Below, one piece after another: positions 1-64,000 of a DNA stretch of 64,000 nt. How positions within the stretch are numbered: position 1 is the stretch's first letter; the number at the start of each line of letters is the position of its first letter. Origin of the DNA: Candidatus Aquiluna sp. IMCC13023 (GTDB taxonomy: Bacteria > Actinomycetota > Actinomycetes > Actinomycetales > Microbacteriaceae); contig NZ_AJKR01000003.1 in NCBI RefSeq assembly GCF_000257665.1, forward strand, positions 1 through 64,000, read 5' to 3'. A program made the translations under genes and the position numbers. The notes under the pieces are model-generated. The model did not search any database. It had not been told where the DNA came from and was given only the letters and a program-made list of their open reading frames with translations.

Positions 1-565
1 TGTATCTCTCTATGCGCAATGGATTGCGCTTCCTGCTCCAGCCCCAACACCATACAGCGGACCACTGCCAACCAACTACTCAGATAAAACACCTTCAACT
101 GGAGATGAAGTAATAATCTCTGGACTAAGACTGAACCTAGTAACTTCCCTGACCATTGATGGCATTGATGTTCCAATATCTAATAAGTCTTTAGATAGCT
201 TCACCATCGTGATCCCAGCAGGCATTACATCAGGACTAAAAGACCTAGTGATGACTGGACCAGCTGGAAAACTGAATGCTCAGGGAGCTTTGACTATTCA
301 GCAGATAATTCCAGCAATCATCAATGAAGCTCTAGTGTCATCAAAGCTGAACGCTGGTTCATTCAATGGCTATGTTGCCGTCTATGCCAAGGGCCATAAG
401 GGTAAAACTCTGTCCTGGAAGATTGCAGGAAAGTGGTTCAAGACAACTATTACTTCTGACTATCAGGTGTTCCAGAGAAGAACTGCAGCAGTCGGTTTAG
501 ATGTTAATGTCCACCTCTACATAAATAGTGAAAAGCAGACAACAAAGACAGTTAAAACTAGGTAG
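1..565 (+). CDS. Adhesin-like surface protein, C-terminal part (cut by window edge)
   Basis: The reading frame is open from base 2 to a TAG at 563-565, so this is the 3' end of a gene that starts outside the window. The first residues (SLYAQW) are the typical end of an InlB-type (Listeria-Bacteroides) repeat. A short Pro/Ala linker follows, then a region of about 90 residues I do not recognise. The last ~75 residues start at KLNAGSFNGYVAVYAKGHKG and contain LSWKIAGKWFK and YQVFQRRT. This tail closely matches the tail of the large protein ending at 23535 and is more distantly like the protein ending at 3320. The gene lies just upstream of another adhesin of the same type. Its location outside the cell is inferred from the InlB repeat. 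Function is unknown beyond a likely surface role. Confidence 0.75.
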   Translation, partial: VSLYAQWIALPAPAPTPYSGPLPTNYSDKTPSTGDEVIISGLRLNLVTSLTIDGIDVPISNKSLDSFTIVIPAGITSGLKDLVMTGPAGKLNAQGALTIQQIIPAIINEALVSSKLNAGSFNGYVAVYAKGHKGKTLSWKIAGKWFKTTITSDYQVFQRRTAAVGLDVNVHLYINSEKQTTKTVKTR

Positions 566-1029
566 TTTGCTCAAGCAAAAGCTCAAGCAATTTGGCTGAC
601 ACAAGTGAAACACTTCATGGAATTTTTGAACACAGCATCGCCCACCAAGAAGGCCTGTGAAGGTAGGGGCCTTGTTCTATCGGAGGCCTTTTCGCCCCTA
701 ATTCATGGCCAATTACCCCAGTTTCACCCTAGTGACATAGGAATCGATTCCTCGGAGCTTGGGCGTCTTACTTGTTCTGTGATCTTGTGCGCAATGGGAG
801 TTCATGCTTGGCCGAAGTCTCTCCGGATCATGGCCTCGGCTCCCGGGCTCCGGTAGCTAATCATCTTCTTCGCCCCGCACATGTCAGGATTTCGATTCTG
901 CTTGGTGTTTTTAAGAAGTCCAAGTTAGAGCCTTAAAACGACCTATCAATGCGGTTCACCCCACTAAAACGCCGCCCCCAAAAACGGGTGAGCTATCTTC
1001 AGGAGATTAGTTATCTATTGGGAGATTTA
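566..1029. other. Intergenic stretch without a convincing gene
   Basis: About 460 bases between two adhesin genes. I see no ORF with a believable protein or ribosome site. A weak inverted pair (AAGGCC at 650-655, GGCCTT at 668-673) could be a poor terminator of the upstream gene. The region should also carry the promoter of the next gene, but I cannot place it. Confidence 0.4.
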
Positions 1030-2393
1030 ATGAGATTTTTGCCAGCTCGAGATGCACAAAACCATTCCAGCAAGTGGTCTTCCGCGTTTTCTGAAACAAA
1101 CTACTTGACGACTAAGTCCGTGCGCTCTCGTCTCATTCAAAATCCTCTCTTCAAGAAGAAGCCTCGACACGCGGCGGTCAGCACGAGGTTTCCCAGGAAG
1201 CTTAGCTTGGCCGTTTCGCTGTCAATGGTTGCAGCAGCCCTGGCCGTCCCTCCTGCTTGGGCGACAACAGAATCGATTTACTGCACCACAGGCTTGTTCA
1301 CTGTCACAACTACAACTGCTGACGGGATCACTACCGTTGAAGTTACCGGAAACACCTCCTGCGCCGGGGAGGCAGTAATCCCCAACACTGTCACTTCAAT
1401 TGGCTACCAAGCGTTCCAGGGAGCCACCTCACTAGCCTCAATAACCATCCCAGCCACGGTCACCTCAATCGGCGACTTTGCCTTCTACAACGCCACCGCT
1501 CTAACCTCGGTGACCTTTGAGGCCGGCAGCAACCTCGAAACAATCGGCAACCATGCGTTTCGCGCCACCACCTCACTAGCCTCAATAATCATCCCAGCCA
1601 GTGTCAATGACATCGGCGCAAATTCATTCAACGGCAGCTCAATATCGTCTTTTGACATTCCCAGCGGCGTCGTCAGGATACGGGCATATGCTTTCGCAAA
1701 TACCCCTAACCTGACCTCCGTCACCATTCCAAATACTGTCATCCATCTTGACCAGGCAGCATTCCAAAACTCTGGCCTGACCTCGGTAACCATCCCCAAG
1801 AGTGTCACTGTTATCGGCGTGGCTGCGTTTCAAGAAGCCAGTGATCTAGTGTCCGTATCCTTTGAAGAAGACAGCGAACTGACGCAATTTAACGACCAGG
1901 CTTTCTTCAAAGCCCATTCACTCGTCTCCATAGACATCCCAAACGGGGTAGCAAGGCTAGGTAACCATGTTTTCCACCAGGCATATGCACTTCAATCAGT
2001 AACTTTCCCCAGTAGCATCAGCTATATCGGTGCGGCTGTCTTCAGCGAAAACACCTCAATGACCTCATTTAGTTTCCCAGATGACAGTCCGATAACGGAT
2101 ATTAAGAATCATACTTTCATCGGGGCCACTGCACTGGAATCCATAGTCATTCACAGCGGTGTCACAAGCATTGGTAGCCACTTCGCCAGCGGAGCCACCT
2201 CGCTGGCCTCAGTAACCTTCAAGGGCAATGCGCCAAGTGTCGGTACTGATGCCTTTTCGAATGTTGCAACCGGTGCTTTGGCAAACGTTGGGTCTTCCGC
2301 CACTGGCTATGGCTCCGCGGGTGATACCTGGAACGGTCTGACTATCGCCCTAACACATAGCGTAACCTTCGATGCAAACGGCGGTGCGGAGCG

Positions 2394-2397
<4 letters not shown>
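1030..2397 (+). CDS. BspA-type leucine-rich-repeat surface protein, N-terminal part (frameshifted)
   Basis: I chose the ATG at 1030 because GGAG lies 5 bases upstream; an earlier in-frame ATG at 949 has no ribosome site. From 1030 the product starts with ~60 charged residues, then a hydrophobic export segment ending near PAWA. The rest is a ladder of BspA/LRR_5 repeats with recurring units such as VTSIG..AF...TSL..ITIP, about ten in number. The final residues VTFDANGGAER begin an InlB-type repeat, but the frame stops at TGA 2395-2397. The rest of that repeat continues in another frame in the next ORF, so this looks like one adhesin gene split by a single-base deletion. Such LRR proteins usually bind surfaces or host/particle ligands (family knowledge). 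Expression as a truncated protein is possible. Confidence 0.7.
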
Positions 2398-3320
<923 letters not shown>

Positions 3321-3747
3321 TCCAGCAGAAACCATATGGCGAACCGTGGGTGGGTCGGCCTGGGATTAGTCACCTGTGGCCTGATCACAAGAATCGAGAC
3401 TTTGCTCTGGCAAAATATCAAGCATCCGCGCCTAATTAGGTCGATAGCTTTGGGGCATGAGGATGCCGGCAGTCGCGGCTGCGCTCAGGAGTACACCATC
3501 TCTCAGAGGTCCAAATCTGACTCGTGACGAGAAGGTCAGGAGTCTGCTTCTCATGTATGGGGTCAAAAGGGGTTCCGGGCAGAGTCAGAAACGGGTTTTA
3601 AATGTGGTAAACCCCACTAATCTCTGCGCGCAAAATACATGTCTGTAAGCTAACTAATGATCAGCATTTCCGGAGCTCTTGATTTTCCATAGAAGACTCC
3701 AGGCCAACGGGGCCGGGGAAAAAGCTAGCCTTGAGAGGCCCAAACCC
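3321..3747. other. Intergenic stretch upstream of the response regulator
   Basis: About 430 bases. The ORFs here read as unlikely proteins and lack ribosome sites. The stretch probably holds the promoter of the two-component pair that follows. I cannot identify a clear -35/-10 pair or terminator. Confidence 0.35.
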
Positions 3748-4395
3748 ATGACAACCTTCAAGCGAAGAGTTCTCATTGTTGAAGATGATAATTTCATGGG
3801 TTCACTGATTGCCAGCGCTTTGGCAAATGCCGGGTTCGACACCATGATCGCAACCTCCGCAGTTCATGCGAAGCGCTCAATCCCGGCCTTTGACCCTGAT
3901 GTAGTCACAGTTGACATAGACCTTGGCGAAGGTCCAAACGGAATTGATTTTGTTCGCATGATGGCGCTGACTCATCCTGGAATAAAGCTTGTGATTCTAA
4001 GCACCCTGGCTGACGCTAAAAGTGCTGGACTCGGGGTCTTGGACGTCCCAGGAGGCGTGACTTACTTGAGAAAGTCACTTCTTCATGATGTATCGGAATT
4101 CACCTCAGCGATCGAGTCGGTTATTGGAGACAAGAACCCGGAGATTCGCCAAGACACCCAGGCAGCCGAATCCTTAGAGGCTCTTAGTAAGGTCCAGCGC
4201 GAAATACTTCACATGCTGTCCATGGGTCTATCAAATCGCGAAATTGCCAACCGTCGGGAGGTCAGCCTCTCAAACATCGAACAGCGTTTGACTGAGATCT
4301 ACAAGGCTTTGGGAATAACAAAACGCCAATCAGCTGTGCCAAGGGTGGAAGCCACTCTCAAGTATCTGTCCATTACTGGTTTGGCTAAGCGCTGA
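3748..4395 (+). CDS. NarL/LuxR-type response regulator (first copy)
   Basis: The chosen start is the ATG giving MTTFKRR, with GAGAGG about 10 bases upstream; a longer frame from 3679 adds 23 residues with no family likeness. The receiver domain covers residues ~6-125, with acidic pair E12/D13-D14, predicted phospho-acceptor D56 (in VDIDLG) and the conserved Lys in YLRKS. A LuxR-type helix-turn-helix occupies ~150-205 (LSMGLSNREIANRR…). It should be phosphorylated by the membrane kinase encoded 10 bases downstream and then control transcription; targets are unknown. The gene pair is a paralogue of 15734-18032 with the same order. The many exported proteins nearby are plausible targets by location only. 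Confidence 0.85.
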   Translation: MTTFKRRVLIVEDDNFMGSLIASALANAGFDTMIATSAVHAKRSIPAFDPDVVTVDIDLGEGPNGIDFVRMMALTHPGIKLVILSTLADAKSAGLGVLDVPGGVTYLRKSLLHDVSEFTSAIESVIGDKNPEIRQDTQAAESLEALSKVQREILHMLSMGLSNREIANRREVSLSNIEQRLTEIYKALGITKRQSAVPRVEATLKYLSITGLAKR

Positions 4396-4405
4396 TGGGC
4401 ACCGC

Positions 4406-6106
4406 GTGAACAACACCCTAAAGAGAATTGGCAGCGCGGATGCGATTAATTGGTTTTCCATTTTGTCTCTCTTTTTTGCGAGTTTGCCAGGAGTGCTAGT
4501 TGCAGCCAATAGTTCTAACTCGGATCGCCTAGCAGATGTATTTTTGGCAAGAAGCATTTCATTTATTCCCATAATCGCGCTGCTCGGGATGGTAAAAAAG
4601 CTTTTGGGATCACTTGGTGGCGGCAGGCCCAAGCCGACATTGGTGATACTGGCATTTGTTGTTAGCCCCCTTGTTGGCCATGGTGTGTTTGAGTCTCTCC
4701 TTTTGATTCAGAACCTATCCGAGCCATCATTTCCTTGGCTTCGACTATCGCTGCGCGTTGCGGTCTCCTTTGCAATCCTGTTTCTCGCTGGGCTGCTAGT
4801 CGCTACTGCCAGAGAGCTCAGCCGCCAAAACTATCAAATGAAAGAGGCCGCGGAAGGCTTGCTAGCAATTCGAACCCAGGCTGCCGAAAGAATTGCATTT
4901 CGCAAATCGCAATTACTCGAGGAGGTATTTGCTGAGGTTAAGCTTCGGCTGACATCGCAGAACTCTCCCCGGGCGACGACAGAATCACTTAAGCAACTGC
5001 TTAGCGAAGTTATCCGACCCTTGAGTTATCGACTCGCCCGGGAATCTCCTGGGAACAATGTCAGCACCAATTTGCTCGCAGGCCGCCGCGATCAATGGTC
5101 GGAGCTCTTTAGGGCGACCTTGGGTGGCAACCCTATCCACCCACTCAAGGTAGCCTTTCTCGCACTCGTTATCATGGGCTCGTATTCGCTAGTTTCTGGA
5201 GACTCTCGCGTGGCTTCGAATTTCTTCGCGGCATATGCAGGCTGGGTAATTGCCTCTTGTGTCTTTAGGCTGTTATGGGCAAAACTTCCGGCCCAAGTAG
5301 CGACGGGTGGAAGGGCAGTTTTATTTGTTTTGGGCATCGCTGCAGTCACATTAGTGTCGATAGCGCTCGTGCTCTATCCGAGTGGATCGGTGCCTGCACC
5401 TCTGTTCGCTGCATGGCTAATTCTGAATATTTTCATTTTTCTCGCTGTGGGCTTGGTTCATTGTGCCATTGTGACTCTCAGGGAAACATCGTCCTCTCTG
5501 GCTGAAACACTTGACGAACTTAGGCGTGAGGTGATCTCTCTAAACAATGGCTTGCGAGTAATGCAAAAATCGATGGCAAGGGTTCTTCACGGCACAGTGC
5601 AGCAGGAAATAACCTTGGCAATCAAACGGCTGCAAGAATCGAGTAATCTCGAAGAGGGGCGTCGGGTCGCGCGAGAGAGCCAAGGGCGAATCAGTAAGTC
5701 CCTCACGCAACTTACGCAGCCGGGTATCGACACCGTCAATCTCTCAAATTCACTCAGGGCTTTCGCGGAACTCTGGGAGGGGTCGGTCGCCATAGTGCTA
5801 AATCTAGGTAAGAGCGATTTAAAAATCATTGGAAATCGACCCAGTCTTTCGCTTGTTCTTGACGAGCTCGCTAAGGAGGGTTGTCGGAATGCAATCGTGC
5901 ATGGGTCGCCGGCGAAAATTGTCATAACTGTCTCGGTTGATTTAGACAATCGCCTAGTCGAAATAGTGATCGAGAATGACGGTAAAGCCCTTGAGCCTGG
6001 CGTTGAGAACGGCCTTGGATCTCAGATTTTCGATGATTTGACAATGCGCTGGTCGAGAACTCAAGTAGGTCCGCTCGTGCGACTAGAGGCTAAGGTCCCG
6101 CTCTAA
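4406..6106 (+). CDS. Membrane sensor histidine kinase of the HisKA_3/NarX-like type (first copy)
   Basis: Starts at GTG 4406, 10 bases after the response regulator. The 566-residue product has two groups of hydrophobic segments (about residues 15-135 and 245-360), separated by a charged, probably coiled-coil region that contains no recognised sensor domain. The dimerisation/phosphoacceptor region is near H395 (RVLHGTVQQ), where Gly replaces the Asp usual in the HisKA_3 'HD' motif. The ATP-binding domain has the N box around N495 (CRNAIVHG) and a G1 box with the Asp as IENDG (D525) rather than DNG, and ends with a short GLGSQ. It is expected to phosphorylate the regulator encoded upstream. Altered boxes may mean weak kinase activity or mainly phosphatase activity. 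The signal is unknown. Confidence 0.8.
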   Translation: MNNTLKRIGSADAINWFSILSLFFASLPGVLVAANSSNSDRLADVFLARSISFIPIIALLGMVKKLLGSLGGGRPKPTLVILAFVVSPLVGHGVFESLLLIQNLSEPSFPWLRLSLRVAVSFAILFLAGLLVATARELSRQNYQMKEAAEGLLAIRTQAAERIAFRKSQLLEEVFAEVKLRLTSQNSPRATTESLKQLLSEVIRPLSYRLARESPGNNVSTNLLAGRRDQWSELFRATLGGNPIHPLKVAFLALVIMGSYSLVSGDSRVASNFFAAYAGWVIASCVFRLLWAKLPAQVATGGRAVLFVLGIAAVTLVSIALVLYPSGSVPAPLFAAWLILNIFIFLAVGLVHCAIVTLRETSSSLAETLDELRREVISLNNGLRVMQKSMARVLHGTVQQEITLAIKRLQESSNLEEGRRVARESQGRISKSLTQLTQPGIDTVNLSNSLRAFAELWEGSVAIVLNLGKSDLKIIGNRPSLSLVLDELAKEGCRNAIVHGSPAKIVITVSVDLDNRLVEIVIENDGKALEPGVENGLGSQIFDDLTMRWSRTQVGPLVRLEAKVPL

Positions 6107-6255
6107 AGCATCTTCTGCTTAGAGCGCCTGTCACAAGCAGCCACAGTCCATTACAAGTTGCGCAGCTCACACCTAGAAACCCCAAGAAATGGGCTGACAA
6201 CGCATTGTTTTCAGGGGCCTGAATCTACCTCTTAGGCAGAAGGCCTACGAACTAC

Positions 6256-6427
6256 ATGTTCCCCCAGATGTTCCCCCACTAAAGCACTATCCGCTGATGT
6301 TCGCCTGTGTTCGCTGATGTTCGCATCCCTGAACTAGCTCTATTTCCGAACAGCCACGAACACTCACGAACAACCTGCACTTAACTGGGGGACAAGGGGT
6401 CGCGGGTTCAAATCCCGCCAGCCCGAC
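6256..6427 (+). repeat. Long direct repeat, copy 1, with phased TGTTC / GAACA boxes
   Basis: The segment is similar to 9233-9384. It contains direct TGTTC boxes at 6257, 6269, 6298, 6308 and 6318 (the last three exactly 10 bases apart). GAACA boxes, the same motif inverted, lie at 6348, 6358 and 6368, also 10 bases apart, just before the tRNA fragment. This layout resembles arm-type binding sites of a tyrosine-recombinase attachment site (inference). Confidence 0.65.
6383..6427 (+). repeat. tRNA-Pro(GGG) 3'-half fragment, copy 1 (att-like)
   Basis: The sequence from CTGGGGG (an anticodon loop reading GGG) through ACAAG, the T-arm GCGGGTTCAAATCCCGC and the acceptor strand CAGCCCGAC matches the 3' half of a tRNA-Pro. 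The 5' half is absent. The anticodon-to-3'-end block is the classic core of tRNA-borne attachment sites. Similar copies are at 9340, 11933 and 19485. Confidence 0.75.
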
Positions 6428-6443
6428 GGGGTCTGAGGCATAT

Positions 6444-6461
6444 TGGGGGCAATCACCCCCT
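6444..6461 (+). terminator. GGGGG/CCCCC hairpin after the tRNA fragment
   Basis: TGGGGG (6444-6449) pairs with CCCCCT (6456-6461) around the loop CAATCA. A similar GGGGG-CTT-CCCCC hairpin follows copy 3 of the tRNA fragment at 11993-12005, suggesting it is the original tRNA terminator carried with the fragment. There is no clear T-run. Confidence 0.45.
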
Positions 6462-6519
6462 AAATAACCCCCTGAGTTAATTGGGGTAGGGTTACCTTAA
6501 CTTAAATGATGGGAACCCC

Positions 6520-7614
6520 ATGAGAACTAGGTCCTTGAGACTGACTTACATCTCTGCACTAGCTGCTGGGCTTCTATTGCTTACCTCATGCGCGACTGTT
6601 AGCGATGAGCCCGCTGCAGACTTAGCTCTTCCTTCGCCAACTGCGGAGGAAATGGCTGCCATTGAGGAAGAAGTCTCTTCCAAGCCCGGGTTTGCAGAGG
6701 TGCTCGACTGTCCAAAATCTCCGATCCCAGAAAGCCAACTGAGCCTGGTTAACTTTTCGGATTATCCAGACGATGAAATCGTAAATTGCTTTAATTTTGC
6801 GGCGAATAAAATTGCCGAGATGCAAACTGACGTAATGATGATTATGTACCCAGTGGGGCCATTTCTTTCCGGTGAGGTGAAGAATAATGATACCGATTAC
6901 CGGGGTCCTGGTTTTGAGCCGGTACTGACAGCGGACCAAAGGGACTCGATGGCCAGCTCGCTGGAGAGCTATTTAGAACCTGCTTGCGGCGGGGAATTTG
7001 CGACATACCAGGCTCGCCAAGTATCACGCTTTGCCGAACTGGGCGGAGGGCAGCAGGTGGCTGGTGGTGGTGGTGGTTCGGATGAGTGTGCGAAGAAGCG
7101 ATGGATGATTTTGAGCATTGATCCCGACAGAGCAGGCCCTTCCAAAGAGCTAGTTACCACTTTTTTTCACGAGGTGTTCCACACAGTTCAAGCCAGTCCC
7201 GGACCCAGCTGTAATTATTCCGGCGCACCAGAAGATGATCAGTTTTGGATTCATGAGGCTGGTGCATCGTTCTTCGGACTGGAGATGGCGGCTGAACTTG
7301 CGGACTTGGATTCCGACGTGGTGTGGGATGACCACATGAGCTTTGTTTCCAATTTGCTGGGGAACCAAGAAATTAGCTCTAAGTTTGAGGACCCCGGCAT
7401 CGCCGAAAAGGGCTCTATAGCGTTGCGGTTGCTCGCTGAGCGAGGGCAGCTAGCAACCTCCGAGGTAATGGACGGGTCTTTGTATCAGAACTGCGGAGGA
7501 CAACCAGAGGCCTTTAGTCCGCAAAACATTCAGGTTGCGAAAGATTATTGGTTCGATTACTCAGAAGTCAGTGAGGGTGTTTTTAGGTTTTCCGAAACCG
7601 CACTTGCTCAGTAG
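6520..7614 (+). CDS. Lipoprotein with HExxH...E zincin-like motif (protein A)
   Basis: ATG 6520 gives an export signal with lipobox LTSC near residue 24, so the protein should be lipid-anchored on the outer face of the membrane. A zinc-peptidase-type motif HEVFH lies at residues 217-221 and a second conserved Glu in WIHEAGASF at 246, 24 residues later, as in gluzincins. A region around MMIMYPVG resembles MGMIWPIG in the proteins at 13039 and 14567. I infer a metallopeptidase or peptidase-like fold; substrate unknown. It lies directly after an att-like junction and is convergent with the next gene. A 12-base motif GGTTACCTTAAC at 6490-6501, just before the start, recurs with one change upstream of 13039. 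Confidence 0.75.
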   Translation: MRTRSLRLTYISALAAGLLLLTSCATVSDEPAADLALPSPTAEEMAAIEEEVSSKPGFAEVLDCPKSPIPESQLSLVNFSDYPDDEIVNCFNFAANKIAEMQTDVMMIMYPVGPFLSGEVKNNDTDYRGPGFEPVLTADQRDSMASSLESYLEPACGGEFATYQARQVSRFAELGGGQQVAGGGGGSDECAKKRWMILSIDPDRAGPSKELVTTFFHEVFHTVQASPGPSCNYSGAPEDDQFWIHEAGASFFGLEMAAELADLDSDVVWDDHMSFVSNLLGNQEISSKFEDPGIAEKGSIALRLLAERGQLATSEVMDGSLYQNCGGQPEAFSPQNIQVAKDYWFDYSEVSEGVFRFSETALAQ

Positions 7615-7648
7615 CATCCGCGGCCCTGACTGGTCGAGGCCCCTCAAG

Positions 7649-9067
7649 TTAGGTGAGTGCTTCTAGTTGCTTCTCCGGAGACAGCTTGAGGAAAACATCA
7701 AATTCCTCATAAAAGGCGTCTATGTCTCTTCCGAAGACATCCGCGAACGCTTTGTAGAAACCATCAGTTTTATTGGCCTCGTAGAAGTCAAAAAAGATCG
7801 CCTCATCCGAAGTTATATCGGCCAAGAACGCCATGGCCAGGTAACCCATTCCATACTGAAGAAACCCAATGCACAATTCGCTCTGACAGTAACTCTTAGT
7901 TCTGGCGGTGGCAGCTTCCGTCTCGATGTCCATCAGGCGCAAGCTCGGCCAAGTTTCCAAGCCACGTTGCACATCACCAATGAATTCACGTGTCATGTCC
8001 AGTCGAATGTTCGGATCCCACCCTTCCTGTTGAGTTAGAAAGACAGCAAAATACTCTGCCGCTCCCTCCTCAAACCATCGAGGCATTGGAAAGCCTCCCT
8101 CGTAATGCGGCCTGTAGATCTGCTGGGATCCTTGGTAAACATGAAAATATTCGTGAGCAGTCACCTTTTGCAGGCCGATTAGCTCCTCGGGATGCTTCAG
8201 GGAACAAAATTCGTTTTGCTCGTTGGCGCAAGGGTTGTTTACGAAATAGAAAACTGGATCGTCTAAGTACCAGGCGGCTCCGGCGAATGCGTTGCCACCG
8301 GGATAGATTGCTGACATTTCTCGCATTGATTCGCCTTGATCTTGCGCACACTGTTCGAAACTGATGTCGGGGTTGCCCCAAGAGCAGAAGTCTTTGATCA
8401 TCGGCTCAACCACTTCGGGGTCATTGCCGACTGTATAAAACTTGAGTGGACCGTAATTTCCTAAGTAATCTGTGGCAGCCTGCAAGGACTCCGAGGTCGC
8501 ATCAAGAATGTCCTGCGGAACATCGGGTGTGGCCAGCATCTGTATGGGACTGGTCTGGGTCCGGTCCCAACCGACGGATTGGAGCCTTTTCGCATTCTCC
8601 TTGGCTGTTTCAGACACCGGGCCCATGAACCTCTCAGGGGTTAGATGCTCTATCCCGAAAAAATCCAGTTCGTAGACGCATTCTTCAAATGGTAAGCGAG
8701 CCAATCGGTTTTCCTCGGTTAGGAGTAGCGGGTAATTGTCCATACATTCCTGGCTAGCTTCCATCGACCAAGAAAAACAAGTGTCCGCATCAGATGGGCA
8801 CATCTCGTATGGCAAACTCGCCGCACTCTCAGTAGAAAATTCAGCGTTTAGGTCCTCATTCGAACTTTCCTCGTTCACGTCCTCATTCGATCTACCCTGA
8901 CTCACGGTTGCGCAGGAAGTAAGAAACAGAGCCCCAGCAACCAGCAATGAGATTGCAGTAAATACTGGTCGTTTAGTCGGCAATGATGTCCATTCGTAGG
9001 AGATAAGGTAACCATACTCCTTTGGGAAGAACCGGCCTGTGTCTCTCCGCCTGCCAGGACTGCGCAA
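7649..9067 (-). CDS. Lipoprotein with HExxH...E zincin-like motif (protein B)
   Basis: On the minus strand. The longest frame starts at ATG 9067, but the lipoprotein signal (…LLVAGALFLTSC) lies ~45 residues in, so an internal TTG at 8983 may be the true start; neither has a good ribosome site. The motif HEYFH is at residues 305-309 (long numbering), with Glu 334 in WFEEGAAEYF, 24 residues after the second His. Several Cys residues before the motif could form disulfides. It is convergent with protein A and lies in the same 3-kb unit between two similar att-like repeats. A role as surface metallopeptidase is inferred from the motif only. Confidence 0.7.
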   Translation of the reverse strand: MRSPGRRRDTGRFFPKEYGYLISYEWTSLPTKRPVFTAISLLVAGALFLTSCATVSQGRSNEDVNEESSNEDLNAEFSTESAASLPYEMCPSDADTCFSWSMEASQECMDNYPLLLTEENRLARLPFEECVYELDFFGIEHLTPERFMGPVSETAKENAKRLQSVGWDRTQTSPIQMLATPDVPQDILDATSESLQAATDYLGNYGPLKFYTVGNDPEVVEPMIKDFCSWGNPDISFEQCAQDQGESMREMSAIYPGGNAFAGAAWYLDDPVFYFVNNPCANEQNEFCSLKHPEELIGLQKVTAHEYFHVYQGSQQIYRPHYEGGFPMPRWFEEGAAEYFAVFLTQQEGWDPNIRLDMTREFIGDVQRGLETWPSLRLMDIETEAATARTKSYCQSELCIGFLQYGMGYLAMAFLADITSDEAIFFDFYEANKTDGFYKAFADVFGRDIDAFYEEFDVFLKLSPEKQLEALT

Positions 9068-9209
9068 TTAATTGCCAACCTGAGCCAGTGGGCATCGCCA
9101 CGCCGTCGCATTCAGCGTTTACAACTCTGTCTCTGGAATTTTTGACATGGGCCGAGGTGATGCCCTCGAAATACGAGTCCTACTAGCGATGCATGCCAGT
9201 AACGGCAGT

Positions 9210-9237
9210 AACATCTTCACGCGGGCGTGAAGATGTT
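9210..9237. repeat. 13-bp perfect inverted repeat
   Basis: AACATCTTCACGC (9210-9222) and its exact reverse complement (9225-9237) are separated by GG. Its right arm runs directly into the first TGTTC box of the long repeat. It could be a recombinase core or operator, or a factor-independent hairpin without a T-run. Confidence 0.6.
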
Positions 9238-9384
9238 CCCCCAGATGTTCCCCCACTAGAGCACTATTCGCTGATGTTCGCAGTCCCGAATTGGCGCGAT
9301 TTCCTAATAGCCACGAACACTCACGAACAACCTGCACTTACCTGGGGGAGAGGGGGTCGCGGGTTCAAATCCCGCCAGCCCGAA
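9233..9384 (+). repeat. Long direct repeat, copy 2, with tRNA-Pro fragment
   Basis: Shares with 6256-6427 the ATGTTCCCCCAGATGTTCCC start, the CCACGAACACTCACGAACAA block and the tRNA piece. TGTTC boxes are at 9234, 9246 and 9275; GAACA boxes at 9315 and 9325. It has fewer boxes than copy 1. The tRNA-Pro(GGG) 3' fragment occupies 9340-9383 with a small change after the anticodon loop (GAGAGG for GACAAG). Copies 1 and 2 bracket a ~3-kb unit with proteins A and B. Confidence 0.65.
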
Positions 9385-9514
9385 GGTATTTTGAGCGGGT
9401 TGCTGTAAATGTCCCCACACTTCAGCACCAACGGCTGATCTGAGATGGCATGCGTGAATTGTGAGTTCTGGAAAAGCGGTACCCTAGAGAAATAATGGGG
9501 AAATTGGGTCGCAA

Positions 9515-10567
9515 ATGAGAACAGCCATCAGCTTGACTATTGCCGCAACGCTTATTTTTGTCGCTGGCTGCAGCGCCGCGGAGCCGATCACCGAGGATGG
9601 TGAAGTGCAGGCTTCCGTCGAGGGGGAAGAGGCGCAGTCCGATATTTCAGATGCTGAGGTAGCGGAAGTATGCGACCCTGCCGCCGCACACCCAAAGGGT
9701 GCTTTTGAATTTGCCACTCAATTAGATGACAGCCTGCCTGAGGCATGGCGGCTTGAGTTTGGAGTGATCATGGACAACCTTCAAGAGGTTGCCCCAATTT
9801 CTTCGTGCCTTCATGACTTCAAAGACGTAGAAACCAATGAGTACTCAGTGAAGTCGCCCATGAGCATCTATGCCTGGAGTAATGCTGTTGACAACCCTTG
9901 GCCCGAGGAGAGACCGGGTATGGAGGGAACCAGTATTTCCGGTGACGGAACGAATACCTGGATGATTTTGGAAATATATCAAGATGAGTTTGAATACGAC
10001 GACCTGCACAGGTTCTCCGTCATTGCTCATGAGTATTGGCATGTGTATCAAAGGGGCGCCTGGATGGCGGATTCTCCGCCTGTAGGCGACTCTTGGCCGG
10101 TTTGGATGTGGGAAGGCGGCGCGCAAGTCGTCGAGGAGCTCTATGTTTCGGAGCACTATGACAGGAGCAACTTCGACAGCAACTTGTTTCCCGTTATAGC
10201 CACCGGACTAAGTAACCCGTCAGATTTTGAGCTTTACGACCGTGATGGTGGTGCTGCTGGCGGAGAGCTTGATCTCAATACATCCGCATTCATGGTGCTG
10301 GCTTTCGCGAAGGAGCTACAAAAGACCCAGGGGATCTCTGAGGCTCAAGCCTTTAGGCTTATTTTGTCGGCTCCCGCCAAGCCCAATTCGGCAACACCAT
10401 TCTTAGACGTTTTTGGGATGACTTCTGAGGATTTTTACACCTCGCTGAATCAGTATCCAGCAGTCGAGAGTGGCGAGAACTGGTTTGAAGGTGACGTTGT
10501 TGATGCCTCGGATGTCATGCCGAGCAGGGGCTTGACTTTAGCTGAGATTCTCGAACCGCCCGAGTAA
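9515..10567 (+). CDS. Lipoprotein with HExxH...E zincin-like motif (protein C)
   Basis: Starts at ATG 9515. The N-terminus has a short hydrophobic segment and lipobox VAGC near residue 19, followed by an acidic low-complexity linker. The motif HEYWH is at residues 172-176, with Glu 200 in WMWEGGAQ, 23 residues on. It is closest in pattern to protein B (HEYxHVYQ). The C-terminus is a helical-looking region ending in Pro/Glu. Expected to be membrane-anchored outside the cell and possibly a zinc-dependent peptidase; substrate unknown. It follows copy 2 of the att-like repeat. Confidence 0.75.
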   Translation: MRTAISLTIAATLIFVAGCSAAEPITEDGEVQASVEGEEAQSDISDAEVAEVCDPAAAHPKGAFEFATQLDDSLPEAWRLEFGVIMDNLQEVAPISSCLHDFKDVETNEYSVKSPMSIYAWSNAVDNPWPEERPGMEGTSISGDGTNTWMILEIYQDEFEYDDLHRFSVIAHEYWHVYQRGAWMADSPPVGDSWPVWMWEGGAQVVEELYVSEHYDRSNFDSNLFPVIATGLSNPSDFELYDRDGGAAGGELDLNTSAFMVLAFAKELQKTQGISEAQAFRLILSAPAKPNSATPFLDVFGMTSEDFYTSLNQYPAVESGENWFEGDVVDASDVMPSRGLTLAEILEPPE

Positions 10568-10584
10568 AGGTTCGGCTAGGCCCT

Positions 10585-10968
10585 CTACTTGACTGGAGCC
10601 CCGTATTGGTTTTCCTCTGCGGTCGAGTCCAAGACGGAGAATACAAATAGGACCACTCCTCCAGCAAAGGGGATAAGTCCTATCAATGCCCACCATCCAC
10701 TCTTGCCAGTGTCGTGAAGTCGACGAACAAGTACCGCGAGGGCTGGGAGGATGGTGGCAAGAATCCAGACTAGGCCAACTATGCCGCCGCCGCCGTTTGC
10801 GATAAACCGATCAACGTCGCCATTCATAAGCGCCAGATCGATAGCTGCTGCGGCAAGATTAGTGATAATCAGAAATAGCTGAATGAACCAATACTCTGAG
10901 CGGCGTGAGCGGCCCTTGAACATGGCATATCGTGACCAAAAAGATCTAACTGCTTGACTAAAGACCAT
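10585..10968 (-). CDS. DUF805 family membrane protein
   Basis: The 127-residue product has the DUF805 pattern: an N-terminal F..RGRSRRSEYW box, three to four hydrophobic segments and the conserved VRRLHDTGKSGWW motif before the last pair of helices. These small inner-membrane proteins are widespread and of unknown function. The gene is convergent with protein C, 17 bases away. Start ATG 10968. Confidence 0.85.
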   Translation of the reverse strand: MVFSQAVRSFWSRYAMFKGRSRRSEYWFIQLFLIITNLAAAAIDLALMNGDVDRFIANGGGGIVGLVWILATILPALAVLVRRLHDTGKSGWWALIGLIPFAGGVVLFVFSVLDSTAEENQYGAPVK

Positions 10969-11054
10969 GGTGACCTCTTTCGTATTTCTGTAGTTTCAAC
11001 TTATCTCAATAACCGGAGAAGTGACGATCAGCTTCCCATGCCATGAAGCTCGTC

Positions 11055-11573
11055 CTAGTCCACTCGAGTTGTGCTGATGTGGGAACGCTGCTCGAGGGTT
11101 CGGTGCACGGGGCACTTATCGGCGATAGCCACGAGTGAGGCGATTTGCTCCTCGGTTAGATCACCACGCAATCGAATGTCACGCTGGAAGTGGTCGATTT
11201 TTGCCTCCGAGTTCTCACAGCTTTCACATCCGATGGCATGTCGTTTATCGTGGCGAACGCTGACTGAGACGTGATCGAGGGGTATCTTCTTGCGCCTGGC
11301 GTAGAGGCGAATCGTCATTGCGGTGCAAGCGCCAAGTCCAGCAGCCAGAAACTGGTAGGGAGTTGGCCCGCTATTAGTCCCACCAACATCTTCTGGCTCG
11401 TCGGCCTTCATTTGGTGCACACCTGCGACCAAGACATCCTGAGCAAAGCCATCCGGGGACACCTCTGAGACCAAGACGTCACCGTCAGGTGATGATTCAT
11501 CGCTGCCGGAGGGGGCACTAGGAAGGTAGCGACTAGCCCAGGCGGACGTCGGAATTGCTATCGGCGCAGGCAC
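11055..11573 (-). CDS. OsmC family peroxidase-like protein
   Basis: The core matches the OsmC/Ohr fold, with one reactive Cys in LGACTAMT and the second in DKCPVHRTL. It resembles the OsmC domain found at the C-terminus of bifunctional hydrolase-OsmC proteins (family knowledge). The likely role is thiol-dependent detoxification of organic hydroperoxides. The start is uncertain: GTG 11573 lies inside the antisense P-type ATPase relic and gives an N-terminus unlike the family. TTG 11474 would start close to the OsmC domain but has no clear ribosome site. The N-terminal region may be chimeric or not translated. Confidence 0.8.
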
Positions 11574-11862
11574 CGATGTTGCAATTGCTTCGGCAGGTGT
11601 AATCCTCGCAAGTTCTGATCCAAGATCAGTTTTGTCTGTAATAACTCTTTCTAAGAAGTCCTACCAAAAAATGAAACAGAATCTCTGGTGGGCAGCCGGC
11701 TACAACCTAATTTCAGTGCCACTAGCGGCCGGCGTTCTTGCACCGGTGGGTTTCATCCTGCCGATGTCAGTCGGTGCGATCTTGATGTCGCTTTCAACGC
11801 TTCTAGTTGCCCTAAACGCTCAATTGCTTAGAAGGCTCGACATATCCCCCAGCTCTACATAG
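11530..11862 (+). pseudogene. C-terminal relic of a copper/heavy-metal P-type ATPase
   Basis: In one frame from 11530 the translation reads [20 protein letters not shown], then a [11 protein letters not shown] segment, [10 protein letters not shown] and [18 protein letters not shown]. This is the classic last ~110 residues of CopA/ZntA-type ATPases, from the end of the P-domain hinge to the last two membrane helices. There is an in-frame TAG just before it and no start codon or upstream ATPase domains. It is a broken remnant whose first part lies antisense to the OsmC gene. TTG 11632 opens a 76-residue ORF, but a functional protein is unlikely. Confidence 0.85.
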
Positions 11863-11932
11863 ATGGTGAAAAACAGCTAACGAAGAAAATCACGACTAGA
11901 TAGCTAGCGAAAGCAAGCAAGTCGTCGATCAG

Positions 11933-11975
11933 TCTGGGGGACAAGGGGCCGCGGGTTCAAATCCCGCCAGCCCGA
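11933..11975 (+). repeat. tRNA-Pro(GGG) 3'-half fragment, copy 3 (att-like)
   Basis: TCTGGGGGACAAG, the T-arm GCGGGTTCAAATCCCGC and CAGCCCGA repeat the fragment at 6383 with one change (GGCC for GGTC). The long phased-box repeat is not found upstream of this copy. The downstream GTATTGGGGG hairpin is shared with copy 1. Confidence 0.7.
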
Positions 11976-12006
11976 GGGATGTGAAGCGTATTGGGGGCTT
12001 CCCCCT

Positions 12007-12070
12007 AAGTGAAGTGAAGTGAAGTGAAGTGAAGTGAAGTGAAGTGAAGTGAAGTGAAGTGAAGTGAAGT
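12007..12070 (+). repeat. Pentanucleotide microsatellite (GAAGT)x12
   Basis: Twelve perfect tandem copies of GAAGT at 12011-12070, preceded by AAGT at 12007-12010, with no interruption. A 5-bp unit in non-coding DNA is prone to slippage and changes helical phasing with each copy. Confidence 0.95.
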
Positions 12071-12222
12071 AGGGGGATGTTTCCTGGACTTTGTAGCGAT
12101 TGACTTTGAAACAGTCAATGAGGATCGTGGCCTAGCCTGCTTGGGTAGCTATTGCCAAGCTGGGAAGGTAGGAGTAGGTTCGAACTATTCGACATTTCGC
12201 ATCAAGGCCTTTTACGGAACCC

Positions 12223-12432
12223 ATGGATGACCGAAGACATGAAGAGTTAGCTAACGCTTACGCCCAGGCAGCGCTGGATTATTCAACGGCGTGCGAAGCT
12301 TTTGAAATCGCAACAAAATCCCACAGAGCATCCGTGCTGGCCTATTTTTCAGCCATGGGGCTCAGAAGCGATGTCCACTTCGACCTACCGCTGAGCGAGC
12401 CCGCCCAGGACTTGCCAAAGTTCGAAATCTAA
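12223..12432 (+). CDS. Small hypothetical protein (69 aa)
   Basis: ATG 12223 has a weak CGGAA ribosome site 5 bases upstream. The product is mostly helical in appearance (…EELANAYAQAALDYSTACEA…), acidic and lacks a signal peptide or known motif. Not recognised. It lies alone after the microsatellite. I think it is more likely real than not, since composition and helix periodicity look protein-like. Confidence 0.45.
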   Translation: MDDRRHEELANAYAQAALDYSTACEAFEIATKSHRASVLAYFSAMGLRSDVHFDLPLSEPAQDLPKFEI

Positions 12433-12458
12433 ACCCTTCAGGCAATAAGGGGTGATGA

Positions 12459-12671
12459 ATGGTCTCGTTGGTTCACGGCATGAGATCTGGGCCTGAGCTC
12501 AGAATGATGCGAACAATGACCCTGGTAGTGACAGATCGCCCTCTGACGATCGCAGAATGGGCCAAATACGACAGGCAGTCCAAGAATCTTGAGCAACTGT
12601 ATTCAACCGGCACAAAAGGCCTTGCCCAATCGACCACCGGGGGGCTCGAAAAGAGCCGCCTGGGTGGTTGA
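12459..12671 (+). CDS. Possible small hypothetical protein (70 aa)
   Basis: ATG 12459 is preceded by a good AAGGGG ribosome site. The product is basic with no recognisable domain; the segment LVVTDRPLTIAEWAKYDRQ could be a short helix region. It may be a gene fragment or a chance frame. Low confidence. Confidence 0.25.
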   Translation: MVSLVHGMRSGPELRMMRTMTLVVTDRPLTIAEWAKYDRQSKNLEQLYSTGTKGLAQSTTGGLEKSRLGG

Positions 12672-13038
12672 GAACTGATGGCAATTCTAAGTCCTTGGTT
12701 GCTACCGCAGGTGGCAACTTAATCTACAAATAGATCGATTGACTGCGGGCATTACCAATTGGCGTAAGGTTCAAAACGGGGGCACAATCAGCGGATGCTC
12801 GGCGAAGCAAAAATAGCGCTAATTCCAAACGCCGACGCCACTTCGCGTCCCCCTATGGGCAACCGGCCCATATTTCTCCGATGCCCTTGGGCTGAGCTTG
12901 ATTACCAATTGGAGCAGAGCTAGTTCAAAGAAGGCTAAAGGTAAAATCGTATGGTTTGCTTGACTACTATTTGTATGCCTGTTAGGTTCCCTTAACAAGT
13001 AGTGCCTTCATAGGGAGGGCCGTGGTGAAGGGTAAACG
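12672..13038. other. Intergenic leader of the protein D gene
   Basis: About 370 bases. The words ATTACCAATTGG occur twice (near 12749 and at 12901-12912) in different surroundings. A promoter-like pair sits at 12960-12988. No gene is seen. Confidence 0.4.
12960..12988 (+). promoter_or_regulatory. Promoter-like pair upstream of protein D
   Basis: TTGACT (12960-12965) and TAGGTT (12983-12988) are 17 bases apart and ~50 bases before the ATG at 13039. The -10 overlaps a GGTTCCCTTAAC motif that recurs with one change before protein A, so it may be a regulated promoter. Confidence 0.4.
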
Positions 13039-14331
13039 ATGACTAATTACAAGTTTGGAACCGGCCGCAAGATTGCTGCAATCGTTTCTGCAATGTTGCT
13101 GGCAACCGCCTTTGCGACTCCGGCACAATCCGCGGGTGTCAAGTATTCGGTCTATCAGAAGACCCTTGCGACCTTCAGTGAAACTGCTACTACATTAACC
13201 AGTCAGCAGCGGGCCCAAGTGAAGGCTGCAGTGGATGCGAATCCAACTGCGGAAAAATTCATCTGCACCGGCATCAGGTATTACTCGCAGCCGATGAGCA
13301 TAAACATCATGGTTCGCAAGCGCGCTAAAGCGGCCTGCGAATATGCAAAACAGCTAAATCCGGAGCTGTCAACTTGGTTCCAGAACAAGCCAACGCAGGC
13401 TAAAAGCTATGCAGGAAAGGTCCTGTTGACACTGAAGAAGCCTTTGGTCACTTCCTACACCGGTATTAGTTACGCCGATGGAATCACAAGTGCCGAGGTG
13501 GTTGGTTGGGTTGAAGCTGCGATCGCAGAAATGAAGAAACCACCGAGCACCTACATGGGCATGATTTGGCCGATTGGCACGGCGTTGGATGACGAACCAG
13601 ACCCTGGCGTATTCGGCGGAGACCCATTTTCCGAATACAGCGATGTTTTGAGTGCTTCGGAAATCACCGAAGCGTCCAACTACTTCAGGACCTGGCAGAC
13701 TTCGGCCGCCGCCAAGGGCTGCGATCAATCTGCTGCTGAGCTGAGCGAGGGCGCAGATCGAGTCGAACGATGGATCAGGGGAGCTGCCAACGTTGCAACT
13801 GCACCGGATTCTTGTTTCGATGCGAGGGCCTCGACGGTGGCTTGGACTGCCGAGCAGTCCAAGTACGATGCAAAGACCACCTTCTTCCACGAGTCCTATC
13901 ACGGAATGTCTAACTATCTCTTACGACAATGTTCGCCAATCCTCCGGATAGAAGAGGACCAGATGAACCACGTCCGCTGGTTCTCCGAGGGAACTGCCGA
14001 TTACTTCGGGCACTACATGGCCGCCAAGGATGAAGGCAGGACGGATCACAAGCAACGGCTCTTGGCTAGATTGGCCACCTCATTGGCTACCGAGCCAAAC
14101 ATGACACTTGACTCAAACACCTATCCTCAGGCTGCTGCAATGATTCTGATGATGGAGCGGGGTTTGATAACTGAAGAGAAGCTCGTCGATGGTTCTTACT
14201 TCAATGACTGCAACTGGATCAGCACCTTCGATCCTGCAAACGAGGACATGAAATACATCTTTGATAACTTCTCGAACATTGAATCTTCGGGTGGCGTTTA
14301 CTCCTACACAGAACAAGCAATTAATGGCTGA
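13039..14331 (+). CDS. Secreted protein with HExxH...E zincin-like motif (protein D)
   Basis: ATG 13039 has AAGGG about 7 bases upstream. A Sec signal peptide ends near TPAQSA (residue ~31) with no lipobox, so the protein should be released or wall-associated. Residues ~35-135 form a small separate domain with the pattern RAKAACEYAKQLNP, somewhat like OmpA-C-like repeats at the ends of actinobacterial surface proteins (tentative). The rest matches the lipoprotein at 14567 closely: MGMIWPIGTALDDEPDP, HESYH at 284-288 and Glu 317 in WFSEGTADYF. Conserved Cys pairs probably form disulfides. Likely a zinc peptidase or a derived binding protein. Together with 14567 it forms a tandem duplicate with a different export route. 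Confidence 0.8.
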   Translation: MTNYKFGTGRKIAAIVSAMLLATAFATPAQSAGVKYSVYQKTLATFSETATTLTSQQRAQVKAAVDANPTAEKFICTGIRYYSQPMSINIMVRKRAKAACEYAKQLNPELSTWFQNKPTQAKSYAGKVLLTLKKPLVTSYTGISYADGITSAEVVGWVEAAIAEMKKPPSTYMGMIWPIGTALDDEPDPGVFGGDPFSEYSDVLSASEITEASNYFRTWQTSAAAKGCDQSAAELSEGADRVERWIRGAANVATAPDSCFDARASTVAWTAEQSKYDAKTTFFHESYHGMSNYLLRQCSPILRIEEDQMNHVRWFSEGTADYFGHYMAAKDEGRTDHKQRLLARLATSLATEPNMTLDSNTYPQAAAMILMMERGLITEEKLVDGSYFNDCNWISTFDPANEDMKYIFDNFSNIESSGGVYSYTEQAING

Positions 14332-14333
14332 CC

Positions 14334-14367
14334 TGCGTGCGGAGGCATCGTCATGCCTCCGCACGCA
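14334..14367 (+). terminator. 14-bp stem hairpin after protein D
   Basis: TGCGTGCGGAGGCA (14334-14347) pairs perfectly with 14354-14367 around a 6-base loop, just after the stop codon. There is no T-run, so it is either a weak intrinsic terminator or an mRNA 3'-stabilising hairpin. Confidence 0.6.
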
Positions 14368-14566
14368 GCGCCTGCAACGTTCTGTTCGGAATCCTTGATG
14401 TTCGCCGACGTGCCGGCGACTTTGAGGCTGCCAAGCTTTATGCCATCGCACTCAAGGGCTTTAGGCGGTTCTGAGATTATAGTTCAGAACAAGAATTAAG
14501 TGATAACTTAGCTATACACATGTTGCTAGAAATGCATGCCGGCAACTGCAAGAAAGGCGCACTCGA

Positions 14567-15661
14567 ATGAGCACAGAAAACCTTCAGACTATGATCTCAA
14601 GACGAACCAGTAAGCGCCTCTTGGGCATCGGGTTCGCATTAGCTGTAACCCTAAGCGGCCTTACCGCCTGCTCATCGGCCTCGACCGAAATAGCCCCTTC
14701 ACCTGCCAGCACCCCCAGCCAGGTTGCGGAAGAGGCTGAGCAAGAGGTTACCGAGAGCGCTGAACCAATCATTGAACGTGAGCCAACGCGAGTGGCAATG
14801 AGCTTTGCTGACGGCATCACGTCTGAGGAAGTCCTCGAATGGATCGATGCCGCCACCGGTCAGATGCTAAATCCACCAACTGACTTCATGGGACTGGTCT
14901 GGCCGATAGGTATGGCTTTGGATGAAGAGCCAGACCCACAGGTATTTGATGGTGATCCATTCATGGAGCACAGTGACGTCCTCGGGGACGACGAGCTTGA
15001 CGAGGTTGCCGCGTACTTTAGAAATTGGCAGGCGGGACTTGAAGGCTGCGACCCAGAGGACGCCAGAGGTTTTGACGAAGGGGCAGCGCGAGTTGAGCGT
15101 TGGATCAAGGGTGGAGCGAACGTCGCAACAGCGCCGGACCCTTGTTTTGAATCCAGATCCGCAATCGTTGCGTGGTCGGCGGATCAAGACAAGCAGACCG
15201 CGAAACAGGTCTTTTTCCACGAGTCATATCACGGACTTTCTAACTACCTGCTCAGGCAATGCAGCCCAGTACTGGGCAGGCAAGAGGACAGCATGAACGA
15301 CCTACGTTGGTTTGCAGAGGGAACCGCTGATTACTTTGGTGTCTACATGGCAGCCAAGGACGATGGCCGAGACGACTATGTTCAGACGATGCTCCAGCGC
15401 GCATATCTGGACCTTCGTGGAGACCCAGGAATGCCGCTTGAGGCAAACACGTATGTTCAAGCTGCGGCCATGATTCTGATGATTGAGCGCGGGATGATCA
15501 CCGAGGAGCAGATTCTAAATGGGAGCTACTTCAACAGTTGTGATTGGATAAACACTTTTGACCCTGATGCCCCGGGCATGGATTACATTTTCGAGAACTT
15601 CAACAAGATCGAGGTTTCCGGCGGAAGCTATTCATATTCAGAAGCAACCATCGCGGGATAA
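14567..15661 (+). CDS. Lipoprotein with HExxH...E zincin-like motif (protein E)
   Basis: ATG 14567 is preceded by GAAAGG. The signal carries lipobox LTAC near residue 35, followed by a Ser/Pro/Glu-rich linker. From ADGITSEE onward it is a close paralogue of protein D: MGLVWPIGMALDEEPDP, HESYH at residues 218-222, Glu 251 in WFAEGTADYF, and the same Cys positions and C-terminus. It lacks the small N-terminal domain of D. Expected to be anchored to the membrane's outer face. The next operon (response regulator and kinase) starts 72 bases later on the same strand, which suggests but does not prove a regulatory link. Confidence 0.8.
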   Translation: MSTENLQTMISRRTSKRLLGIGFALAVTLSGLTACSSASTEIAPSPASTPSQVAEEAEQEVTESAEPIIEREPTRVAMSFADGITSEEVLEWIDAATGQMLNPPTDFMGLVWPIGMALDEEPDPQVFDGDPFMEHSDVLGDDELDEVAAYFRNWQAGLEGCDPEDARGFDEGAARVERWIKGGANVATAPDPCFESRSAIVAWSADQDKQTAKQVFFHESYHGLSNYLLRQCSPVLGRQEDSMNDLRWFAEGTADYFGVYMAAKDDGRDDYVQTMLQRAYLDLRGDPGMPLEANTYVQAAAMILMIERGMITEEQILNGSYFNSCDWINTFDPDAPGMDYIFENFNKIEVSGGSYSYSEATIAG

Positions 15662-15733
15662 ACGCCGCGGCTGGTTCCTCTAGTTCCCGGGCCAGTAAGA
15701 GTGAGATAATTTCTCTCAAAGAAAGAAGCAGCA

Positions 15734-16369
15734 ATGACTAAAAGCCTCACCAGGATCGGCATAGTAGAAGACAACGACCTGCTGCGCCTGTCTCTTGGAA
15801 CTTCGCTTGGTCAAGAGAACATCGAGATAGTGTTTTCCGTTTCAACTGCACTGGAAGCTTTGGAGCTGATTGAAACCGCCAAGATTGATGTGCTAATTGC
15901 TGATCTTCATCTAGGAGAGACAATCAATGGCATTGATGTTTCGCTTCTCTGGCAGAAGGCTCATCCGGATTTGGGGGTTGTTTACCTGACCAGCTACGAG
16001 GATCCACGGCTAATCAGTGGCGGTAAGTCGCCTGTGATGGCAGACAATTCCGTGTATGTCACCAAGTCTTCGATATCCAAGATTGATCAGTTGATGCAGG
16101 CAATCAACTCATCTCTCGAGAAAAAGGGCGCACCTCAAAACACACGCACTGGTCCACTGGCAAAGCTCACCGATGTGCAGATGGAGACTCTCTCGCTGCT
16201 GGCCCTTGGTCACTCAAATAAGGAAATAGCCAGAATTCGCGGCATCAATGAGGAGTCCGTCGCCATCTCCCTGAATAGAATTTCAAAGGCCCTTGGCCTT
16301 CCGGCTCAAATGGACAGAAATCAACGAGTTCACTTAGCGCGGGTTGTTCTAAGGGGACAAGGCAAGTGA
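15734..16369 (+). CDS. NarL/LuxR-type response regulator (second copy)
   Basis: ATG 15734 has a GAAAGAAG ribosome site. The receiver domain shows VEDND near the start, phospho-acceptor D57 (IADLHLGE) and Lys in YVTKSS. The C-terminal LuxR-type helix-turn-helix (LALGHSNKEIARIRG) covers ~145-200. It forms a pair with the kinase gene starting one base after its stop. Same size, order and motif style as the pair at 3748-6106, so the two arose by duplication. Target genes unknown; the adjacent exported zincin-like genes are candidates. Confidence 0.88.
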   Translation: MTKSLTRIGIVEDNDLLRLSLGTSLGQENIEIVFSVSTALEALELIETAKIDVLIADLHLGETINGIDVSLLWQKAHPDLGVVYLTSYEDPRLISGGKSPVMADNSVYVTKSSISKIDQLMQAINSSLEKKGAPQNTRTGPLAKLTDVQMETLSLLALGHSNKEIARIRGINEESVAISLNRISKALGLPAQMDRNQRVHLARVVLRGQGK

Positions 16370-16370
16370 G

Positions 16371-18032
16371 ATGCAGGCCCTAAAAAACACTTTTAGAGCT
16401 ATTGGTGGCCCGTGGCTCCTGGACCGTCTCCAGTCGGTACTGGTTGGAATTCCAGTAGTCCTAATTGTTAGCTTGGCCTGGTCCGGAGCAGCTACTTGGG
16501 ATCAGTATTTAGTTACCTTGTTGAGCAACATACTTATTTTTGGCCTTGTTCTATTAACTTCGGAGCTTGCACGGCGCACAATCTTCGCTTCAATTCGTGA
16601 GCGACCCGCCAACCCTTTCCTGGTCTTAGCGTTCGGTGCCGGATTGGGTGCGGTTGTCTATCTGCTGGAATGGTTTTTGGAAAGCTCGCTAGCTGACCTT
16701 GCTGCCCTGCCAAGCTTGGGGCGGTTGGCAGTTTTCACGGCTGCCGGGGCAATCTTGATTCCAGCAGCTTCGCTGCTGGAAAGACTCAGAAGACGCTCCA
16801 GAGTCCGTCGCAGAATCAATCTTGAACGAGTCACCGCACCTATTGACCAGGCAAAATTGAGCGCTAACTTGGCGCTGGTATTCGATGATCTATCTGCAAA
16901 TGTGTCTGCAAAGTTCCGCCAACTACGTCGGGATGTGGGGCTTACCAGTCGAGACTCGCTGGAACGAGTGATCATGGACTGCATTAAACCGCTCTCCAAG
17001 TCGCTGGCCCATCTCAGTGGTCCCACAGCCCGCTACTTCCTTATCAGGGGAACCACTGCCGAGGCGCTGGCGCTAAGGCCATTTGGCACGCCCATTCCAG
17101 CGGCGTTTGTATACGCGGCAGGGTTCTGGCTGGTTAATGTGGTCTTCGGCAGAGGTGGAAGCGCAGTGATCCCTGCGCTAAGTAGCTTCTTTCTGCTGAC
17201 AATAACTATATTTTTTGCCCAGTTAGCTTGGTCGAAATTCGCTCTTGGCAGAGGTCTCTTGGCGATTCTTGTCTTCGCCTCAATAATGTCGATCCCGATC
17301 ACCTCAGTGAATCAGTTCTATCTTTCGGGTTCCATCCAACTTGAGGGCGTTGTGGCCGGGTTGCTGCTGAATTTCGTTGTTGTTAGCTCCTTGCTGGTGA
17401 CGGCGGCCCTAATTTCATTTCGTCCCGAGCTCCAAGTTGGGGAGTACAAGAACGTACTCCAGAACGGCAAGAACGGGTCTCTGAATCAGGCTTTCAGTGC
17501 GATGATCTACCGGAGGCTGTCCCAGAAGCTACACGGGGCAGTTCAGTCCGATGTGCTTGCACTCCAACTCTCAATAGATGCAGCTCAGACGATTGATTCG
17601 GTGGAGCTTGAGGACGAGGTAATCACAATAATCGAGAAGGCACGAGATGAGTTTCTGGCCGACGCTGAACGACCTTTATCCAATCGTGTGACGGCGCTTA
17701 TTGACCAATGGGCTTTCCTTGCTGAAGTGGTTGTGACTAACAGCTGTCAGGACCTATCCCCACTTCAGGAAAGCATCTGCTTCATGCTAATTCAGGAGGC
17801 GGTGACCAACTCAGTTCGTCACGGGTCCGCCACAAGCATCGAGGTAAAGCTGAGCAGCGAAAAATCGGGAGTATTCAATCTAAGCGTTGTCGACAACGGC
17901 ACTGGGCCACTTGCAAAAAGCTCGAAACTGGGTTCCGGACTCAGTGTGCTGAGAGCGCTCACGGAGGATGAGTTCTCCTTGAGCTTCAATGAGGGCGGCG
18001 GCGCCAAATTGACAGCAACCATATATTCTTAG
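16371..18032 (+). CDS. Membrane sensor histidine kinase of the HisKA_3 type (second copy)
   Basis: Starts at ATG 16371, directly after the regulator. The 553 residues have the layout of the kinase at 4406: N-terminal hydrophobic segments, a charged middle, a second hydrophobic group at ~240-345, then catalytic parts. The phospho-acceptor candidate is H388 (KLHGAVQSDV), again with Gly after His. The ATP-binding domain is canonical here: N480 in QEAVTNSVRHG, D508 in VVDNGTG and the LGSGLSVL G2 box. It should therefore be an active kinase, unlike its diverged paralogue. No extracellular sensor domain is visible, so the signal may be sensed within the membrane. Confidence 0.85.
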   Translation: MQALKNTFRAIGGPWLLDRLQSVLVGIPVVLIVSLAWSGAATWDQYLVTLLSNILIFGLVLLTSELARRTIFASIRERPANPFLVLAFGAGLGAVVYLLEWFLESSLADLAALPSLGRLAVFTAAGAILIPAASLLERLRRRSRVRRRINLERVTAPIDQAKLSANLALVFDDLSANVSAKFRQLRRDVGLTSRDSLERVIMDCIKPLSKSLAHLSGPTARYFLIRGTTAEALALRPFGTPIPAAFVYAAGFWLVNVVFGRGGSAVIPALSSFFLLTITIFFAQLAWSKFALGRGLLAILVFASIMSIPITSVNQFYLSGSIQLEGVVAGLLLNFVVVSSLLVTAALISFRPELQVGEYKNVLQNGKNGSLNQAFSAMIYRRLSQKLHGAVQSDVLALQLSIDAAQTIDSVELEDEVITIIEKARDEFLADAERPLSNRVTALIDQWAFLAEVVVTNSCQDLSPLQESICFMLIQEAVTNSVRHGSATSIEVKLSSEKSGVFNLSVVDNGTGPLAKSSKLGSGLSVLRALTEDEFSLSFNEGGGAKLTATIYS

Positions 18033-18149
18033 CCTGCACCAGGGCTCAACTTTTCCAAAGTCGACTTAGCACCAAATCACCTCTACCTGCGGCCGTCGTT
18101 GAGACCGATTTCTTCCGGGGGAGCGAGGGAGTGATCCAGTTTTGGCTGC

Positions 18150-18340
18150 GAAGCCTCAATGGTTTCCAAAAGTCAACGCCCGCTCGCTGTTTATGCGAAG
18201 AGCCATCAGAGGCGGGCTCTTTCTTTGGTAACTGAAGGAAAGCGATTTAGTGCAACCGTCATTTTCATTACCAGTGTTCCCGAGAAGACCGTGTCAGTTG
18301 GTTTAGTGCACTGGTGGCCTCTACCTAGCCAAGCCTGGTA
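18150..18340 (+). pseudogene. Decayed fourth copy of the shared C-terminal surface module
   Basis: One frame reads KVNAR; after a frame change the next reads LAVYAKSHQRRALS, then EGKRFSATV and PEKTVSVG. These align in order with KLNAGS, VAVYAKGHKGKTLS, AGKWFKTTI and QRRTAAVG of the protein ending at 565. DNA similarity appears to continue to CCTCTAC near 18325. The short ORF from 18159 has no gene-like start and is best seen as this relic. It shows that another adhesin gene once ended here. Confidence 0.65.
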
Positions 18341-18407
18341 CCGGCCACTAATCTACTCAAGCAAAAAATTTCGCAACAATTGACGCTTCCCTGACTCTTA
18401 TTTTGTC

Positions 18408-18449
18408 TAGTAATGTCTGGTCCTTTACTAGTAATGTCTGGTCCTTTAC
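18408..18449 (+). repeat. Two tandem 21-bp units upstream of a LuxR-type gene
   Basis: The 21-mer that begins TAGTAATGTCTGG and ends CCTTTAC occurs twice without a gap, followed by a partial third (CGCAATGTTCG). The period equals two helical turns, and the gene start is at 18507, so it could be an operator for a dimeric or multimeric regulator. Confidence 0.7.
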
Positions 18450-18506
18450 TCGCAATGTTCGTTCATTTATTGGTGCATTTGAGTCAATGAGTGCATACTC
18501 AAGAGC

Positions 18507-19265
18507 ATGTTGCAAACAACGGAAGTTACCGACCAGCATCCGTCAAGGGCTGGGATGACATTTGATGTTGATAGATCTGTGATAATGCACGAAGCGGCTT
18601 CGCTTTTTTTATCCTCTAAGACAGCCTCAGAACTTTGTAGAGGATTCGTCATGCACCCGATATTGGGCGAGCATGTAATCGGATCCGAAATTCTGTTGCT
18701 GACTCAAAATGCAACAATAAAAACGCTGGCCTTCTTCGGCAGGCCTTTCTCCAGCCAGGGAGAACTAGTTTCTCTATGGGACCATCAGCTCATTCCCGAG
18801 GCTTTCAGAGCTAACACAGTAACTAAGGGCAGTTTCAAGCCGGAAAACGGTGAGGAGGTATTTGTCTACTGCTACCCGTTTTCGACCCTAACTCAAACCC
18901 TTGGCGTGATCGTCCTTCTAAAATCTGAAGAATATGAAGTTGAGCTCTTAAAAGAGGACCAAATAACTCTTGCTCTTGTGGGGGCCCTGTGGCTCGAAAG
19001 CGTAGGTGCCGGGAACATCGAGGATCGTCACGGTACCGGATCGGGTAATCCGGCAGACTTGAGTGAACGCCAACTATCGATTCTTCAGCAGATGTCCGAA
19101 GGCATGACAAATGCGCAAATCGCATCGGTGCAAATGCTTTCTCAATCAACAATCCGCCAAGAAACTATGAGGATTTTCACGAGTCTGTCAGTGTCCGGAA
19201 GGAGCGAGGCCGCTAAGCGTGCACTGCATCTGGGTTTAGTCAGTAAATCGCAAACTACGCTCTAA
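18507..19265 (+). CDS. LuxR family transcriptional regulator with GAF-like N-terminal half
   Basis: ATG 18507 has no strong ribosome site. The N-terminal ~185 residues look like a GAF/PAS-type sensory domain (alternating strands such as SEILLLTQNATIKTLAFFG and VFVYCYPFSTLTQTLGVIVL), but I cannot assign a family firmly. The C-terminal ~65 residues are a clear LuxR helix-turn-helix (SERQLSILQQMSEGMTNAQI… STIRQETMRIF). There is no receiver domain, so it responds either to a ligand or to a protein partner. Tandem 21-bp units just upstream suggest auto-regulation. Confidence 0.8.
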   Translation: MLQTTEVTDQHPSRAGMTFDVDRSVIMHEAASLFLSSKTASELCRGFVMHPILGEHVIGSEILLLTQNATIKTLAFFGRPFSSQGELVSLWDHQLIPEAFRANTVTKGSFKPENGEEVFVYCYPFSTLTQTLGVIVLLKSEEYEVELLKEDQITLALVGALWLESVGAGNIEDRHGTGSGNPADLSERQLSILQQMSEGMTNAQIASVQMLSQSTIRQETMRIFTSLSVSGRSEAAKRALHLGLVSKSQTTL

Positions 19266-19785
19266 ATCAAGTAGAACAACATTCCCTAGAAATTCATAGA
19301 ATTTGAGCGAAAGCGCTATGTTTTCTGTTGAATTCGTCGCATTTGGTTCATAACCGCCTAAGCACCGACAAGTGAGTTCGTTCAGCGCAGTGCGCATGGC
19401 GGCGGCCCTTGCGGGCAAGTCAAGCATGTGGCGCATCTTCTTCTATGTCTTAGTTGTAGCGGACCTTGGCGAACACTGTTTTCTAGTCTGGGAGACAAGG
19501 GGTCGTGTGTTTAGATCTCGTCAACGGACTGATAGTCCTCGCCGCCGGGGATGACGACACCCAGAAAAGCAGAAGTTGTCTGTGATTTATCCTTTGACCG
19601 GCGGTTTCGTAACTGAATTCCGCTCGTTGACCAGGCGCACTTTAACAATGTCTGAACTTTACGGTCCTTCCTCTCACGCATCCCCCCTAAATGGAGGACA
19701 GTTCCCTAACCTTCTTTAGCGAGTACGTTTTGGGACCCATCGGGATCCGACTAATCACTTCTTGCGGTCGACGTAGAGGAACCTT
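19266..19785. other. Intergenic stretch with a decayed tRNA-Pro fragment
   Basis: This 520-base gap contains the weakest tRNA-Pro 3' fragment (19485-19526) and the leader of the large adhesin. ORFs within it look random. No clear promoter is seen apart from the good ribosome site AGAGGA before 19786. Confidence 0.45.
19485..19526 (+). repeat. Decayed tRNA-Pro 3'-half fragment, copy 4
   Basis: AGTCTGGGAGACAAGGGGTC matches AGTCTGGGGGACAAGGGGCC of copy 3 at all but two positions. The T-arm that follows (GTGTGTTTAGATCTCG) is mutated so that it no longer pairs well. Probably an old junction of the same kind. Confidence 0.5.
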
Positions 19786-22700
19786 TTGAGGGTATTGAGC
19801 ACAAGGTCCAACGCTCTAAACGCCGTTTTGTCTGCAGCGCTGCTGTTTCTTAGTGCGTTAGTGCCGGCGACCATCTCTCAAGAGGCCGAAGCCGCTACTC
19901 CTACCACCTCTGGCATTGAGCTCGGGGCCGCTTCATCCTTCGTTGTGCTGGCCGGAACAGGCATCACACATTTAGGCACATTTGATGGCCTGAATTATAG
20001 GTCCGTTGCACGTGGTTCTAATGGTGCAGATTTTGGGAGCAGCCCAAACGCAGGCTTCACTGGATCCGAGACAGTGAGCACCATCGGAACAAAGTACGTT
20101 GGAGTCGATGCATCCGGCGCGGAAGCCCAAACTGCTATGACCAACGCAAAAACTTCTCTAGAGAGCGCCTATGACGAAGCCTTCGGGCGAACTAGTGATA
20201 CTGTTCTGCCCACCAAGGAGATCGGCGGCCAAACGCTGACGTCCGGAGTCTATAACCGTGGTGATATGCAGATTTCTGGCACTTTAACCCTTGACGCCGC
20301 GATGGAACCAGACGCGGTCTTTATATTTAAGTCCGCGTCCACTCTTGTTACTATGCAGAACAGCAAAATAATTCTCATAAATGGCGCCCAGGCTTGCAAC
20401 GTTTTTTGGCAGGTTGGTTCCTCAGCGACCCTGGGAGGAGACTCAGATTTCAGTGGGAGTATCCTTGCCCACACTTCGATCACCGCTGAAAACGGCGCAG
20501 ACATCAACGGGCAGTTACTGGCTAAATATGGCGCGGTGACTCTTATCAACAACACGTTTGTAAATGACTCTTGCGTCGTGACTTCTGTGTCCTCCTCTCC
20601 AGAGGATGTGCCTGTCATTAGAGGCCAAGCTAAAACGACAGTCAGTTGGTCAGCGCCTAGTGCGACCGGAGGAAGTTCGATAACTGGCTACACCGCTCGC
20701 GCCTATGAGGAGGAAACTGGTGGAACCGCAGTTGCTTCTTGTTCAACTACAAACTTGACGTGTGAAATTACTGGACTGTCCAATGGAACTACTTATTACG
20801 TTGGCGTTACGGCTGCCAATGGAATGGGCGAGTCTGTCGAATCTAGCCCACGGGTAAGCGTTGTCCCTGCGGCCGCTCCTGGTGCACCCACTATTTCTTC
20901 TGTAACAGTGGGCAACCAGAGTCTTTCCGCGGCATTTAGTGCCGGAAGTGCTGATAGTAATTCGCCAATCACTGGTTATCAGTACTCACTTGACGACGGC
21001 AGTAATTGGCTCGATTCTTCGGCTACATCGAGCCCTCTGCTGATAACCGGCCTCACCAATGGGACTAGTTATGATCTAAAAATTCGAGCTCAAAGCGATA
21101 TTGGAGTCGGAGACCCATCAGACACTTTTTCTAAAACCCCGATCGCGAAGCCCGAGGACGTTGATTCGAGCACCATAAGCTATGTTGCGAGTGGGAGCTC
21201 AGCGCAGGTTAGATGGACCGCCCCAAATGCCAACGGCGCCGAGCTTATTAGTACAGTCGCGACGGCCTTCAGCTCGGAATTTGGCGGCACGTCGATAGGC
21301 ACCTGTTCGGCAATTACGACAGCCACCACTTGTGAAATTTTGGGGCTCAACAATGGCACGACCTATTACGTGTCTCTCATGGCGCGAAACAGTGTAGGTA
21401 ACTCAGACCCATCCGATCCCAGGGTGTTGCTGCAACCAGGTTCTGCCTCCACCACGACTATGACGATGTCCACCAGCTCGGCACAGGCAGGCACCTCTGT
21501 TTCCTTATCCGCAACAGTGACGGACGGTGCAACTGGAACTGTCAACTTCACCACCGATAGCGTTTCAATTTCGGGCTGCGATGCTGTCGCCGTTTCAAGT
21601 AATCAAGCCGTGTGCACCACAACCGCTTTGGCAGCCAAGACGCATGCCATCCAGGCCAACTACTCTGGTGATGTCAATTATGGATCTTCGGCCACCATTA
21701 GCCAAAGTCTCGTGATTCTTTCAGTTTTCACAATCACTTATAACGCCAATGGTGGAAGCGGTGGAATCGCCAGTGCGACCTTTACAACTGGAGGCACTGA
21801 GCTCGTGCTGCCGACTTTAACGAAGACTTCACACTCGCTCGATGGCTGGTATGGCTCTAGCTCTCTGGCAACCAAGATTGGTAATGCCGGGGACGACTAC
21901 GCTCCTTCGAGCTCTAGAACTCTCTACGCAAAGTGGGTGGAAGCTTCAGCTTATGCAACGGGAGACAACACCAAAATTGGATCCATCACAACCCAAGATG
22001 ACGTTGGCAACTCCACCTACTTTGCGAATGCTGGAACTCAGATTCAGGTAACTTACCCGCCTGACGCTTTACCTGACGAAACAGTCCTCGATATCTACCT
22101 CTTGTCTGACAGCGATCGTGCAAATTCTCTTGTCCCTGGCGACAAATCGTTTGTGCTGAATCTCGCCGTTGATTGGTTGGCCGCTGACGGAACGGTCCCT
22201 AACACTGTAGAGAGAATGCCCATTACGGTAATGGTGACTAACCCCGCTATCAAAAAGGGATCCAGGGTCTATTCGCTTTTGGGCGAGACTGTCACAGACC
22301 TCGGGGTTGCTTTAGTGGACGGCTCAGCCACAGTTCTAATCACCGAGGTATCTGAAATTGTGGTCGTATTGACAAATCCAGATGCTCCAACCGGCGTGAG
22401 TGCAACGACAACAACCAATTCAGCAACAATCACATTTACTGCACCAGTTGGAAACGGCGGGGCGTCAGTAACGACTTATGTAGCAACCGCATCGACCGGC
22501 GAAAGCTGCTCATCATCTGGCACTAGTTGCACCATCACTGGGCTTAGCTCATCTACTGGCTACACCTTTACGGTGAGGGCAATAAACTCCATCGGGACAT
22601 CTATCGCCTCATTGGCGAGCTCATCTGTTTCGACTGCCGAGTCTGCCAGTAGCAGTAGCAGTAGCAGTAGCAGTAGCAGCGGCGGCAGCGGCGGCGGAGG

Positions 22701-23535
22701 CGGAGGCGGCGGAGGCGGCGGAGGCGGTGCGCCGGTTGCCGACCCGGAGGAGAAGGAGCTTGACGATCTCGATCCAGAGAAGGAGCTTGACGATCTCGAT
22801 CCAGATAAAGAACTCGAAGAAGAGACTGGAAGAGAGTTTAAGCCGATTGCTCCCTCAAAGCCTGTGAAAGAAACAGGCGTGATTGCAACCGAAGGCGGCA
22901 ATGGTGCACAGCTGGTGGTCGAGAGAAGCGAGACCGATGAAAAGATGGTTATCAAGGGCACTGGCTGGGAGCTTAACATTGGCGCGGCCAAAAAAGATGG
23001 CACGCTAAAGCCTCTTGCTTCCGACTACGCGATCTCGGCTATGGACGGAGAAAAGGTCGTCCTTAGCGGGTTGGGTATGGCACCTAATACCTGGGTAGAT
23101 CTGTATGTCTTCTCGGACCCAGTTTTCGTTGGCACCGTAGAAACAGATGCTCAGGGGGGTTTCGACGCCGATTTCGATATTCCATCAGGACTCAGTATTG
23201 GCGCACACACACTCGTTCTTGGGACAAAGAATCAGGCAGGCGAAGAGGTTACCGTGACCATGGGGCTTTTAGTTTTAGCTTCAGTCGTTTCTAGCGAGAA
23301 GGTAAACGCCGGTTCATTCCTCGGTTACGTTGCTGTATACGCACTCGGACACAAGGGGTCAACAATCTCTTGGAAGATAGCGGGTGAGTGGTTCAAGACC
23401 AAAGTTACCTCGCGATACCAAGTGTTCCAGCGAAAGACTCTTGACGTAGGAGTCGACGTAAAAGTCGACATCTATATCACGGCCGCTGGTAGAGATCCGG
23501 TCAGGAAGCTATCAAGGCAAGTTAGAACCAGGTAG
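19786..23535 (+). CDS. Large secreted adhesin with DUF3494 ice-binding-like domain, FN3 and InlB repeats
   Basis: TTG 19786 has AGAGGA 5-6 bases upstream. Domains in order: signal peptide (to ~36); DUF3494 ice-binding-like domain (~40-263, e.g. GSSATLGGDSDFSGSILA, NGQLLA); three fibronectin III modules (~268-555); an Ig-like module (~556-645); an InlB-type repeat (~648-719, ITYNANGG … TLYAKW); an unrecognised module (~720-865); one more FN3 (~866-953); a Ser run and Gly run (~955-982); two perfect EKELDDLDP repeats; and a C-terminal module (~1039-1249) shared with the proteins ending at 565 and 3320. No LPXTG or lipobox is visible, so attachment to the cell may depend on the C-terminal module. 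Probable role: attachment to ice or particles (inferred from DUF3494 families). Confidence 0.85.
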   Translation: MRVLSTRSNALNAVLSAALLFLSALVPATISQEAEAATPTTSGIELGAASSFVVLAGTGITHLGTFDGLNYRSVARGSNGADFGSSPNAGFTGSETVSTIGTKYVGVDASGAEAQTAMTNAKTSLESAYDEAFGRTSDTVLPTKEIGGQTLTSGVYNRGDMQISGTLTLDAAMEPDAVFIFKSASTLVTMQNSKIILINGAQACNVFWQVGSSATLGGDSDFSGSILAHTSITAENGADINGQLLAKYGAVTLINNTFVNDSCVVTSVSSSPEDVPVIRGQAKTTVSWSAPSATGGSSITGYTARAYEEETGGTAVASCSTTNLTCEITGLSNGTTYYVGVTAANGMGESVESSPRVSVVPAAAPGAPTISSVTVGNQSLSAAFSAGSADSNSPITGYQYSLDDGSNWLDSSATSSPLLITGLTNGTSYDLKIRAQSDIGVGDPSDTFSKTPIAKPEDVDSSTISYVASGSSAQVRWTAPNANGAELISTVATAFSSEFGGTSIGTCSAITTATTCEILGLNNGTTYYVSLMARNSVGNSDPSDPRVLLQPGSASTTTMTMSTSSAQAGTSVSLSATVTDGATGTVNFTTDSVSISGCDAVAVSSNQAVCTTTALAAKTHAIQANYSGDVNYGSSATISQSLVILSVFTITYNANGGSGGIASATFTTGGTELVLPTLTKTSHSLDGWYGSSSLATKIGNAGDDYAPSSSRTLYAKWVEASAYATGDNTKIGSITTQDDVGNSTYFANAGTQIQVTYPPDALPDETVLDIYLLSDSDRANSLVPGDKSFVLNLAVDWLAADGTVPNTVERMPITVMVTNPAIKKGSRVYSLLGETVTDLGVALVDGSATVLITEVSEIVVVLTNPDAPTGVSATTTTNSATITFTAPVGNGGASVTTYVATASTGESCSSSGTSCTITGLSSSTGYTFTVRAINSIGTSIASLASSSVSTAESASSSSSSSSSSSGGSGGGGGGGGGGGGGAPVADPEEKELDDLDPEKELDDLDPDKELEEETGREFKPIAPSKPVKETGVIATEGGNGAQLVVERSETDEKMVIKGTGWELNIGAAKKDGTLKPLASDYAISAMDGEKVVLSGLGMAPNTWVDLYVFSDPVFVGTVETDAQGGFDADFDIPSGLSIGAHTLVLGTKNQAGEEVTVTMGLLVLASVVSSEKVNAGSFLGYVAVYALGHKGSTISWKIAGEWFKTKVTSRYQVFQRKTLDVGVDVKVDIYITAAGRDPVRKLSRQVRTR
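22648..22728 (+). repeat. Coding microsatellites for Ser and Gly runs
   Basis: (AGTAGC)n at 22648-22680 codes for the Ser run; GGC/GGA triplets up to 22728 code for the Gly run. Both units are multiples of three, so slippage would change linker length without breaking the frame. Confidence 0.85.
22750..22803 (+). repeat. Perfect 27-bp tandem duplication coding EKELDDLDP twice
   Basis: The 27 bases at 22750-22776 are repeated exactly at 22777-22803, and a diverged third unit (DKELEEETG) follows. Exact identity indicates a recent duplication in the acidic linker of the adhesin. Confidence 0.9.
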
Positions 23536-23709
23536 TTTCTGCATAAGTAAGTAAAACATAACCACCACATGGCTCTATGCTTCGATGCTTGCCAACTCGC
23601 CCATTGAAGAAAACAGCTTGGTGGGACAGTTCATGCTCAAGCCTCGCCCGGCGTAAGGTGCCCCAATCAAAAAGCCTTGCAAGCTGGTTAGTCCGATGTA
23701 CGGCTACCG

Positions 23710-24057
23710 TTATCGCCGGGAATTTGGTGACCCCAGCAATGTTTTCGACTGATAAAGCGCTAGGGCTTGAAGGCTTACCGCTTCGATGCGAACGGCTAAA
23801 GACTTCTTACAAAAAATGCTCAAACTCACTTCAGAAATTTTCACTTCATTGGAGCAACCGGGGCACTGAATATGAATTTCTCTTTCCACCTGGGTCGAAC
23901 CATCTGGACGGGGAGGTTTTTGTGAAGCGCTGTCTACTTGATTCCACGGAATAAATTCGCCCGAGACCACAAAGACACCAATTTCTAAGTGCTCACCGCA
24001 GCCGTGGTCGCAGTAAAAAGAACACTGGTATCCGTTCTCGACAGGACTGGCGGTCAT
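23710..24057 (-). CDS. Hypothetical protein with four-Cys zinc-ribbon-like pattern (115 aa)
   Basis: I chose the ATG at 24057 because it has GAAAGGG 5 bases upstream; a longer frame from TTG 24108 has no ribosome site. Cysteines are arranged as CSFYCDHGC early and CPGC about 55 residues later, which could bind one zinc. Not recognised as a family. It follows the ABC-F gene on the same strand by ~60 bases. The C-terminal third is less protein-like, so the true extent is uncertain. Confidence 0.4.
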   Translation of the reverse strand: MTASPVENGYQCSFYCDHGCGEHLEIGVFVVSGEFIPWNQVDSASQKPPRPDGSTQVEREIHIQCPGCSNEVKISEVSLSIFCKKSLAVRIEAVSLQALALYQSKTLLGSPNSRR

Positions 24058-24118
24058 CAGAGCCCTTTCGAGAATTCTTGATTGATGCCTAAAGGCTGTC
24101 AGATGCAACTATGACTTT

Positions 24119-25717
24119 TTAGGAAAGCGCAATCAGGTCGGCATAGCCTTCGTTCCAGTGATCTTCATCGCCATCCGGCAAAATCAACACTCGTTCCGGG
24201 TTCAGGGCTTCAACGGCTCCAACATCGTGCGAGACCAGCACAACTGCTCCCTTAAAGCCTGCAAGAGCACCCAGAATCTCTTCACGGCTAGCTGGGTCCA
24301 AGTTGTTGGTTGGCTCGTCAAGCAGAAGCACATTGGCAGATGAAACCACAAGTGATGCAAGTGCAAGTCTGGTTTTTTCTCCTCCAGATAGCACTCCGGC
24401 TAGCTTCGAGACATCGTCGCCCGAGAAGAGGAAAGAACCGAGGACTTTTCTGGCATCAGTGTCGGGAAGGCCAGGGGCGGCATCCTGCATGTTCTGAAGA
24501 ACGGTTTTGTTCACGTCCAAGGTCTCATGCTCCTGAGCAAAGTAGCCAACCTTGAGTCCGTGACCGGCAATCAGTTCGCCGGTGTCCGGCTTGTCCACTC
24601 CTGCAAGAATTCTTAGCAACGTGGTCTTTCCAGCTCCATTTAGCCCGATGATGACCACTCTTGAACCGCGGTCAATCGCAAGGTCAACGGCAGCGAAAAT
24701 CTCCAGCGAGCCATAGCTTCTACTCAAATTCTCTGCCATCAAGGGTGTTTTACCGCAGGGAGCTGGGTCAGGGAACTTGATTTTGGCCACGCGATCTACT
24801 TCTCTCACGTCATCCAAGTTCGCAAGCAAAGATTCTGCTCGACGCACCATTTGCTTGGCAGCAACCGCTTTGCTGGCCTTCGCACCAAATTTGGCGGCCT
24901 GAAGCTGCAAAGTACTGGCCTTCTTCTGGGCGATTGATCGCTCACGCTTCCGGCGCTCTTCGTCGGTTTCTCTGGCCTTCTTGTATTGGTTCCAGCCCAT
25001 GTTGTAGATATCAATTACCGTGCGGTTGGCGTCTAGGTAGAAAACACGATTTACCGTTTCTTCAACTAGGGCGACATCGTGGCTGATGATAATCAACCCG
25101 CCCTTATAGGACTTCAGAAACTCTCTTAGCCAAACCACGGAGTCGGCATCGAGGTGGTTCGTCGGTTCATCAAGAATCATGGTTTGAGCGTTACTAAACA
25201 GAATCCTTGCCAGTTCAATTCTTCGACGCTGTCCGCCCGAGAGAGTCTTCAGGGGCTGGTTTAGTATCTGCCCTTTGATTCCTAGGCTTCCCGCTATTGC
25301 CTCGGCCTGGGCCTCGGCAGCGTAGCCGCCTGCCGCCTGGAAGCGCTCTTCGAACTTCGCGTATGAAATCATGGCCGCGGCTGATACTTCTGGGTCGGCG
25401 CTACCCATCTCAAGGCCGGCGTTATTCATGCCCTCGAGTGTGTCGCCAAGGTTTCTGGCGTTCAAAATTCTGGTTCTTGCAAGTTGCTCTGGATCCCCGG
25501 TGCGCGGGTCCTGAGGGAGATATCCGATTTCACCTTGGCGATCGACGAAGCCCTGAGAGGGCTGGCCGTCACCGGCAAGAATTTTTGTGAGGGTTGTTTT
25601 GCCGGCACCATTTCTGCCGACTAGTCCAACTTTGTCACCCTTGTCCACCCGAAAATTTACGCCCTGCATCAGCACTCTGGGTCCGATTCGAATCTCGAGG
25701 TCGCGCACGCCGATCAT
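24119..25717 (-). CDS. ABC-F family ATP-binding protein
   Basis: ATG 25717 (MIGVRDLEIRIG) with GGAGA 7 bases upstream is preferred to the longer frame at 25756. Two ATP-binding cassettes on one chain: Walker A GRNGAGKTT, LSGGQRRR and Walker B LDEPTNHLDA in the first; GLNGAGKTT, LSGGEKTR and LDEPTNNLDP in the second. A charged helical linker (…ARETDEERRKRERSIAQKKA…) joins them, and there are no membrane segments. ABC-F proteins act on ribosomes, as translation factors or in resistance to ribosome-targeting antibiotics (family knowledge). The subtype cannot be told here. Confidence 0.9.
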   Translation of the reverse strand: MIGVRDLEIRIGPRVLMQGVNFRVDKGDKVGLVGRNGAGKTTLTKILAGDGQPSQGFVDRQGEIGYLPQDPRTGDPEQLARTRILNARNLGDTLEGMNNAGLEMGSADPEVSAAAMISYAKFEERFQAAGGYAAEAQAEAIAGSLGIKGQILNQPLKTLSGGQRRRIELARILFSNAQTMILDEPTNHLDADSVVWLREFLKSYKGGLIIISHDVALVEETVNRVFYLDANRTVIDIYNMGWNQYKKARETDEERRKRERSIAQKKASTLQLQAAKFGAKASKAVAAKQMVRRAESLLANLDDVREVDRVAKIKFPDPAPCGKTPLMAENLSRSYGSLEIFAAVDLAIDRGSRVVIIGLNGAGKTTLLRILAGVDKPDTGELIAGHGLKVGYFAQEHETLDVNKTVLQNMQDAAPGLPDTDARKVLGSFLFSGDDVSKLAGVLSGGEKTRLALASLVVSSANVLLLDEPTNNLDPASREEILGALAGFKGAVVLVSHDVGAVEALNPERVLILPDGDEDHWNEGYADLIALS

Positions 25718-25855
25718 CTCAGAATCTCCAAAGGGTTTTGTTGCAAGCAGAGGCAACGAATACTCCTATCCTACCAAGGTAGCCTTCGAGTTTTGTGATG
25801 TTGATTTTGTTCATGAGCGCGCGGACCTGGTCGATTTACCTTGGAGCTATAGAAT

Positions 25856-26443
25856 TTGGCCATGGGCGTTATGCAGGAGCTAAGAAGCATTCCAAACATG
25901 CTCAGCATCCTTCGGCTTTTTATGGTGCCGGTGTTCTTGGTTTTGCTTCTGACGGGGCAATTTATTGCAGCGTTGATTACTTTGATGGTCGCCAGCGCCA
26001 CCGATTGGCTGGATGGGCAAATAGCTAGGCGCTTTAATCAAGTAACGAAATTGGGTCAACTGTTGGATCCGGCCGCTGACCGGCTCTTCATCTTTGCAGC
26101 GCTTATTGGTCTGACCATAAACGGAAATATTCCGCTCTGGTTAGCTCTGATAGTGGCTTCTCGGGACTTGATGCTGGTCATTGTCTACCCGATTTTGGCA
26201 AGCCATGGCTACGGGCCATTGCCTGTGCACTTCCTTGGTAAAGCTGGGACCTTTGCTCTTTTATACGCTCTGCCGCTTTTATTGATGGTTGATGTGTGGC
26301 CAGAGGCCTCTTTCATAGTTTTGCCTCTGGCTTGGGGCTTCGCGTATTGGGGGGCGGGTCTCTATTGGCTTTCTGGCCTGCTTTACGTCAAGCAAGTTAT
26401 AGAAGTCTTGTCATCCATCAAGCCAAAATCCCCTAAAGTATGA
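25856..26443 (+). CDS. CDP-alcohol phosphatidyltransferase (PgsA-like)
   Basis: The CDP-alcohol transferase signature is complete: DWLDGQIARR … GQLLDPAADR (D-G-x2-A-R-x8-G-x3-D-x3-D). There are about six hydrophobic segments. It makes phosphatidylglycerol-phosphate or cardiolipin from CDP-diacylglycerol in the membrane (family knowledge). Start is TTG 25856 or ATG 25862/25871; GGAG at ~25842 fits the TTG best. It is followed within 14 bases by garA, an arrangement similar to the pgsA2-garA area of mycobacteria. Confidence 0.88.
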   Translation: MAMGVMQELRSIPNMLSILRLFMVPVFLVLLLTGQFIAALITLMVASATDWLDGQIARRFNQVTKLGQLLDPAADRLFIFAALIGLTINGNIPLWLALIVASRDLMLVIVYPILASHGYGPLPVHFLGKAGTFALLYALPLLLMVDVWPEASFIVLPLAWGFAYWGAGLYWLSGLLYVKQVIEVLSSIKPKSPKV

Positions 26444-26456
26444 GGGGGAGGCAAAA

Positions 26457-26876
26457 TTGTCTAAAGAAGGTTTTGGAAGTGACGACACAGCTCGTTTTTC
26501 TGACGATCTGATAGCCAAAAACGCCCCTGTCCTTTCTGACGAGGAAGCAATTGCAGTAGCGGCCCTTCCTTCTAACTCAGCACTTCTTGTTTCACACCGA
26601 GGACCCGGGGCCGGATCGAGATTCCTTTTAGACCAGGATCTCACTATTGCCGGAAGACACCCGGAAGCGGACATTTTTTTGGATGACGTAACTGTGTCGA
26701 GAAAGCACGTTCAGATCTCCCGAAAGGGCTCGGCCTTTCAGCTTGAGGACCTGGGGTCCATGAACGGAACCTATGTTGACGGCGATCGAGTAGACGCGAT
26801 CAAGCTGGTTGACGGAGCCGAAGTGCTAATTGGAAAATTTCGTCTGACTTTTTATTCTTCGAAGAAGGTTGGCTGA
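26457..26876 (+). CDS. garA: FHA-domain regulator GarA/OdhI
   Basis: TTG 26457 follows a strong GGGGGAGG site. The N-terminal tail carries possible phospho-threonine positions (DDTARFSDD), then an FHA domain at ~50-135 with the hallmark GRHPEADI, SRKHVQI and LGSMNGTYVDG motifs. In actinobacteria the phosphorylated or unphosphorylated protein controls 2-oxoglutarate dehydrogenase and glutamate metabolism (family knowledge). It is followed by ftsR as in mycobacteria and corynebacteria. The tail's classic ETTS phospho-motif is not obvious, so its kinase input may differ. Confidence 0.88.
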   Translation: MSKEGFGSDDTARFSDDLIAKNAPVLSDEEAIAVAALPSNSALLVSHRGPGAGSRFLLDQDLTIAGRHPEADIFLDDVTVSRKHVQISRKGSAFQLEDLGSMNGTYVDGDRVDAIKLVDGAEVLIGKFRLTFYSSKKVG

Positions 26877-26878
26877 GT

Positions 26879-27559
26879 ATGGAGAACTCTCTATCTAGAC
26901 TTCAAGACCACCGCAAGCTCTACACAATCGGCCAGGTGCTTTCTGTTCTAAAGCCAGACTTTGGTGACCTCAGCCCGTCTAAGCTTCGTTTCTTGGAAGA
27001 CCAGGGCCTTGTTGCTCCGGAGCGCACCGATGCCGGATATCGAAAGTTTTCAGAACCACAGATTGAGCGCCTCAGAATTATTCTGACTCTTCAGCGCGAT
27101 CAGTACCTTCCTCTCAAAGTGATTAGGGAGTACCTAGACGAACTAGATTCCGGCAGACAGCCGCTGTTGCCTGCCGCGAGTCCGTCATCGCTTCGAAAAG
27201 GGCAGCGCTTCTCGACTTCTCAACTAAAGCTTGAGACTGGTCTTTCAGACCTGGCTTTCAAAGAGGGTGCGGACTTAGGTCTTTTTGGAGCCCAACCTCA
27301 TTCTTCGCACGAGGTCGAGATTGCTTTTGCTCTTGTCGGCCTCGAGGAGTTTGGCATTCAACCAAGGCACTTACGAGGCTTGAAGTCGGCTGCAGAGCGA
27401 GAGATTGGAATAATCACGGGTGTCACCGAGCCGATTCTTCGGAAGAAGGCCCCGGACAGCGCGGCAAAGGCCGGGCACATTTCTAGGGAGATAGCGGAGC
27501 GATTCGGCGCTATTAGGTCGCACCTGATAACAGAAGTGATTGAAGAGATAGAACGATAG
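26879..27559 (+). CDS. ftsR: MerR-type regulator FtsR (Rv1828-like)
   Basis: ATG 26879 lies two bases after garA. The N-terminal MerR helix-turn-helix (YTIGQVLSVLKPDFGDLSPS … LRFLEDQGLVAPERTDAGYR) and a longer C-terminal part match the Rv1828/FtsR family; FtsR activates ftsZ in Corynebacterium (family knowledge). ftsZ is at 54.7 kb in this same window. The order garA-ftsR-MerR matches other actinobacteria. Confidence 0.85.
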   Translation: MENSLSRLQDHRKLYTIGQVLSVLKPDFGDLSPSKLRFLEDQGLVAPERTDAGYRKFSEPQIERLRIILTLQRDQYLPLKVIREYLDELDSGRQPLLPAASPSSLRKGQRFSTSQLKLETGLSDLAFKEGADLGLFGAQPHSSHEVEIAFALVGLEEFGIQPRHLRGLKSAAEREIGIITGVTEPILRKKAPDSAAKAGHISREIAERFGAIRSHLITEVIEEIER

Positions 27560-27641
27560 TGCGACACGCCCAAGCCACAATAGAAACCCTAAACCTCAAC
27601 TTGAAGGCAGACTTAGCAGTCTGTGCAAATTAGGAGTAGCG

Positions 27642-28154
27642 GTGGAATACGAATCTGGTGTCTTGTTCACTGACGGCTTGCCGAACACCGATATCGGTTA
27701 CCGGGGAGCTTCGGCTGCTGCTGCTGCTGGCATTACCTACCGCCAGCTTGATTACTGGGACAGAACCGGACTTGCTGTTCCTGCCATACAGGGCGCGACC
27801 GGCTCCGGGTCTCAGCGACTTTACTCATTCCGGGATATTTTGGTTTTGAAGCTTGTTAAGAGACTTCTAGACACCGGTGTTTCACTCCAGCAGATAAGAA
27901 TTGCAGTTGAGCAGCTTGCTGCAGCCGGTATTTCGGATCTAACCAACACGACTCTTATGTCCGATGGGGCAAGGGTTTACCTGTGCACTTCGCAAGACGA
28001 AGTAATCGATCTTCTAGGTCAGGGCCAGGGCGTATTTGGTATTGCAATAGGCAGAGTTCTTAGAGAAGTTGAGGCTACTTTGGTTGACTTTGCCGCTGAA
28101 GAAGCCGCTGTTCACGATGAGCTTGCTGCCAGAAGAGCGCGTAAAATCTCCTAG
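27642..28154 (+). CDS. MerR-type regulator (Rv1830-like)
   Basis: GTG 27642 follows TAGGAG. The MerR fold is seen at ~25-95 (GITYRQLDYWDRTGLAVPAI … SFRDILVLKLVKRLLDTGVS). In mycobacteria the equivalent gene follows ftsR after a DUF151 nuclease gene; here the DUF151 gene is absent and the two regulators are ~80 bases apart. It overlaps the convergent ParA gene by 4 bases. The ligand is unknown. Confidence 0.85.
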   Translation: MEYESGVLFTDGLPNTDIGYRGASAAAAAGITYRQLDYWDRTGLAVPAIQGATGSGSQRLYSFRDILVLKLVKRLLDTGVSLQQIRIAVEQLAAAGISDLTNTTLMSDGARVYLCTSQDEVIDLLGQGQGVFGIAIGRVLREVEATLVDFAAEEAAVHDELAARRARKIS

Positions 28155-29080
28155 CGTTGAAACCAACGCTTCTTTTTCCTTGTTCGTCTTGATTCGGGGG
28201 GGTCTTCTGCTTGAATCGCAGTCTGACCAAGCTCTGTGATTAGATTCTGCTGACCCCGCATGGTTCGCCCAACGATTCCGACTCGTGTCCGCTTTTCTTC
28301 AGTGGAGTCAAAATCCGCCATTAGACCAGCCAATAGTCTGTCGAATCCTCTGGCTACTTCGGGCGCGCCTTCGGCAGGCCAGGAATGGATTGGCCTTGCT
28401 GCTCCGGTGGACTGTTGAACGGCCGCGCGCTCTTCGAAATATGGTTGCAGTAATTGCTCCCCAAACATTTCGCGGAGTTCATTTAGTCGGAACTCATGCT
28501 CATGTGATTGCTGCCTGAGGCGATTTACGACAAAACCATAGAGGCTAAGCCTTGGGCTCAATTTCGCGCTAATCTCAGCAATTGCGCGGCGGGCTCTGTC
28601 GGCTGCAATTACTGAATACAGTGCCGGCTCCGTAACTAAAATTACGCGATCGCTTGCTACCCATGCGGTTCGGGTCAGGGCGTTGATTGACGGGGGAGTG
28701 TCGATGATCACTAGTTCATACTCGTCTTCGATTAGCGCAAGTATTTCTTCTAGTTTCCAGACGTCGGAAACGGTTGGTGCAGGGTTATCAAGCAAGAGTG
28801 ATCTTGGGCTGCCTACCAGAACATCAAGCTTTGAGCCTCTTGACCAAGGGGAGGCCACCAGCGCTCTTCTCAAAACCGGAAGCTTAGGGCTCTGCAGCAC
28901 TTCTGCTACCGACGCGCTCATGTCCGCAGGAGCTGCTAGCCCGCTGGTTGCATCGCACTGAGGGTCCAGGTCAATCACCAGAGTGTTGATACCTTGATTG
29001 AGAGCTGCCGATGCCAGGCCGAGGGCTACCGTAGTTTTTCCTACGCCACCCTTGAGTGAACTCACGCTAAGTACATGCAC
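28151..29080 (-). CDS. ParA family ATPase
   Basis: The deviant Walker A KGGVGKTT is at residues 10-17, with IDLDPQCDAT and the Walker B-like LVIIDTPPS typical of ParA/Soj. The C-terminus is a basic tail (…RRTRKKKRW). No ParB partner gene is beside it, so it may position cargo other than the chromosome or be an orphan. Start ATG 29080 directly faces the pyc gene across 63 bases, so the two are probably divergently transcribed. Confidence 0.85.
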   Translation of the reverse strand: MHVLSVSSLKGGVGKTTVALGLASAALNQGINTLVIDLDPQCDATSGLAAPADMSASVAEVLQSPKLPVLRRALVASPWSRGSKLDVLVGSPRSLLLDNPAPTVSDVWKLEEILALIEDEYELVIIDTPPSINALTRTAWVASDRVILVTEPALYSVIAADRARRAIAEISAKLSPRLSLYGFVVNRLRQQSHEHEFRLNELREMFGEQLLQPYFEERAAVQQSTGAARPIHSWPAEGAPEVARGFDRLLAGLMADFDSTEEKRTRVGIVGRTMRGQQNLITELGQTAIQAEDPPESRRTRKKKRWFQR

Positions 29081-29143
29081 TGTAATAGGCTACCTAGTTA
29101 TTAGGCGTGTGCATGGCGCGCCACATCGGTTCAGTAAGGTTTT

Positions 29144-32100
29144 ATGTTTAAAAAGATTTTGGTGGCTAACCGAGGTGAAATCGCCGTAAGAGCATTTCGA
29201 GCGGCCTATGAAATAGGCGCGAAGACCGTAGCTGTCTACCCCTATGAAGATCGGGGCTCCGTCCACAGGCTCAAAGCCGATGAGGCCTATGAAATAAAGG
29301 CGGATGGCTCGCCGGTAAGGGCTTATCTTTCTGTGTCCGAGATGATACGGGTCGCCAAAGAGTCGGGTGCGGACGCCATTTACCCGGGCTATGGCTTCTT
29401 AAGCGAAAATGCCGAACTTGGAAGGCAGGCCAAGCTAAATGGAATTGCATTTGTTGGTCCATCCCCAGAAGTTCTTGAGCTAGCTGGCGACAAGGTAAAC
29501 GCCAAAGCCGCGGCAATTCGTGCTGGAGTTCCGGTTCTTGCTTCCACCGAATCTTCCGAGGATGTCGCAAAACTTATCGCTGAAGCTGGCGAAATTGGAT
29601 TCCCACTTTTTGTAAAGGCCGTTGCCGGTGGCGGTGGCCGCGGAATGCGCAAGGTTGATACAAAAGCGGATCTGCCCGATGCTCTCGGCGAAGCGATGCG
29701 CGAGGCTGGAAGCGCTTTTGGGGATGCTCACGTGTTTCTTGAGCAGGCAGTAATTCGACCAAGACACATCGAAGTGCAGATTTTGGCGGACAATCATGGC
29801 AATGTAATTCACCTTCACGAGCGAGACTGCTCAATTCAAAGGCGCAATCAAAAAGTTATTGAGATAGCGCCGGCTCCGCACCTTGATGACGTTTTACGAC
29901 AGCAACTTTTCGCTGACGCGGTTAGCTTCGCAAAGGAAATCGGCTATCAGAATGCCGGAACAGTTGAGTTTCTAATTGAGACCGTGGGGCCAAACACGGG
30001 AAAGCACGTGTTCATTGAAATGAACCCACGAATACAGGTCGAGCACACCGTGACAGAAGAGATCACCGATGTTGATCTCGTGCAGTCCCAACTGCGAATT
30101 GCTGCTGGTGCGACTCTTGCGGATATGGGCCTGACTCAAGACAGCATCAAGCCTCACGGCTTTGCTGTGCAGTGCAGGATCACGACCGAGGATCCAGCGG
30201 CAGGTTTTAGGCCTGACACCGGAAAGATAACGACTTATCGCTCCCCGGGTGGTGCTGGTATTCGTCTTGACGGCGGAACAGTATCGACCGGAACCGAGGT
30301 TTCGCCTCACTTCGACTCGATGCTTGTAAAGCTAATCACGCGCGGCAGAGATTTCAGATCAGCAGTTGACCGCGGCAAGCGCGCACTCGCCGAATTCAGA
30401 ATTCGCGGCGTTGCCACCAACATCAATTTCCTGCAAGCGGTTTTGGATGACGAGACTTTTGCATCGGGTGAACTCTCTACTCACTTTATTGACGAGCGAC
30501 CTGAGCTTATGAATGCCAGGGTCTCCAAGGATCGCGGCACCAAAGTGCTGCAGTGGCTCGCCGAGGTAACAGTCAATAAGCCCTATGGCGACCGAGATGG
30601 TCGCACCGAGCCGCAGCTAAAGCTTCCAAAAATTGATTTGGGTAAGCCAGCGCCTGATGGCTCTAAGCAACGCTTAGTGGAACTTGGTCCAGAGGGTTTT
30701 GCAAAGTGGATGAGATCGCAGGGCCAAGTTCTGGTTACTGACACGACTTTCAGAGACGCACATCAGTCGCTGCTTGCAACCAGAGTTAGAGGTCGCGACC
30801 TTGTCGCGGCAGCGCCTTACGTGGCCAGAATGACACCAGAGCTTCTTTCGGTTGAGGCCTGGGGCGGTGCAACATACGACGTGGCACTCAGGTTCCTCGG
30901 TGAGAATCCTTGGTCAAGGCTTGCTCAGCTGAGAGAAGAGCTTCCAAATCTGTGCATTCAAATGCTACTTCGTGGTCGAAACACCGTCGGATACACTCCG
31001 TATCCGGTCGAAGTGACCGATGCCTTTGTTGAAGAGGCTGCATACACCGGAGTGGACATTTTCAGAATTTTTGATGCTCTCAACGATGTATCGCAAATGG
31101 CCCCGGCTATTGCGGCAGTGAGGAACAAGACCAAGTCCCTAGCTGAGGTTGGCATGAGTTTTACCGGTAATTTTCTGGATCCGAAAGAAAATCTTTACAC
31201 CCTTGATTACTACTTGAAACTCGCAGATCGAATTGTTGATGCCGGCGCTCATGTCCTGGCCATCAAGGACATGGCAGGTTTGCTAAGACCCCAGGCCGCC
31301 AGCGTGCTTGTAAGCGCGCTCAGGGAGCGCTTTGACCTTCCGGTTCATTTGCACACTCATGACACGGCGGGTGGTCAACTGGCGACGCTTCTGGCTGCAA
31401 TCGATGCCGGAGTGGACGCGGTCGATGTCGCAAGTGCACCGATGGCCGGCACTACCAGCCAGCCATCATTTAGTTCTCTGGTTGCTGCACTTGAAAATAC
31501 CGAGCGCGACACCGGAATCTCAATGAGCGCAGTTACCGATCTTGAACCATATTGGGAGGCGGTTCGAAAGGTCTACTCGCCATTTGAGTCTGGACTACCA
31601 GGTCCGACCGGCCGCGTTTATTCGCATGAGATTCCCGGGGGACAGCTTTCAAATCTCCGGCAGCAGGCAATCGCCCTTGGTTTGGGTGACAGGTTCGAAC
31701 TGGTTGAAGACATGTATGCAGCTGCGAATCGAATCCTTGGAAGACCTCCGAAGGTAACTCCGTCTTCCAAGGTAGTTGGGGACTTAGCGCTGCATCTGGT
31801 TGCGGTGGGTGCCGACCCGGAAGATTTCGAAAACAACCCGCAAAACTATGACATTCCGGACTCTGTTATCGGCTTCATGGCGGGCGAATTAGGCGACCTC
31901 CCTGGCGGCTGGCCGGAACCATTCCGCTCCAAGGTTTTGAAGGGCAAAAAACCTGACATCTCAGTCACTCCAGTTTCGACGGATGACTTAGCGGCCCTAG
32001 AATCCAGCGATCACAAGCTCATTCAGCGAACCCTGAATCAACTTCTGTTCCCGGGTCCAACCAAGGAATTTGAGCGGGTCCAGGCTGCCTATGGTGAGCT

Positions 32101-32545
32101 AGATAACCTCGAAACCCTCGACTACCTATATGGGCTAGAGCAAGATCACGAGCACGTTGTGGAGCTAAGAAAGGGTCTGCAGCTGTTTGTTGGCCTCGAA
32201 GCCATCGGAGAAGCTGACAGCAAAGGCTTTCGGACTGTAATGGCCAAGCTAAACGGCCAGTTGCGACCAATACTGGCTCGAGACCACAGCATTACAGCGA
32301 CGACCTCGTCTGCCGAAAAAGCCGATCCTGCCATCAAGGGACACGCCGCTGCACCATTCACTGGTGTTGTTACTCCAAAGGTTGAGGTGGGTGATAGCGT
32401 TCAGGTCGGAGACCCAATTGCCGGTATCGAAGCCATGAAAATGGAGGCAAGCATAGCTGCCCCAATCTCTGGCAAAATAGTAAGGCTCGGTATTGCTGGT
32501 CCGACGCCTGTTGAAGGCGGCGACCTAATAGCCGTAATTGAATAG
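29144..32545 (+). CDS. pyc: Pyruvate carboxylase
   Basis: ATG 29144 has a TAAGG site. The 1133 residues hold the biotin carboxylase/ATP-grasp part (~1-460, with FLSENAE, AGGGGRGMRK and EMNPRIQVEHTVTE), the carboxyltransferase barrel (~510-1000, with TDTTFRDAHQSL and AIKDMAGLL) and a biotinyl domain at the end with EAMKMEA (biotinyl Lys 1099). It makes oxaloacetate from pyruvate and bicarbonate to refill the TCA cycle. Length and order match the normal single-chain enzyme. Confidence 0.97.
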   Translation: MFKKILVANRGEIAVRAFRAAYEIGAKTVAVYPYEDRGSVHRLKADEAYEIKADGSPVRAYLSVSEMIRVAKESGADAIYPGYGFLSENAELGRQAKLNGIAFVGPSPEVLELAGDKVNAKAAAIRAGVPVLASTESSEDVAKLIAEAGEIGFPLFVKAVAGGGGRGMRKVDTKADLPDALGEAMREAGSAFGDAHVFLEQAVIRPRHIEVQILADNHGNVIHLHERDCSIQRRNQKVIEIAPAPHLDDVLRQQLFADAVSFAKEIGYQNAGTVEFLIETVGPNTGKHVFIEMNPRIQVEHTVTEEITDVDLVQSQLRIAAGATLADMGLTQDSIKPHGFAVQCRITTEDPAAGFRPDTGKITTYRSPGGAGIRLDGGTVSTGTEVSPHFDSMLVKLITRGRDFRSAVDRGKRALAEFRIRGVATNINFLQAVLDDETFASGELSTHFIDERPELMNARVSKDRGTKVLQWLAEVTVNKPYGDRDGRTEPQLKLPKIDLGKPAPDGSKQRLVELGPEGFAKWMRSQGQVLVTDTTFRDAHQSLLATRVRGRDLVAAAPYVARMTPELLSVEAWGGATYDVALRFLGENPWSRLAQLREELPNLCIQMLLRGRNTVGYTPYPVEVTDAFVEEAAYTGVDIFRIFDALNDVSQMAPAIAAVRNKTKSLAEVGMSFTGNFLDPKENLYTLDYYLKLADRIVDAGAHVLAIKDMAGLLRPQAASVLVSALRERFDLPVHLHTHDTAGGQLATLLAAIDAGVDAVDVASAPMAGTTSQPSFSSLVAALENTERDTGISMSAVTDLEPYWEAVRKVYSPFESGLPGPTGRVYSHEIPGGQLSNLRQQAIALGLGDRFELVEDMYAAANRILGRPPKVTPSSKVVGDLALHLVAVGADPEDFENNPQNYDIPDSVIGFMAGELGDLPGGWPEPFRSKVLKGKKPDISVTPVSTDDLAALESSDHKLIQRTLNQLLFPGPTKEFERVQAAYGELDNLETLDYLYGLEQDHEHVVELRKGLQLFVGLEAIGEADSKGFRTVMAKLNGQLRPILARDHSITATTSSAEKADPAIKGHAAAPFTGVVTPKVEVGDSVQVGDPIAGIEAMKMEASIAAPISGKIVRLGIAGPTPVEGGDLIAVIE

Positions 32546-32553
32546 GAGTTGTT

Positions 32554-33645
32554 TTGGACAAGAACCCGGAACGCGATTATGCCTCAGGAGAAAGCTCTGA
32601 CTTTAGCGACTTGGAGCTAGACCCTGAGACTGGCCAACTCAACCAAATTGCCGCTGATGCAGTGTCGATTCCCATTGACGTTGCTCCAGAAGTTGAGGAC
32701 TTGTTTGCTGAGCCTGAGCCAGCCAGCTTGCTCACCGCGGACCGACTCTTGCAAGACAAGGCAAAGCCCAACTTTATTCCGGAAACTTTCTTTAGGCGAA
32801 GCCTTTATCGACTGAGTTTTGGGGGAATAAACCTCGGCGATAACGCCAAGGTGCGTGCGAGACGTGATTTAGATGCAAGGATCAGGACCGATCTTGCAGG
32901 GGAAACCAGATTTGTTCCAGTTCTTACCCGAAAGGGCGGTGTTGGAAAAACCACCATGACTGCCCTAATTGGCATGGCAATGGCGCGAGTCCGAGAGGAT
33001 CGGATACTTGCAATCGACGCAAACCCGGATCGCGGAACGCTCTCCGAACGCGTGCAAAAGGGCACCGATCGCACGGTCAGGGACGTAGTGAATCGCGCTG
33101 GCGGTATTTCAAGCTTTAGCGTCTTTAGCGATTTTGTTTCACGCGATAAGTCACGCTTGGATGTCTTGTCATCTGACGCTGACCCCATGATTTCTGAAGC
33201 CTTCAATGAGGGTGACTACAACGTTGTAGCGGACATTGCTGCTAGGTATTACAGCATCTGCCTAACCGATTGCGGCACTGGAATTGTCCACAGCGTTATG
33301 CGAGCAGTCTTGATGAGAGCAAAAGGAATAGTAATCGTGTCCGGGGGGTCGATTGACGAGGCAAAACTTGCCTCCGAGACTCTTACTTGGTTGGACTCGA
33401 ATGGTTACAGCGAACTTGTGAGTAACAGCGTGGTAGCGCTGAACACCGCGACTTTCGGAACGGAGCTGGTGAAGCTTGACGAAATTGAAGCTCACTTTGC
33501 ATCCAGGGTCCGGGCCGTCGTCAGAATTCCATACGACCCTCAGCTTGCCGCAGGCGCTCTTATTGACTTTGATCAGTTGCACCCAGCCACAAGGCAGGCC
33601 GCTAGGGACCTAGCCGCCCTGGTGGTTGATGGGTTAGCTGCTTGA
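32554..33645 (+). CDS. MinD/ParA-like ATPase with N-terminal extension
   Basis: TTG 32554 follows AGGAG, 8 bases after pyc. Residues 1-120 are acidic and then basic without a known domain. The P-loop KGGVGKTT is at ~127-134, followed by IDANPDRG and LTDCGTG, typical of the MinD-like ATPases of actinobacteria, including those near type VII secretion or chromosome partner genes. It overlaps the next gene by 4 bases. The function is unknown. A second KGGVGKTT protein lies on the other side of pyc. Confidence 0.8.
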   Translation: MDKNPERDYASGESSDFSDLELDPETGQLNQIAADAVSIPIDVAPEVEDLFAEPEPASLLTADRLLQDKAKPNFIPETFFRRSLYRLSFGGINLGDNAKVRARRDLDARIRTDLAGETRFVPVLTRKGGVGKTTMTALIGMAMARVREDRILAIDANPDRGTLSERVQKGTDRTVRDVVNRAGGISSFSVFSDFVSRDKSRLDVLSSDADPMISEAFNEGDYNVVADIAARYYSICLTDCGTGIVHSVMRAVLMRAKGIVIVSGGSIDEAKLASETLTWLDSNGYSELVSNSVVALNTATFGTELVKLDEIEAHFASRVRAVVRIPYDPQLAAGALIDFDQLHPATRQAARDLAALVVDGLAA

Positions 33646-34136
33646 GCGTCAGGGAAATAAGGCTCTTTGGCGATCCAATACTGGTGACACCAAGTGCGGA
33701 AATTCTCGATTTTGCATCGGCTGCGGGTCTAATACAGGACTTAATCGACACGACGTCTCTTTCCGGCCGGGCCGGGGTGGCAGCAACTCAGATTGGGGTG
33801 GGGCTAAGTGCCTTCGCCTATAACGTTCAAGGCCAAATCGGATACCTTATAAACCCAAAAATAACTGAACTATCGGGCGGACTTATCCCAATGGAGGAAG
33901 GCTGCCTCTCCGTCCCGGGCCTTTGGCATCCGGCCATTCGACATACCATTGCTAAGGCTTCCGGCTTTTTGCTGGACGGATCGGCGATAGAGATCTCAGG
34001 CGAGGGCTTGATGGCTCAAGCCCTCCAGCATGAAATAGATCATCTGTCCGGGGTTCTGTATCTTGATCGTTTAGAAAAGCAGGAGCGAAAACTAGCTTTT
34101 AAGGCTCTCCGTGAACAAGTTTGGTTTACGCGCTAG
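33642..34136 (+). CDS. def: Peptide deformylase
   Basis: TTG 33642 overlaps the previous stop. The three deformylase motifs are present: RAGVAATQ (motif 1, with Arg in place of the first Gly), EGCLSVPG (metal Cys) and QHEIDHLSG (two His and the catalytic Glu). It removes the formyl group from nascent proteins. The 164-residue length is normal. It is convergent and overlapping with the acyl-CoA synthetase gene. Confidence 0.93.
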   Translation: MSVREIRLFGDPILVTPSAEILDFASAAGLIQDLIDTTSLSGRAGVAATQIGVGLSAFAYNVQGQIGYLINPKITELSGGLIPMEEGCLSVPGLWHPAIRHTIAKASGFLLDGSAIEISGEGLMAQALQHEIDHLSGVLYLDRLEKQERKLAFKALREQVWFTR

Positions 34137-35925
34137 CGTAAATTCTCCCAACCTGAAGATCAAAATCTGTCATAACTTTTGAGCGCTTGATCTTCAGCGA
34201 CGGGGTCAAGTGGCCTGATGCCTCGGTTAGTTCGACATCCAGAATCTCAAAAGACCGTACCTGCTCTGCTTTCGAGAATAACTTGTTGACTTCGTCGACG
34301 GTCTTCTGAATTTCAGCGATCACGGTCGGGTGCTTGGTCGCCTCGGCGAGTGTCAGTTTTTCCTCGATACCGTTGTTTTGGGCCCAAACCATGACCATGT
34401 CTGGATCGAGTGAGATAAGTGCTGAAATAAATGGCTTTGAGTCACCAATCACAACGACCTGTCCGACAAGCGGATGGGCGCGAAGAGGATCTTCAATCGG
34501 AGCCGGGGCAACATTCTTGCCTCCTGCGGTAACGAGCATCTCCTTTTTGCGGCCAGTGATGGTTAGGAAGCCGTCCTCGTCCAGTTCACCAAGGTCGCCT
34601 GTCCTGAACCAATCTCCATCAAACGCTTCTCTGGTTGCGGCCTCGTTGCGCCAGTAGCCGCGCATGCAGTTGATGCCGCGTAGCCATATTTCTCCGTCTT
34701 CGGCGATCTTGATTCCGGTTCCAGGTAGAGCGCGACCTACTTTGCCAATCTTCTGCCAGGCAACGCGTCCGATCACTGCTGCCGCAGCAGTTTCAGTAAG
34801 CCCGTAGCCCTCTAGAACGATTAGTCCGATGCCGCGATAAAAGTGCCCAAGTCTTGCTCCAAGTGGAGCGCCGCCTGAAATCGCGTACTTCACGTTGCCA
34901 CCCATTGCTGCGCGCAACTTGCCGTAGACAAGTCGGTCAAATAGCTTGTGCTTGACCTTTAGACCAAGAGAAGGCCCTGACTTACTATCCAGCGCCTTCG
35001 AGTAATCGATTGCTACCTCAGCGGCAGATCGGAAAATCTTGCCCTTGCCGCCGGTCTCTGCACGTAGCTCTGCTCCGTTGTAAATTTTCTCGAACACTCT
35101 TGGCACTGCCAAAATGAAGGTTGGCTTGAATGCGGGAAGAACTTGAGCCACTTGTAGTGAGTCGCTCAAGTGACCAACTCGAATTCCAGAGTGAAGACAT
35201 AAAACCGACACGTATCTAGCCAAAATGTGCGCTAGTGGCAGGAAGATAAGAGAGGACTGCTTGTCATTGGCAATTTCTGGGATTTCCGCAGCAGCATTCT
35301 TTGCGTGGTCTACAAAGCTCTTGTGAGTCAGCTCACAGCCCTTTGGGTTTCCCGTGGTGCCAGATGTGTAAACAATGGTTGCTAGATCGCTCAGGTTTGC
35401 ATGCGAGCGAGCTTTTTCCAGCTGGTCGTCACCAATCTTTTCACCGTCTTGGTGAAGTCCAGAAAAGTCTTTTGAGTCAATTCGCCAGACGTGCTTCACC
35501 TTCTGGGTGCCTGACTTGACCTGGTTGAATCGCTCTAGGTGCTCATCGTCCTCTATAAATAGTGCGATTGCATCCGAGTCGGTAAGTATCCATTCGATTT
35601 GGCTTGCAGATGAGCTCTCGTAAATTGGCACGCCAATTGCGCCCGCGAACCAAATAGCAAAATCAATCATTGTCCACTCATAGCGAGTGCGAGACATGAT
35701 GGCCACAGCATCGCCGGGCTTGATTCCCTGAGCGATAAGGCCCTTGGCCAGTGACTTGACTTCGTCCAGGAATTCCTGTGAGGTCACATCCCTCCAAGTG
35801 CCGTCCGGGTTCTGGCGGCTAAAAAGTGGATGAGATGGGTTTATCGCGACTCTTTCGAGTAGCAGGTCGCTGGCGTTCAGACTCGGGTCTGTGTTGACTT
35901 TTATTGGCACATCGTAAAACTTCAT
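34126..35925 (-). CDS. Long-chain fatty-acid-CoA ligase (AMP-forming)
   Basis: ATG 35925 (MKFYDVPIKV) has AGGGAGAG just upstream and is preferred to ATG 35952. The protein has the AMP-binding motif YTSGTTGNPKGCELTH, then YGLTETAAA, FRTGDLGELDEDGFL and the Lys-containing C-terminal loop LTPSLKIKR. This is the FadD15-like type that activates long-chain fatty acids. It is divergent from the ROK kinase gene. Confidence 0.93.
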   Translation of the reverse strand: MKFYDVPIKVNTDPSLNASDLLLERVAINPSHPLFSRQNPDGTWRDVTSQEFLDEVKSLAKGLIAQGIKPGDAVAIMSRTRYEWTMIDFAIWFAGAIGVPIYESSSASQIEWILTDSDAIALFIEDDEHLERFNQVKSGTQKVKHVWRIDSKDFSGLHQDGEKIGDDQLEKARSHANLSDLATIVYTSGTTGNPKGCELTHKSFVDHAKNAAAEIPEIANDKQSSLIFLPLAHILARYVSVLCLHSGIRVGHLSDSLQVAQVLPAFKPTFILAVPRVFEKIYNGAELRAETGGKGKIFRSAAEVAIDYSKALDSKSGPSLGLKVKHKLFDRLVYGKLRAAMGGNVKYAISGGAPLGARLGHFYRGIGLIVLEGYGLTETAAAAVIGRVAWQKIGKVGRALPGTGIKIAEDGEIWLRGINCMRGYWRNEAATREAFDGDWFRTGDLGELDEDGFLTITGRKKEMLVTAGGKNVAPAPIEDPLRAHPLVGQVVVIGDSKPFISALISLDPDMVMVWAQNNGIEEKLTLAEATKHPTVIAEIQKTVDEVNKLFSKAEQVRSFEILDVELTEASGHLTPSLKIKRSKVMTDFDLQVGRIYASA

Positions 35926-36074
35926 TGTCTCTCCCTGTGTCGAGTTATCCATACTTTAACCTGTTTCGACAGGCATTATCAATTGGGGCTTGAAAATCAA
36001 TAAATATCTTTGTGGCGGATTGGGGTAGTTTGCCCTCTAAAATTTAGCTCTAACTCAACCAAGGAGCTAACAGC

Positions 36075-37025
36075 TTGCTCAGCATCGGCATAGACATCGG
36101 CGGCACAAAAATTTTGGGAGCAATTGTCGACGACAGCGGCAAGGTCGTAACCGAGAAAAGAGTCTCCTCTCCGGCCAATGATCCCGATCTAATGGTGAAT
36201 GAGGTGGCAAGCCTGATTCAGGAGCTTTTTCTGCAGATTGGTTCAGAACATGTGCCCGTGGGTGTCGCAGCCGCTGGGTTTATCGATGCCGACCAATCCA
36301 ATGTCTTATACGCGCCAAACTTGAGCTGGAGAGACGAACCGCTTCGAGAGCGCCTAGAAGAAAAGATTCAGCGGCGCCTTGTCATCGAGAATGACGCAAA
36401 CGCAGCGGGCTGGGCAGAATATCGTTTTGGAGCCGGCAAAGGGTCAAAGGACATGGTCATGCTCACGCTCGGCACCGGGGTTGGCGGCGCGGTTATTTCC
36501 GATGGTGCTATTCGCAGGGGCGGCTTCGGTATCGCTGGAGAGCTTGGGCACATCAGGGTTGTCAGAGATGGCAAGCAATGCGGTTGCGGGAGAACAGGCT
36601 GCGTTGAGCAGTATGCCTCTGGAACTGCCCTCTTAGAGGCGGCCAGAGTTCTGAGTGCCAGCGGCGAGCCAGCTGGATTCTTTCTTAACTCCTTAAAGAA
36701 AGATCTCGATTTACTCACGGGCGAGCATGTTCGACAGGCACTCGTGGCCAAGGATCCAGGAACCTTGTCACTACTGCGTGATGTCGGGACCTTCCTCGGT
36801 GAAGCGATGGGAAGTATCACAGCCGCTCTTGACCCTCAGGTTTATGTAATAGGCGGCGGATTGTCCGAAGCTGGAGAATTGCTGCTCGAGCCAATCAGAG
36901 AAAGCTTTCTTCGAGAGTTACCGGCACAGGGCTTTAGACCGGTGGCGAAAATTTTGGCAGCATCCTTCTCAAATCAGGCTGGAGTAATTGGCGCTGCTGA
37001 TTTAGCACGCGACTCACTTCGGTAA
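36075..37025 (+). CDS. glk: ROK family sugar kinase (probable glucokinase)
   Basis: TTG 36075 follows AAGGAG. IGIDIGGTKILGAIV is the phosphate-binding motif, ENDANAAGWAEY and GTGVGGA shape the active site, and the zinc-site pattern CGCGRTGCVEQYASG is intact. The 316-residue length matches ATP-dependent ROK glucokinases of actinobacteria. The exact sugar cannot be told from sequence. Confidence 0.88.
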   Translation: MLSIGIDIGGTKILGAIVDDSGKVVTEKRVSSPANDPDLMVNEVASLIQELFLQIGSEHVPVGVAAAGFIDADQSNVLYAPNLSWRDEPLRERLEEKIQRRLVIENDANAAGWAEYRFGAGKGSKDMVMLTLGTGVGGAVISDGAIRRGGFGIAGELGHIRVVRDGKQCGCGRTGCVEQYASGTALLEAARVLSASGEPAGFFLNSLKKDLDLLTGEHVRQALVAKDPGTLSLLRDVGTFLGEAMGSITAALDPQVYVIGGGLSEAGELLLEPIRESFLRELPAQGFRPVAKILAASFSNQAGVIGAADLARDSLR

Positions 37026-37051
37026 GCTTTAGGGCAACGACTGGAGAGTCC

Positions 37052-37738
37052 ATGACCTATTTTTTTCTAAAGAACTTTGTTCTCGGTCCCATTCTGAGGC
37101 TGCTATTCCGTCCTTGGTCGCGAGGGACAGAACACATTCCAAAGAATGGCGGTGCAATTTTGGCCTCAAACCACTTATCTTTTGTTGACTCGATTTTTCT
37201 CCCTCTCAAGCTAAGGCGTCCGGTGACCTTCCTGGCCAAGAGCGAATACTTCACCGGCAAAGGCTTCAAAGGTGCCCTAATCAGATGGTTTTTCATTTCC
37301 ACGGGTCAGATTCCAATTGATAGGTCTGGTGGCAAGGCTTCGGAGGACTCATTGAACACCGGCCTTGGGGTTCTAGAACGCGGTTTGCTCCTGGGTATTT
37401 ATCCCGAGGGAACAAGGTCTCCTAACTCCGACATGCATCGGGGAAGAACTGGTATAGCGAGGATGGCCTTAGAGGCTGGGGTTCCAGTAATACCGGTTGC
37501 CATGATTGACACCGACAAGGTTCAGCCGCTCGGCGCCAAGTATCCAAAAATACATCGAGTAGGGGTGGTGATTGGGGAGCCGTTAGACTTCTCTAGGTTT
37601 GCCGGTATGGAGGGTGAGCGAGCGGTCTTGAGATCAGTGACCGACCAAATCGTTTACAGCATCCACCGACTTTCAAATCAAAAGTATGAAGATGTTTACG
37701 CGTCGACCGTCAAAAGCAGACTTGCACGAGCAGAATAG
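37052..37738 (+). CDS. plsC: 1-acyl-glycerol-3-phosphate acyltransferase (PlsC-like)
   Basis: NHLSFVDS gives the NHx4D catalytic motif, with FISTGQIPIDR and YPEGTRS as acceptor-binding blocks. It starts at ATG 37052, 26 bases after the kinase. It adds an acyl chain in phospholipid synthesis at the membrane. The next gene starts 7 bases after its stop. Confidence 0.88.
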   Translation: MTYFFLKNFVLGPILRLLFRPWSRGTEHIPKNGGAILASNHLSFVDSIFLPLKLRRPVTFLAKSEYFTGKGFKGALIRWFFISTGQIPIDRSGGKASEDSLNTGLGVLERGLLLGIYPEGTRSPNSDMHRGRTGIARMALEAGVPVIPVAMIDTDKVQPLGAKYPKIHRVGVVIGEPLDFSRFAGMEGERAVLRSVTDQIVYSIHRLSNQKYEDVYASTVKSRLARAE

Positions 37739-37744
37739 GGAATC

Positions 37745-39085
37745 TTGAAAGAGTTCGGATTAGACAACTACCTCAATCTTGAGGCGAAGCAGCAGCCAAC
37801 CTGGGACAGCCTAGAGACTCTTGAAAAGGTAAAAGAAGAGCTTTCTGTAAAGCCACCGTTGGTTTTTGCCGGCGAAGTTGACTCATTACGCGATCGAATT
37901 GCTGCTGCGAGCCGAGGCGAGGCTTTTGTGCTTCAGGGTGGCGATTGTGCCGAGACCTTTGCAGATGCAACCGCAGATCGAATTCGAAGTCGAATAAAAA
38001 CAGTCCTGCAGATGGCAGTCGTTCTCATGTATGGCTCATCGCTACCGGTGGTAAAAATGGGTCGCATGGCCGGTCAGTTTGCCAAGCCAAGGTCTGCCGA
38101 TAACGAAACTCGCGGAGATATAACTTTGCCCGCCTACCGCGGTGATGCAGTAAACGGATATGATTTCACTCCTGAGTCTCGAAGGAACGACCCGAATAGG
38201 CTGATGCAGGCCTACAACACCTCTGCAAGTACTTTGAACCTGATCAGAGCCTTCACAACCGGTGGTTTCGCAGATCTTCGCGAGGTTCACTCTTGGAATA
38301 AGGGTTTCACGGATAACCCGGCGAATAAGCGCTACGAAAGCATCGCTCAGGACATTGACCGAGCCATGAGATTCATGGACGCCTGCGGCATAGACGCAAA
38401 TGAATTGAAGTCAACCGAGTTTTTCGTTTCCCACGAAGGTCTGTTGTTCGACTACGAGCGCCCACTAACCAGGCTCGATTCCAGGACCGGAATGCCATAT
38501 GTAACAAGTGGTCACTTTATTTGGGTGGGGGAGCGAACCAGACAGCTTGATGGCGCACACATTGACTACCTTTCGAAAGTTAGGAACCCACTGGGTGTAA
38601 AGCTTGGGCCGTCTACTAGCAAGCAAGATGTTCTTGATTTGATTGACAAGTTGGATCCTGAGCGCGAGCCGGGTCGATTGACTTTTATTAGCCGCATGGG
38701 AGCTGGCAAAATCCGCGATGAGCTTCCGAAGCTGATTGAAGCTGCCCAGGAGTCCGAGTCGACACCACTTTGGATCACGGATCCAATGCACGGCAACGGC
38801 ATGACGACTGCAAATGGTTACAAGTCCAGAAGGTTTGACGACATTATGGACGAGGTTGCAGGCTTCTTCGAGGTACACCGTGGCCTTGGAACTCACCCGG
38901 GTGGACTGCATGTTGAGCTAACCGGCGACGACGTTGCAGAATGTCTTGGCGGATCGGATTTGATTGACGAAAGCACTCTTGCAGAACGCTATGAGTCGGT
39001 TTGCGACCCGAGACTAAACCACATGCAGTCTCTTGAGCTTGCCTTTTTGGTGGCGGAGCAGTTGGTAGAAACGGCGAGGGCGTAA
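37745..39085 (+). CDS. aroG: DAHP synthase, class II (plant/mycobacterial type)
   Basis: TTG 37745. Typical features: QGGDCAE near residue 65, KMGRMAGQFAKPRS, SHEGLLFDYE, LGPST and DPMHGNG with the metal-binding His/Glu/Asp set. The enzyme joins phosphoenolpyruvate and erythrose 4-phosphate, the first step of aromatic amino acid synthesis. It is followed by the Rv2175c-like gene, close to the mycobacterial gene order. Confidence 0.95.
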   Translation: MKEFGLDNYLNLEAKQQPTWDSLETLEKVKEELSVKPPLVFAGEVDSLRDRIAAASRGEAFVLQGGDCAETFADATADRIRSRIKTVLQMAVVLMYGSSLPVVKMGRMAGQFAKPRSADNETRGDITLPAYRGDAVNGYDFTPESRRNDPNRLMQAYNTSASTLNLIRAFTTGGFADLREVHSWNKGFTDNPANKRYESIAQDIDRAMRFMDACGIDANELKSTEFFVSHEGLLFDYERPLTRLDSRTGMPYVTSGHFIWVGERTRQLDGAHIDYLSKVRNPLGVKLGPSTSKQDVLDLIDKLDPEREPGRLTFISRMGAGKIRDELPKLIEAAQESESTPLWITDPMHGNGMTTANGYKSRRFDDIMDEVAGFFEVHRGLGTHPGGLHVELTGDDVAECLGGSDLIDESTLAERYESVCDPRLNHMQSLELAFLVAEQLVETARA

Positions 39086-39086
39086 A

Positions 39087-39425
39087 TTGATAACCAATAA
39101 AGTTTCAAGCTGGCTAACCATTGACCAGGCAGCCGATCTTCTTGAGACCTCGCCTGGAAAAGTACGTAGGCTAATCGACGAACACTTTTTGTTCACCTAT
39201 CGAATTGATAAAGTACCAATGATTCCGGCCGATCTAATTATCGATCGTGAGCCTTTGAGCAGCATTCACGGAACCCTAATTTTGCTAAATGATTTAGGGC
39301 TGAATCGAGATGAGTCAATCACTTGGCTTTATGAGATGAATGCGGAGCTAGGCACAGAGCCGATTACTGCATTGCTAGCGGGCCACAAAGCTCCTGTGCG
39401 CAGAGCTGCTCAGGGGCTTGGCTAA
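39087..39425 (+). CDS. Rv2175c-type DNA-binding protein
   Basis: TTG 39087 begins one base after the aroG stop. A winged-helix/helix-turn-helix part (WLTIDQAADLLETSPGKVRRLIDE) is followed by a conserved C-terminal half (GTLILLNDLGLNRDESITWL). In mycobacteria this protein is phosphorylated by PknL, encoded next door; here no kinase gene is adjacent. DNA targets unknown. Confidence 0.85.
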   Translation: MITNKVSSWLTIDQAADLLETSPGKVRRLIDEHFLFTYRIDKVPMIPADLIIDREPLSSIHGTLILLNDLGLNRDESITWLYEMNAELGTEPITALLAGHKAPVRRAAQGLG

Positions 39426-39427
39426 AG

Positions 39428-40528
39428 TTACTTAGCTCGGTTTATTACCTGATCTGCTAGTTTCGCAAGCGCATTTCTGCCCTGGTCAGTAATTTCTAAT
39501 GCTGCCAACGACTCAATAGATCTGGTGGAGTGCTCGGCAATGAGTCGTTCGGTTTTCTCCAAAGCTCTTGAGTCTGCAATCGTATTTCTCATAAATTCGA
39601 GCTGCTCATCGCTAATCTCACCAGAAATCAACAGTTCCTCGAAGATTCGAGCAACTGATTTAGGAAGAGTCTCTAGGGTTAGCGCAATTAGAACCGTGCG
39701 CTTCCCCTCTCTAAGATCGTCTCCGGCCGGCTTTCCTGTTACTTCAGGGTCGCCGAAAACTCCAAGGACATCGTCTCGGAGCTGAAACGCCAGCCCGAGC
39801 GGAATACCAAACTCACTCAGAGCATTAAGAGAGCCATCTTCTGCGCCAGCTAGCGCTGCCCCAATTAGAAGTGGTGCCTCCAGGCTGTACTTAGCGGTCT
39901 TATAGAGCATTATCTTGTTTGCTCGGGCAACCGCGGCACCATCGGTTCTTGTCGGTGCAGCATTTTCTTCCAAAACATCTAGATATTGCCCAGCCATTAC
40001 CTCAAAGCGCATTTTGCCGAATTCGTGTCGGCAGTTTGCTTCCGATTTTTCGTTCGGGGCGTGAAGTAGCGCCTCACCAAAAATTTCGGAACTCCATGCC
40101 AGCATCAAATCGCCAACCAGAACTGAACCGGCCAAGCCAAACCGCTCCGGAGATCCCACGTAGTGGTGCTGCTTGTGGAGACTTTCAAATCGCTTGTGGA
40201 TCGAGGGTGCACCTCGACGAGTGTCGGACTGATCAAGTAAGTCATCGTGAACAAGAGCAGCAGCGTGGAACATTTCCAACGCCGCTGCTACCCCAACGAT
40301 GGGGGAGTGAGCATTTAGCTCAGCGCCATTTGTTTCAGAGCCCACGGTTGAAGCAAAAGACCAATAGCAGAAAAGTGCTCTAAATCTTTTTCCGCCAGAA
40401 AGCAGGGACTGAGTAAAATCTATGAGGGGAATCAAGTCCTCGGAAATGCCAGAGAGCTCTTCGCGTTTCTGATCGCAAAACGAGTCGAGTTTGTTCTGCA
40501 CGAGTTCTAACAGGAAATCTTGAGCCAC
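39428..40528 (-). CDS. Polyprenyl diphosphate synthase
   Basis: Both Asp-rich motifs are present: VHDDLLDQSD (first) and QLRDDVLGVFGD (second, with Gly at the last Asp position). KMRFEVMAGQYLD and GKRFRALFCYWS fit the family. The start is uncertain: the longest frame begins at TTG 40582, but GTG 40528 leaves room for promoters in the divergent spacer and starts nearer the first family helix. It makes C15-C50 isoprenyl diphosphates for lipid carriers or quinones; product length cannot be told. Confidence 0.9.
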   Translation of the reverse strand: MAQDFLLELVQNKLDSFCDQKREELSGISEDLIPLIDFTQSLLSGGKRFRALFCYWSFASTVGSETNGAELNAHSPIVGVAAALEMFHAAALVHDDLLDQSDTRRGAPSIHKRFESLHKQHHYVGSPERFGLAGSVLVGDLMLAWSSEIFGEALLHAPNEKSEANCRHEFGKMRFEVMAGQYLDVLEENAAPTRTDGAAVARANKIMLYKTAKYSLEAPLLIGAALAGAEDGSLNALSEFGIPLGLAFQLRDDVLGVFGDPEVTGKPAGDDLREGKRTVLIALTLETLPKSVARIFEELLISGEISDEQLEFMRNTIADSRALEKTERLIAEHSTRSIESLAALEITDQGRNALAKLADQVINRAK

Positions 40529-40585
40529 GCGGAATAGCTTAGCGGCTGAAAGTTGTTTACAATTAGTAAGGAACGGAGTCAATCA

Positions 40586-40933
40586 ATGGCACTATCAGAC
40601 CGCGAGCAAAAGCTCCTCGAAGAGATGGAACGTAATCTCATAGAGGAAGACGCTGGCTTTGCCAACCGAGTTCGCGACGTTGGTTCGTCGAACAAGGACG
40701 GTAAGAAGCTTGTGCTCGGTGTAATCACCATGCTCGTAGGTGTAGTTCTTCTAATTTTGGCCGTTTCACTTCAGGTTGCATTCTTTGGAGTAGTTGCATT
40801 CATGGTCATGGTAATTGGCCTCGTGGTTGCAACCAGTAATTTCCGACTGCCTGGATTAGGCAGGGCGGCAAAGCCTCCCGGAGGCCCTTCGTTCTTCGAG
40901 GATCGCTGGAACCAGAGATTCAATAACGACTAA
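40586..40933 (+). CDS. DUF3040 family membrane protein
   Basis: ATG 40586 (MALSDREQKLLEEMERNL) after AAGGA is the family start; a longer TTG frame exists. The N-terminal conserved block is followed by two membrane helices (~45-90) and a short polar C-terminus with FEDRWNQRF. This actinobacterial family is often found beside mraZ; its function is unknown. It ends at the terminator at ~40.95 kb. Confidence 0.88.
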   Translation: MALSDREQKLLEEMERNLIEEDAGFANRVRDVGSSNKDGKKLVLGVITMLVGVVLLILAVSLQVAFFGVVAFMVMVIGLVVATSNFRLPGLGRAAKPPGGPSFFEDRWNQRFNND

Positions 40934-40945
40934 CCGCTCTTTTTC

Positions 40946-40973
40946 AAAAAACCCCGCTGAGGCGGGGTTTTTT
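40946..40973 (+). terminator. Strong rho-independent terminator
   Basis: AAAAAACCCCGC pairs with GCGGGGTTTTTT around TGAG, followed by more T's. It separates the DUF3040 gene from the mraZ operon and would work in both directions because of the A/T tails. Confidence 0.92.
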
Positions 40974-41027
40974 TTGTTTAAGTTATTTTTCAAAAAAAAT
41001 CAAAAAGAGCTTGCAAAAACGAACTTA

Positions 41028-41053
41028 GGGGAGGAAAGTGGAGTAAAGTGGAG
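41028..41053 (+). promoter_or_regulatory. MraZ operator: three hexamers at 10-nt period
   Basis: GGGGAG at 41028, GTGGAG at 41038 and GTGGAG at 41048 are each exactly 10 bases apart, ~30 bases before mraZ. MraZ proteins bind such direct repeats (family knowledge), so the division operon is probably self-regulated by MraZ. Confidence 0.85.
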
Positions 41054-41079
41054 TACAACACGATGCGGAGGGAGTGTTC

Positions 41080-41511
41080 ATGCTGTTAGGTACGCACACT
41101 CCAAAGCTCGATGAAAAGGGCCGTCTAATTCTCCCCGCCAAATTCCGAGGTGAATTTGAAGAAGGCGTAGTAATAACCAAGGGTCAAGAGCACTGCCTAT
41201 ACGTGTTCTCCGCCAAAGAATTCCAGGAAGTCCACGAGAAGATTCGTCAGGCTCCTGTGACCTCCGAGGAAGCGCGCCGTTACCTTCGTGTTTTTCTATC
41301 CGGAGCCACCGACGAGTCACCCGATAAGCAGGGCAGAGTGCTTCTTCCACAACTACTTAGAGACTATGCGTCACTCACAAAAGAACTGGTGGTGATCGGT
41401 GTTGGCTCCAGAGCCGAGATCTGGGACCCCCAGGCCTGGCAGTACTACCTCAAGAACAATGAGGAGAATTTTGCTCAACAGGCGACGGAGGTGATTCCGG
41501 GACTGTTCTAA
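41080..41511 (+). CDS. mraZ: Transcriptional regulator MraZ
   Basis: ATG 41080 ([15 protein letters not shown]) with GGAGGGA 6-7 bases upstream is chosen over GTG 41074. Two AbrB-like halves are visible: [13 protein letters not shown] and [13 protein letters not shown]. It forms a ring that binds the repeats just upstream and controls the dcw cluster. First gene of the division operon. Confidence 0.96.
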
Positions 41512-41626
41512 TTTCCTGCATTTTGTTCCTTGGCCGTACCGGCTTACTTCCCCTAAGTCGGACCTACGAAAACCAAGCTCGTAGACGGACAAGGATCAAG
41601 GTGCAGGAAATGATTCCCCATAAAAG

Positions 41627-42586
41627 ATGAATCATTCAACTTCAGATCTTCACCGCCCAGTAATGCTTCAGCGTTGCATGGAGCTTCTGCGTCCGGGTAT
41701 CACAGGAGATTCACCAGTGGTAATTGACTGCACCCTCGGTCTCGGAGGTCACACTGAAGCACTCCTTAGTGAGCATGAAAATCTGACCGTCATTGGCATC
41801 GATAGGGACCCGGCGGCATTGAGACTGGCGACAGCCCGACTAGAACCTTTCGGTAAACGGTTTATCCCCGCCGCTGCAACCTACGATGAAATCACCGAGG
41901 TGCTAGCCGAGCTTGAATTTCCTTCGGTTCAGGGCATTTTGATGGACTTAGGTGTTAGCTCAATGCAGCTTGACGAAGCTGACCGCGGCTTTTCATACGC
42001 GCAAGATGCGCCGCTGGACATGAGGATGAACCAAAACATTGGTCAAACTGCCGCAAATCTATTGATGACGCTCGGCGAAATAGAACTCACCAAAATTTTC
42101 CGAGACTACGGTGAAGAAAGATTCGCTCCGCTAGTTGCAAAGCGGATCGTTGCAGAACGACAAGTTTCAGGCATCCTTACAAGCTCCGACTTGAACAAAA
42201 TCGTCGCGGCTGTAGTTCCAATGGCCCCAGGTCGAACAAGCGGTCACCCAGCTAAGCGGATTTATCAAGCACTCCGCATTGCGGTAAATAATGAACTTTC
42301 CGGCCTCGAATCGGCATTGCCTCAAGCCATTGATGCCCTGGCAATTGGGGCAAGGCTCGTCGTGATGTCTTACCACTCACTGGAAGACGGCATTACAAAG
42401 CGCGCAATGCAGGAAGCTGCAGTTTCCTCGACGCCAATTGGAATGCCCATGCAGCTCCCCGGCACTTCACCAGCCCTCAAGGTAATCACTCGAGGCGTAG
42501 AGCGAGCAACGGAATTAGAGCTATCCCAAAACCCAAGAGCCGCCTCCGCAAGACTGCGGGCCGCCGAAAAACTGGAGGTCTTTTAG
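41627..42586 (+). CDS. rsmH: 16S rRNA m4C1402 methyltransferase RsmH
   Basis: DCTLGLGGHTEALL is the SAM-binding motif, DLGVSSMQLDEADRGFSY is the family signature, and SYHSLEDGITK lies near the C-terminus. It methylates N4 of C1402 in 16S rRNA. The ribosome site before ATG 41627 is weak. The next gene overlaps its stop by one base. Confidence 0.97.
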   Translation: MNHSTSDLHRPVMLQRCMELLRPGITGDSPVVIDCTLGLGGHTEALLSEHENLTVIGIDRDPAALRLATARLEPFGKRFIPAAATYDEITEVLAELEFPSVQGILMDLGVSSMQLDEADRGFSYAQDAPLDMRMNQNIGQTAANLLMTLGEIELTKIFRDYGEERFAPLVAKRIVAERQVSGILTSSDLNKIVAAVVPMAPGRTSGHPAKRIYQALRIAVNNELSGLESALPQAIDALAIGARLVVMSYHSLEDGITKRAMQEAAVSSTPIGMPMQLPGTSPALKVITRGVERATELELSQNPRAASARLRAAEKLEVF

Positions 42587-43104
42587 TGAGCGTTTATATG
42601 GTTTCAGAAAAGGATGCCAAAAAACTAAAGCCGAGTCTGATGGCTGGGCTCATTTTTGTTTTGGGCATTGTCGCGGTCCTGATTGGTCAAATCTCGCTAA
42701 ACATGGTTCTTACTCAAGACGCTTACCAACTTCGCTCTCTCACGATTGAAAAGCGAAACTTGGCTACTGACGTGCAGATCATTCAAGAAGAAGTCTCATC
42801 GCTATCCTCGCCTCAGAATCTTGCTGACGCCGCGAACATGCTTGGCATGGTAGCGAATCCAGCATCGGTAATGATTGATATCGACAACGACAAAATATTT
42901 GGTGAGCCGGCTCCGGCTCGTGCCGACGGCTCTGAAGTGGCGAGCGCCAATTTGGTGGCTAACTCGGCATTGGGAACCGTTTCGGAATTCTCAATGGCGA
43001 CTGTTGCTAGCGGAGAGCTAGAGGTGAGTGTTGAAACCGCTAATTTGGCTAGTTCTGGCCTAGTTTTGCAGTCGGGGCTAATACCGGCATCACCTACCAG
43101 ATAA
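42586..43104 (+). CDS. ftsL: FtsL-like division protein
   Basis: GTG 42586. A short cytoplasmic part, a membrane helix at ~19-40 and a leucine-rich coiled-coil (QLRSLTIEKRNLATDVQIIQEEVSSL) fit FtsL, and so does its place between rsmH and ftsI. The C-terminal half after ~100 is long, Ser/Ala-rich and probably disordered. Assignment is by position and architecture, because FtsL sequences are poorly conserved. Confidence 0.8.
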   Translation: MSVYMVSEKDAKKLKPSLMAGLIFVLGIVAVLIGQISLNMVLTQDAYQLRSLTIEKRNLATDVQIIQEEVSSLSSPQNLADAANMLGMVANPASVMIDIDNDKIFGEPAPARADGSEVASANLVANSALGTVSEFSMATVASGELEVSVETANLASSGLVLQSGLIPASPTR

Positions 43105-43111
43105 GGCCAAC

Positions 43112-44890
43112 ATGGGAACGCACGCAAAGTTGAGCCGCCGCCTAGGCGCCTTTGCAGTGTTTCTGTTCCTAATGGTCGCGGTCCTGGGGTTTCGGTTGGT
43201 CGATTTTCAAGTGGTGAGGGCAGCTGAAATTCAAGAGCAATCTCTAGAGACCAGGAAAATTACACAAACTATGTCTTCGCTACGCGGAGACATCCTGGAT
43301 TCTTCCGGCCAAGTGCTGGCTAAAACCGTGTTTCGTTACGACGTGAATGTCGCTCCCAAGCGGGTGGGTCCGGTATTTCAGACCATAGATGGTGTCCGAA
43401 CCGAGCGTTCGGTAGATGAAATTGCAATGGATCTGTCTCAATTGCTTGGAATCGATTACGGTGAGCTCATCTTGAAGCTAGAGGGCGACTCTGAGTATTC
43501 AAATCTTGCCAAAACTGTGAACGCTGAAATCTTCAACGCGATTCGAGACATGAACGTGCCGTGGGTGTTCTTTGATCAATTTGAAGATCGCCTTTACCCA
43601 ATGGGTGCCGTTGCTGGAAATGTTCTTGGTTTTGTGGGAAGTGACGGGACTCCGTTAGCCGGACTCGAACGTCAATACAACACCTGCCTTGCTGGCATCG
43701 ACGGCCAGGAAACCTATGAGCGAAGCGCTGAAGGTGTGCGCATCCCATCGTCAAACCGGACAGCGCAGCCAACCGAAAACGGCGGGGCACTCAATCTAAC
43801 AATTGATGCGAATCTGCAGTTTTTTGCTCAGCAAGTTCTTGCCGACACGGTTAATAACCTTTCTGCAGAGTGGGCATCTGCGATCGTGCTGGATGTTGAA
43901 ACCGGCAAAATTCTGGCCGCGGCTGAGGCGCCAACCGTGGACCCCAATGATCCCGCTGCTGTAGAAGGCGCAGATCGCGGCTCGAGGATCTTTCAAGCGG
44001 CCTTTGAGCCTGGAAGCATCATGAAAGCACTGAGTGCGGCGATGGTTTTGGACACTGGAACTGCTGATGAGTTCGACACCGTGACCGCACCGGACCGGAT
44101 GCAACTGGATTTTGATAATGAATACATCAAGGACAGTTTTTCTCACGAGGACTTCACTCTGAGCTTGGCTGGTGTGCTTCGTTATTCCTCGAATACCGGC
44201 ATGACAAACTTTGCAAGCCAGATAGACCGAAAAGTACGACACGATTACCTTCAGAAATTTGGCTTCGGCTCTGTAAGCCCGCTTATGTTTGAGGGTGAGA
44301 GCTCGGGGATTTTGCATCCGGTAGCCGAGTGGGATGAAATGACCAACCTAGTGACCACATTCGGCCAGGGGATTTCTGTCACGAGTTTGCAGATGGCATA
44401 CGCCTATCAGGCGATTGCTAATGGGGGAGTTCGACTTGACCCGCTGTTGGTTGAGAGTTGCCTCAATGAAGACGGAACTGTGGCTTACGCACCAACCCAG
44501 CATGCCACCAGGGTGGTTTCGACCGCGAGTGCGAACCTAGATCTTGAGCTCATGGAAAAGGTGGTTGAGTTCGGTGGAGTAGGTAAGACTGCCGCTATAC
44601 CCGGCTACCGAGTCGCCGGTAAGACTGGCACTGCAGAGCTAAAAGATGGCTCCGGATACGGCGAAGAGTACGCAATCTCTTTCTACGGAATTGCCCCTGC
44701 GGAAGACCCCAAATTCGTAGTGGGCATAACCATCTACAAGCCCGAGGGTGTCTCAAACTCTTCCAAGGCAACCCCGCCGTTTAAGGCAATCATGCAGCAG
44801 GCACTCAAGCACTACCGCATACCTCCTTCCACCACGGAATCCAGAAGCGTTCCATCTAATAAATACGGTGAAGTAGATGAGAACGACTAG
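43112..44890 (+). CDS. ftsI: Septal peptidoglycan transpeptidase FtsI (PBP3/PBP2-type)
   Basis: N-terminal membrane anchor at ~10-30, a dimerisation domain, then the transpeptidase domain with SIMK (EPGSIMKAL), SSN (YSSNTGM) and KTG (AGKTGTAEL). It crosslinks septal wall outside the membrane with FtsW. Starts at ATG 43112, 7 bases after ftsL, and overlaps murE by 14 bases. Confidence 0.96.
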   Translation: MGTHAKLSRRLGAFAVFLFLMVAVLGFRLVDFQVVRAAEIQEQSLETRKITQTMSSLRGDILDSSGQVLAKTVFRYDVNVAPKRVGPVFQTIDGVRTERSVDEIAMDLSQLLGIDYGELILKLEGDSEYSNLAKTVNAEIFNAIRDMNVPWVFFDQFEDRLYPMGAVAGNVLGFVGSDGTPLAGLERQYNTCLAGIDGQETYERSAEGVRIPSSNRTAQPTENGGALNLTIDANLQFFAQQVLADTVNNLSAEWASAIVLDVETGKILAAAEAPTVDPNDPAAVEGADRGSRIFQAAFEPGSIMKALSAAMVLDTGTADEFDTVTAPDRMQLDFDNEYIKDSFSHEDFTLSLAGVLRYSSNTGMTNFASQIDRKVRHDYLQKFGFGSVSPLMFEGESSGILHPVAEWDEMTNLVTTFGQGISVTSLQMAYAYQAIANGGVRLDPLLVESCLNEDGTVAYAPTQHATRVVSTASANLDLELMEKVVEFGGVGKTAAIPGYRVAGKTGTAELKDGSGYGEEYAISFYGIAPAEDPKFVVGITIYKPEGVSNSSKATPPFKAIMQQALKHYRIPPSTTESRSVPSNKYGEVDEND

Positions 44891-46310
44891 TGAAATAGCA
44901 GAGGCCTTTGACTTAGGGGTTCCCGTCGGCAATCAAGTGGAAATCACTTCGGTTGCTATCAGCTCCCTTGACGTAGCGCCCGGGTGTTTGTTTGTAGCCG
45001 TTCAAGGTGAAAAAGCTCACGGAATAGATTTTCTATCCTCAGCAATCGCGGCGGGTGCCTCTGCAGTATTGAGTGACCGGCCAGTTCAAGCGGACATTCC
45101 AGTTCTTGTGCATGAGGATCCAAGGTCTATTGCAGGTCACATATCGGCGTTTGTTATGGGGACGATGGACCTGGGCCTTCAGGTTTTTGGGGTAACCGGT
45201 ACCAACGGTAAAACCTCGACGGTATTTTTTCTTCACCAGCTGCTTATTCAAATGGGAGTAAAGGCAGGCCTGTCCTCCTCTGCTTTTACCCAAATTGACA
45301 ATCACAGAGCCGACAGCGTCTTGACCACACCTGAGGCGCCACGACTTCACCGCTTGCTCTCTGAGATGAATGACGCGGGCGCAAAAGCAGCGGTCGTTGA
45401 GGTTTCGGCACAAGCGCTCGTAAGGCACAGGGTTGATGGTTTAGTTTTCGACGTAGCGGGCTTTACTAATCTCACCAGGGACCACCTCGATGAGTTTGGT
45501 TCCATGGAGAATTATTTATCAGCCAAGGCTTCGCTTTTCACGCAAGAGTTCTCTAGGCGTTCGGTAATAAACGTTGAGGACCGCTTTGGCGAGCAAATGC
45601 TCGAACTTGCTCGCGCCAAATTACCCGACCACCCGGTTGGTCTCGGTCCTAATCAGGATTACAGCTTTGAGGTATCCGGTGACGGGATCAAAATCGCGGG
45701 GAAACAAGAGCTGTTCTTGGCTCGAGACGTTGGTCCGCTAATGTCCAAGAACCTTGCGTTGGCAGCAGTAATGATTCTCGAGGCGGGCTACACCGCAGAA
45801 GCAGTTAGTGCCGCGGCACTCGATATTGAAACACTCGTGCCGGGTCGTCTCGAATTAGTGAGTGAAAGCACGCCTCACATATATCTTGACTATGCTCACA
45901 CGCCACAGGCTGTCGAATTGGCTGCTCAGGAATTGAGTGAGAAGTATTCAAATCTTGTCATAGTGCTTGGCGCATCTGGCGACAGGGACAGTGGCAAACG
46001 CATCGAAATGGGTAGAGCAGCCGGCAAATTTGCAAACCATGTAGTCGTAACAGATCAGCATCCAAGAAGCGAAGACCCAGCATTGATCAGGGCTTCGATC
46101 ATTGCCGGGATTTTGGAGGTAGGGCCAGACAGTTCCATCTCCGAGATCGATGACCCGGCTGTTGCAATCTCAAAGGCCGTTGATCTTGTCGGTGACGGCG
46201 GCGCAATACTATGGTGCGGTCCTGGTCACTTGAAGTATCGCGAGATAAAGGGGAAGAAGCTTCCCTTTGATGCATACCTTCAAGCAAGAAAGGCACTGAA
46301 CCTTGATTGA
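44877..46310 (+). CDS. murE: UDP-MurNAc-dipeptide ligase MurE
   Basis: ATP site [13 protein letters not shown], the loop VVEVSAQALVRHRVDGL, YLDYAHTPQAVE and a C-terminal domain. The residue-specificity motif, DNPR in meso-DAP-adding enzymes, here reads DQHPRSEDP, so the third stem-peptide amino acid may not be meso-DAP. Members of Microbacteriaceae do vary at this position. Adds the third amino acid in the cytoplasm. Confidence 0.94.
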   Translation: MRTTSEIAEAFDLGVPVGNQVEITSVAISSLDVAPGCLFVAVQGEKAHGIDFLSSAIAAGASAVLSDRPVQADIPVLVHEDPRSIAGHISAFVMGTMDLGLQVFGVTGTNGKTSTVFFLHQLLIQMGVKAGLSSSAFTQIDNHRADSVLTTPEAPRLHRLLSEMNDAGAKAAVVEVSAQALVRHRVDGLVFDVAGFTNLTRDHLDEFGSMENYLSAKASLFTQEFSRRSVINVEDRFGEQMLELARAKLPDHPVGLGPNQDYSFEVSGDGIKIAGKQELFLARDVGPLMSKNLALAAVMILEAGYTAEAVSAAALDIETLVPGRLELVSESTPHIYLDYAHTPQAVELAAQELSEKYSNLVIVLGASGDRDSGKRIEMGRAAGKFANHVVVTDQHPRSEDPALIRASIIAGILEVGPDSSISEIDDPAVAISKAVDLVGDGGAILWCGPGHLKYREIKGKKLPFDAYLQARKALNLD

Positions 46311-47697
46311 ATTAAGCCTTGCCGAAGTAGCCTTGGCGATGAACGGCCAAATTTATCGCGGGGATCCATCTGTGCTTGTCTCGGGACTCTCAAGCACGGA
46401 TTCGAGAGAAATTTCCGCGGGGGATATTTTCTTTGCCAAACTTGGGGCTAACGACAACGGCCACCGCTTTTTAGCCGAGGTACTTTCAAAAGGTGCAGCA
46501 CTTGCAGTTGTTTCCGAGCCCTCTGATTCGATAGATATCGCCCAGATATTGGTTTCCGACACTGTCGAGGCGCTGAGCGCATTGGCAGCCGAAGTACTTG
46601 CCAGGGTCAGGTCTCGCTCTCAGCTGACTGTCATCGGTATTACCGGGTCAAATGGGAAGACTTCCACGAAGAACATGCTTGCCGAAATGCTAAAACCAGC
46701 TGGAGTCACGGTCGCGCCAAAGGGTTCCTATAACAACAAAGTCGGCCTTCCCACCACGGTCCTGAGGATTGATTTTGAAACTCGCTACCTAATACTTGAA
46801 TACGGGGCAGCTGGACCTGGTTCCATATCTAAGCTTGCGGAATGGTCTAAGCCAGATGTGTCGGTGATATTAAAGGTCGGCTTGGCTCATGCCGGAGTGT
46901 TTGGTGGCATATCGGAAACCGCGAAAATCAAAGCGGAGTTGGTTCACCACACCTCCAAACATGTGATTTTGAATTTCGATGATCCGTTTGTCAGAGGTTA
47001 TCGGCCGGCAGGAGAAGTCAGCTTCTCTGGTTTCGGCTTTGATGCCTTGGCCAACACTCGAATTACCGATACGGAAATCTCACTCGAGGGCACAGTTGTA
47101 AAGCTCCAGATAGGCAACTCAGGTGCGGAAGTGCTTCGATTGAACATCTTGGGTGAGCACCAGGCTATGAACGCAGCTGCGGCGCTAGAAGTGGCCGAAT
47201 TTCTAGGAGTAGACCGCGTGCAAAGTTTTCAGGCACTCGAGAAAATGGAACTTGCTGAGCGCTGGCGAATGCAGCTTACGAAGACAACCCATGGCGTATA
47301 CGTCATCAACGATGCTTACAACGCGTCGCCGGATTCCATGAGGGCGGCTCTTCAAACTCTTGCGACGATAGGTCGGAGCGGACATCGAACTTTAGCTGTT
47401 TTGGGTTCAATGGCCGAGCTTGGCGAAATTTCCGACCAGGAGCATCGCAGTCTTGGTTTACTGCTGGTTCGATACAACATTGACAAGCTAATCGTCGTTG
47501 GCCAGGACGCCAAAATTTTGCATTTATCAGCAACCGCCGAAGGAAGCTGGGATGGTGAATCTGAGTTCTACGGCTCCGTCGAAGCTGCTTTACCGGCGAT
47601 TCGTGGAATGCTATTGCCAGGCGATGTTGTGTTGGTGAAATCCAGCAACGTTTCTGGACTTAGATTTTTGGGCGATGATTTGGCGGGTGTTACATGA
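46303..47697 (+). CDS. murF: UDP-MurNAc-tripeptide D-Ala-D-Ala ligase MurF
   Basis: TTG 46303 overlaps murE by 8 bases. [15 protein letters not shown] is the ATP motif, [10 protein letters not shown]-like [15 protein letters not shown] and [15 protein letters not shown] are MurF signatures. It adds D-Ala-D-Ala to the UDP-sugar tripeptide. Confidence 0.95.
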
Positions 47698-48797
47698 GAG
47701 CATTGCTAGCTGCCGGAGGCATATCGCTCTTTATCTCGCTTTTTGCAACGCCGGCTTTTATCGCCCTATTCAGGTCCCTAAATTGGGGTCAATTCATTCG
47801 TGACGATGGGCCTGAGGCCCATCACACCAAACGTGGCACCCCGACAATGGGCGGCATAGTCATTTTGTTTGCGGCGGTTGCCGGCTATTTCACAGCAAAA
47901 CTAATCAACGGCGAGACGCCATCGGCTTCAGCTCTACTGGTTCTTTTTATGATGGTCGGTTTGGGCCTGATCGGTTTTATTGACGATTACCTAAAAGTGA
48001 AGAATCAAAGGAGCTTGGGGCTTGGCGGCTGGGCGAAAATTGGTGGACAGGGGATTGTTGCAATCACATTTGCCGTTCTTGCCCTACAGTTCCCAGATGA
48101 AAAAGGGCTGACTCCGGCCTCAACCTCAATCTCACTATTTCGTGACCTGCCACTGGATTTGTTTTTCTGGGGCAGCTTTATTGGGATGGCGCTTTTCATC
48201 GGGTGGGTGTATTTGCTGGTCGCATCGGCCTCAAACGGTGTGAACATTGCCGACGGCCTGGATGGACTTGCTTCCGGTTCACTGATTATTTCTATGGGCG
48301 CTTATGTCGTAATTGGTTTTTGGCAATTCAACCAAAGCTGCGCAACTGTGACTCAGAACCTTTCCTCCTGTTATCAAGTCCGCGACCCTCTAGATCTAGC
48401 GGTGGTGGCAACCGCCATAGTGGGCGCTTGCATTGGATTTCTTTGGTGGAACACTTCGCCGGCTCAGATTTTTATGGGAGACACCGGCTCGTTGGCACTT
48501 GGAGGAGGGCTAGCCGCTCTGGCCATTGTGTCTAGAACTGAGTTGCTGCTGGTTCTAATCGGTGGAATCTTCGTGATCGTTACCGGTTCCGTGGTTATTC
48601 AAAGAGCATTTTTCAAAATAACCAAAAAACGAACCGGCGTTGGCAGAAGAGTCTTTCTAATGTCGCCGTTGCATCATCATTTTGAACTCAAGGGCTGGGC
48701 CGAAATCACCGTGGTGGTTAGGTTTTGGATCATTGGCGCCCTTTGCGTGGTTTCGGGAGTTGGTTTGTTCTACTTTGAATGGATCTACGGAATATGA
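47694..48797 (+). CDS. mraY: Phospho-MurNAc-pentapeptide transferase MraY
   Basis: About ten membrane helices, with the family motifs [32 protein letters not shown] and [12 protein letters not shown] and the [13 protein letters not shown] loop. It makes lipid I on undecaprenyl phosphate. ATG 47694 overlaps murF by 4 bases. Confidence 0.97.
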
Positions 48798-50233
48798 CAC
48801 TCCCTGATTCCTGGCACGGTTCGTGGTCCAGCCTCAAGGCTGTGGTCGTTGGGCTAGGCAAGTCAGGGTTTTCGGTTGTAGACACCCTGGTTGAGCTTGG
48901 TGTGGAGACTGCGGTTGTTGGAAAAACTGCGAAGCCCGAGCTCGCGGATTTGGTGGAGGTCATTGGTTCCAAGTTTCACGCTTCCGAGTCTCCAGAAGTT
49001 TTATCCGAACTTGGATTTCGGCCCGATTTTGCGGTTGTTTCACCCGGCTTTAGCCCTAGCCATCCGCTAGTAGTCGAGCTCGAAAAAGAGGGGATTCTGG
49101 TTATTGGCGACATCGAATTAGCGTGGCGCCTTCGAGACAAACATGACTCGATTGCAAAGTGGATCGGCGTGACCGGTACCAATGGAAAAACAACCACAAG
49201 TGAAATGACTGCGGCAATGCTTTTGGAGTCCGGCAAAAGAGCGATTGCCTGCGGAAACATAGGGGTTCCCATCCTCGATGCCATTAGAGACCCAGTTGGC
49301 TACGACTACCTTGTCGTTGAGCTTTCCAGCTTCCAGCTTCATTACATGGGGCAGATTTCTCTCCAGATTGCCGCCTTTTTAAACATTGCCGAAGATCACC
49401 TCGACTGGCATGGTGACTTCGACAGCTACTTGGCGGCGAAGGCCAAGATTTATCAGAACACGCTAGACGTGATTGTTTTTAACGAGCAAGACCCAAAGAC
49501 CCTTCAGGCCGCCAAGGAGGCAGAAGTGGCTCCCGGCTGCCGAGCTGTTAGCTTTAGCCTCGGGGCGCCGGCGATGTCTTCGGTGGGTTACGTTGAGGAA
49601 TTTCTTGTCGACCGGGCATTCTTGAGCGATAGGGCAAATACGGCGCTTGAACTTTGCGAAATTGGCGACATTGAGCAAATATCAGCTGGTTCCACTCACC
49701 TCTTGGCGAATGCAGCGGCGGCTGCCTCGATTGCTAGGGCCTGCGGGGTTGAGACAGGCTTTATCAGGCAGGCTCTTAGGTCTTTCCAGCTGCCCCCTCA
49801 TCGAGCTCAATTTTTAGGGCAAGTGAATCAAGTTCGCTTCGTCAATGACTCCAAGGCGACCAATGCGCATGCCGCCGAGGCTTCGTTGGGTGCAACTGAA
49901 TCGGTCGTATGGATTCTCGGGGGCTTGCTAAAAGGGGTAAACCCAGAGCCGCTGATTATTCGCCACGGAGCAAAACTTCGCGGTGTTGTTCTGCTCGGCG
50001 CTGAAACCGAACTACTGGAGGGGCTCTTCAGCGCACACTTACCGGGGTTGCCGGTTGTCTTGGCTGCGAAAAATGACCCCATGGGCTCAGCCGTCCAGTT
50101 GGCAGTTGAAATTTCCAAGCCCGGGGACACTGTCTTGCTTGCTCCGATGGCTGCGTCCATGGACCAGTTTGTGGACTATGTCGAGCGTGGCGAGAAGTTC
50201 GTAGAAGCAGTCAGAAAGCTCGGTGCGAAATGA
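48794..50233 (+). CDS. murD: UDP-MurNAc-L-Ala D-Glu ligase MurD
   Basis: The ATG at 48794 ([11 protein letters not shown]) overlaps the mraY stop as ATGA and is preferred to ATG 48779. [11 protein letters not shown] begins the N-domain; [14 protein letters not shown] is the ATP motif; [11 protein letters not shown] and [12 protein letters not shown] are typical. It adds D-Glu to UDP-MurNAc-L-Ala. Confidence 0.95.
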
Positions 50234-51381
50234 CCGATTTGAAACAAATCACCAGTCAGTCTTTTCGTGCGCAATCCAGGCAGTTTTACCTGCTTCTTGG
50301 CCTTACGATCCTGACTGTGCTATTTGGCCTCGCAATGGTCGCAAGCGCTTCGGCCGTGGATAGCTTTAAAGAAACCGCCAACGCCGGCAGCACGTTTCTA
50401 AGACAGGGCTTATTCGCAATCATCGGCATGGCTTCGATGTTTATAGTTTCCATCCTCCCGATCGGACTATTTCGCCGAACTAGCTTGGTGGCTCTCTACA
50501 TAACACTTGGCTTGCAGTTGGTTACCGTCTTATTCGGAGTTGAGATAAATGGAAACCGAAACTGGCTAGACATCGGGTTCACCAACATCCAGCCCTCTGA
50601 GTTTTTAAAACTGGGCTTGATTCTCGCATTTGCAAATCAGCTGGCACAGTTGACCGATGATCCATTGAGAAATCGTCAGATATGGGGTCGAGTCTTCATG
50701 TTTTCCGTCGGGGCTTTGGCGCTTGTTGCAGTGCTGGGGAAGGACTTGGGCACCGGTGTTGTAATGGCGGTTACCCTCATCGGACTTTTTCTGATAGCCG
50801 GCATGCCCTGGGCGTATTTTCTTGGAATAGCACTCGCCGGAGTAGTGGCCGCTTTTGGCCTAGTCATGATTTCGCCTTCACGACTTATTCGCTTTAGTGC
50901 GTGGCTCAACCCAGGGGCTGCTGACCCCATGGGAGTTATGTGGCAGTACGAAAAGGGTACCTGGGCTCTGGCTTCAGGTGGCATCTGGGGAACCGGGCTC
51001 GGTCGCTCCAAACTCAAGTGGAGCTGGATCCCGGAAGTTGAAAATGACTTCATATTTGCCGTAATTGGCGAAGAGCTGGGCCTGATAGGCGCTTTATTTG
51101 TTGTGCTTTTGTTCTTTGCTCTCGGGCTAACCATGTTTTCGATTGCCAAGCACCAGAACAACGCCTTTAGCCGCAACCTGGTAGTCGGAGTCATGCTCTG
51201 GGTGGTCTTACAGGCCTTTATTAATATTTCTGTTGTTCTTGGGTTATTGCCAGTCTTGGGAGTACCACTGCCTCTTATTTCAGCTGGTGGCTCGTCCCTG
51301 ATTGCCACTTTGGCTGGTATTGGTGTCGTTCTGGCTGTTGAGCGAGATCGAACACTGAAACTTGGTCGGAGTAATGGATGA
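50230..51381 (+). CDS. ftsW: Septal peptidoglycan polymerase FtsW
   Basis: ATG 50230 overlaps the murD stop. About ten membrane helices, with the SEDS-family signatures NGNRNWLDIG, IQPSEFLKLG and the C-terminal PVLGVPLPLISAGGSS. It polymerises glycan strands together with FtsI. Confidence 0.96.
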   Translation: MTDLKQITSQSFRAQSRQFYLLLGLTILTVLFGLAMVASASAVDSFKETANAGSTFLRQGLFAIIGMASMFIVSILPIGLFRRTSLVALYITLGLQLVTVLFGVEINGNRNWLDIGFTNIQPSEFLKLGLILAFANQLAQLTDDPLRNRQIWGRVFMFSVGALALVAVLGKDLGTGVVMAVTLIGLFLIAGMPWAYFLGIALAGVVAAFGLVMISPSRLIRFSAWLNPGAADPMGVMWQYEKGTWALASGGIWGTGLGRSKLKWSWIPEVENDFIFAVIGEELGLIGALFVVLLFFALGLTMFSIAKHQNNAFSRNLVVGVMLWVVLQAFINISVVLGLLPVLGVPLPLISAGGSSLIATLAGIGVVLAVERDRTLKLGRSNG

Positions 51382-52457
51382 CCAGGTTTTTATTGGCTGG
51401 CGGCGGCACCGGAGGACACGTGAATCCGCTGCTGGCGCTGGGGGAGCTTCTTCGGGATCGGAAGCACGAGGTAATTGCGCTTGGTACAAAAGAGGGTCTT
51501 GAATCCAGGTTGGTCCCAAACCGCGGATTCGAGCTAGTTACCATTCCCAGGCTTCCGCTTCCTAGGAGGCTGTCCTTCGGTAGTTTTACCTACCCATTTC
51601 GACTAATGCTTGCAAGTGCGCAAGTTGTCAAAGTAATTAGAACTCGCAAGATTGACTGCGTTGTTGGTTTTGGGGGATACGCTTCCGCGCCGGCTTACTT
51701 GGCGGCCTGGTTCACGAGAACAACGCTGGTAGTTCATGAGGCCAATGCTTTGGCAGGTTTCGCAAATAAATTGGGAGCGAGACTCACTAAGTTCGTAGCG
51801 GTCACCTTTCCAAACAGTAATCTGGAGGGCGCTCGGGTCACCGGAATGCCAATTCGCGGGGAAATAGTGGCTTCTGTTTCGGCTTACGATCAACAGCAGG
51901 CAAGAATTGAGCTTGGGTTAGATCCGATGTTGCCGACCCTTTTGGTTACCGGGGGATCGTTGGGGGCAAAAAGTATTAATGACTCAATTGCCGAAAGCTT
52001 GGGCAAGCTAAATGCGGCCGGCATTCAAGTGCTGCACATAGTTGGGGACAGGGCAAATCTCGAGGATATTTCGCAGGCTGGTTATAGCCGCATGGCTTAC
52101 TGCAAGGCTATGGACGTTGCTATTTCGGCGAGTGACTTTGCTGTCTCTAGGGCTGGGGCGTCCACTGTTTCGGAGTTTGCAGCAACCGGACTACCAGCCC
52201 TCTACATTCCATATCCCGTGGGTAATGGCGAACAGCGGCTAAACGCGGCTTCCATTGTTGAGGCTGGCGGCGGTCTGATCATTCCCGATGCCGAATTTAA
52301 TGCCGATTATGTTTCCAGCAATCTGATCCCGCTTATTTCCAACAAGAAGGGCTTGATTTCAATGTCTAAGGCTGCAAAATCCGAGGCGATTATCGATGCG
52401 ACAGAGCGGCTTGCAGAATTTGTTCTCGAAGCGATGGATACTAGGGCTCGTGATTAA
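51378..52457 (+). CDS. murG: Lipid II synthase MurG
   Basis: ATG 51378 overlaps ftsW by 4 bases. [17 protein letters not shown] at the start, [28 protein letters not shown] and [11 protein letters not shown] are the GT28/MurG signature blocks. It adds GlcNAc to lipid I on the inner membrane face. Confidence 0.96.
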
Positions 52458-53838
52458 ACCAGATTTCAGTCAGCCCATCCCCGTTGATTTAGGAACCGTT
52501 CACTTCATAGGAATCGGTGGTTCTGGCATGTCTGGAATTGCTAGGTTGCTGGTTCAAATGGGTTCGCGAGTCACGGGTTCCGATGTCAGGACTAGCCCAA
52601 ACATCGACGCCCTTGAGGGTCTCGGTATTTCGATCACGATTGGCCACGACGCTGCAAATTTGGGCGACGCTGACACCGTCGTTGTCACCTCCGCGCTCTG
52701 GGAAACAAACCCGGAGCTGCTGGCGGCGATTGAGGCGGGCTTGCCAGTCCTGCACCGCTCAGCGCTGTTGGCTCACCTTGCTTCTAAGTACTCATTAATT
52801 GCTGTGGCCGGTGCTCACGGCAAGACGACATCCACTGGAATGGTAGTAACGGCACTTGGAAAACTGGGCGCTGATCCTAGTTTTGTCAACGGCGGGGTTA
52901 TAAAAGATTTTGGCGCATCAAGTGGCTTTGGCGGTGGAGCGGAGTTTGTTATTGAGGCCGATGAGTCCGACAGCAGTTTCTTGCACTACAAAACCGCAAT
53001 CGCTCTTATTACAAACGTGGATCCCGATCACCTTGACCACTTCGGCTCCTTGGAGGCTTTTCAGAACGAGTTTGTCCAATTTGCCGAGGGTGCGAGCGAC
53101 TTTGTTGTTATTTCCGCGGATGACATCGGTGCTGTACAGGTCACAAAAATGATTCAGGATAAAAAAATAATAAGTTTCGGTGTCTCTAATCACGCCGATC
53201 TCAAAATCGGCTCACTAGATGCTTCTGGTCCGAAGGTCAAATTTAGCCTGAGCTACGAAGATCAGAGTGCTGAAGCCGTGCTAAAGATTCCGGGCGAGCA
53301 CAACGCTCAAAACGCTGCCGGAGCTGTCGCTGTTCTGCTGGGACTTGGATTTGACCTAGCTGAGTCGCTTGCTGCAGTGTCAAGCTTTGGGGGGACCGAT
53401 CGCCGCTTCCAGCTGCACGGAGACAGGCGTGGAGTGAGCGTTTATGATGACTTTGCACATCACCCAACTGAGGTGGCTGCTGCGCTTCTGGCAGCTAAGG
53501 CAAGTGCTGGTGAAGGTCGACTTATTACTGTTTTTCAACCGCATCTTTACAGTCGAACCCGAATTTTCTACAAGGAGTTTGCCGAAGCGCTGAAAATTAG
53601 CGATTTTTCACTTGTTACGTCCATTTATGCCGCCAGGGAAGACCCGGAGCCGGGTGTGACTGCGGAGCTAATCACCAATGCGGCCACCGAAGCTCCGGGA
53701 ATAAGGCTGGTGAGCAACTGGGACGATGTCCCGGCAGCAGCGGCAGCGATCGCAATGCCTGGAGATTTCATAATCACCATGGGTTGCGGTGACATTTATA
53801 AGATGGTGCCTGCTCTACTTGATGCTTTGGATACTTAA
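52450..53838 (+). CDS. murC: UDP-MurNAc-L-Ala ligase MurC
   Basis: GTG 52450 (VIKPDFSQP) overlaps the murG stop by 8 bases and fits the family start; the longer frame from 52396 does not. [31 protein letters not shown] and [11 protein letters not shown] are diagnostic. It attaches L-Ala, the first peptide step. Confidence 0.95.
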
Positions 53839-54609
53839 TTGAAGCGTCCTGAGCGCGAGCTACTGGGCCAAGAGCGAAGGCGAATTCGCGGCGTAAAATC
53901 CCCGGGTAAATCAAACAGGCTGGGAGCGTTTGGGCTGTGGGGGAGAATCCTGACAGTTGTAGCCCCAGTCTCCTTGACCGCAGTTGTCCTAGCGAGTTTT
54001 TTCACCCCCATGCTCGCGGTTGAAAAAATTGAATTTGTTGGGAACGAACGAATAGAGTCCGTCGAGCTAGAGTCTGCGCTGTCTGGGCTTTATGACAGAC
54101 CAATGACAACCATTAGTGACGATGAAATTGCGAAACTTCTTAGTGGATTTTCGCTAATCGAAACTTTTACGTCCCAGGCTCAACCTCCCCACACTCTTCG
54201 CGTTAACATAAGAGAACGACAGCCAATCTTGATACTTGTGAGATCTGGAAAGAATTACCTCTATGACGCAGCCGGCGTTCAAATAGCTGCCACCGAAGAA
54301 ATCTCGAAGTACCCATTTCTGGTGTTCGACGGTAATCCGATAGAGAGTCCAAGATACTCAACCGCGGTGAAATTGCTGTTTTCACTGCCTTTAGAGACCT
54401 ACAGCCAGGTTTTCTCAGTGGAGGTTTCCGAAGCCCTTACTTCCAAGCTCGTGCTTAGAAAGGGTAATCTCACGGTTTTTTGGGGCTCTACCGATGAGGG
54501 GCTTTTGAAGGCTAAAGTGCTCGATTCACTTCTTGCCACCGGAGTAAAGGACGCGCTCAACATTGACGTTAGCTCTCCCAATTCCCCAGTGGTCCAATAC
54601 CCGAATTAG
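53839..54609 (+). CDS. ftsQ: Cell division protein FtsQ
   Basis: TTG 53839, directly after the murC stop. A basic cytoplasmic tail, one membrane helix at ~35-57, then a POTRA-like domain (VEKIEFVGNERIESVELESA) and an FtsQ C-domain. It links the early and late divisome outside the membrane. Position between murC and ftsZ supports the call. Confidence 0.9.
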   Translation: MKRPERELLGQERRRIRGVKSPGKSNRLGAFGLWGRILTVVAPVSLTAVVLASFFTPMLAVEKIEFVGNERIESVELESALSGLYDRPMTTISDDEIAKLLSGFSLIETFTSQAQPPHTLRVNIRERQPILILVRSGKNYLYDAAGVQIAATEEISKYPFLVFDGNPIESPRYSTAVKLLFSLPLETYSQVFSVEVSEALTSKLVLRKGNLTVFWGSTDEGLLKAKVLDSLLATGVKDALNIDVSSPNSPVVQYPN

Positions 54610-54751
54610 CAGGCGTAATTTTCGTTTCCGACACGCCCGAGCGCTTGGCGCTATTCCAAGGGATAACAGCCTACTTTTTACCGGCAAATTGAATACCCTG
54701 CCAAAAGCTAAGCCTCAGCCTTAGCTTGAGGGTTTTCGCAAGGAGGCAGAA

Positions 54752-55933
54752 TTGTCAGAGATCCCGAATTACCAGGCCGTAATAAAAGTAGTTGGCGTCG
54801 GCGGCGGTGGGGTTAATGCTTTGAACCGGATGGTTCAGTCTGGTTTGCGAGGCGTGGAGTTTGTTGCTATCAACACTGACGCCCAAGCACTCCTTATGAG
54901 CGATGCAGATGTCAAGCTAGACATTGGACGAGACATAACCCGTGGACTAGGTGCTGGAGCAGATCCAGAAGTAGGGCGCCGAGCAGCCGAAGAGCACGAG
55001 AGCGAGATAGAAGCAGCTCTCAAGGGTGCTGACATGGTGTTTGTCACCGCTGGAGAAGGCGGAGGAACCGGAACCGGTGGAGCTCCTGTCGTGGCAAGAA
55101 TTGCTAAGCGTCTGGGTGCATTGACAGTTGGTGTGGTAACCCGTCCGTTTAATTTCGAGGGCAAAAGAAGAGCAGTTCAGGCTGACGAAGGTATCAGCGC
55201 GCTTCGCGAAGAAGTTGACACTCTGATTGTGGTTCCAAACCAACGCCTGCTGGAAATGACAAACAAGAAGATTTCAGCCCTAGAGGCCTTCATGACCGCG
55301 GATGATGTTTTGCGTGCTGGAGTCCAGGGCATTAGCGACCTAATCGTTGTGCCGGGCCTTATAAACCTGGACTTCAACGACGTTAAGTCGGTCATGCAGG
55401 GCGCTGGAAGTGCTCTCATGGGCATTGGAACCGCTAAGGGCGAAGATCGAGCTGTGAGAGCTGCTGAAATCGCGGTTTCTTCACCGCTTTTGGAGGCAAC
55501 AATCGAGGGTGCTCACGGAGTCTTGCTTCTAATTCAGGGAGCTTCGGACTTGGGTCTCCACGAAATTGATGATGCGGCCAGATTGGTCCAAGAAGCAGTT
55601 CACCCAGAGGCAAACATTATCTTTGGTGCGACCATCGAGGACACCCTGGGCGATGAAGTCAGAGTTACCGTCATAGCGGCCGGCTTTGATGGTGGCGAAC
55701 CCACATATCGCAAGTTTGAAGCAAGCGCTTTGGGGGTTGCAGCTCTAGCCGCAGCTTCCGAGGCCGCAACTGCCTCAGGGGACCAGGAAGCGCAAGGCTT
55801 AGAAATTGAAGAAGTTACTGCCCCGAGCTTTGAGTTCAGTGAAGATTCAGAAGAGGCCGTAGAGGCCAAGCAAAAGGTCTCTACACCTGGATACTTTGGA
55901 GACGACCTGGACCTGCCTGAATTCTTCCGTTGA
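54752..55933 (+). CDS. ftsZ: Cell division GTPase FtsZ
   Basis: TTG 54752 has a perfect AAGGAGG at 54740-54746. The GTP motif [14 protein letters not shown] near residue 104, VGVVTRPF and FNDVKSVM of the T7 loop region, and an acidic linker with the C-terminal peptide [10 protein letters not shown] are all as expected. It forms the Z-ring. A 142-base spacer upstream may hold its own promoter, possibly an FtsR target (inference). Confidence 0.98.
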
Positions 55934-56622
55934 GCCAACTAGCAACTCGATACAAAGAAGTTCAAGACCGTATTTCGGCGGCAGCCTCGGCTGCTGGGCG
56001 GCACGGCTCGGACGTAGAGCTAATAGTAATTACAAAGACGCATCCGACCATTGTTGTGGCTGAACTCGCGGATTTGGGTCACCGCAGCTTTGGTGAGAAT
56101 AGGGACCAAGAGGCAAAGCCGAAGGCTATGGAGCTTGATCTTCTCAGGCCGAATTCCAATTTTGATTGGCATTTCGTGGGTCAATTGCAGTCAAATAAAG
56201 TCAAAAGCGCGATGAGTTATGCCAAAACTATTCATTCGCTAGATAGACCAAGCCTGCTCAAGGAAATAGCAAAACAGCTTGCCGCAAGCGAAACTCAAAT
56301 TGATTGCTACATTGAGCTGAATTTGACCGAGGATCTAAACCGCGGTGGTCTGGATCCCTCAATGGTCAAGCAGTTTGCCGACTCGGCTCTAGCGGTTCCA
56401 GGGCTGACTTTGCTCGGGGTGATGGCAGTCGCGGGTCTAGATGTTGACCCAAGGGTCGATTTTGAAACTGCCGTTCGCATAAGCCGTGAACTGCAGCAAA
56501 TTGCGCCGGAGGCCAAGGCTTTATCAATCGGAATGAGTGCCGATTACGAAGTGGCAATTGAACTTGGCGCGACACACGTGCGGATTGGTAGCGCAATTAC
56601 CGGCCCACGCGGAAACAACTAA
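55930..56622 (+). CDS. yggS: YggS/PLPBP family pyridoxal-phosphate homeostasis protein
   Basis: TTG 55930 overlaps the ftsZ stop by 4 bases. LIVITKTHP contains the PLP Lys, with [22 protein letters not shown] and [16 protein letters not shown]. It binds PLP but has no known catalysis. Many actinobacteria carry pgeF between ftsZ and this gene; here it is absent. Confidence 0.93.
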
Positions 56623-56651
56623 TAGTCTTTATCTAACTTTAGGAGTAGTAA

Positions 56652-57041
56652 ATGGGCATTCTCAGTTCGACGATGAATTACTTTGGTTTCGGCAGCTCAG
56701 AGAGCGCTAAGCCGGATACGGCAAAACCTAGGGCAAGCGCACCTCGTCCGCGTCGGTCTTCGGACATGTCTGAAATCATCACGCTTGAGCCGCAAACTTA
56801 CGCGGACGCTAAAGAGGTTGCCTCTCACTTCCGCACCGGAGTTCCGGTCATCGTAAACATTGGAGCCATGAGCGAAGCTGACGCGAAACAAATGCGAGAC
56901 TTCATGCTCGGGCTAAAGGAGGGCCTAGAAGGTCACCTGCGACGAGTCACTCCGAAAGTTTTTCTGCTTAGCCCATCTCATGTAATTGTTTCTGACGCTG
57001 AATCTGACTCGTCGGATGCGGACAACATGGACATTTCCTAG
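56652..57041 (+). CDS. sepF: Division protein SepF
   Basis: ATG 56652 has TAGGAG upstream. An N-terminal membrane-binding helix (MGILSSTMNYFGF), a disordered Ala/Pro/Arg linker and the SepF core (EIITLEPQTYADAKEVA … VIVNIGAMSEADAKQMRDFMLGL). It anchors FtsZ to the membrane, replacing FtsA, which is missing. Confidence 0.95.
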   Translation: MGILSSTMNYFGFGSSESAKPDTAKPRASAPRPRRSSDMSEIITLEPQTYADAKEVASHFRTGVPVIVNIGAMSEADAKQMRDFMLGLKEGLEGHLRRVTPKVFLLSPSHVIVSDAESDSSDADNMDIS

Positions 57042-57045
57042 AGGC

Positions 57046-57330
57046 ATGTCAATAATCGGACTCACTCTTTATTGGGTGCTGCAGCTGTTTTTTTACGCGA
57101 TGATCATTCGTTTCATCGCTGAGCTCGTGATGAGCGTAAATCGTGGTTGGAGACCGAAAGGTCTACTGCTACCGGTATTTGACCTTTGTTATTCAGTCAC
57201 CGATCCGCCACTAAAGTTCGCTAGACGCTTTATACCTCCGCTCAGACTCGGCCCAATTGCGCTGGATTTGGCTTGGACCGTGCTGCTTATTGCGGTCTTA
57301 ATTCTTCAGAGCTTTGCAAGAGGACTCTAA
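57046..57330 (+). CDS. yggT: YggT family membrane protein
   Basis: ATG 57046 is chosen, 4 bases after the sepF stop; a longer frame from 56986 would overlap sepF. Two membrane helices flank the conserved DPPLKFARRFIPPLRLGPIALDL block. Often placed between sepF and divIVA; function unknown. Confidence 0.9.
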   Translation: MSIIGLTLYWVLQLFFYAMIIRFIAELVMSVNRGWRPKGLLLPVFDLCYSVTDPPLKFARRFIPPLRLGPIALDLAWTVLLIAVLILQSFARGL

Positions 57331-57383
57331 CTGCCAATAACATAGGGACAGCTCACCGTAAAAAAATTTAGAAGAGGTTTAAA

Positions 57384-58025
57384 ATGGCGCTGCTGCCCGA
57401 GGACATTCTCAGCAAGAGATTTCTAACTACTAAGTTCCGTGAGGGCTACGACCAGGACGAGGTCGATGACTTCCTTGACGAAGTAGTTCTTGAATTCCGT
57501 CGGGTTGTCACAGAAAACCAAGACCTAAAAGCCGGCGGCACCAAGCTGAACGATTCCCTGGCTGCGCCGGCGAAAGCCGTATCTTTCCCTGAGGCAAGTG
57601 ACCCTGCTTCGGATGGCTCCCTAGAGGGGACGGATTCCTCCAAGAGCATCATTGAACTGGCCCAAAAGCTTCACGAGGACCACGTTCGAGATGGTCAAGT
57701 CAAGCGCGACCAGTTGGTTCGAGATGGTCAAGAGCAAGCTGCCCGGTTGGTAAGGGATGCTGAGGCTGAATCTCGAGAGGTACTCGGCAAGCTTGAAATT
57801 GAGCGCAAGAACGCTCTTGAGGCAATTGAAGAGTTGAAACTCTTTGAGGCAGATTACCGTGAGCAACTTCGTCGCTACATCGAAGATCAATTGGACCAGC
57901 TAACTCGCGAGGAGGTTGTCGCGACGATTGCCCCCGCCGAGCAAAGTAGCCCCTCAGGCTCTTCGGTTGAAGCAGAAGATTCGACTATGACGGAAGCTTA
58001 CGATTCCGAGGGTGAGCAGAAGTAA
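57384..58025 (+). CDS. divIVA: Polar growth protein DivIVA (Wag31)
   Basis: Residues 1-60 (LLPEDILSKRFLTTKFREGYDQDEVDDFLDEV) are the membrane-curvature-binding DivIVA head. A variable linker (~60-105) precedes a coiled coil (~105-185). It organises growth poles in actinobacteria. ATG 57384 after GAGG; its end overlaps lspA by 14 bases. Confidence 0.94.
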   Translation: MALLPEDILSKRFLTTKFREGYDQDEVDDFLDEVVLEFRRVVTENQDLKAGGTKLNDSLAAPAKAVSFPEASDPASDGSLEGTDSSKSIIELAQKLHEDHVRDGQVKRDQLVRDGQEQAARLVRDAEAESREVLGKLEIERKNALEAIEELKLFEADYREQLRRYIEDQLDQLTREEVVATIAPAEQSSPSGSSVEAEDSTMTEAYDSEGEQK

Positions 58026-58512
58026 GGGCGGAGCCGGGAAATTACTGATATTCCTTGGGACCGCTTTTAGCATTGTTGCACTTGACCAATCCACTAAATT
58101 TTGGGCGGAAGCAAACCTTACAAACCAATCTGTTCAAGTAATCGGTGATCTTCTAAGGTTCCGGCTTGCCTACAACGATGCGGCCGCGTTCTCATTGGGA
58201 GTCGGAGCAACTTGGGTTCTAACTATTATCTCGACGGTCGCTGTGATAGCGATGCTTGTGCTCAGTCCGCGGATCAAGACGGGCTATTGGGCGCTTATAG
58301 GCGGCTTTGTCCTTGGGGGAGCAATGGGTAATTGGATAGACCGGGCTTTCAAAGCTCCAGAGTTTTTCAATGGCCACGTAGTGGATTTCATTCAAATTCC
58401 GTTGAATTTTGCGATCTTCAATTTGGCCGACACTTTTTTAGTAATAGGCGTGGTTTTGGCTGTCATACAAACAGTTCGCGGAGATGAAATAGGCGGCGGA
58501 CGTGCAGCCTAA
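58012..58512 (+). CDS. lspA: Lipoprotein signal peptidase LspA
   Basis: GTG 58012. Four membrane helices with LDQSTKFW, YNDAAAFSLG and FNLADTFLV, giving the two catalytic Asp. It cleaves lipoprotein signals; this window carries at least four lipoprotein genes (proteins A, B, C and E) that are its substrates. Confidence 0.95.
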   Translation: MSRSKGGAGKLLIFLGTAFSIVALDQSTKFWAEANLTNQSVQVIGDLLRFRLAYNDAAAFSLGVGATWVLTIISTVAVIAMLVLSPRIKTGYWALIGGFVLGGAMGNWIDRAFKAPEFFNGHVVDFIQIPLNFAIFNLADTFLVIGVVLAVIQTVRGDEIGGGRAA

Positions 58513-59437
58513 ATTACTTCCTGTCCCGCCGGACATGGCAGGTTCCAGGGCTGATTCCGGGATAGCAAAAATGTTGGGGATTTCCCGCAGTCATGTTGCA
58601 GAGCTGATTGCGGCGGGCGCTGTCAGTCAGAATGGCATTCTGGTTGCAAAGTCTGATCGGTTGGTGGCTGATGCCGTGCTCGAGGTTGTTCTCGAGGAGG
58701 TCTCCCGAGAAATCTCGGTCCAGCCAGAAGATGTTGCAGCGCTGAAGATTATTTTTCAAGATGAACACATAGTTGTTATTGACAAGCCATCCGGTGTTGT
58801 TTCACACCCTTCTCAGGGGTTCGTGGGGCCTTCGGTGCCGGGCGTGCTGATGGCTAGAGGTATCGTTTTGAGCACCTCGGGTGCTCAAGAGCGTCAAGGT
58901 ATCGTTCAGCGGCTTGACGTGGGAACCAGCGGCCTTATGGTGCTTGCGAAATCCGAGATGTCATATTCGGTTCTAAAGCAAGCCTTTCGAGACCGTGTTG
59001 TAAAAAAGACTTACCATGCATTGGTGCAGGGGCACCCTGAGCCGTCCCGTGGGACCATTGACACGCCAATTGGGCGCAGTACCAAACATGACTACAAGTT
59101 CACTATTTCGGCTGCAGGCAAGCCTGCAGTGACTCATTACGAGACCATTGAGGTTCTTCCGGCAGCAGCGCTGATGAAGGTGGGCCTGGAAACAGGCAGG
59201 ACCCACCAAATTAGGGTTCATTTCTCTCATTTTCGGCACCCATTGGTCGGCGACCCCTTATACGGTTCCGATCCAAAACTGGCAGCTTCTCTTGATCTAG
59301 ATCGGCAGTGGCTGCATGCAAAACGCCTTGGCTTTAATCACCCGGCAACTGGGGAATTTGTCGAATTCGAAAGTGAATACCCAACTGATTTAGAAATCGC
59401 CCTCAATCGCCTCCGCGATGTCGACTTTCGCATCTAA
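58502..59437 (+). CDS. RluD-like 23S rRNA/tRNA pseudouridine synthase
   Basis: GTG 58502 overlaps lspA. An S4-like N-terminal domain (ISRSHVAELIAAGAVSQNG) precedes the catalytic part with RLDVGTSGLMVLAK (catalytic Asp) and TGRTHQIRVHFSHF. It isomerises uridine in RNA; the exact site cannot be told. Confidence 0.92.
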   Translation: MQPKLLPVPPDMAGSRADSGIAKMLGISRSHVAELIAAGAVSQNGILVAKSDRLVADAVLEVVLEEVSREISVQPEDVAALKIIFQDEHIVVIDKPSGVVSHPSQGFVGPSVPGVLMARGIVLSTSGAQERQGIVQRLDVGTSGLMVLAKSEMSYSVLKQAFRDRVVKKTYHALVQGHPEPSRGTIDTPIGRSTKHDYKFTISAAGKPAVTHYETIEVLPAAALMKVGLETGRTHQIRVHFSHFRHPLVGDPLYGSDPKLAASLDLDRQWLHAKRLGFNHPATGEFVEFESEYPTDLEIALNRLRDVDFRI

Positions 59438-59462
59438 CATAGGGGTCTAAGAAAGGTGGCAA

Positions 59463-62400
59463 ATGTCTGATAAGTCATTCGTCCACCTCCATAATCACTC
59501 CGAATATTCCATGCTCGATGGTGCGGCCAGGATAAAGCAGCTTGTCGCAAAGGCTGCCGAACTTGAAATGCCAGCCATCGCTATTACCGACCACGGCAAT
59601 AACCACGGCGCTTATGAATTTTGGAAGCAAGCAAAAGCCCACGACATAAACCCGGTTATTGGCATCGAGGCCTATCTGGCGCCTGGCAGCAGAAAAGACA
59701 AGACTCGCGTTCGCTGGGGCGACGGAGGGGGAGACGATGTCTCTGGAGGTGGTGCATACAGCCACCTGACAATGTGGGCCACAAACAATGACTCAATGCA
59801 AAACCTATTTCGACTCTCATCAGAGGCGTATCTTTCTGGTTACTATTTCAAGCCACGCATGGACCGCGAACTTCTGTCCAAGTTCGGAAAAGGGCTTATT
59901 GCGACCACTGGCTGCCCCGGTGGCGAGGTCCAAACCAGACTCCGACTGGGTCAATATCAAGAGGCTCTGGATACTGCGGCGGAATTCCGCGACATTTTCG
60001 GCGAAGGTAACTATTTCGTGGAGGTCATGGATCATGGTCTTGAGATCGAAAAAAGAGTAAGGGACGACTTACTTCGCCTTGCAAAGGACCTGCAGCTGCC
60101 ACTGGTTGCAACAAATGACTTGCACTACACCGAGAAGGAAGATTCGGTGGCTCACGACGCTTTGCTGTGCGTGCAGGTTGGATCGAATCTTGATGACCCA
60201 AATCGGTTTAAGTTCCAATCTGAGGAGTACTACCTCAAATCCGCTAAGCAAATGAGAGAGCTCTTTGCTGAAATCCCGGAGGCAGCCGACAACACGCTTC
60301 TGATTGCTGAGCGAAGTGAAATTGATTTTTCCAAGCGCGACCTCATGCCTAGATTCCCGGTTCCCGAGGGTCAAACTGAGGCTGGTTTGTTGGAAAAAGA
60401 GGTGTGGGACGGCATGAACACTCGCTTCCCGGACGGATACTCCGATGAGCACAAGCGTCAAGCTGCCTACGAGATCGACGTAATTAAATCCATGGGATTC
60501 CCCGGTTATTTCTTGGTGGTTTCTGACTTCATACGCTGGGCACGAGCCCAAGGAATACGAGTTGGCCCGGGTAGGGGCTCTGCGGCTGGCTCACTGGCCT
60601 CATACGCCCTAGGTATCACCGAGCTTGACCCGCTAAAACACGATCTGATTTTCGAGCGGTTTTTGAATCCAGAGCGACTTTCTATGCCTGACATCGATGT
60701 TGATTTTGACGATCGTCGACGCTCTGAAGTCATTAAGTATGTGACTCAAAAATACGGTGACGATCGAGTGGCGCAAATCGTCACTTTTGGAACCATCAAG
60801 GCCAAACAGGCCCTGAAGGATGCCTCACGTGTCATGGCATTGCCATATTCAGTGGGGGAGCGCCTTACAAAGGCAATGCCGCCGATGGTTTTGGGAAGAG
60901 ACATTGCGCTGAATGATCTGGTGGATCCAGATTCTGAGCGCTACTCCGAGGCGGCGGAGTTCCGGGAAATTATTGAGACCGATCCTCAGAGCCAAGAGGT
61001 GTTCAAGCTAGCCAAGGGCCTCGAGTCTTTGAAGCGTCAGTGGGGTGTCCATGCGGCGGGAGTAATCATGTCCGCTGAGCCACTAATGGACGTGATACCG
61101 ATTATGAAGCGCGAGGAAGACGGCGCCATAATCACTCAGTTTGACCAGCCTCCTTGCGAAGAGCTGGGTCTCTTGAAGATGGATTTTCTAGGACTAAGAA
61201 ACCTGACGGTCATAGATGATTCGCTTCAGAACATCTTGCAAAACCGTGGTCAAACGGTGGTGTTGGAGAGCCTGGATCTGAACTCCGATCAAAACACCTT
61301 TGACCTACTGTCCTCGGGCGACACTCTCGGGGTTTTTCAGCTGGACAGCGACAATATGAGAGCTCTGCTGAGACTCCTGAAGCCCAGTGAGTTTGAACAT
61401 ATTTCCGCCGTTATTGCGCTTTATCGTCCGGGACCAATGGGCATGAACTCACATACCAACTATGCGCAGCGAAAAAACGGACTGCAGGAGATTGAAGGAG
61501 TACACCCTGAATTGGCCGAGCCACTCAAAGAAATTCTTGGTCCAACCTTCGGCCTGATTGTTTACCAAGAGCAGGTAATGGCTGCTGCTCAGAAGGTCGC
61601 CGGTTACACGCTTGGGCAAGCGGACCTTCTTCGAAGAGCAATGGGTAAGAAAAAGCCGGAAGAGCTGGCTAAGCAGTTTGAAATTTTCAGCCAAGGCATG
61701 GTGCAAAACAAGTTCTCTAAGCCGGCGATCACCGCCCTTTGGGATACTCTTTTGCCCTTTGCTGACTACGCGTTCAACAAGGCGCACTCGGCTGGTTACG
61801 GAGTGCTTTCCTACTGGACCGCTTATCTAAAGGCAAACTTTCCCGCCGAGTACATGGCGGCATTGCTGACTTCCGTTGGAGACTCTAAAGACAAGCTGGC
61901 CATTTATCTAAACGAGTGCCGCAGGATGGGAATCAAGGTCTTGGCACCGGATGTGAACGAATCAATTGGGGTCTTTGCAGCTGTTGGAGACGACATTCGT
62001 TTTGGTCTTGAGGCTGTGAGAAACGTTGGTCACAACGTTGTTGAGTCGATCATCAAGGCCCGCACTGAAGAAGCGTTTAGTGGTTTTGATGACTTCCTCA
62101 CTCGCGTGGGTCAGCAGGCTGCCACCAAGCGAGTTGTCGAGTCTCTAATAAAAGCAGGGGCATTTGATTCCTTTGGTCACACCAGACGAGCACTGACGGC
62201 CGTGTTTGAAGAAGCAATTGAGACCGCCAGCGTAAAGCGTAAGCAAACCGCTAATGGGCAGGTGGATCTTTTCGGAGGCATCCTGGATGATGATCCTTCC
62301 GTTGTAAAAGTTCCCGATCTTCCAGAGTGGACTAAGCGGGATCTTCTCGCCAATGAGCGAGACATGCTCGGCCTTTATGTCTCGGACCATCCGCTTGCTG

Positions 62401-62954
62401 GACAAGAGTCGATGCTGATGCGTAACAGCGATATGGGGACGATCGCCCTCAAACAAAGCGACATTCAAGACGGCGAGACTGTTACTCTGGCGGGCCTAAT
62501 CACCCAGGTTCAGCACAAGGTGGCTCGCACCAGCGGGAATCAGTACGGTCAGATCACCCTGGAGGATTTTTCCGGTGAAATTTCCATAATGTTTATGGGC
62601 AAAACTTATCTTGCGAACCGAGAGCATTTGGTTGCCGACCAGACTGTTTCGGTCCGTGGAAGGGTCTCTCGCCGCGACGAGGAAATGATGATGCAGGCCT
62701 ACTCCATAGACATTCTCGATGCCGGACGTGAGCAGGGCGGGGTGTTGAAACTAAAAATTAGTGACAGCCTGGCTACCAAGGAGCGCTTGCTAAAACTCGG
62801 AGCAATTCTTGATGCCAACCCGGGACCGTGCGAGGTGCAGGTGAAGTTGGTGGGATCATCGGATCGCCACTTTATGTTGCCGCAGCGGGTCTCGGTGGGG
62901 CATGACCTCTTTGGAGAGCTAAAAGCCCTACTTGGGACCGACTCGGTTAGTTAG
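59463..62954 (+). CDS. dnaE: Replicative DNA polymerase III alpha subunit
   Basis: ATG 59463 follows AAAGGTGG. PHP domain at the start (HLHNHSEYSMLDG), catalytic palm with PDIDVDFDDRRR, fingers (RRAMGKKKPEE), a helix-hairpin-helix region and an OB fold at ~1010-1090. The 1163-residue length is normal. It is convergent with the flavin-reductase gene, overlapping by 4 bases, and upstream of hisD as in other actinobacteria. Confidence 0.97.
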   Translation: MSDKSFVHLHNHSEYSMLDGAARIKQLVAKAAELEMPAIAITDHGNNHGAYEFWKQAKAHDINPVIGIEAYLAPGSRKDKTRVRWGDGGGDDVSGGGAYSHLTMWATNNDSMQNLFRLSSEAYLSGYYFKPRMDRELLSKFGKGLIATTGCPGGEVQTRLRLGQYQEALDTAAEFRDIFGEGNYFVEVMDHGLEIEKRVRDDLLRLAKDLQLPLVATNDLHYTEKEDSVAHDALLCVQVGSNLDDPNRFKFQSEEYYLKSAKQMRELFAEIPEAADNTLLIAERSEIDFSKRDLMPRFPVPEGQTEAGLLEKEVWDGMNTRFPDGYSDEHKRQAAYEIDVIKSMGFPGYFLVVSDFIRWARAQGIRVGPGRGSAAGSLASYALGITELDPLKHDLIFERFLNPERLSMPDIDVDFDDRRRSEVIKYVTQKYGDDRVAQIVTFGTIKAKQALKDASRVMALPYSVGERLTKAMPPMVLGRDIALNDLVDPDSERYSEAAEFREIIETDPQSQEVFKLAKGLESLKRQWGVHAAGVIMSAEPLMDVIPIMKREEDGAIITQFDQPPCEELGLLKMDFLGLRNLTVIDDSLQNILQNRGQTVVLESLDLNSDQNTFDLLSSGDTLGVFQLDSDNMRALLRLLKPSEFEHISAVIALYRPGPMGMNSHTNYAQRKNGLQEIEGVHPELAEPLKEILGPTFGLIVYQEQVMAAAQKVAGYTLGQADLLRRAMGKKKPEELAKQFEIFSQGMVQNKFSKPAITALWDTLLPFADYAFNKAHSAGYGVLSYWTAYLKANFPAEYMAALLTSVGDSKDKLAIYLNECRRMGIKVLAPDVNESIGVFAAVGDDIRFGLEAVRNVGHNVVESIIKARTEEAFSGFDDFLTRVGQQAATKRVVESLIKAGAFDSFGHTRRALTAVFEEAIETASVKRKQTANGQVDLFGGILDDDPSVVKVPDLPEWTKRDLLANERDMLGLYVSDHPLAGQESMLMRNSDMGTIALKQSDIQDGETVTLAGLITQVQHKVARTSGNQYGQITLEDFSGEISIMFMGKTYLANREHLVADQTVSVRGRVSRRDEEMMMQAYSIDILDAGREQGGVLKLKISDSLATKERLLKLGAILDANPGPCEVQVKLVGSSDRHFMLPQRVSVGHDLFGELKALLGTDSVS

Positions 62955-63475
62955 AAATTGTCCTGCAACCGGTCGCCTATCGTGTGATAACCGCGTTGAA
63001 AGTAAACGAGCGGCTGTTCGCAGCTTCTTGTCACGTGAGCACTTTCCAGTGCCAAAATCACCACGGCGTTTGACTCCACTTCGATTTTATTGATAACTCT
63101 TGCCATCATGACGCTTGAGGCTTCCGTAAAAATAGGCACCGACTCGGGTCCTATTTCAAAATCATCACCTAGAAACCGGTCTTCTTTAGGTCCGGCTAAT
63201 TTCTGAGCCAGGCTCAACAGCTGAGCATCTAGTGTGTGAACTGCAACCAGCTTTCCGGTAGAGACATGAGGGTAGCTCGATGCCCCTTGCGAAATATTCA
63301 GCGAAATCAGCGGAGGAGTCGACCCCAACGAGGTAACCGAAGACGCGGTGAAGCCAATTGGGTTTAGGTCACCGTCGGCTGCGGTAACAAGGGCGATGCC
63401 GGTTGCGTGGTTGCGAAAGACAGCCTTGAGGCCGTCTGGCCCAGAAAGGTCAAAGTAATCATTGTCTATAGTCAT
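62951..63475 (-). CDS. Flavin reductase-like domain protein
   Basis: ATG 63475. The 174-residue protein has the flavin-reductase/HpaC fold pattern: FRNHATGIALVTA, IGFTASSVTSLGSTPPLISLNIS and the terminal YFQRGYHTI. It should bind FMN and supply reduced flavin to an oxygenase; no partner gene is adjacent. Confidence 0.88.
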   Translation of the reverse strand: MTIDNDYFDLSGPDGLKAVFRNHATGIALVTAADGDLNPIGFTASSVTSLGSTPPLISLNISQGASSYPHVSTGKLVAVHTLDAQLLSLAQKLAGPKEDRFLGDDFEIGPESVPIFTEASSVMMARVINKIEVESNAVVILALESAHVTRSCEQPLVYFQRGYHTIGDRLQDNF

Positions 63476-63522
63476 GTCGGGATAAGGTTAGTTCATCCAG
63501 ATTTATTTAGTGGGGTTCTAAC

Positions 63523-64000
63523 GTGCGGAAAATCGAGATTTCAGGTCAGGTAACACCTGCCCTGGTAGCCGAATTACTCCCCAGAGCCTCGGTCAGCATT
63601 GATTCGGTATCCGAGACTGTGTCTCAAATCATTGCTGAAGTGAAACAAAATTCACTTGTAGCTTTAGATGCTCACGCTGAACGTTTCGATGGGCTGAAAA
63701 ACGTTTCGTTTCGAGTCCCCAAGGAAGTATTGGTGGAGGCGCTAAACCAGCTTGATAAGCCCCTTAGGGAAGCTATCGAGACGGCAATCACTAGAGTTCG
63801 TGCAGTTTCAATGGCCACGATGCCAGCTTCAGTCCGGGTTGAATTGGATGAGGGTGCAATTGTCGAACAGCTATTTATTCCGGTTGACTCGGTGGGTCTA
63901 TACGTCCCTGGCGGGAAAGCGGTTTATCCATCCAGCGTTGTTATGAACGTTGTTCCGGCTCAAGTTGCGCGTGTGCCGAGGATTGCGGTTAGCTCTCCAG
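63523..64000 (+). CDS. hisD: Histidinol dehydrogenase, N-terminal part (cut by window edge)
   Basis: GTG 63523 opens a frame that runs to the window end. The text DSVGLYVPGGKAVYPSSVVM is the hisD signature block, preceded by the usual N-terminal region. It performs the last two steps of histidine synthesis. The ribosome site is weak, and the rest lies outside the window. The dnaE-hisD neighbourhood supports the call. Confidence 0.92.
   Translation, partial: MRKIEISGQVTPALVAELLPRASVSIDSVSETVSQIIAEVKQNSLVALDAHAERFDGLKNVSFRVPKEVLVEALNQLDKPLREAIETAITRVRAVSMATMPASVRVELDEGAIVEQLFIPVDSVGLYVPGGKAVYPSSVVMNVVPAQVARVPRIAVSSP

Follow-up and report, generated by a model that had tools for sequence, protein, structure and literature searches.

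Composition of the box arrays

Two arrays of phased TGTTC and GAACA boxes, each running into a copy of part of a tRNA gene, bracket a pair of genes in the window, the 64,000-nucleotide stretch of Candidatus Aquiluna sp. IMCC13023 analysed here, and raise the question of what the arrays are and whether the DNA between them moves. The preliminary description took them for arm-type sites of a tyrosine recombinase. All the boxes it reported for the first array were located (TGTTC at 6257, 6269, 6298, 6308 and 6318; GAACA at 6348, 6358 and 6368), as were the three TGTTC (9234, 9246 and 9275) and two GAACA (9315 and 9325) of the second. Genes A and B lie between the copies, and both arrays run up to a copy of the 3' portion of tRNA-Pro(GGG), in agreement with the core previously placed beside the boxes (Table 1).

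The exact triple TGTTC-N5-TGTTC-N5-TGTTC occurs once per strand in the window, both times within array 1. With up to two mismatches the triple yields four matches, three in array 1 and one in array 2, whereas dinucleotide-preserving shuffles (n = 100) averaged 0.18 matches and never exceeded 2. When box positions are set from copy 1, identity between the copies is 95%/85% in the boxes as against 55% in the spacers and centre, a result reached by none of 10,000 column permutations. The phased boxes are genuine and beyond chance. The TGTTC at 6257 and 6269 is part of a separate repeat, TGTTCCCCC, with a step of 12 bp, and the order of parts is the TGTTCCCCC pair, three TGTTCG facing three CGAACA at 10-bp steps, and the tRNA core. 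Some 100 bp separate the left pair from the core, and this stretch holds the inverted array; that of att2 is shorter than that of att1 by 20 bp, or two box periods.

Table 1. Features of the island in the window
Feature	Position	Strand	Remarks
att1 left arm pair	6257..6277	+	TGTTCCCCC at 6257-6265 and 6269-6277, 12-bp step
att1 fourth forward box	6288	+	degenerate, same register
att1 forward boxes TGTTCG	6298, 6308, 6318 (6298..6323)	+
att1 inverted boxes CGAACA	6347, 6357, 6367 (6347..6372)	-
att1 core	6377..6427	+	copy of tRNA-Pro(GGG) 3' part; tRNA-like part to 6426
Cargo gene A	6520..7614	+	lipoprotein-like, HEVFH motif
Cargo gene B	7649..9067	-	lipoprotein-like, HEYFH motif
att2 left arm pair	9234..9254	+	TGTTCCCCC at 9234-9242 and 9246-9254
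att2 reduced array	9275..9329		TGTTCG 9275; CGAACA 9314, 9324
att2 core	9334..9383	+
Decayed right-arm repeat	9410..9418	+	TGTCCCCAC, 2 mismatches, 26 bp past core 2
Third core	11934..11978	+	without array; closes next unit
Fourth core	19488..19523	+	degenerate, without array; 81% over 36 bp

The A+B unit measures 2.96 kb. Its description as a bracketed unit holds, with the amendment that it is one among several nested units and has no integrase of its own; the unit ending at the third core carries the gene at 9515 together with DUF805-like and OsmC-like genes. The left pairs are intact, whereas loss or decay of the right arm affects all four cores of the window as well as the tRNA gene of its genome (G000); at the core at the left end of the A+B unit the right arm is gone. 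The intact tRNA-Pro(GGG) gene lies on contig C6 and the window on contig C3, with a gap between them. No PF00589 match was found in the window, the three matches of G000 sitting elsewhere in the genome, and no recombinase was found in the island as far as it is sequenced (an assembly gap remains). An Rfam search of window positions 1-20000 returned no match.

Distribution in the genus

Nine clear arrays were identified in 5 of the 22 genomes of the genus, and all nine end at a tRNA-Pro core. Units of 0.7 to 3.4 kb, the smallest in G019, occupy the tRNA-Pro site in four further genomes with the same or different cargo. Cargo amounts to one or two genes per unit. Behind the arrays lie metallopeptidase-like lipoproteins, ABM and GYD genes and an MFS transporter, unrelated to one another and oriented either way. 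TTAAC stands to the left of the presumed exchange point in 7 of the 9 array-bearing cores and 8 of 14 element cores, while the tRNA-Pro genes in place (n = 9) have TTGTC or TTGAC at that position. Of the six element cores without TTAAC, two in the window (cores 3 and 4) have GTC, as in the tRNA.

A second TGTTCCCCC pair is present in relatives, 26-27 bp past the core, and is intact behind the tRNA genes of G021 and G010. In 11 of 22 cores the right-arm 9-mer finds its best match at +25 to +27. Assuming that placement is uniform and independent gives p = 8e-11, a value that is too small because the cores are related and because two of the 11 matches tie with another place. Unit 1 of G021 measures 1.05 kb and combines an intact right-arm pair with an array, a core and a left-arm pair, giving it pairs at both ends.

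No recombinase was found in any sequenced array-bearing unit. A search for the array beside integrase genes had been suggested; PF00589 matches were absent from the surroundings of the arrays in G000, G012, G015, G021 and G019, and the serine recombinase family PF00239 was found in none of six genomes. The A+B unit and units 1-3 of G021 contain neither a PF00589 nor a PF00239 recombinase, nor any transfer-type gene among their listed ORFs, as judged from translations and, for some, from Pfam. These four units are bounded by related att sites and free of recombination and transfer genes, the features by which a CIME is defined.

Two weaker array-like matches fit less cleanly. One, at G000:C2:101703 (E = 4e-4), is a decayed left part that has no core, and the other, on G010:C28, lies beside another core.

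Integrases of relatives and the probable roles of the repeats

A linked integrase, which the preliminary description had proposed to look for in relatives, is present in G010 of the same genus. There, an integrase and an HTH protein lie behind tRNA-Pro, the integrase at a distance of 9 kb, with the same right-arm pair as in G021. The distal core of this element is truncated and without an array, and integrase and array were never found together in one Aquiluna element. The integrase element of G010 stands in front of an ABM unit, a tandem that was not seen in G000. In G188, G219 and G145 related integrases follow the tRNA-Pro 3' end at a distance of 124-129 bp, with a repeat pair of their own on both sides in G188 and G219; in G136 the integrase is located 5' of tRNA-Pro, against the expected layout. 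In 25 of 66 genome stretches a P4-type integrase is preceded by a pair of the TGTTCCCCC 9-mer that begins 59-117 bp ahead of it. The array statistic was reached by 3 of 200 shuffles for G219 and by 41 of 200 for G188.

The layout of these sites matches that of a tyrosine-integrase attP. Judged from sequence, each array with its core is very probably the distal, attR-type junction of a small element that enters tRNA-Pro(GGG) by means of a Giles-type tyrosine integrase. The attachment sites of a tyrosine recombinase suggested earlier around a mobile-type unit are in this respect upheld, by the nine arrays at cores and the integrase linked in G010. The assignment of the TGTTC/GAACA array to the arm-type sites is not: the TGTTCCCCC pair is likelier to be the arm-type repeat than the TGTTCG array because it flanks the core on both sides in G021. 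The pair is probably the candidate integrase arm site and the array a candidate excisionase site, its phased boxes probably seating a head-to-tail excisionase filament.

An integrase supplied by another element would bridge the arm repeats and the core, which copies the tRNA from its anticodon arm through to the 3' end. Strand exchange inside the anticodon-loop part of the core would restore the tRNA and leave a copy of the core at the distal end, and every new entry would displace older units farther from the tRNA. Lacking a recombinase, the units would depend for any movement on help in trans or on moving in cis together with a neighbour. The units are best read as non-autonomous, integrase-dependent cassettes with CIME-like accretion, largely decayed in the window's genome, mobilisation at present being the less certain part of this reading.

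The first 114 bp of the 1.05-kb unit of G021 are identical to G010 at 114 of 114 positions, compared with 70% identity over 5,346 bp of chromosome past the island; one unit seems to have passed between species recently. For A+B there is no sign of recent movement: identity between species is 78-91% for A and 85-87% for B, and 99% for the ABC-F gene. Since right arms are decayed in the window's genome, A+B is probably immobile there now.

Alternative explanations

Phased boxes are common among transcriptional regulators, and the arrays might accordingly be binding sites beside cargo promoters. The core-less left part on G000:C2 fits such a role, as do bare CGAACA triplets at 10-bp steps in 76 viral stretches outside any att context. 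However, the nine clear arrays track the tRNA core and not the type of gene, the cargo behind them being unrelated and in either orientation; this explanation is highly improbable and was rejected. We give almost no weight to an integron-like site, in which the inverted array would fold as single-stranded DNA and itself be the recombination site. Three arrays (four folds, array 1 being folded on both strands) beat all of their 200 shuffles each, with z between -3.3 and -4.5. Pairing is found in 116 of 128 cells at the box positions but in only 12 of 56 in the spacers (21%, against 26% in shuffles), and it is the tRNA core, not the hairpin, that is duplicated. The single-strand hairpin was discarded, as the array folds well yet its spacers are non-complementary and the complementary arms expected of such a site were not found. 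A closer alternative retains the attachment site and takes the phased array as a second set of integrase arm-type sites instead of an excisionase site. The array lies between arm pair and core, a region in which additional arm sites are present for some integrases, and TGTTC is common to both repeats. Array and pair nevertheless differ in step (10 and 12 bp) and in sequence (TGTTCG and TGTTCCCCC), and a TTCG-type array can be made out by eye in G188 near a different arm pair, with the weak statistic given above. BldC is described as forming filaments in which each molecule takes up one turn of DNA, and these have been likened to RdfS (PMC11963761). On balance a second arm-site set is somewhat unlikely.

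The island may instead be a fossil, comprised of once complete integrative elements whose integrases have since been deleted, with nothing mobilised today; we consider this plausible without being probable. It would agree with the attachment-site reading and differ on present mobility, and the two likelihoods are not exclusive. The decayed right arms at the window cores, the two cores without an array, the greater divergence of A and B relative to the ABC-F gene and the lack of PF00589 near the arrays of five genomes are all in its favour. Against it stand the completeness of the 1.05-kb unit of G021, the identity of its first 114 bp to G010 beside a chromosome at 70%, and box conservation far above that of the spacers. 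A stronger form of the cassette reading is offered tentatively and with some doubt: any stretch of 1-3 kb would be a helper-dependent mobile cassette if it had a full phage-type attP, with an arm pair at either side and the excisionase array and tRNA core between them, and tRNA-Pro would be an integron-like platform served by the integrase of passing elements only. If so, the platform would collect and swap surface, transport and detoxification genes in the streamlined actinobacteria of this genus. Streamlined planktonic bacteria need to change such surface and transport genes at almost no mobile-element load, and units consisting of an attachment site plus cargo would allow this for roughly 250 bp per unit. 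Helper-dependent cassettes would then be findable from the attachment site alone, and the box array would be a testable site for an excisionase.

Comparison with known systems

The integrase of mycobacteriophage Giles is 35% identical to that of G010 (E = 1e-69). The Giles core resembles those of the arrays (91% over 45 bp, record positions 25136-25180), and as in the genus a repeat pair with a 12-bp step lies on both sides, with about 100 bp from left pair to core. The R1 match to the Giles attP scored 14.2 bits, where a bare tRNA core reaches up to 12.2. Phased boxes between the left pair and the core of Giles are weak, 5 of 200 shuffles reaching the array statistic. In contrast to the window units, which have no integrase, Giles has the integrase gp29 and the excise gp30 next to attP; its repeat is TTGACCCC, and the right pair lies about 49 bp past the core instead of 26. 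For LilHazelnut, whose attP is stated to match the Giles site exactly, the position given is 25134-25179 (PMC6509537).

Relatives of ICESt1 in Streptococcus reportedly include cis-mobilizable elements with tandem accretion, and a tycheposon is a tRNA-linked cargo carrier with a tyrosine recombinase. According to the sections consulted, 15 of 31 ssrA islands of Dehalococcoides are without an integration module and were proposed as possible cis-mobilizable elements (PMC3146451). Like the units described here, these islands are tandem, are bounded by copies of the 3' end of an RNA gene and in many cases lack integration genes. They involve a serine recombinase and the tmRNA gene, whereas here a tyrosine integrase and tRNA-Pro are concerned, in units that retain the array and both arm pairs at sizes as small as 1.05 kb. 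The fGI-2 island of Methylopumilus, at tRNA-Lys, is another additive tRNA island of a streamlined freshwater bacterium, with repeated copies of the final 20 bp of the tRNA and sizes of 330 bp to 42 kb; it belongs to another phylum and tRNA, and the portion of the account consulted does not mention arm repeats or phased arrays (PMC10872708). CALIN, as outlined in the excerpt consulted, are likewise arrays of small cassettes dependent on a recombinase from elsewhere (PMC11389934), using attC sites and an integron integrase instead of a phage-type site with a tRNA core. Stacks of this kind are known elsewhere, and the present units are unusually small and without an enzyme to move themselves.

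A phage origin of the units was dismissed, as the searches of viral contigs gave no support. The core part of the query alone matched among the best 20 of 35 matches of the phage search and in the plasmid search (18 rows). In viral contigs there was no stretch with the exact arm pair and no TTAAC-type core; one stretch fitted a pattern for relatives of the G010 integrase and none was confirmed. By a motif test, none of the 76 viral stretches with phased CGAACA triplets had at least two inverted boxes or a tRNA T-loop. As for XerC/XerD as candidate enzyme, dif is presumably unlike the tRNA-Pro core found here. A looser form of the arm pair was present in four viral stretches.

Boxes and tRNA cores in the window

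All of the TGTTC/GAACA boxes listed in the preliminary description were found in place. The exact phased triple yielded one match per strand across the 64-kb window, both within array 1, and allowing up to two mismatches raised the count to 4, where shuffles averaged 0.18. Each array is followed on its right side by a core that duplicates the 3' portion of a tRNA. A whole-genome pattern search using 20 bases of this core (up to two mismatches) hit the window at three places and contig C6 at a fourth. ARAGORN recognised a tRNA at the C6 place alone, namely tRNA-Pro(GGG) at 14729-14803, and made no tRNA calls in the window. Contig C6 stops 1.56 kb behind this tRNA and the window is the start of contig C3, so a single island probably begins on C6 and continues on C3, with an unassembled gap in between. 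The four window cores and the chromosomal flank of ABC-F and pgsA, common to IMCC13023 (G000) and its congeners G012 and G015, delimit at least five stacked segments. The two array copies do bracket the cargo genes A and B, in a unit of 2,957 bp measured from core end to core end; this unit is one of the stacked segments.

Features of the island (window positions)
Feature	Position	Remark
Core 1	6377-6427
Gene A	6520-7614 (+)	HEVFH
Gene B	7649-9067 (-)	HEYFH
Core 2	9334-9383
HExxH gene	9515-10567	HEYWH
Core 3	11934-11978
Tandem 5-bp repeat	12009-12068	12 copies, TGAAG-type, directly behind core 3
HExxH gene	13039-14331	HESYH
HExxH gene	14567-15661	HESYH
Core 4	19488-19523	degenerate
ABC-F	24119-25756	chromosomal flank
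pgsA	25856	chromosomal flank

The five HExxH lipoprotein-like genes are a local family expansion within the island; the four that were scanned gave Pfam matches that were sub-threshold at most, some of them to metallopeptidases. The final 614 bases of a metagenome contig (L091, 3388-4001) are identical to the window and end inside array 1, so arrays may break short-read assemblies.

Layout of the probable attachment site

Alignment of eight site copies showed, in order, an arm pair (two copies of TGTTCCCCC, 12-bp step), three TGTTCG facing three CGAACA, and the core. Exactly 20 bp, or two array periods, are absent from copies G000_2 and G015_1, and the arm pair is worn in G012_1. With box boundaries set on copy G000_1, mean pairwise identity was 95% for forward boxes, 85% for inverted boxes, 85% for arm 9-mers and 93% for the core part, but just 55% between boxes, a contrast reached by none of 10,000 column permutations. 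To the right of the core, the best TGTTCCCCC match falls at +25 to +27 in 11 of 22 tRNA and element cores (24 less the G012 tRNA, where the contig ends, and the truncated G015_0). The corresponding p of 8e-11 assumes uniform, independent placement and is optimistic, two of the 11 being tied with another place and the cores being related. In the congeners G021 and G010 this right arm is complete, as a pair behind the tRNA, and one intact copy is present at G021_1 and at the degenerate G010 core; both arms occur in a relative. Elsewhere it is lost or decayed, all four window cores included, and with its right arms in that state the unit of A and B is probably immobile in G000.

The TGTTC boxes had been proposed as arm-type sites of a tyrosine recombinase. 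A multi-part site at a tRNA core is indeed present, although the arm pair is more likely than the array to be the arm-type site. By analogy with filaments having one DNA turn per molecule (described in PMC11963761), the array may serve an excisionase. The units would move in trans, with strand exchange at a putative position within the site.

Distribution of arrays

The search of the genome and its relatives suggested by the preliminary description was made with R1, a sequence-only model of the array and half core, and found nine arrays in 5 of 22 genus genomes (three in G021, two each in G000 and G019, one each in G012 and G015), every one adjoining a tRNA-Pro core. At E 1, matches occurred in 7 of the 22, the additional ones being bare tRNA cores, opposite-strand matches of the same arrays, weak matches and two further loci. 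One of these (L048, G000 C2 101703-101781; E 4e-4) is a decayed left arm pair with the first boxes but no tRNA core; it adjoins a gene with a metalloprotease-like motif and is perhaps a unit remnant at another genomic location. The other (L052/L071, around 26787 on G010 C28; E 0.0065) has three CGAACA boxes at 10-bp steps beside a tRNA-like 3' end that differs from the tRNA-Pro core, and the array may thus have a second kind of target.

Under stricter filters, 398 family genomes yielded matches in five at E 0.01 (G000, G012, G188, G146 and G219). By eye, a TTCG array at a 10-bp step in G188 is accompanied by a separate kind of arm pair (GTACCCC) and by a tRNA-Pro core, while in G146 one copy terminates at a tRNA-Val-like core. 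The array statistic was weak for G188, G219 and mycobacteriophage Giles, whose scores were reached by 41, 3 and 5 of 200 shuffles, against 0 of 200 for each of four Aquiluna arrays. Four viral loci (L183, L192, L213, L219) carry five or six CGAACA boxes in a run at 10-bp steps; a motif test for an inverted half or tRNA found neither there, and these are perhaps iterons or operator arrays.

Integrases and related systems

Window-type units are themselves integrase-less; the linked integrase sought in relatives was found in G010, as well as in Giles. The G010 element (13 kb, with type I restriction genes) lies immediately behind tRNA-Pro and an intact right-arm pair. Its 377-aa integrase (PF00589 and PF14659) is accompanied by an 85-aa HTH protein with an HTH_17 match under the Pfam cut-off. 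PF00589 is present in all 22 genus genomes. By length and score, the two matches each in G012 (98% complete) and G015 (90% complete) fit XerC and XerD, putative labels on that basis; the third of three in G000 sits in a stretch that contains tRNA-Thr together with an incomplete copy.

Relatives of the G010 integrase (E 1e-30) occurred in 12 of 199 family genomes, 124-129 bp past the tRNA-Pro(GGG) 3' end in G188, G219 and G145 and 240 bp away on the 5' side of the tRNA in G136; for the remainder, other tRNAs were near or no tRNA was found. The G219 element is 3.3 kb with the pair CCACTACCATT at either end. A search with the TGTTCCCCC pair returned 66 genome stretches: in 25 a P4-type integrase (one of them checked with Pfam) begins 59-117 bp after the pair start, and in 19 of the 66 a tRNA lies 114-135 bp away. 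The other 41, not explained singly, include the genus itself. At several loci, mostly of Burkholderiales (L073, L083, L085, L107, L123 and others), the TGTTCCCCC pair stands at an almost constant distance from a tRNA-Pro, His, Thr, Arg or Met gene that is followed by a P4-type integrase.

Of 35 phage records matched by the array 1 core part, 28 are from Mycobacterium phages. In Giles about 100 bp separate the left pair from the core; the right pair follows, with integrase and excise beyond it. The Giles and G010 integrases share 35% identity, and integration vectors employ Giles attP and integrase (PMC13104609). Tandem RNA-gene islands, some without a recombinase, are already known (PMC3146451, PMC10872708); a literature search of limited coverage found no published work on such islands in this genus.

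Units, cargo and movement

Three tandem units lie behind the tRNA in G021: one of 1.05 kb with ABM and GYD genes, one of 1.38 kb with a lipoprotein akin to that of window gene 9515 (40%), and one of 1.68 kb with an MFS transporter. G019 has two (0.7 and 1.7 kb). A near-identical end of the ABM/GYD unit, which was found in 2 of 22 genomes, is shared by two species: from the right-arm repeat inward, G021 and G010 are identical over 114 of 114 bp, where the G010 contig ends, and the chromosome past the island is 70% identical over 5,346 bp, both records (Aquiluna sp., JADHKY010000022.1 and JAQWUU010000017.1) being MAGs, which calls for caution. The integrase element lies between the tRNA and this unit in G010 and nothing intervenes in G021, which is the picture expected of accretion.

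The unit of A and B also occurs in G012 (3.4 kb), where homology begins at the contig start, at the core, and in G015, where it begins mid-array and the DNA to the left of the array differs. G015 is without the second site, B joining a 14567-type gene via ~50 bp of common sequence. Among G000, G012 and G015, A is 78-91%, B 85-87% and ABC-F 99% identical, which counts against recent movement of A and B. Gene 9515 has one relative besides itself in 249 family genomes; it lies in G146, a member of another genus, and its 79% identity over 56 aa, against 71% for ABC-F, is a thin sign of movement. The place of the DUF805-like gene varies: in G015 it is found to the tRNA side of A and B, in G000 and G012 past them. 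By eye, the G010 contig with ABC-F opens with the apparent start of B, followed by a cupin-like gene.
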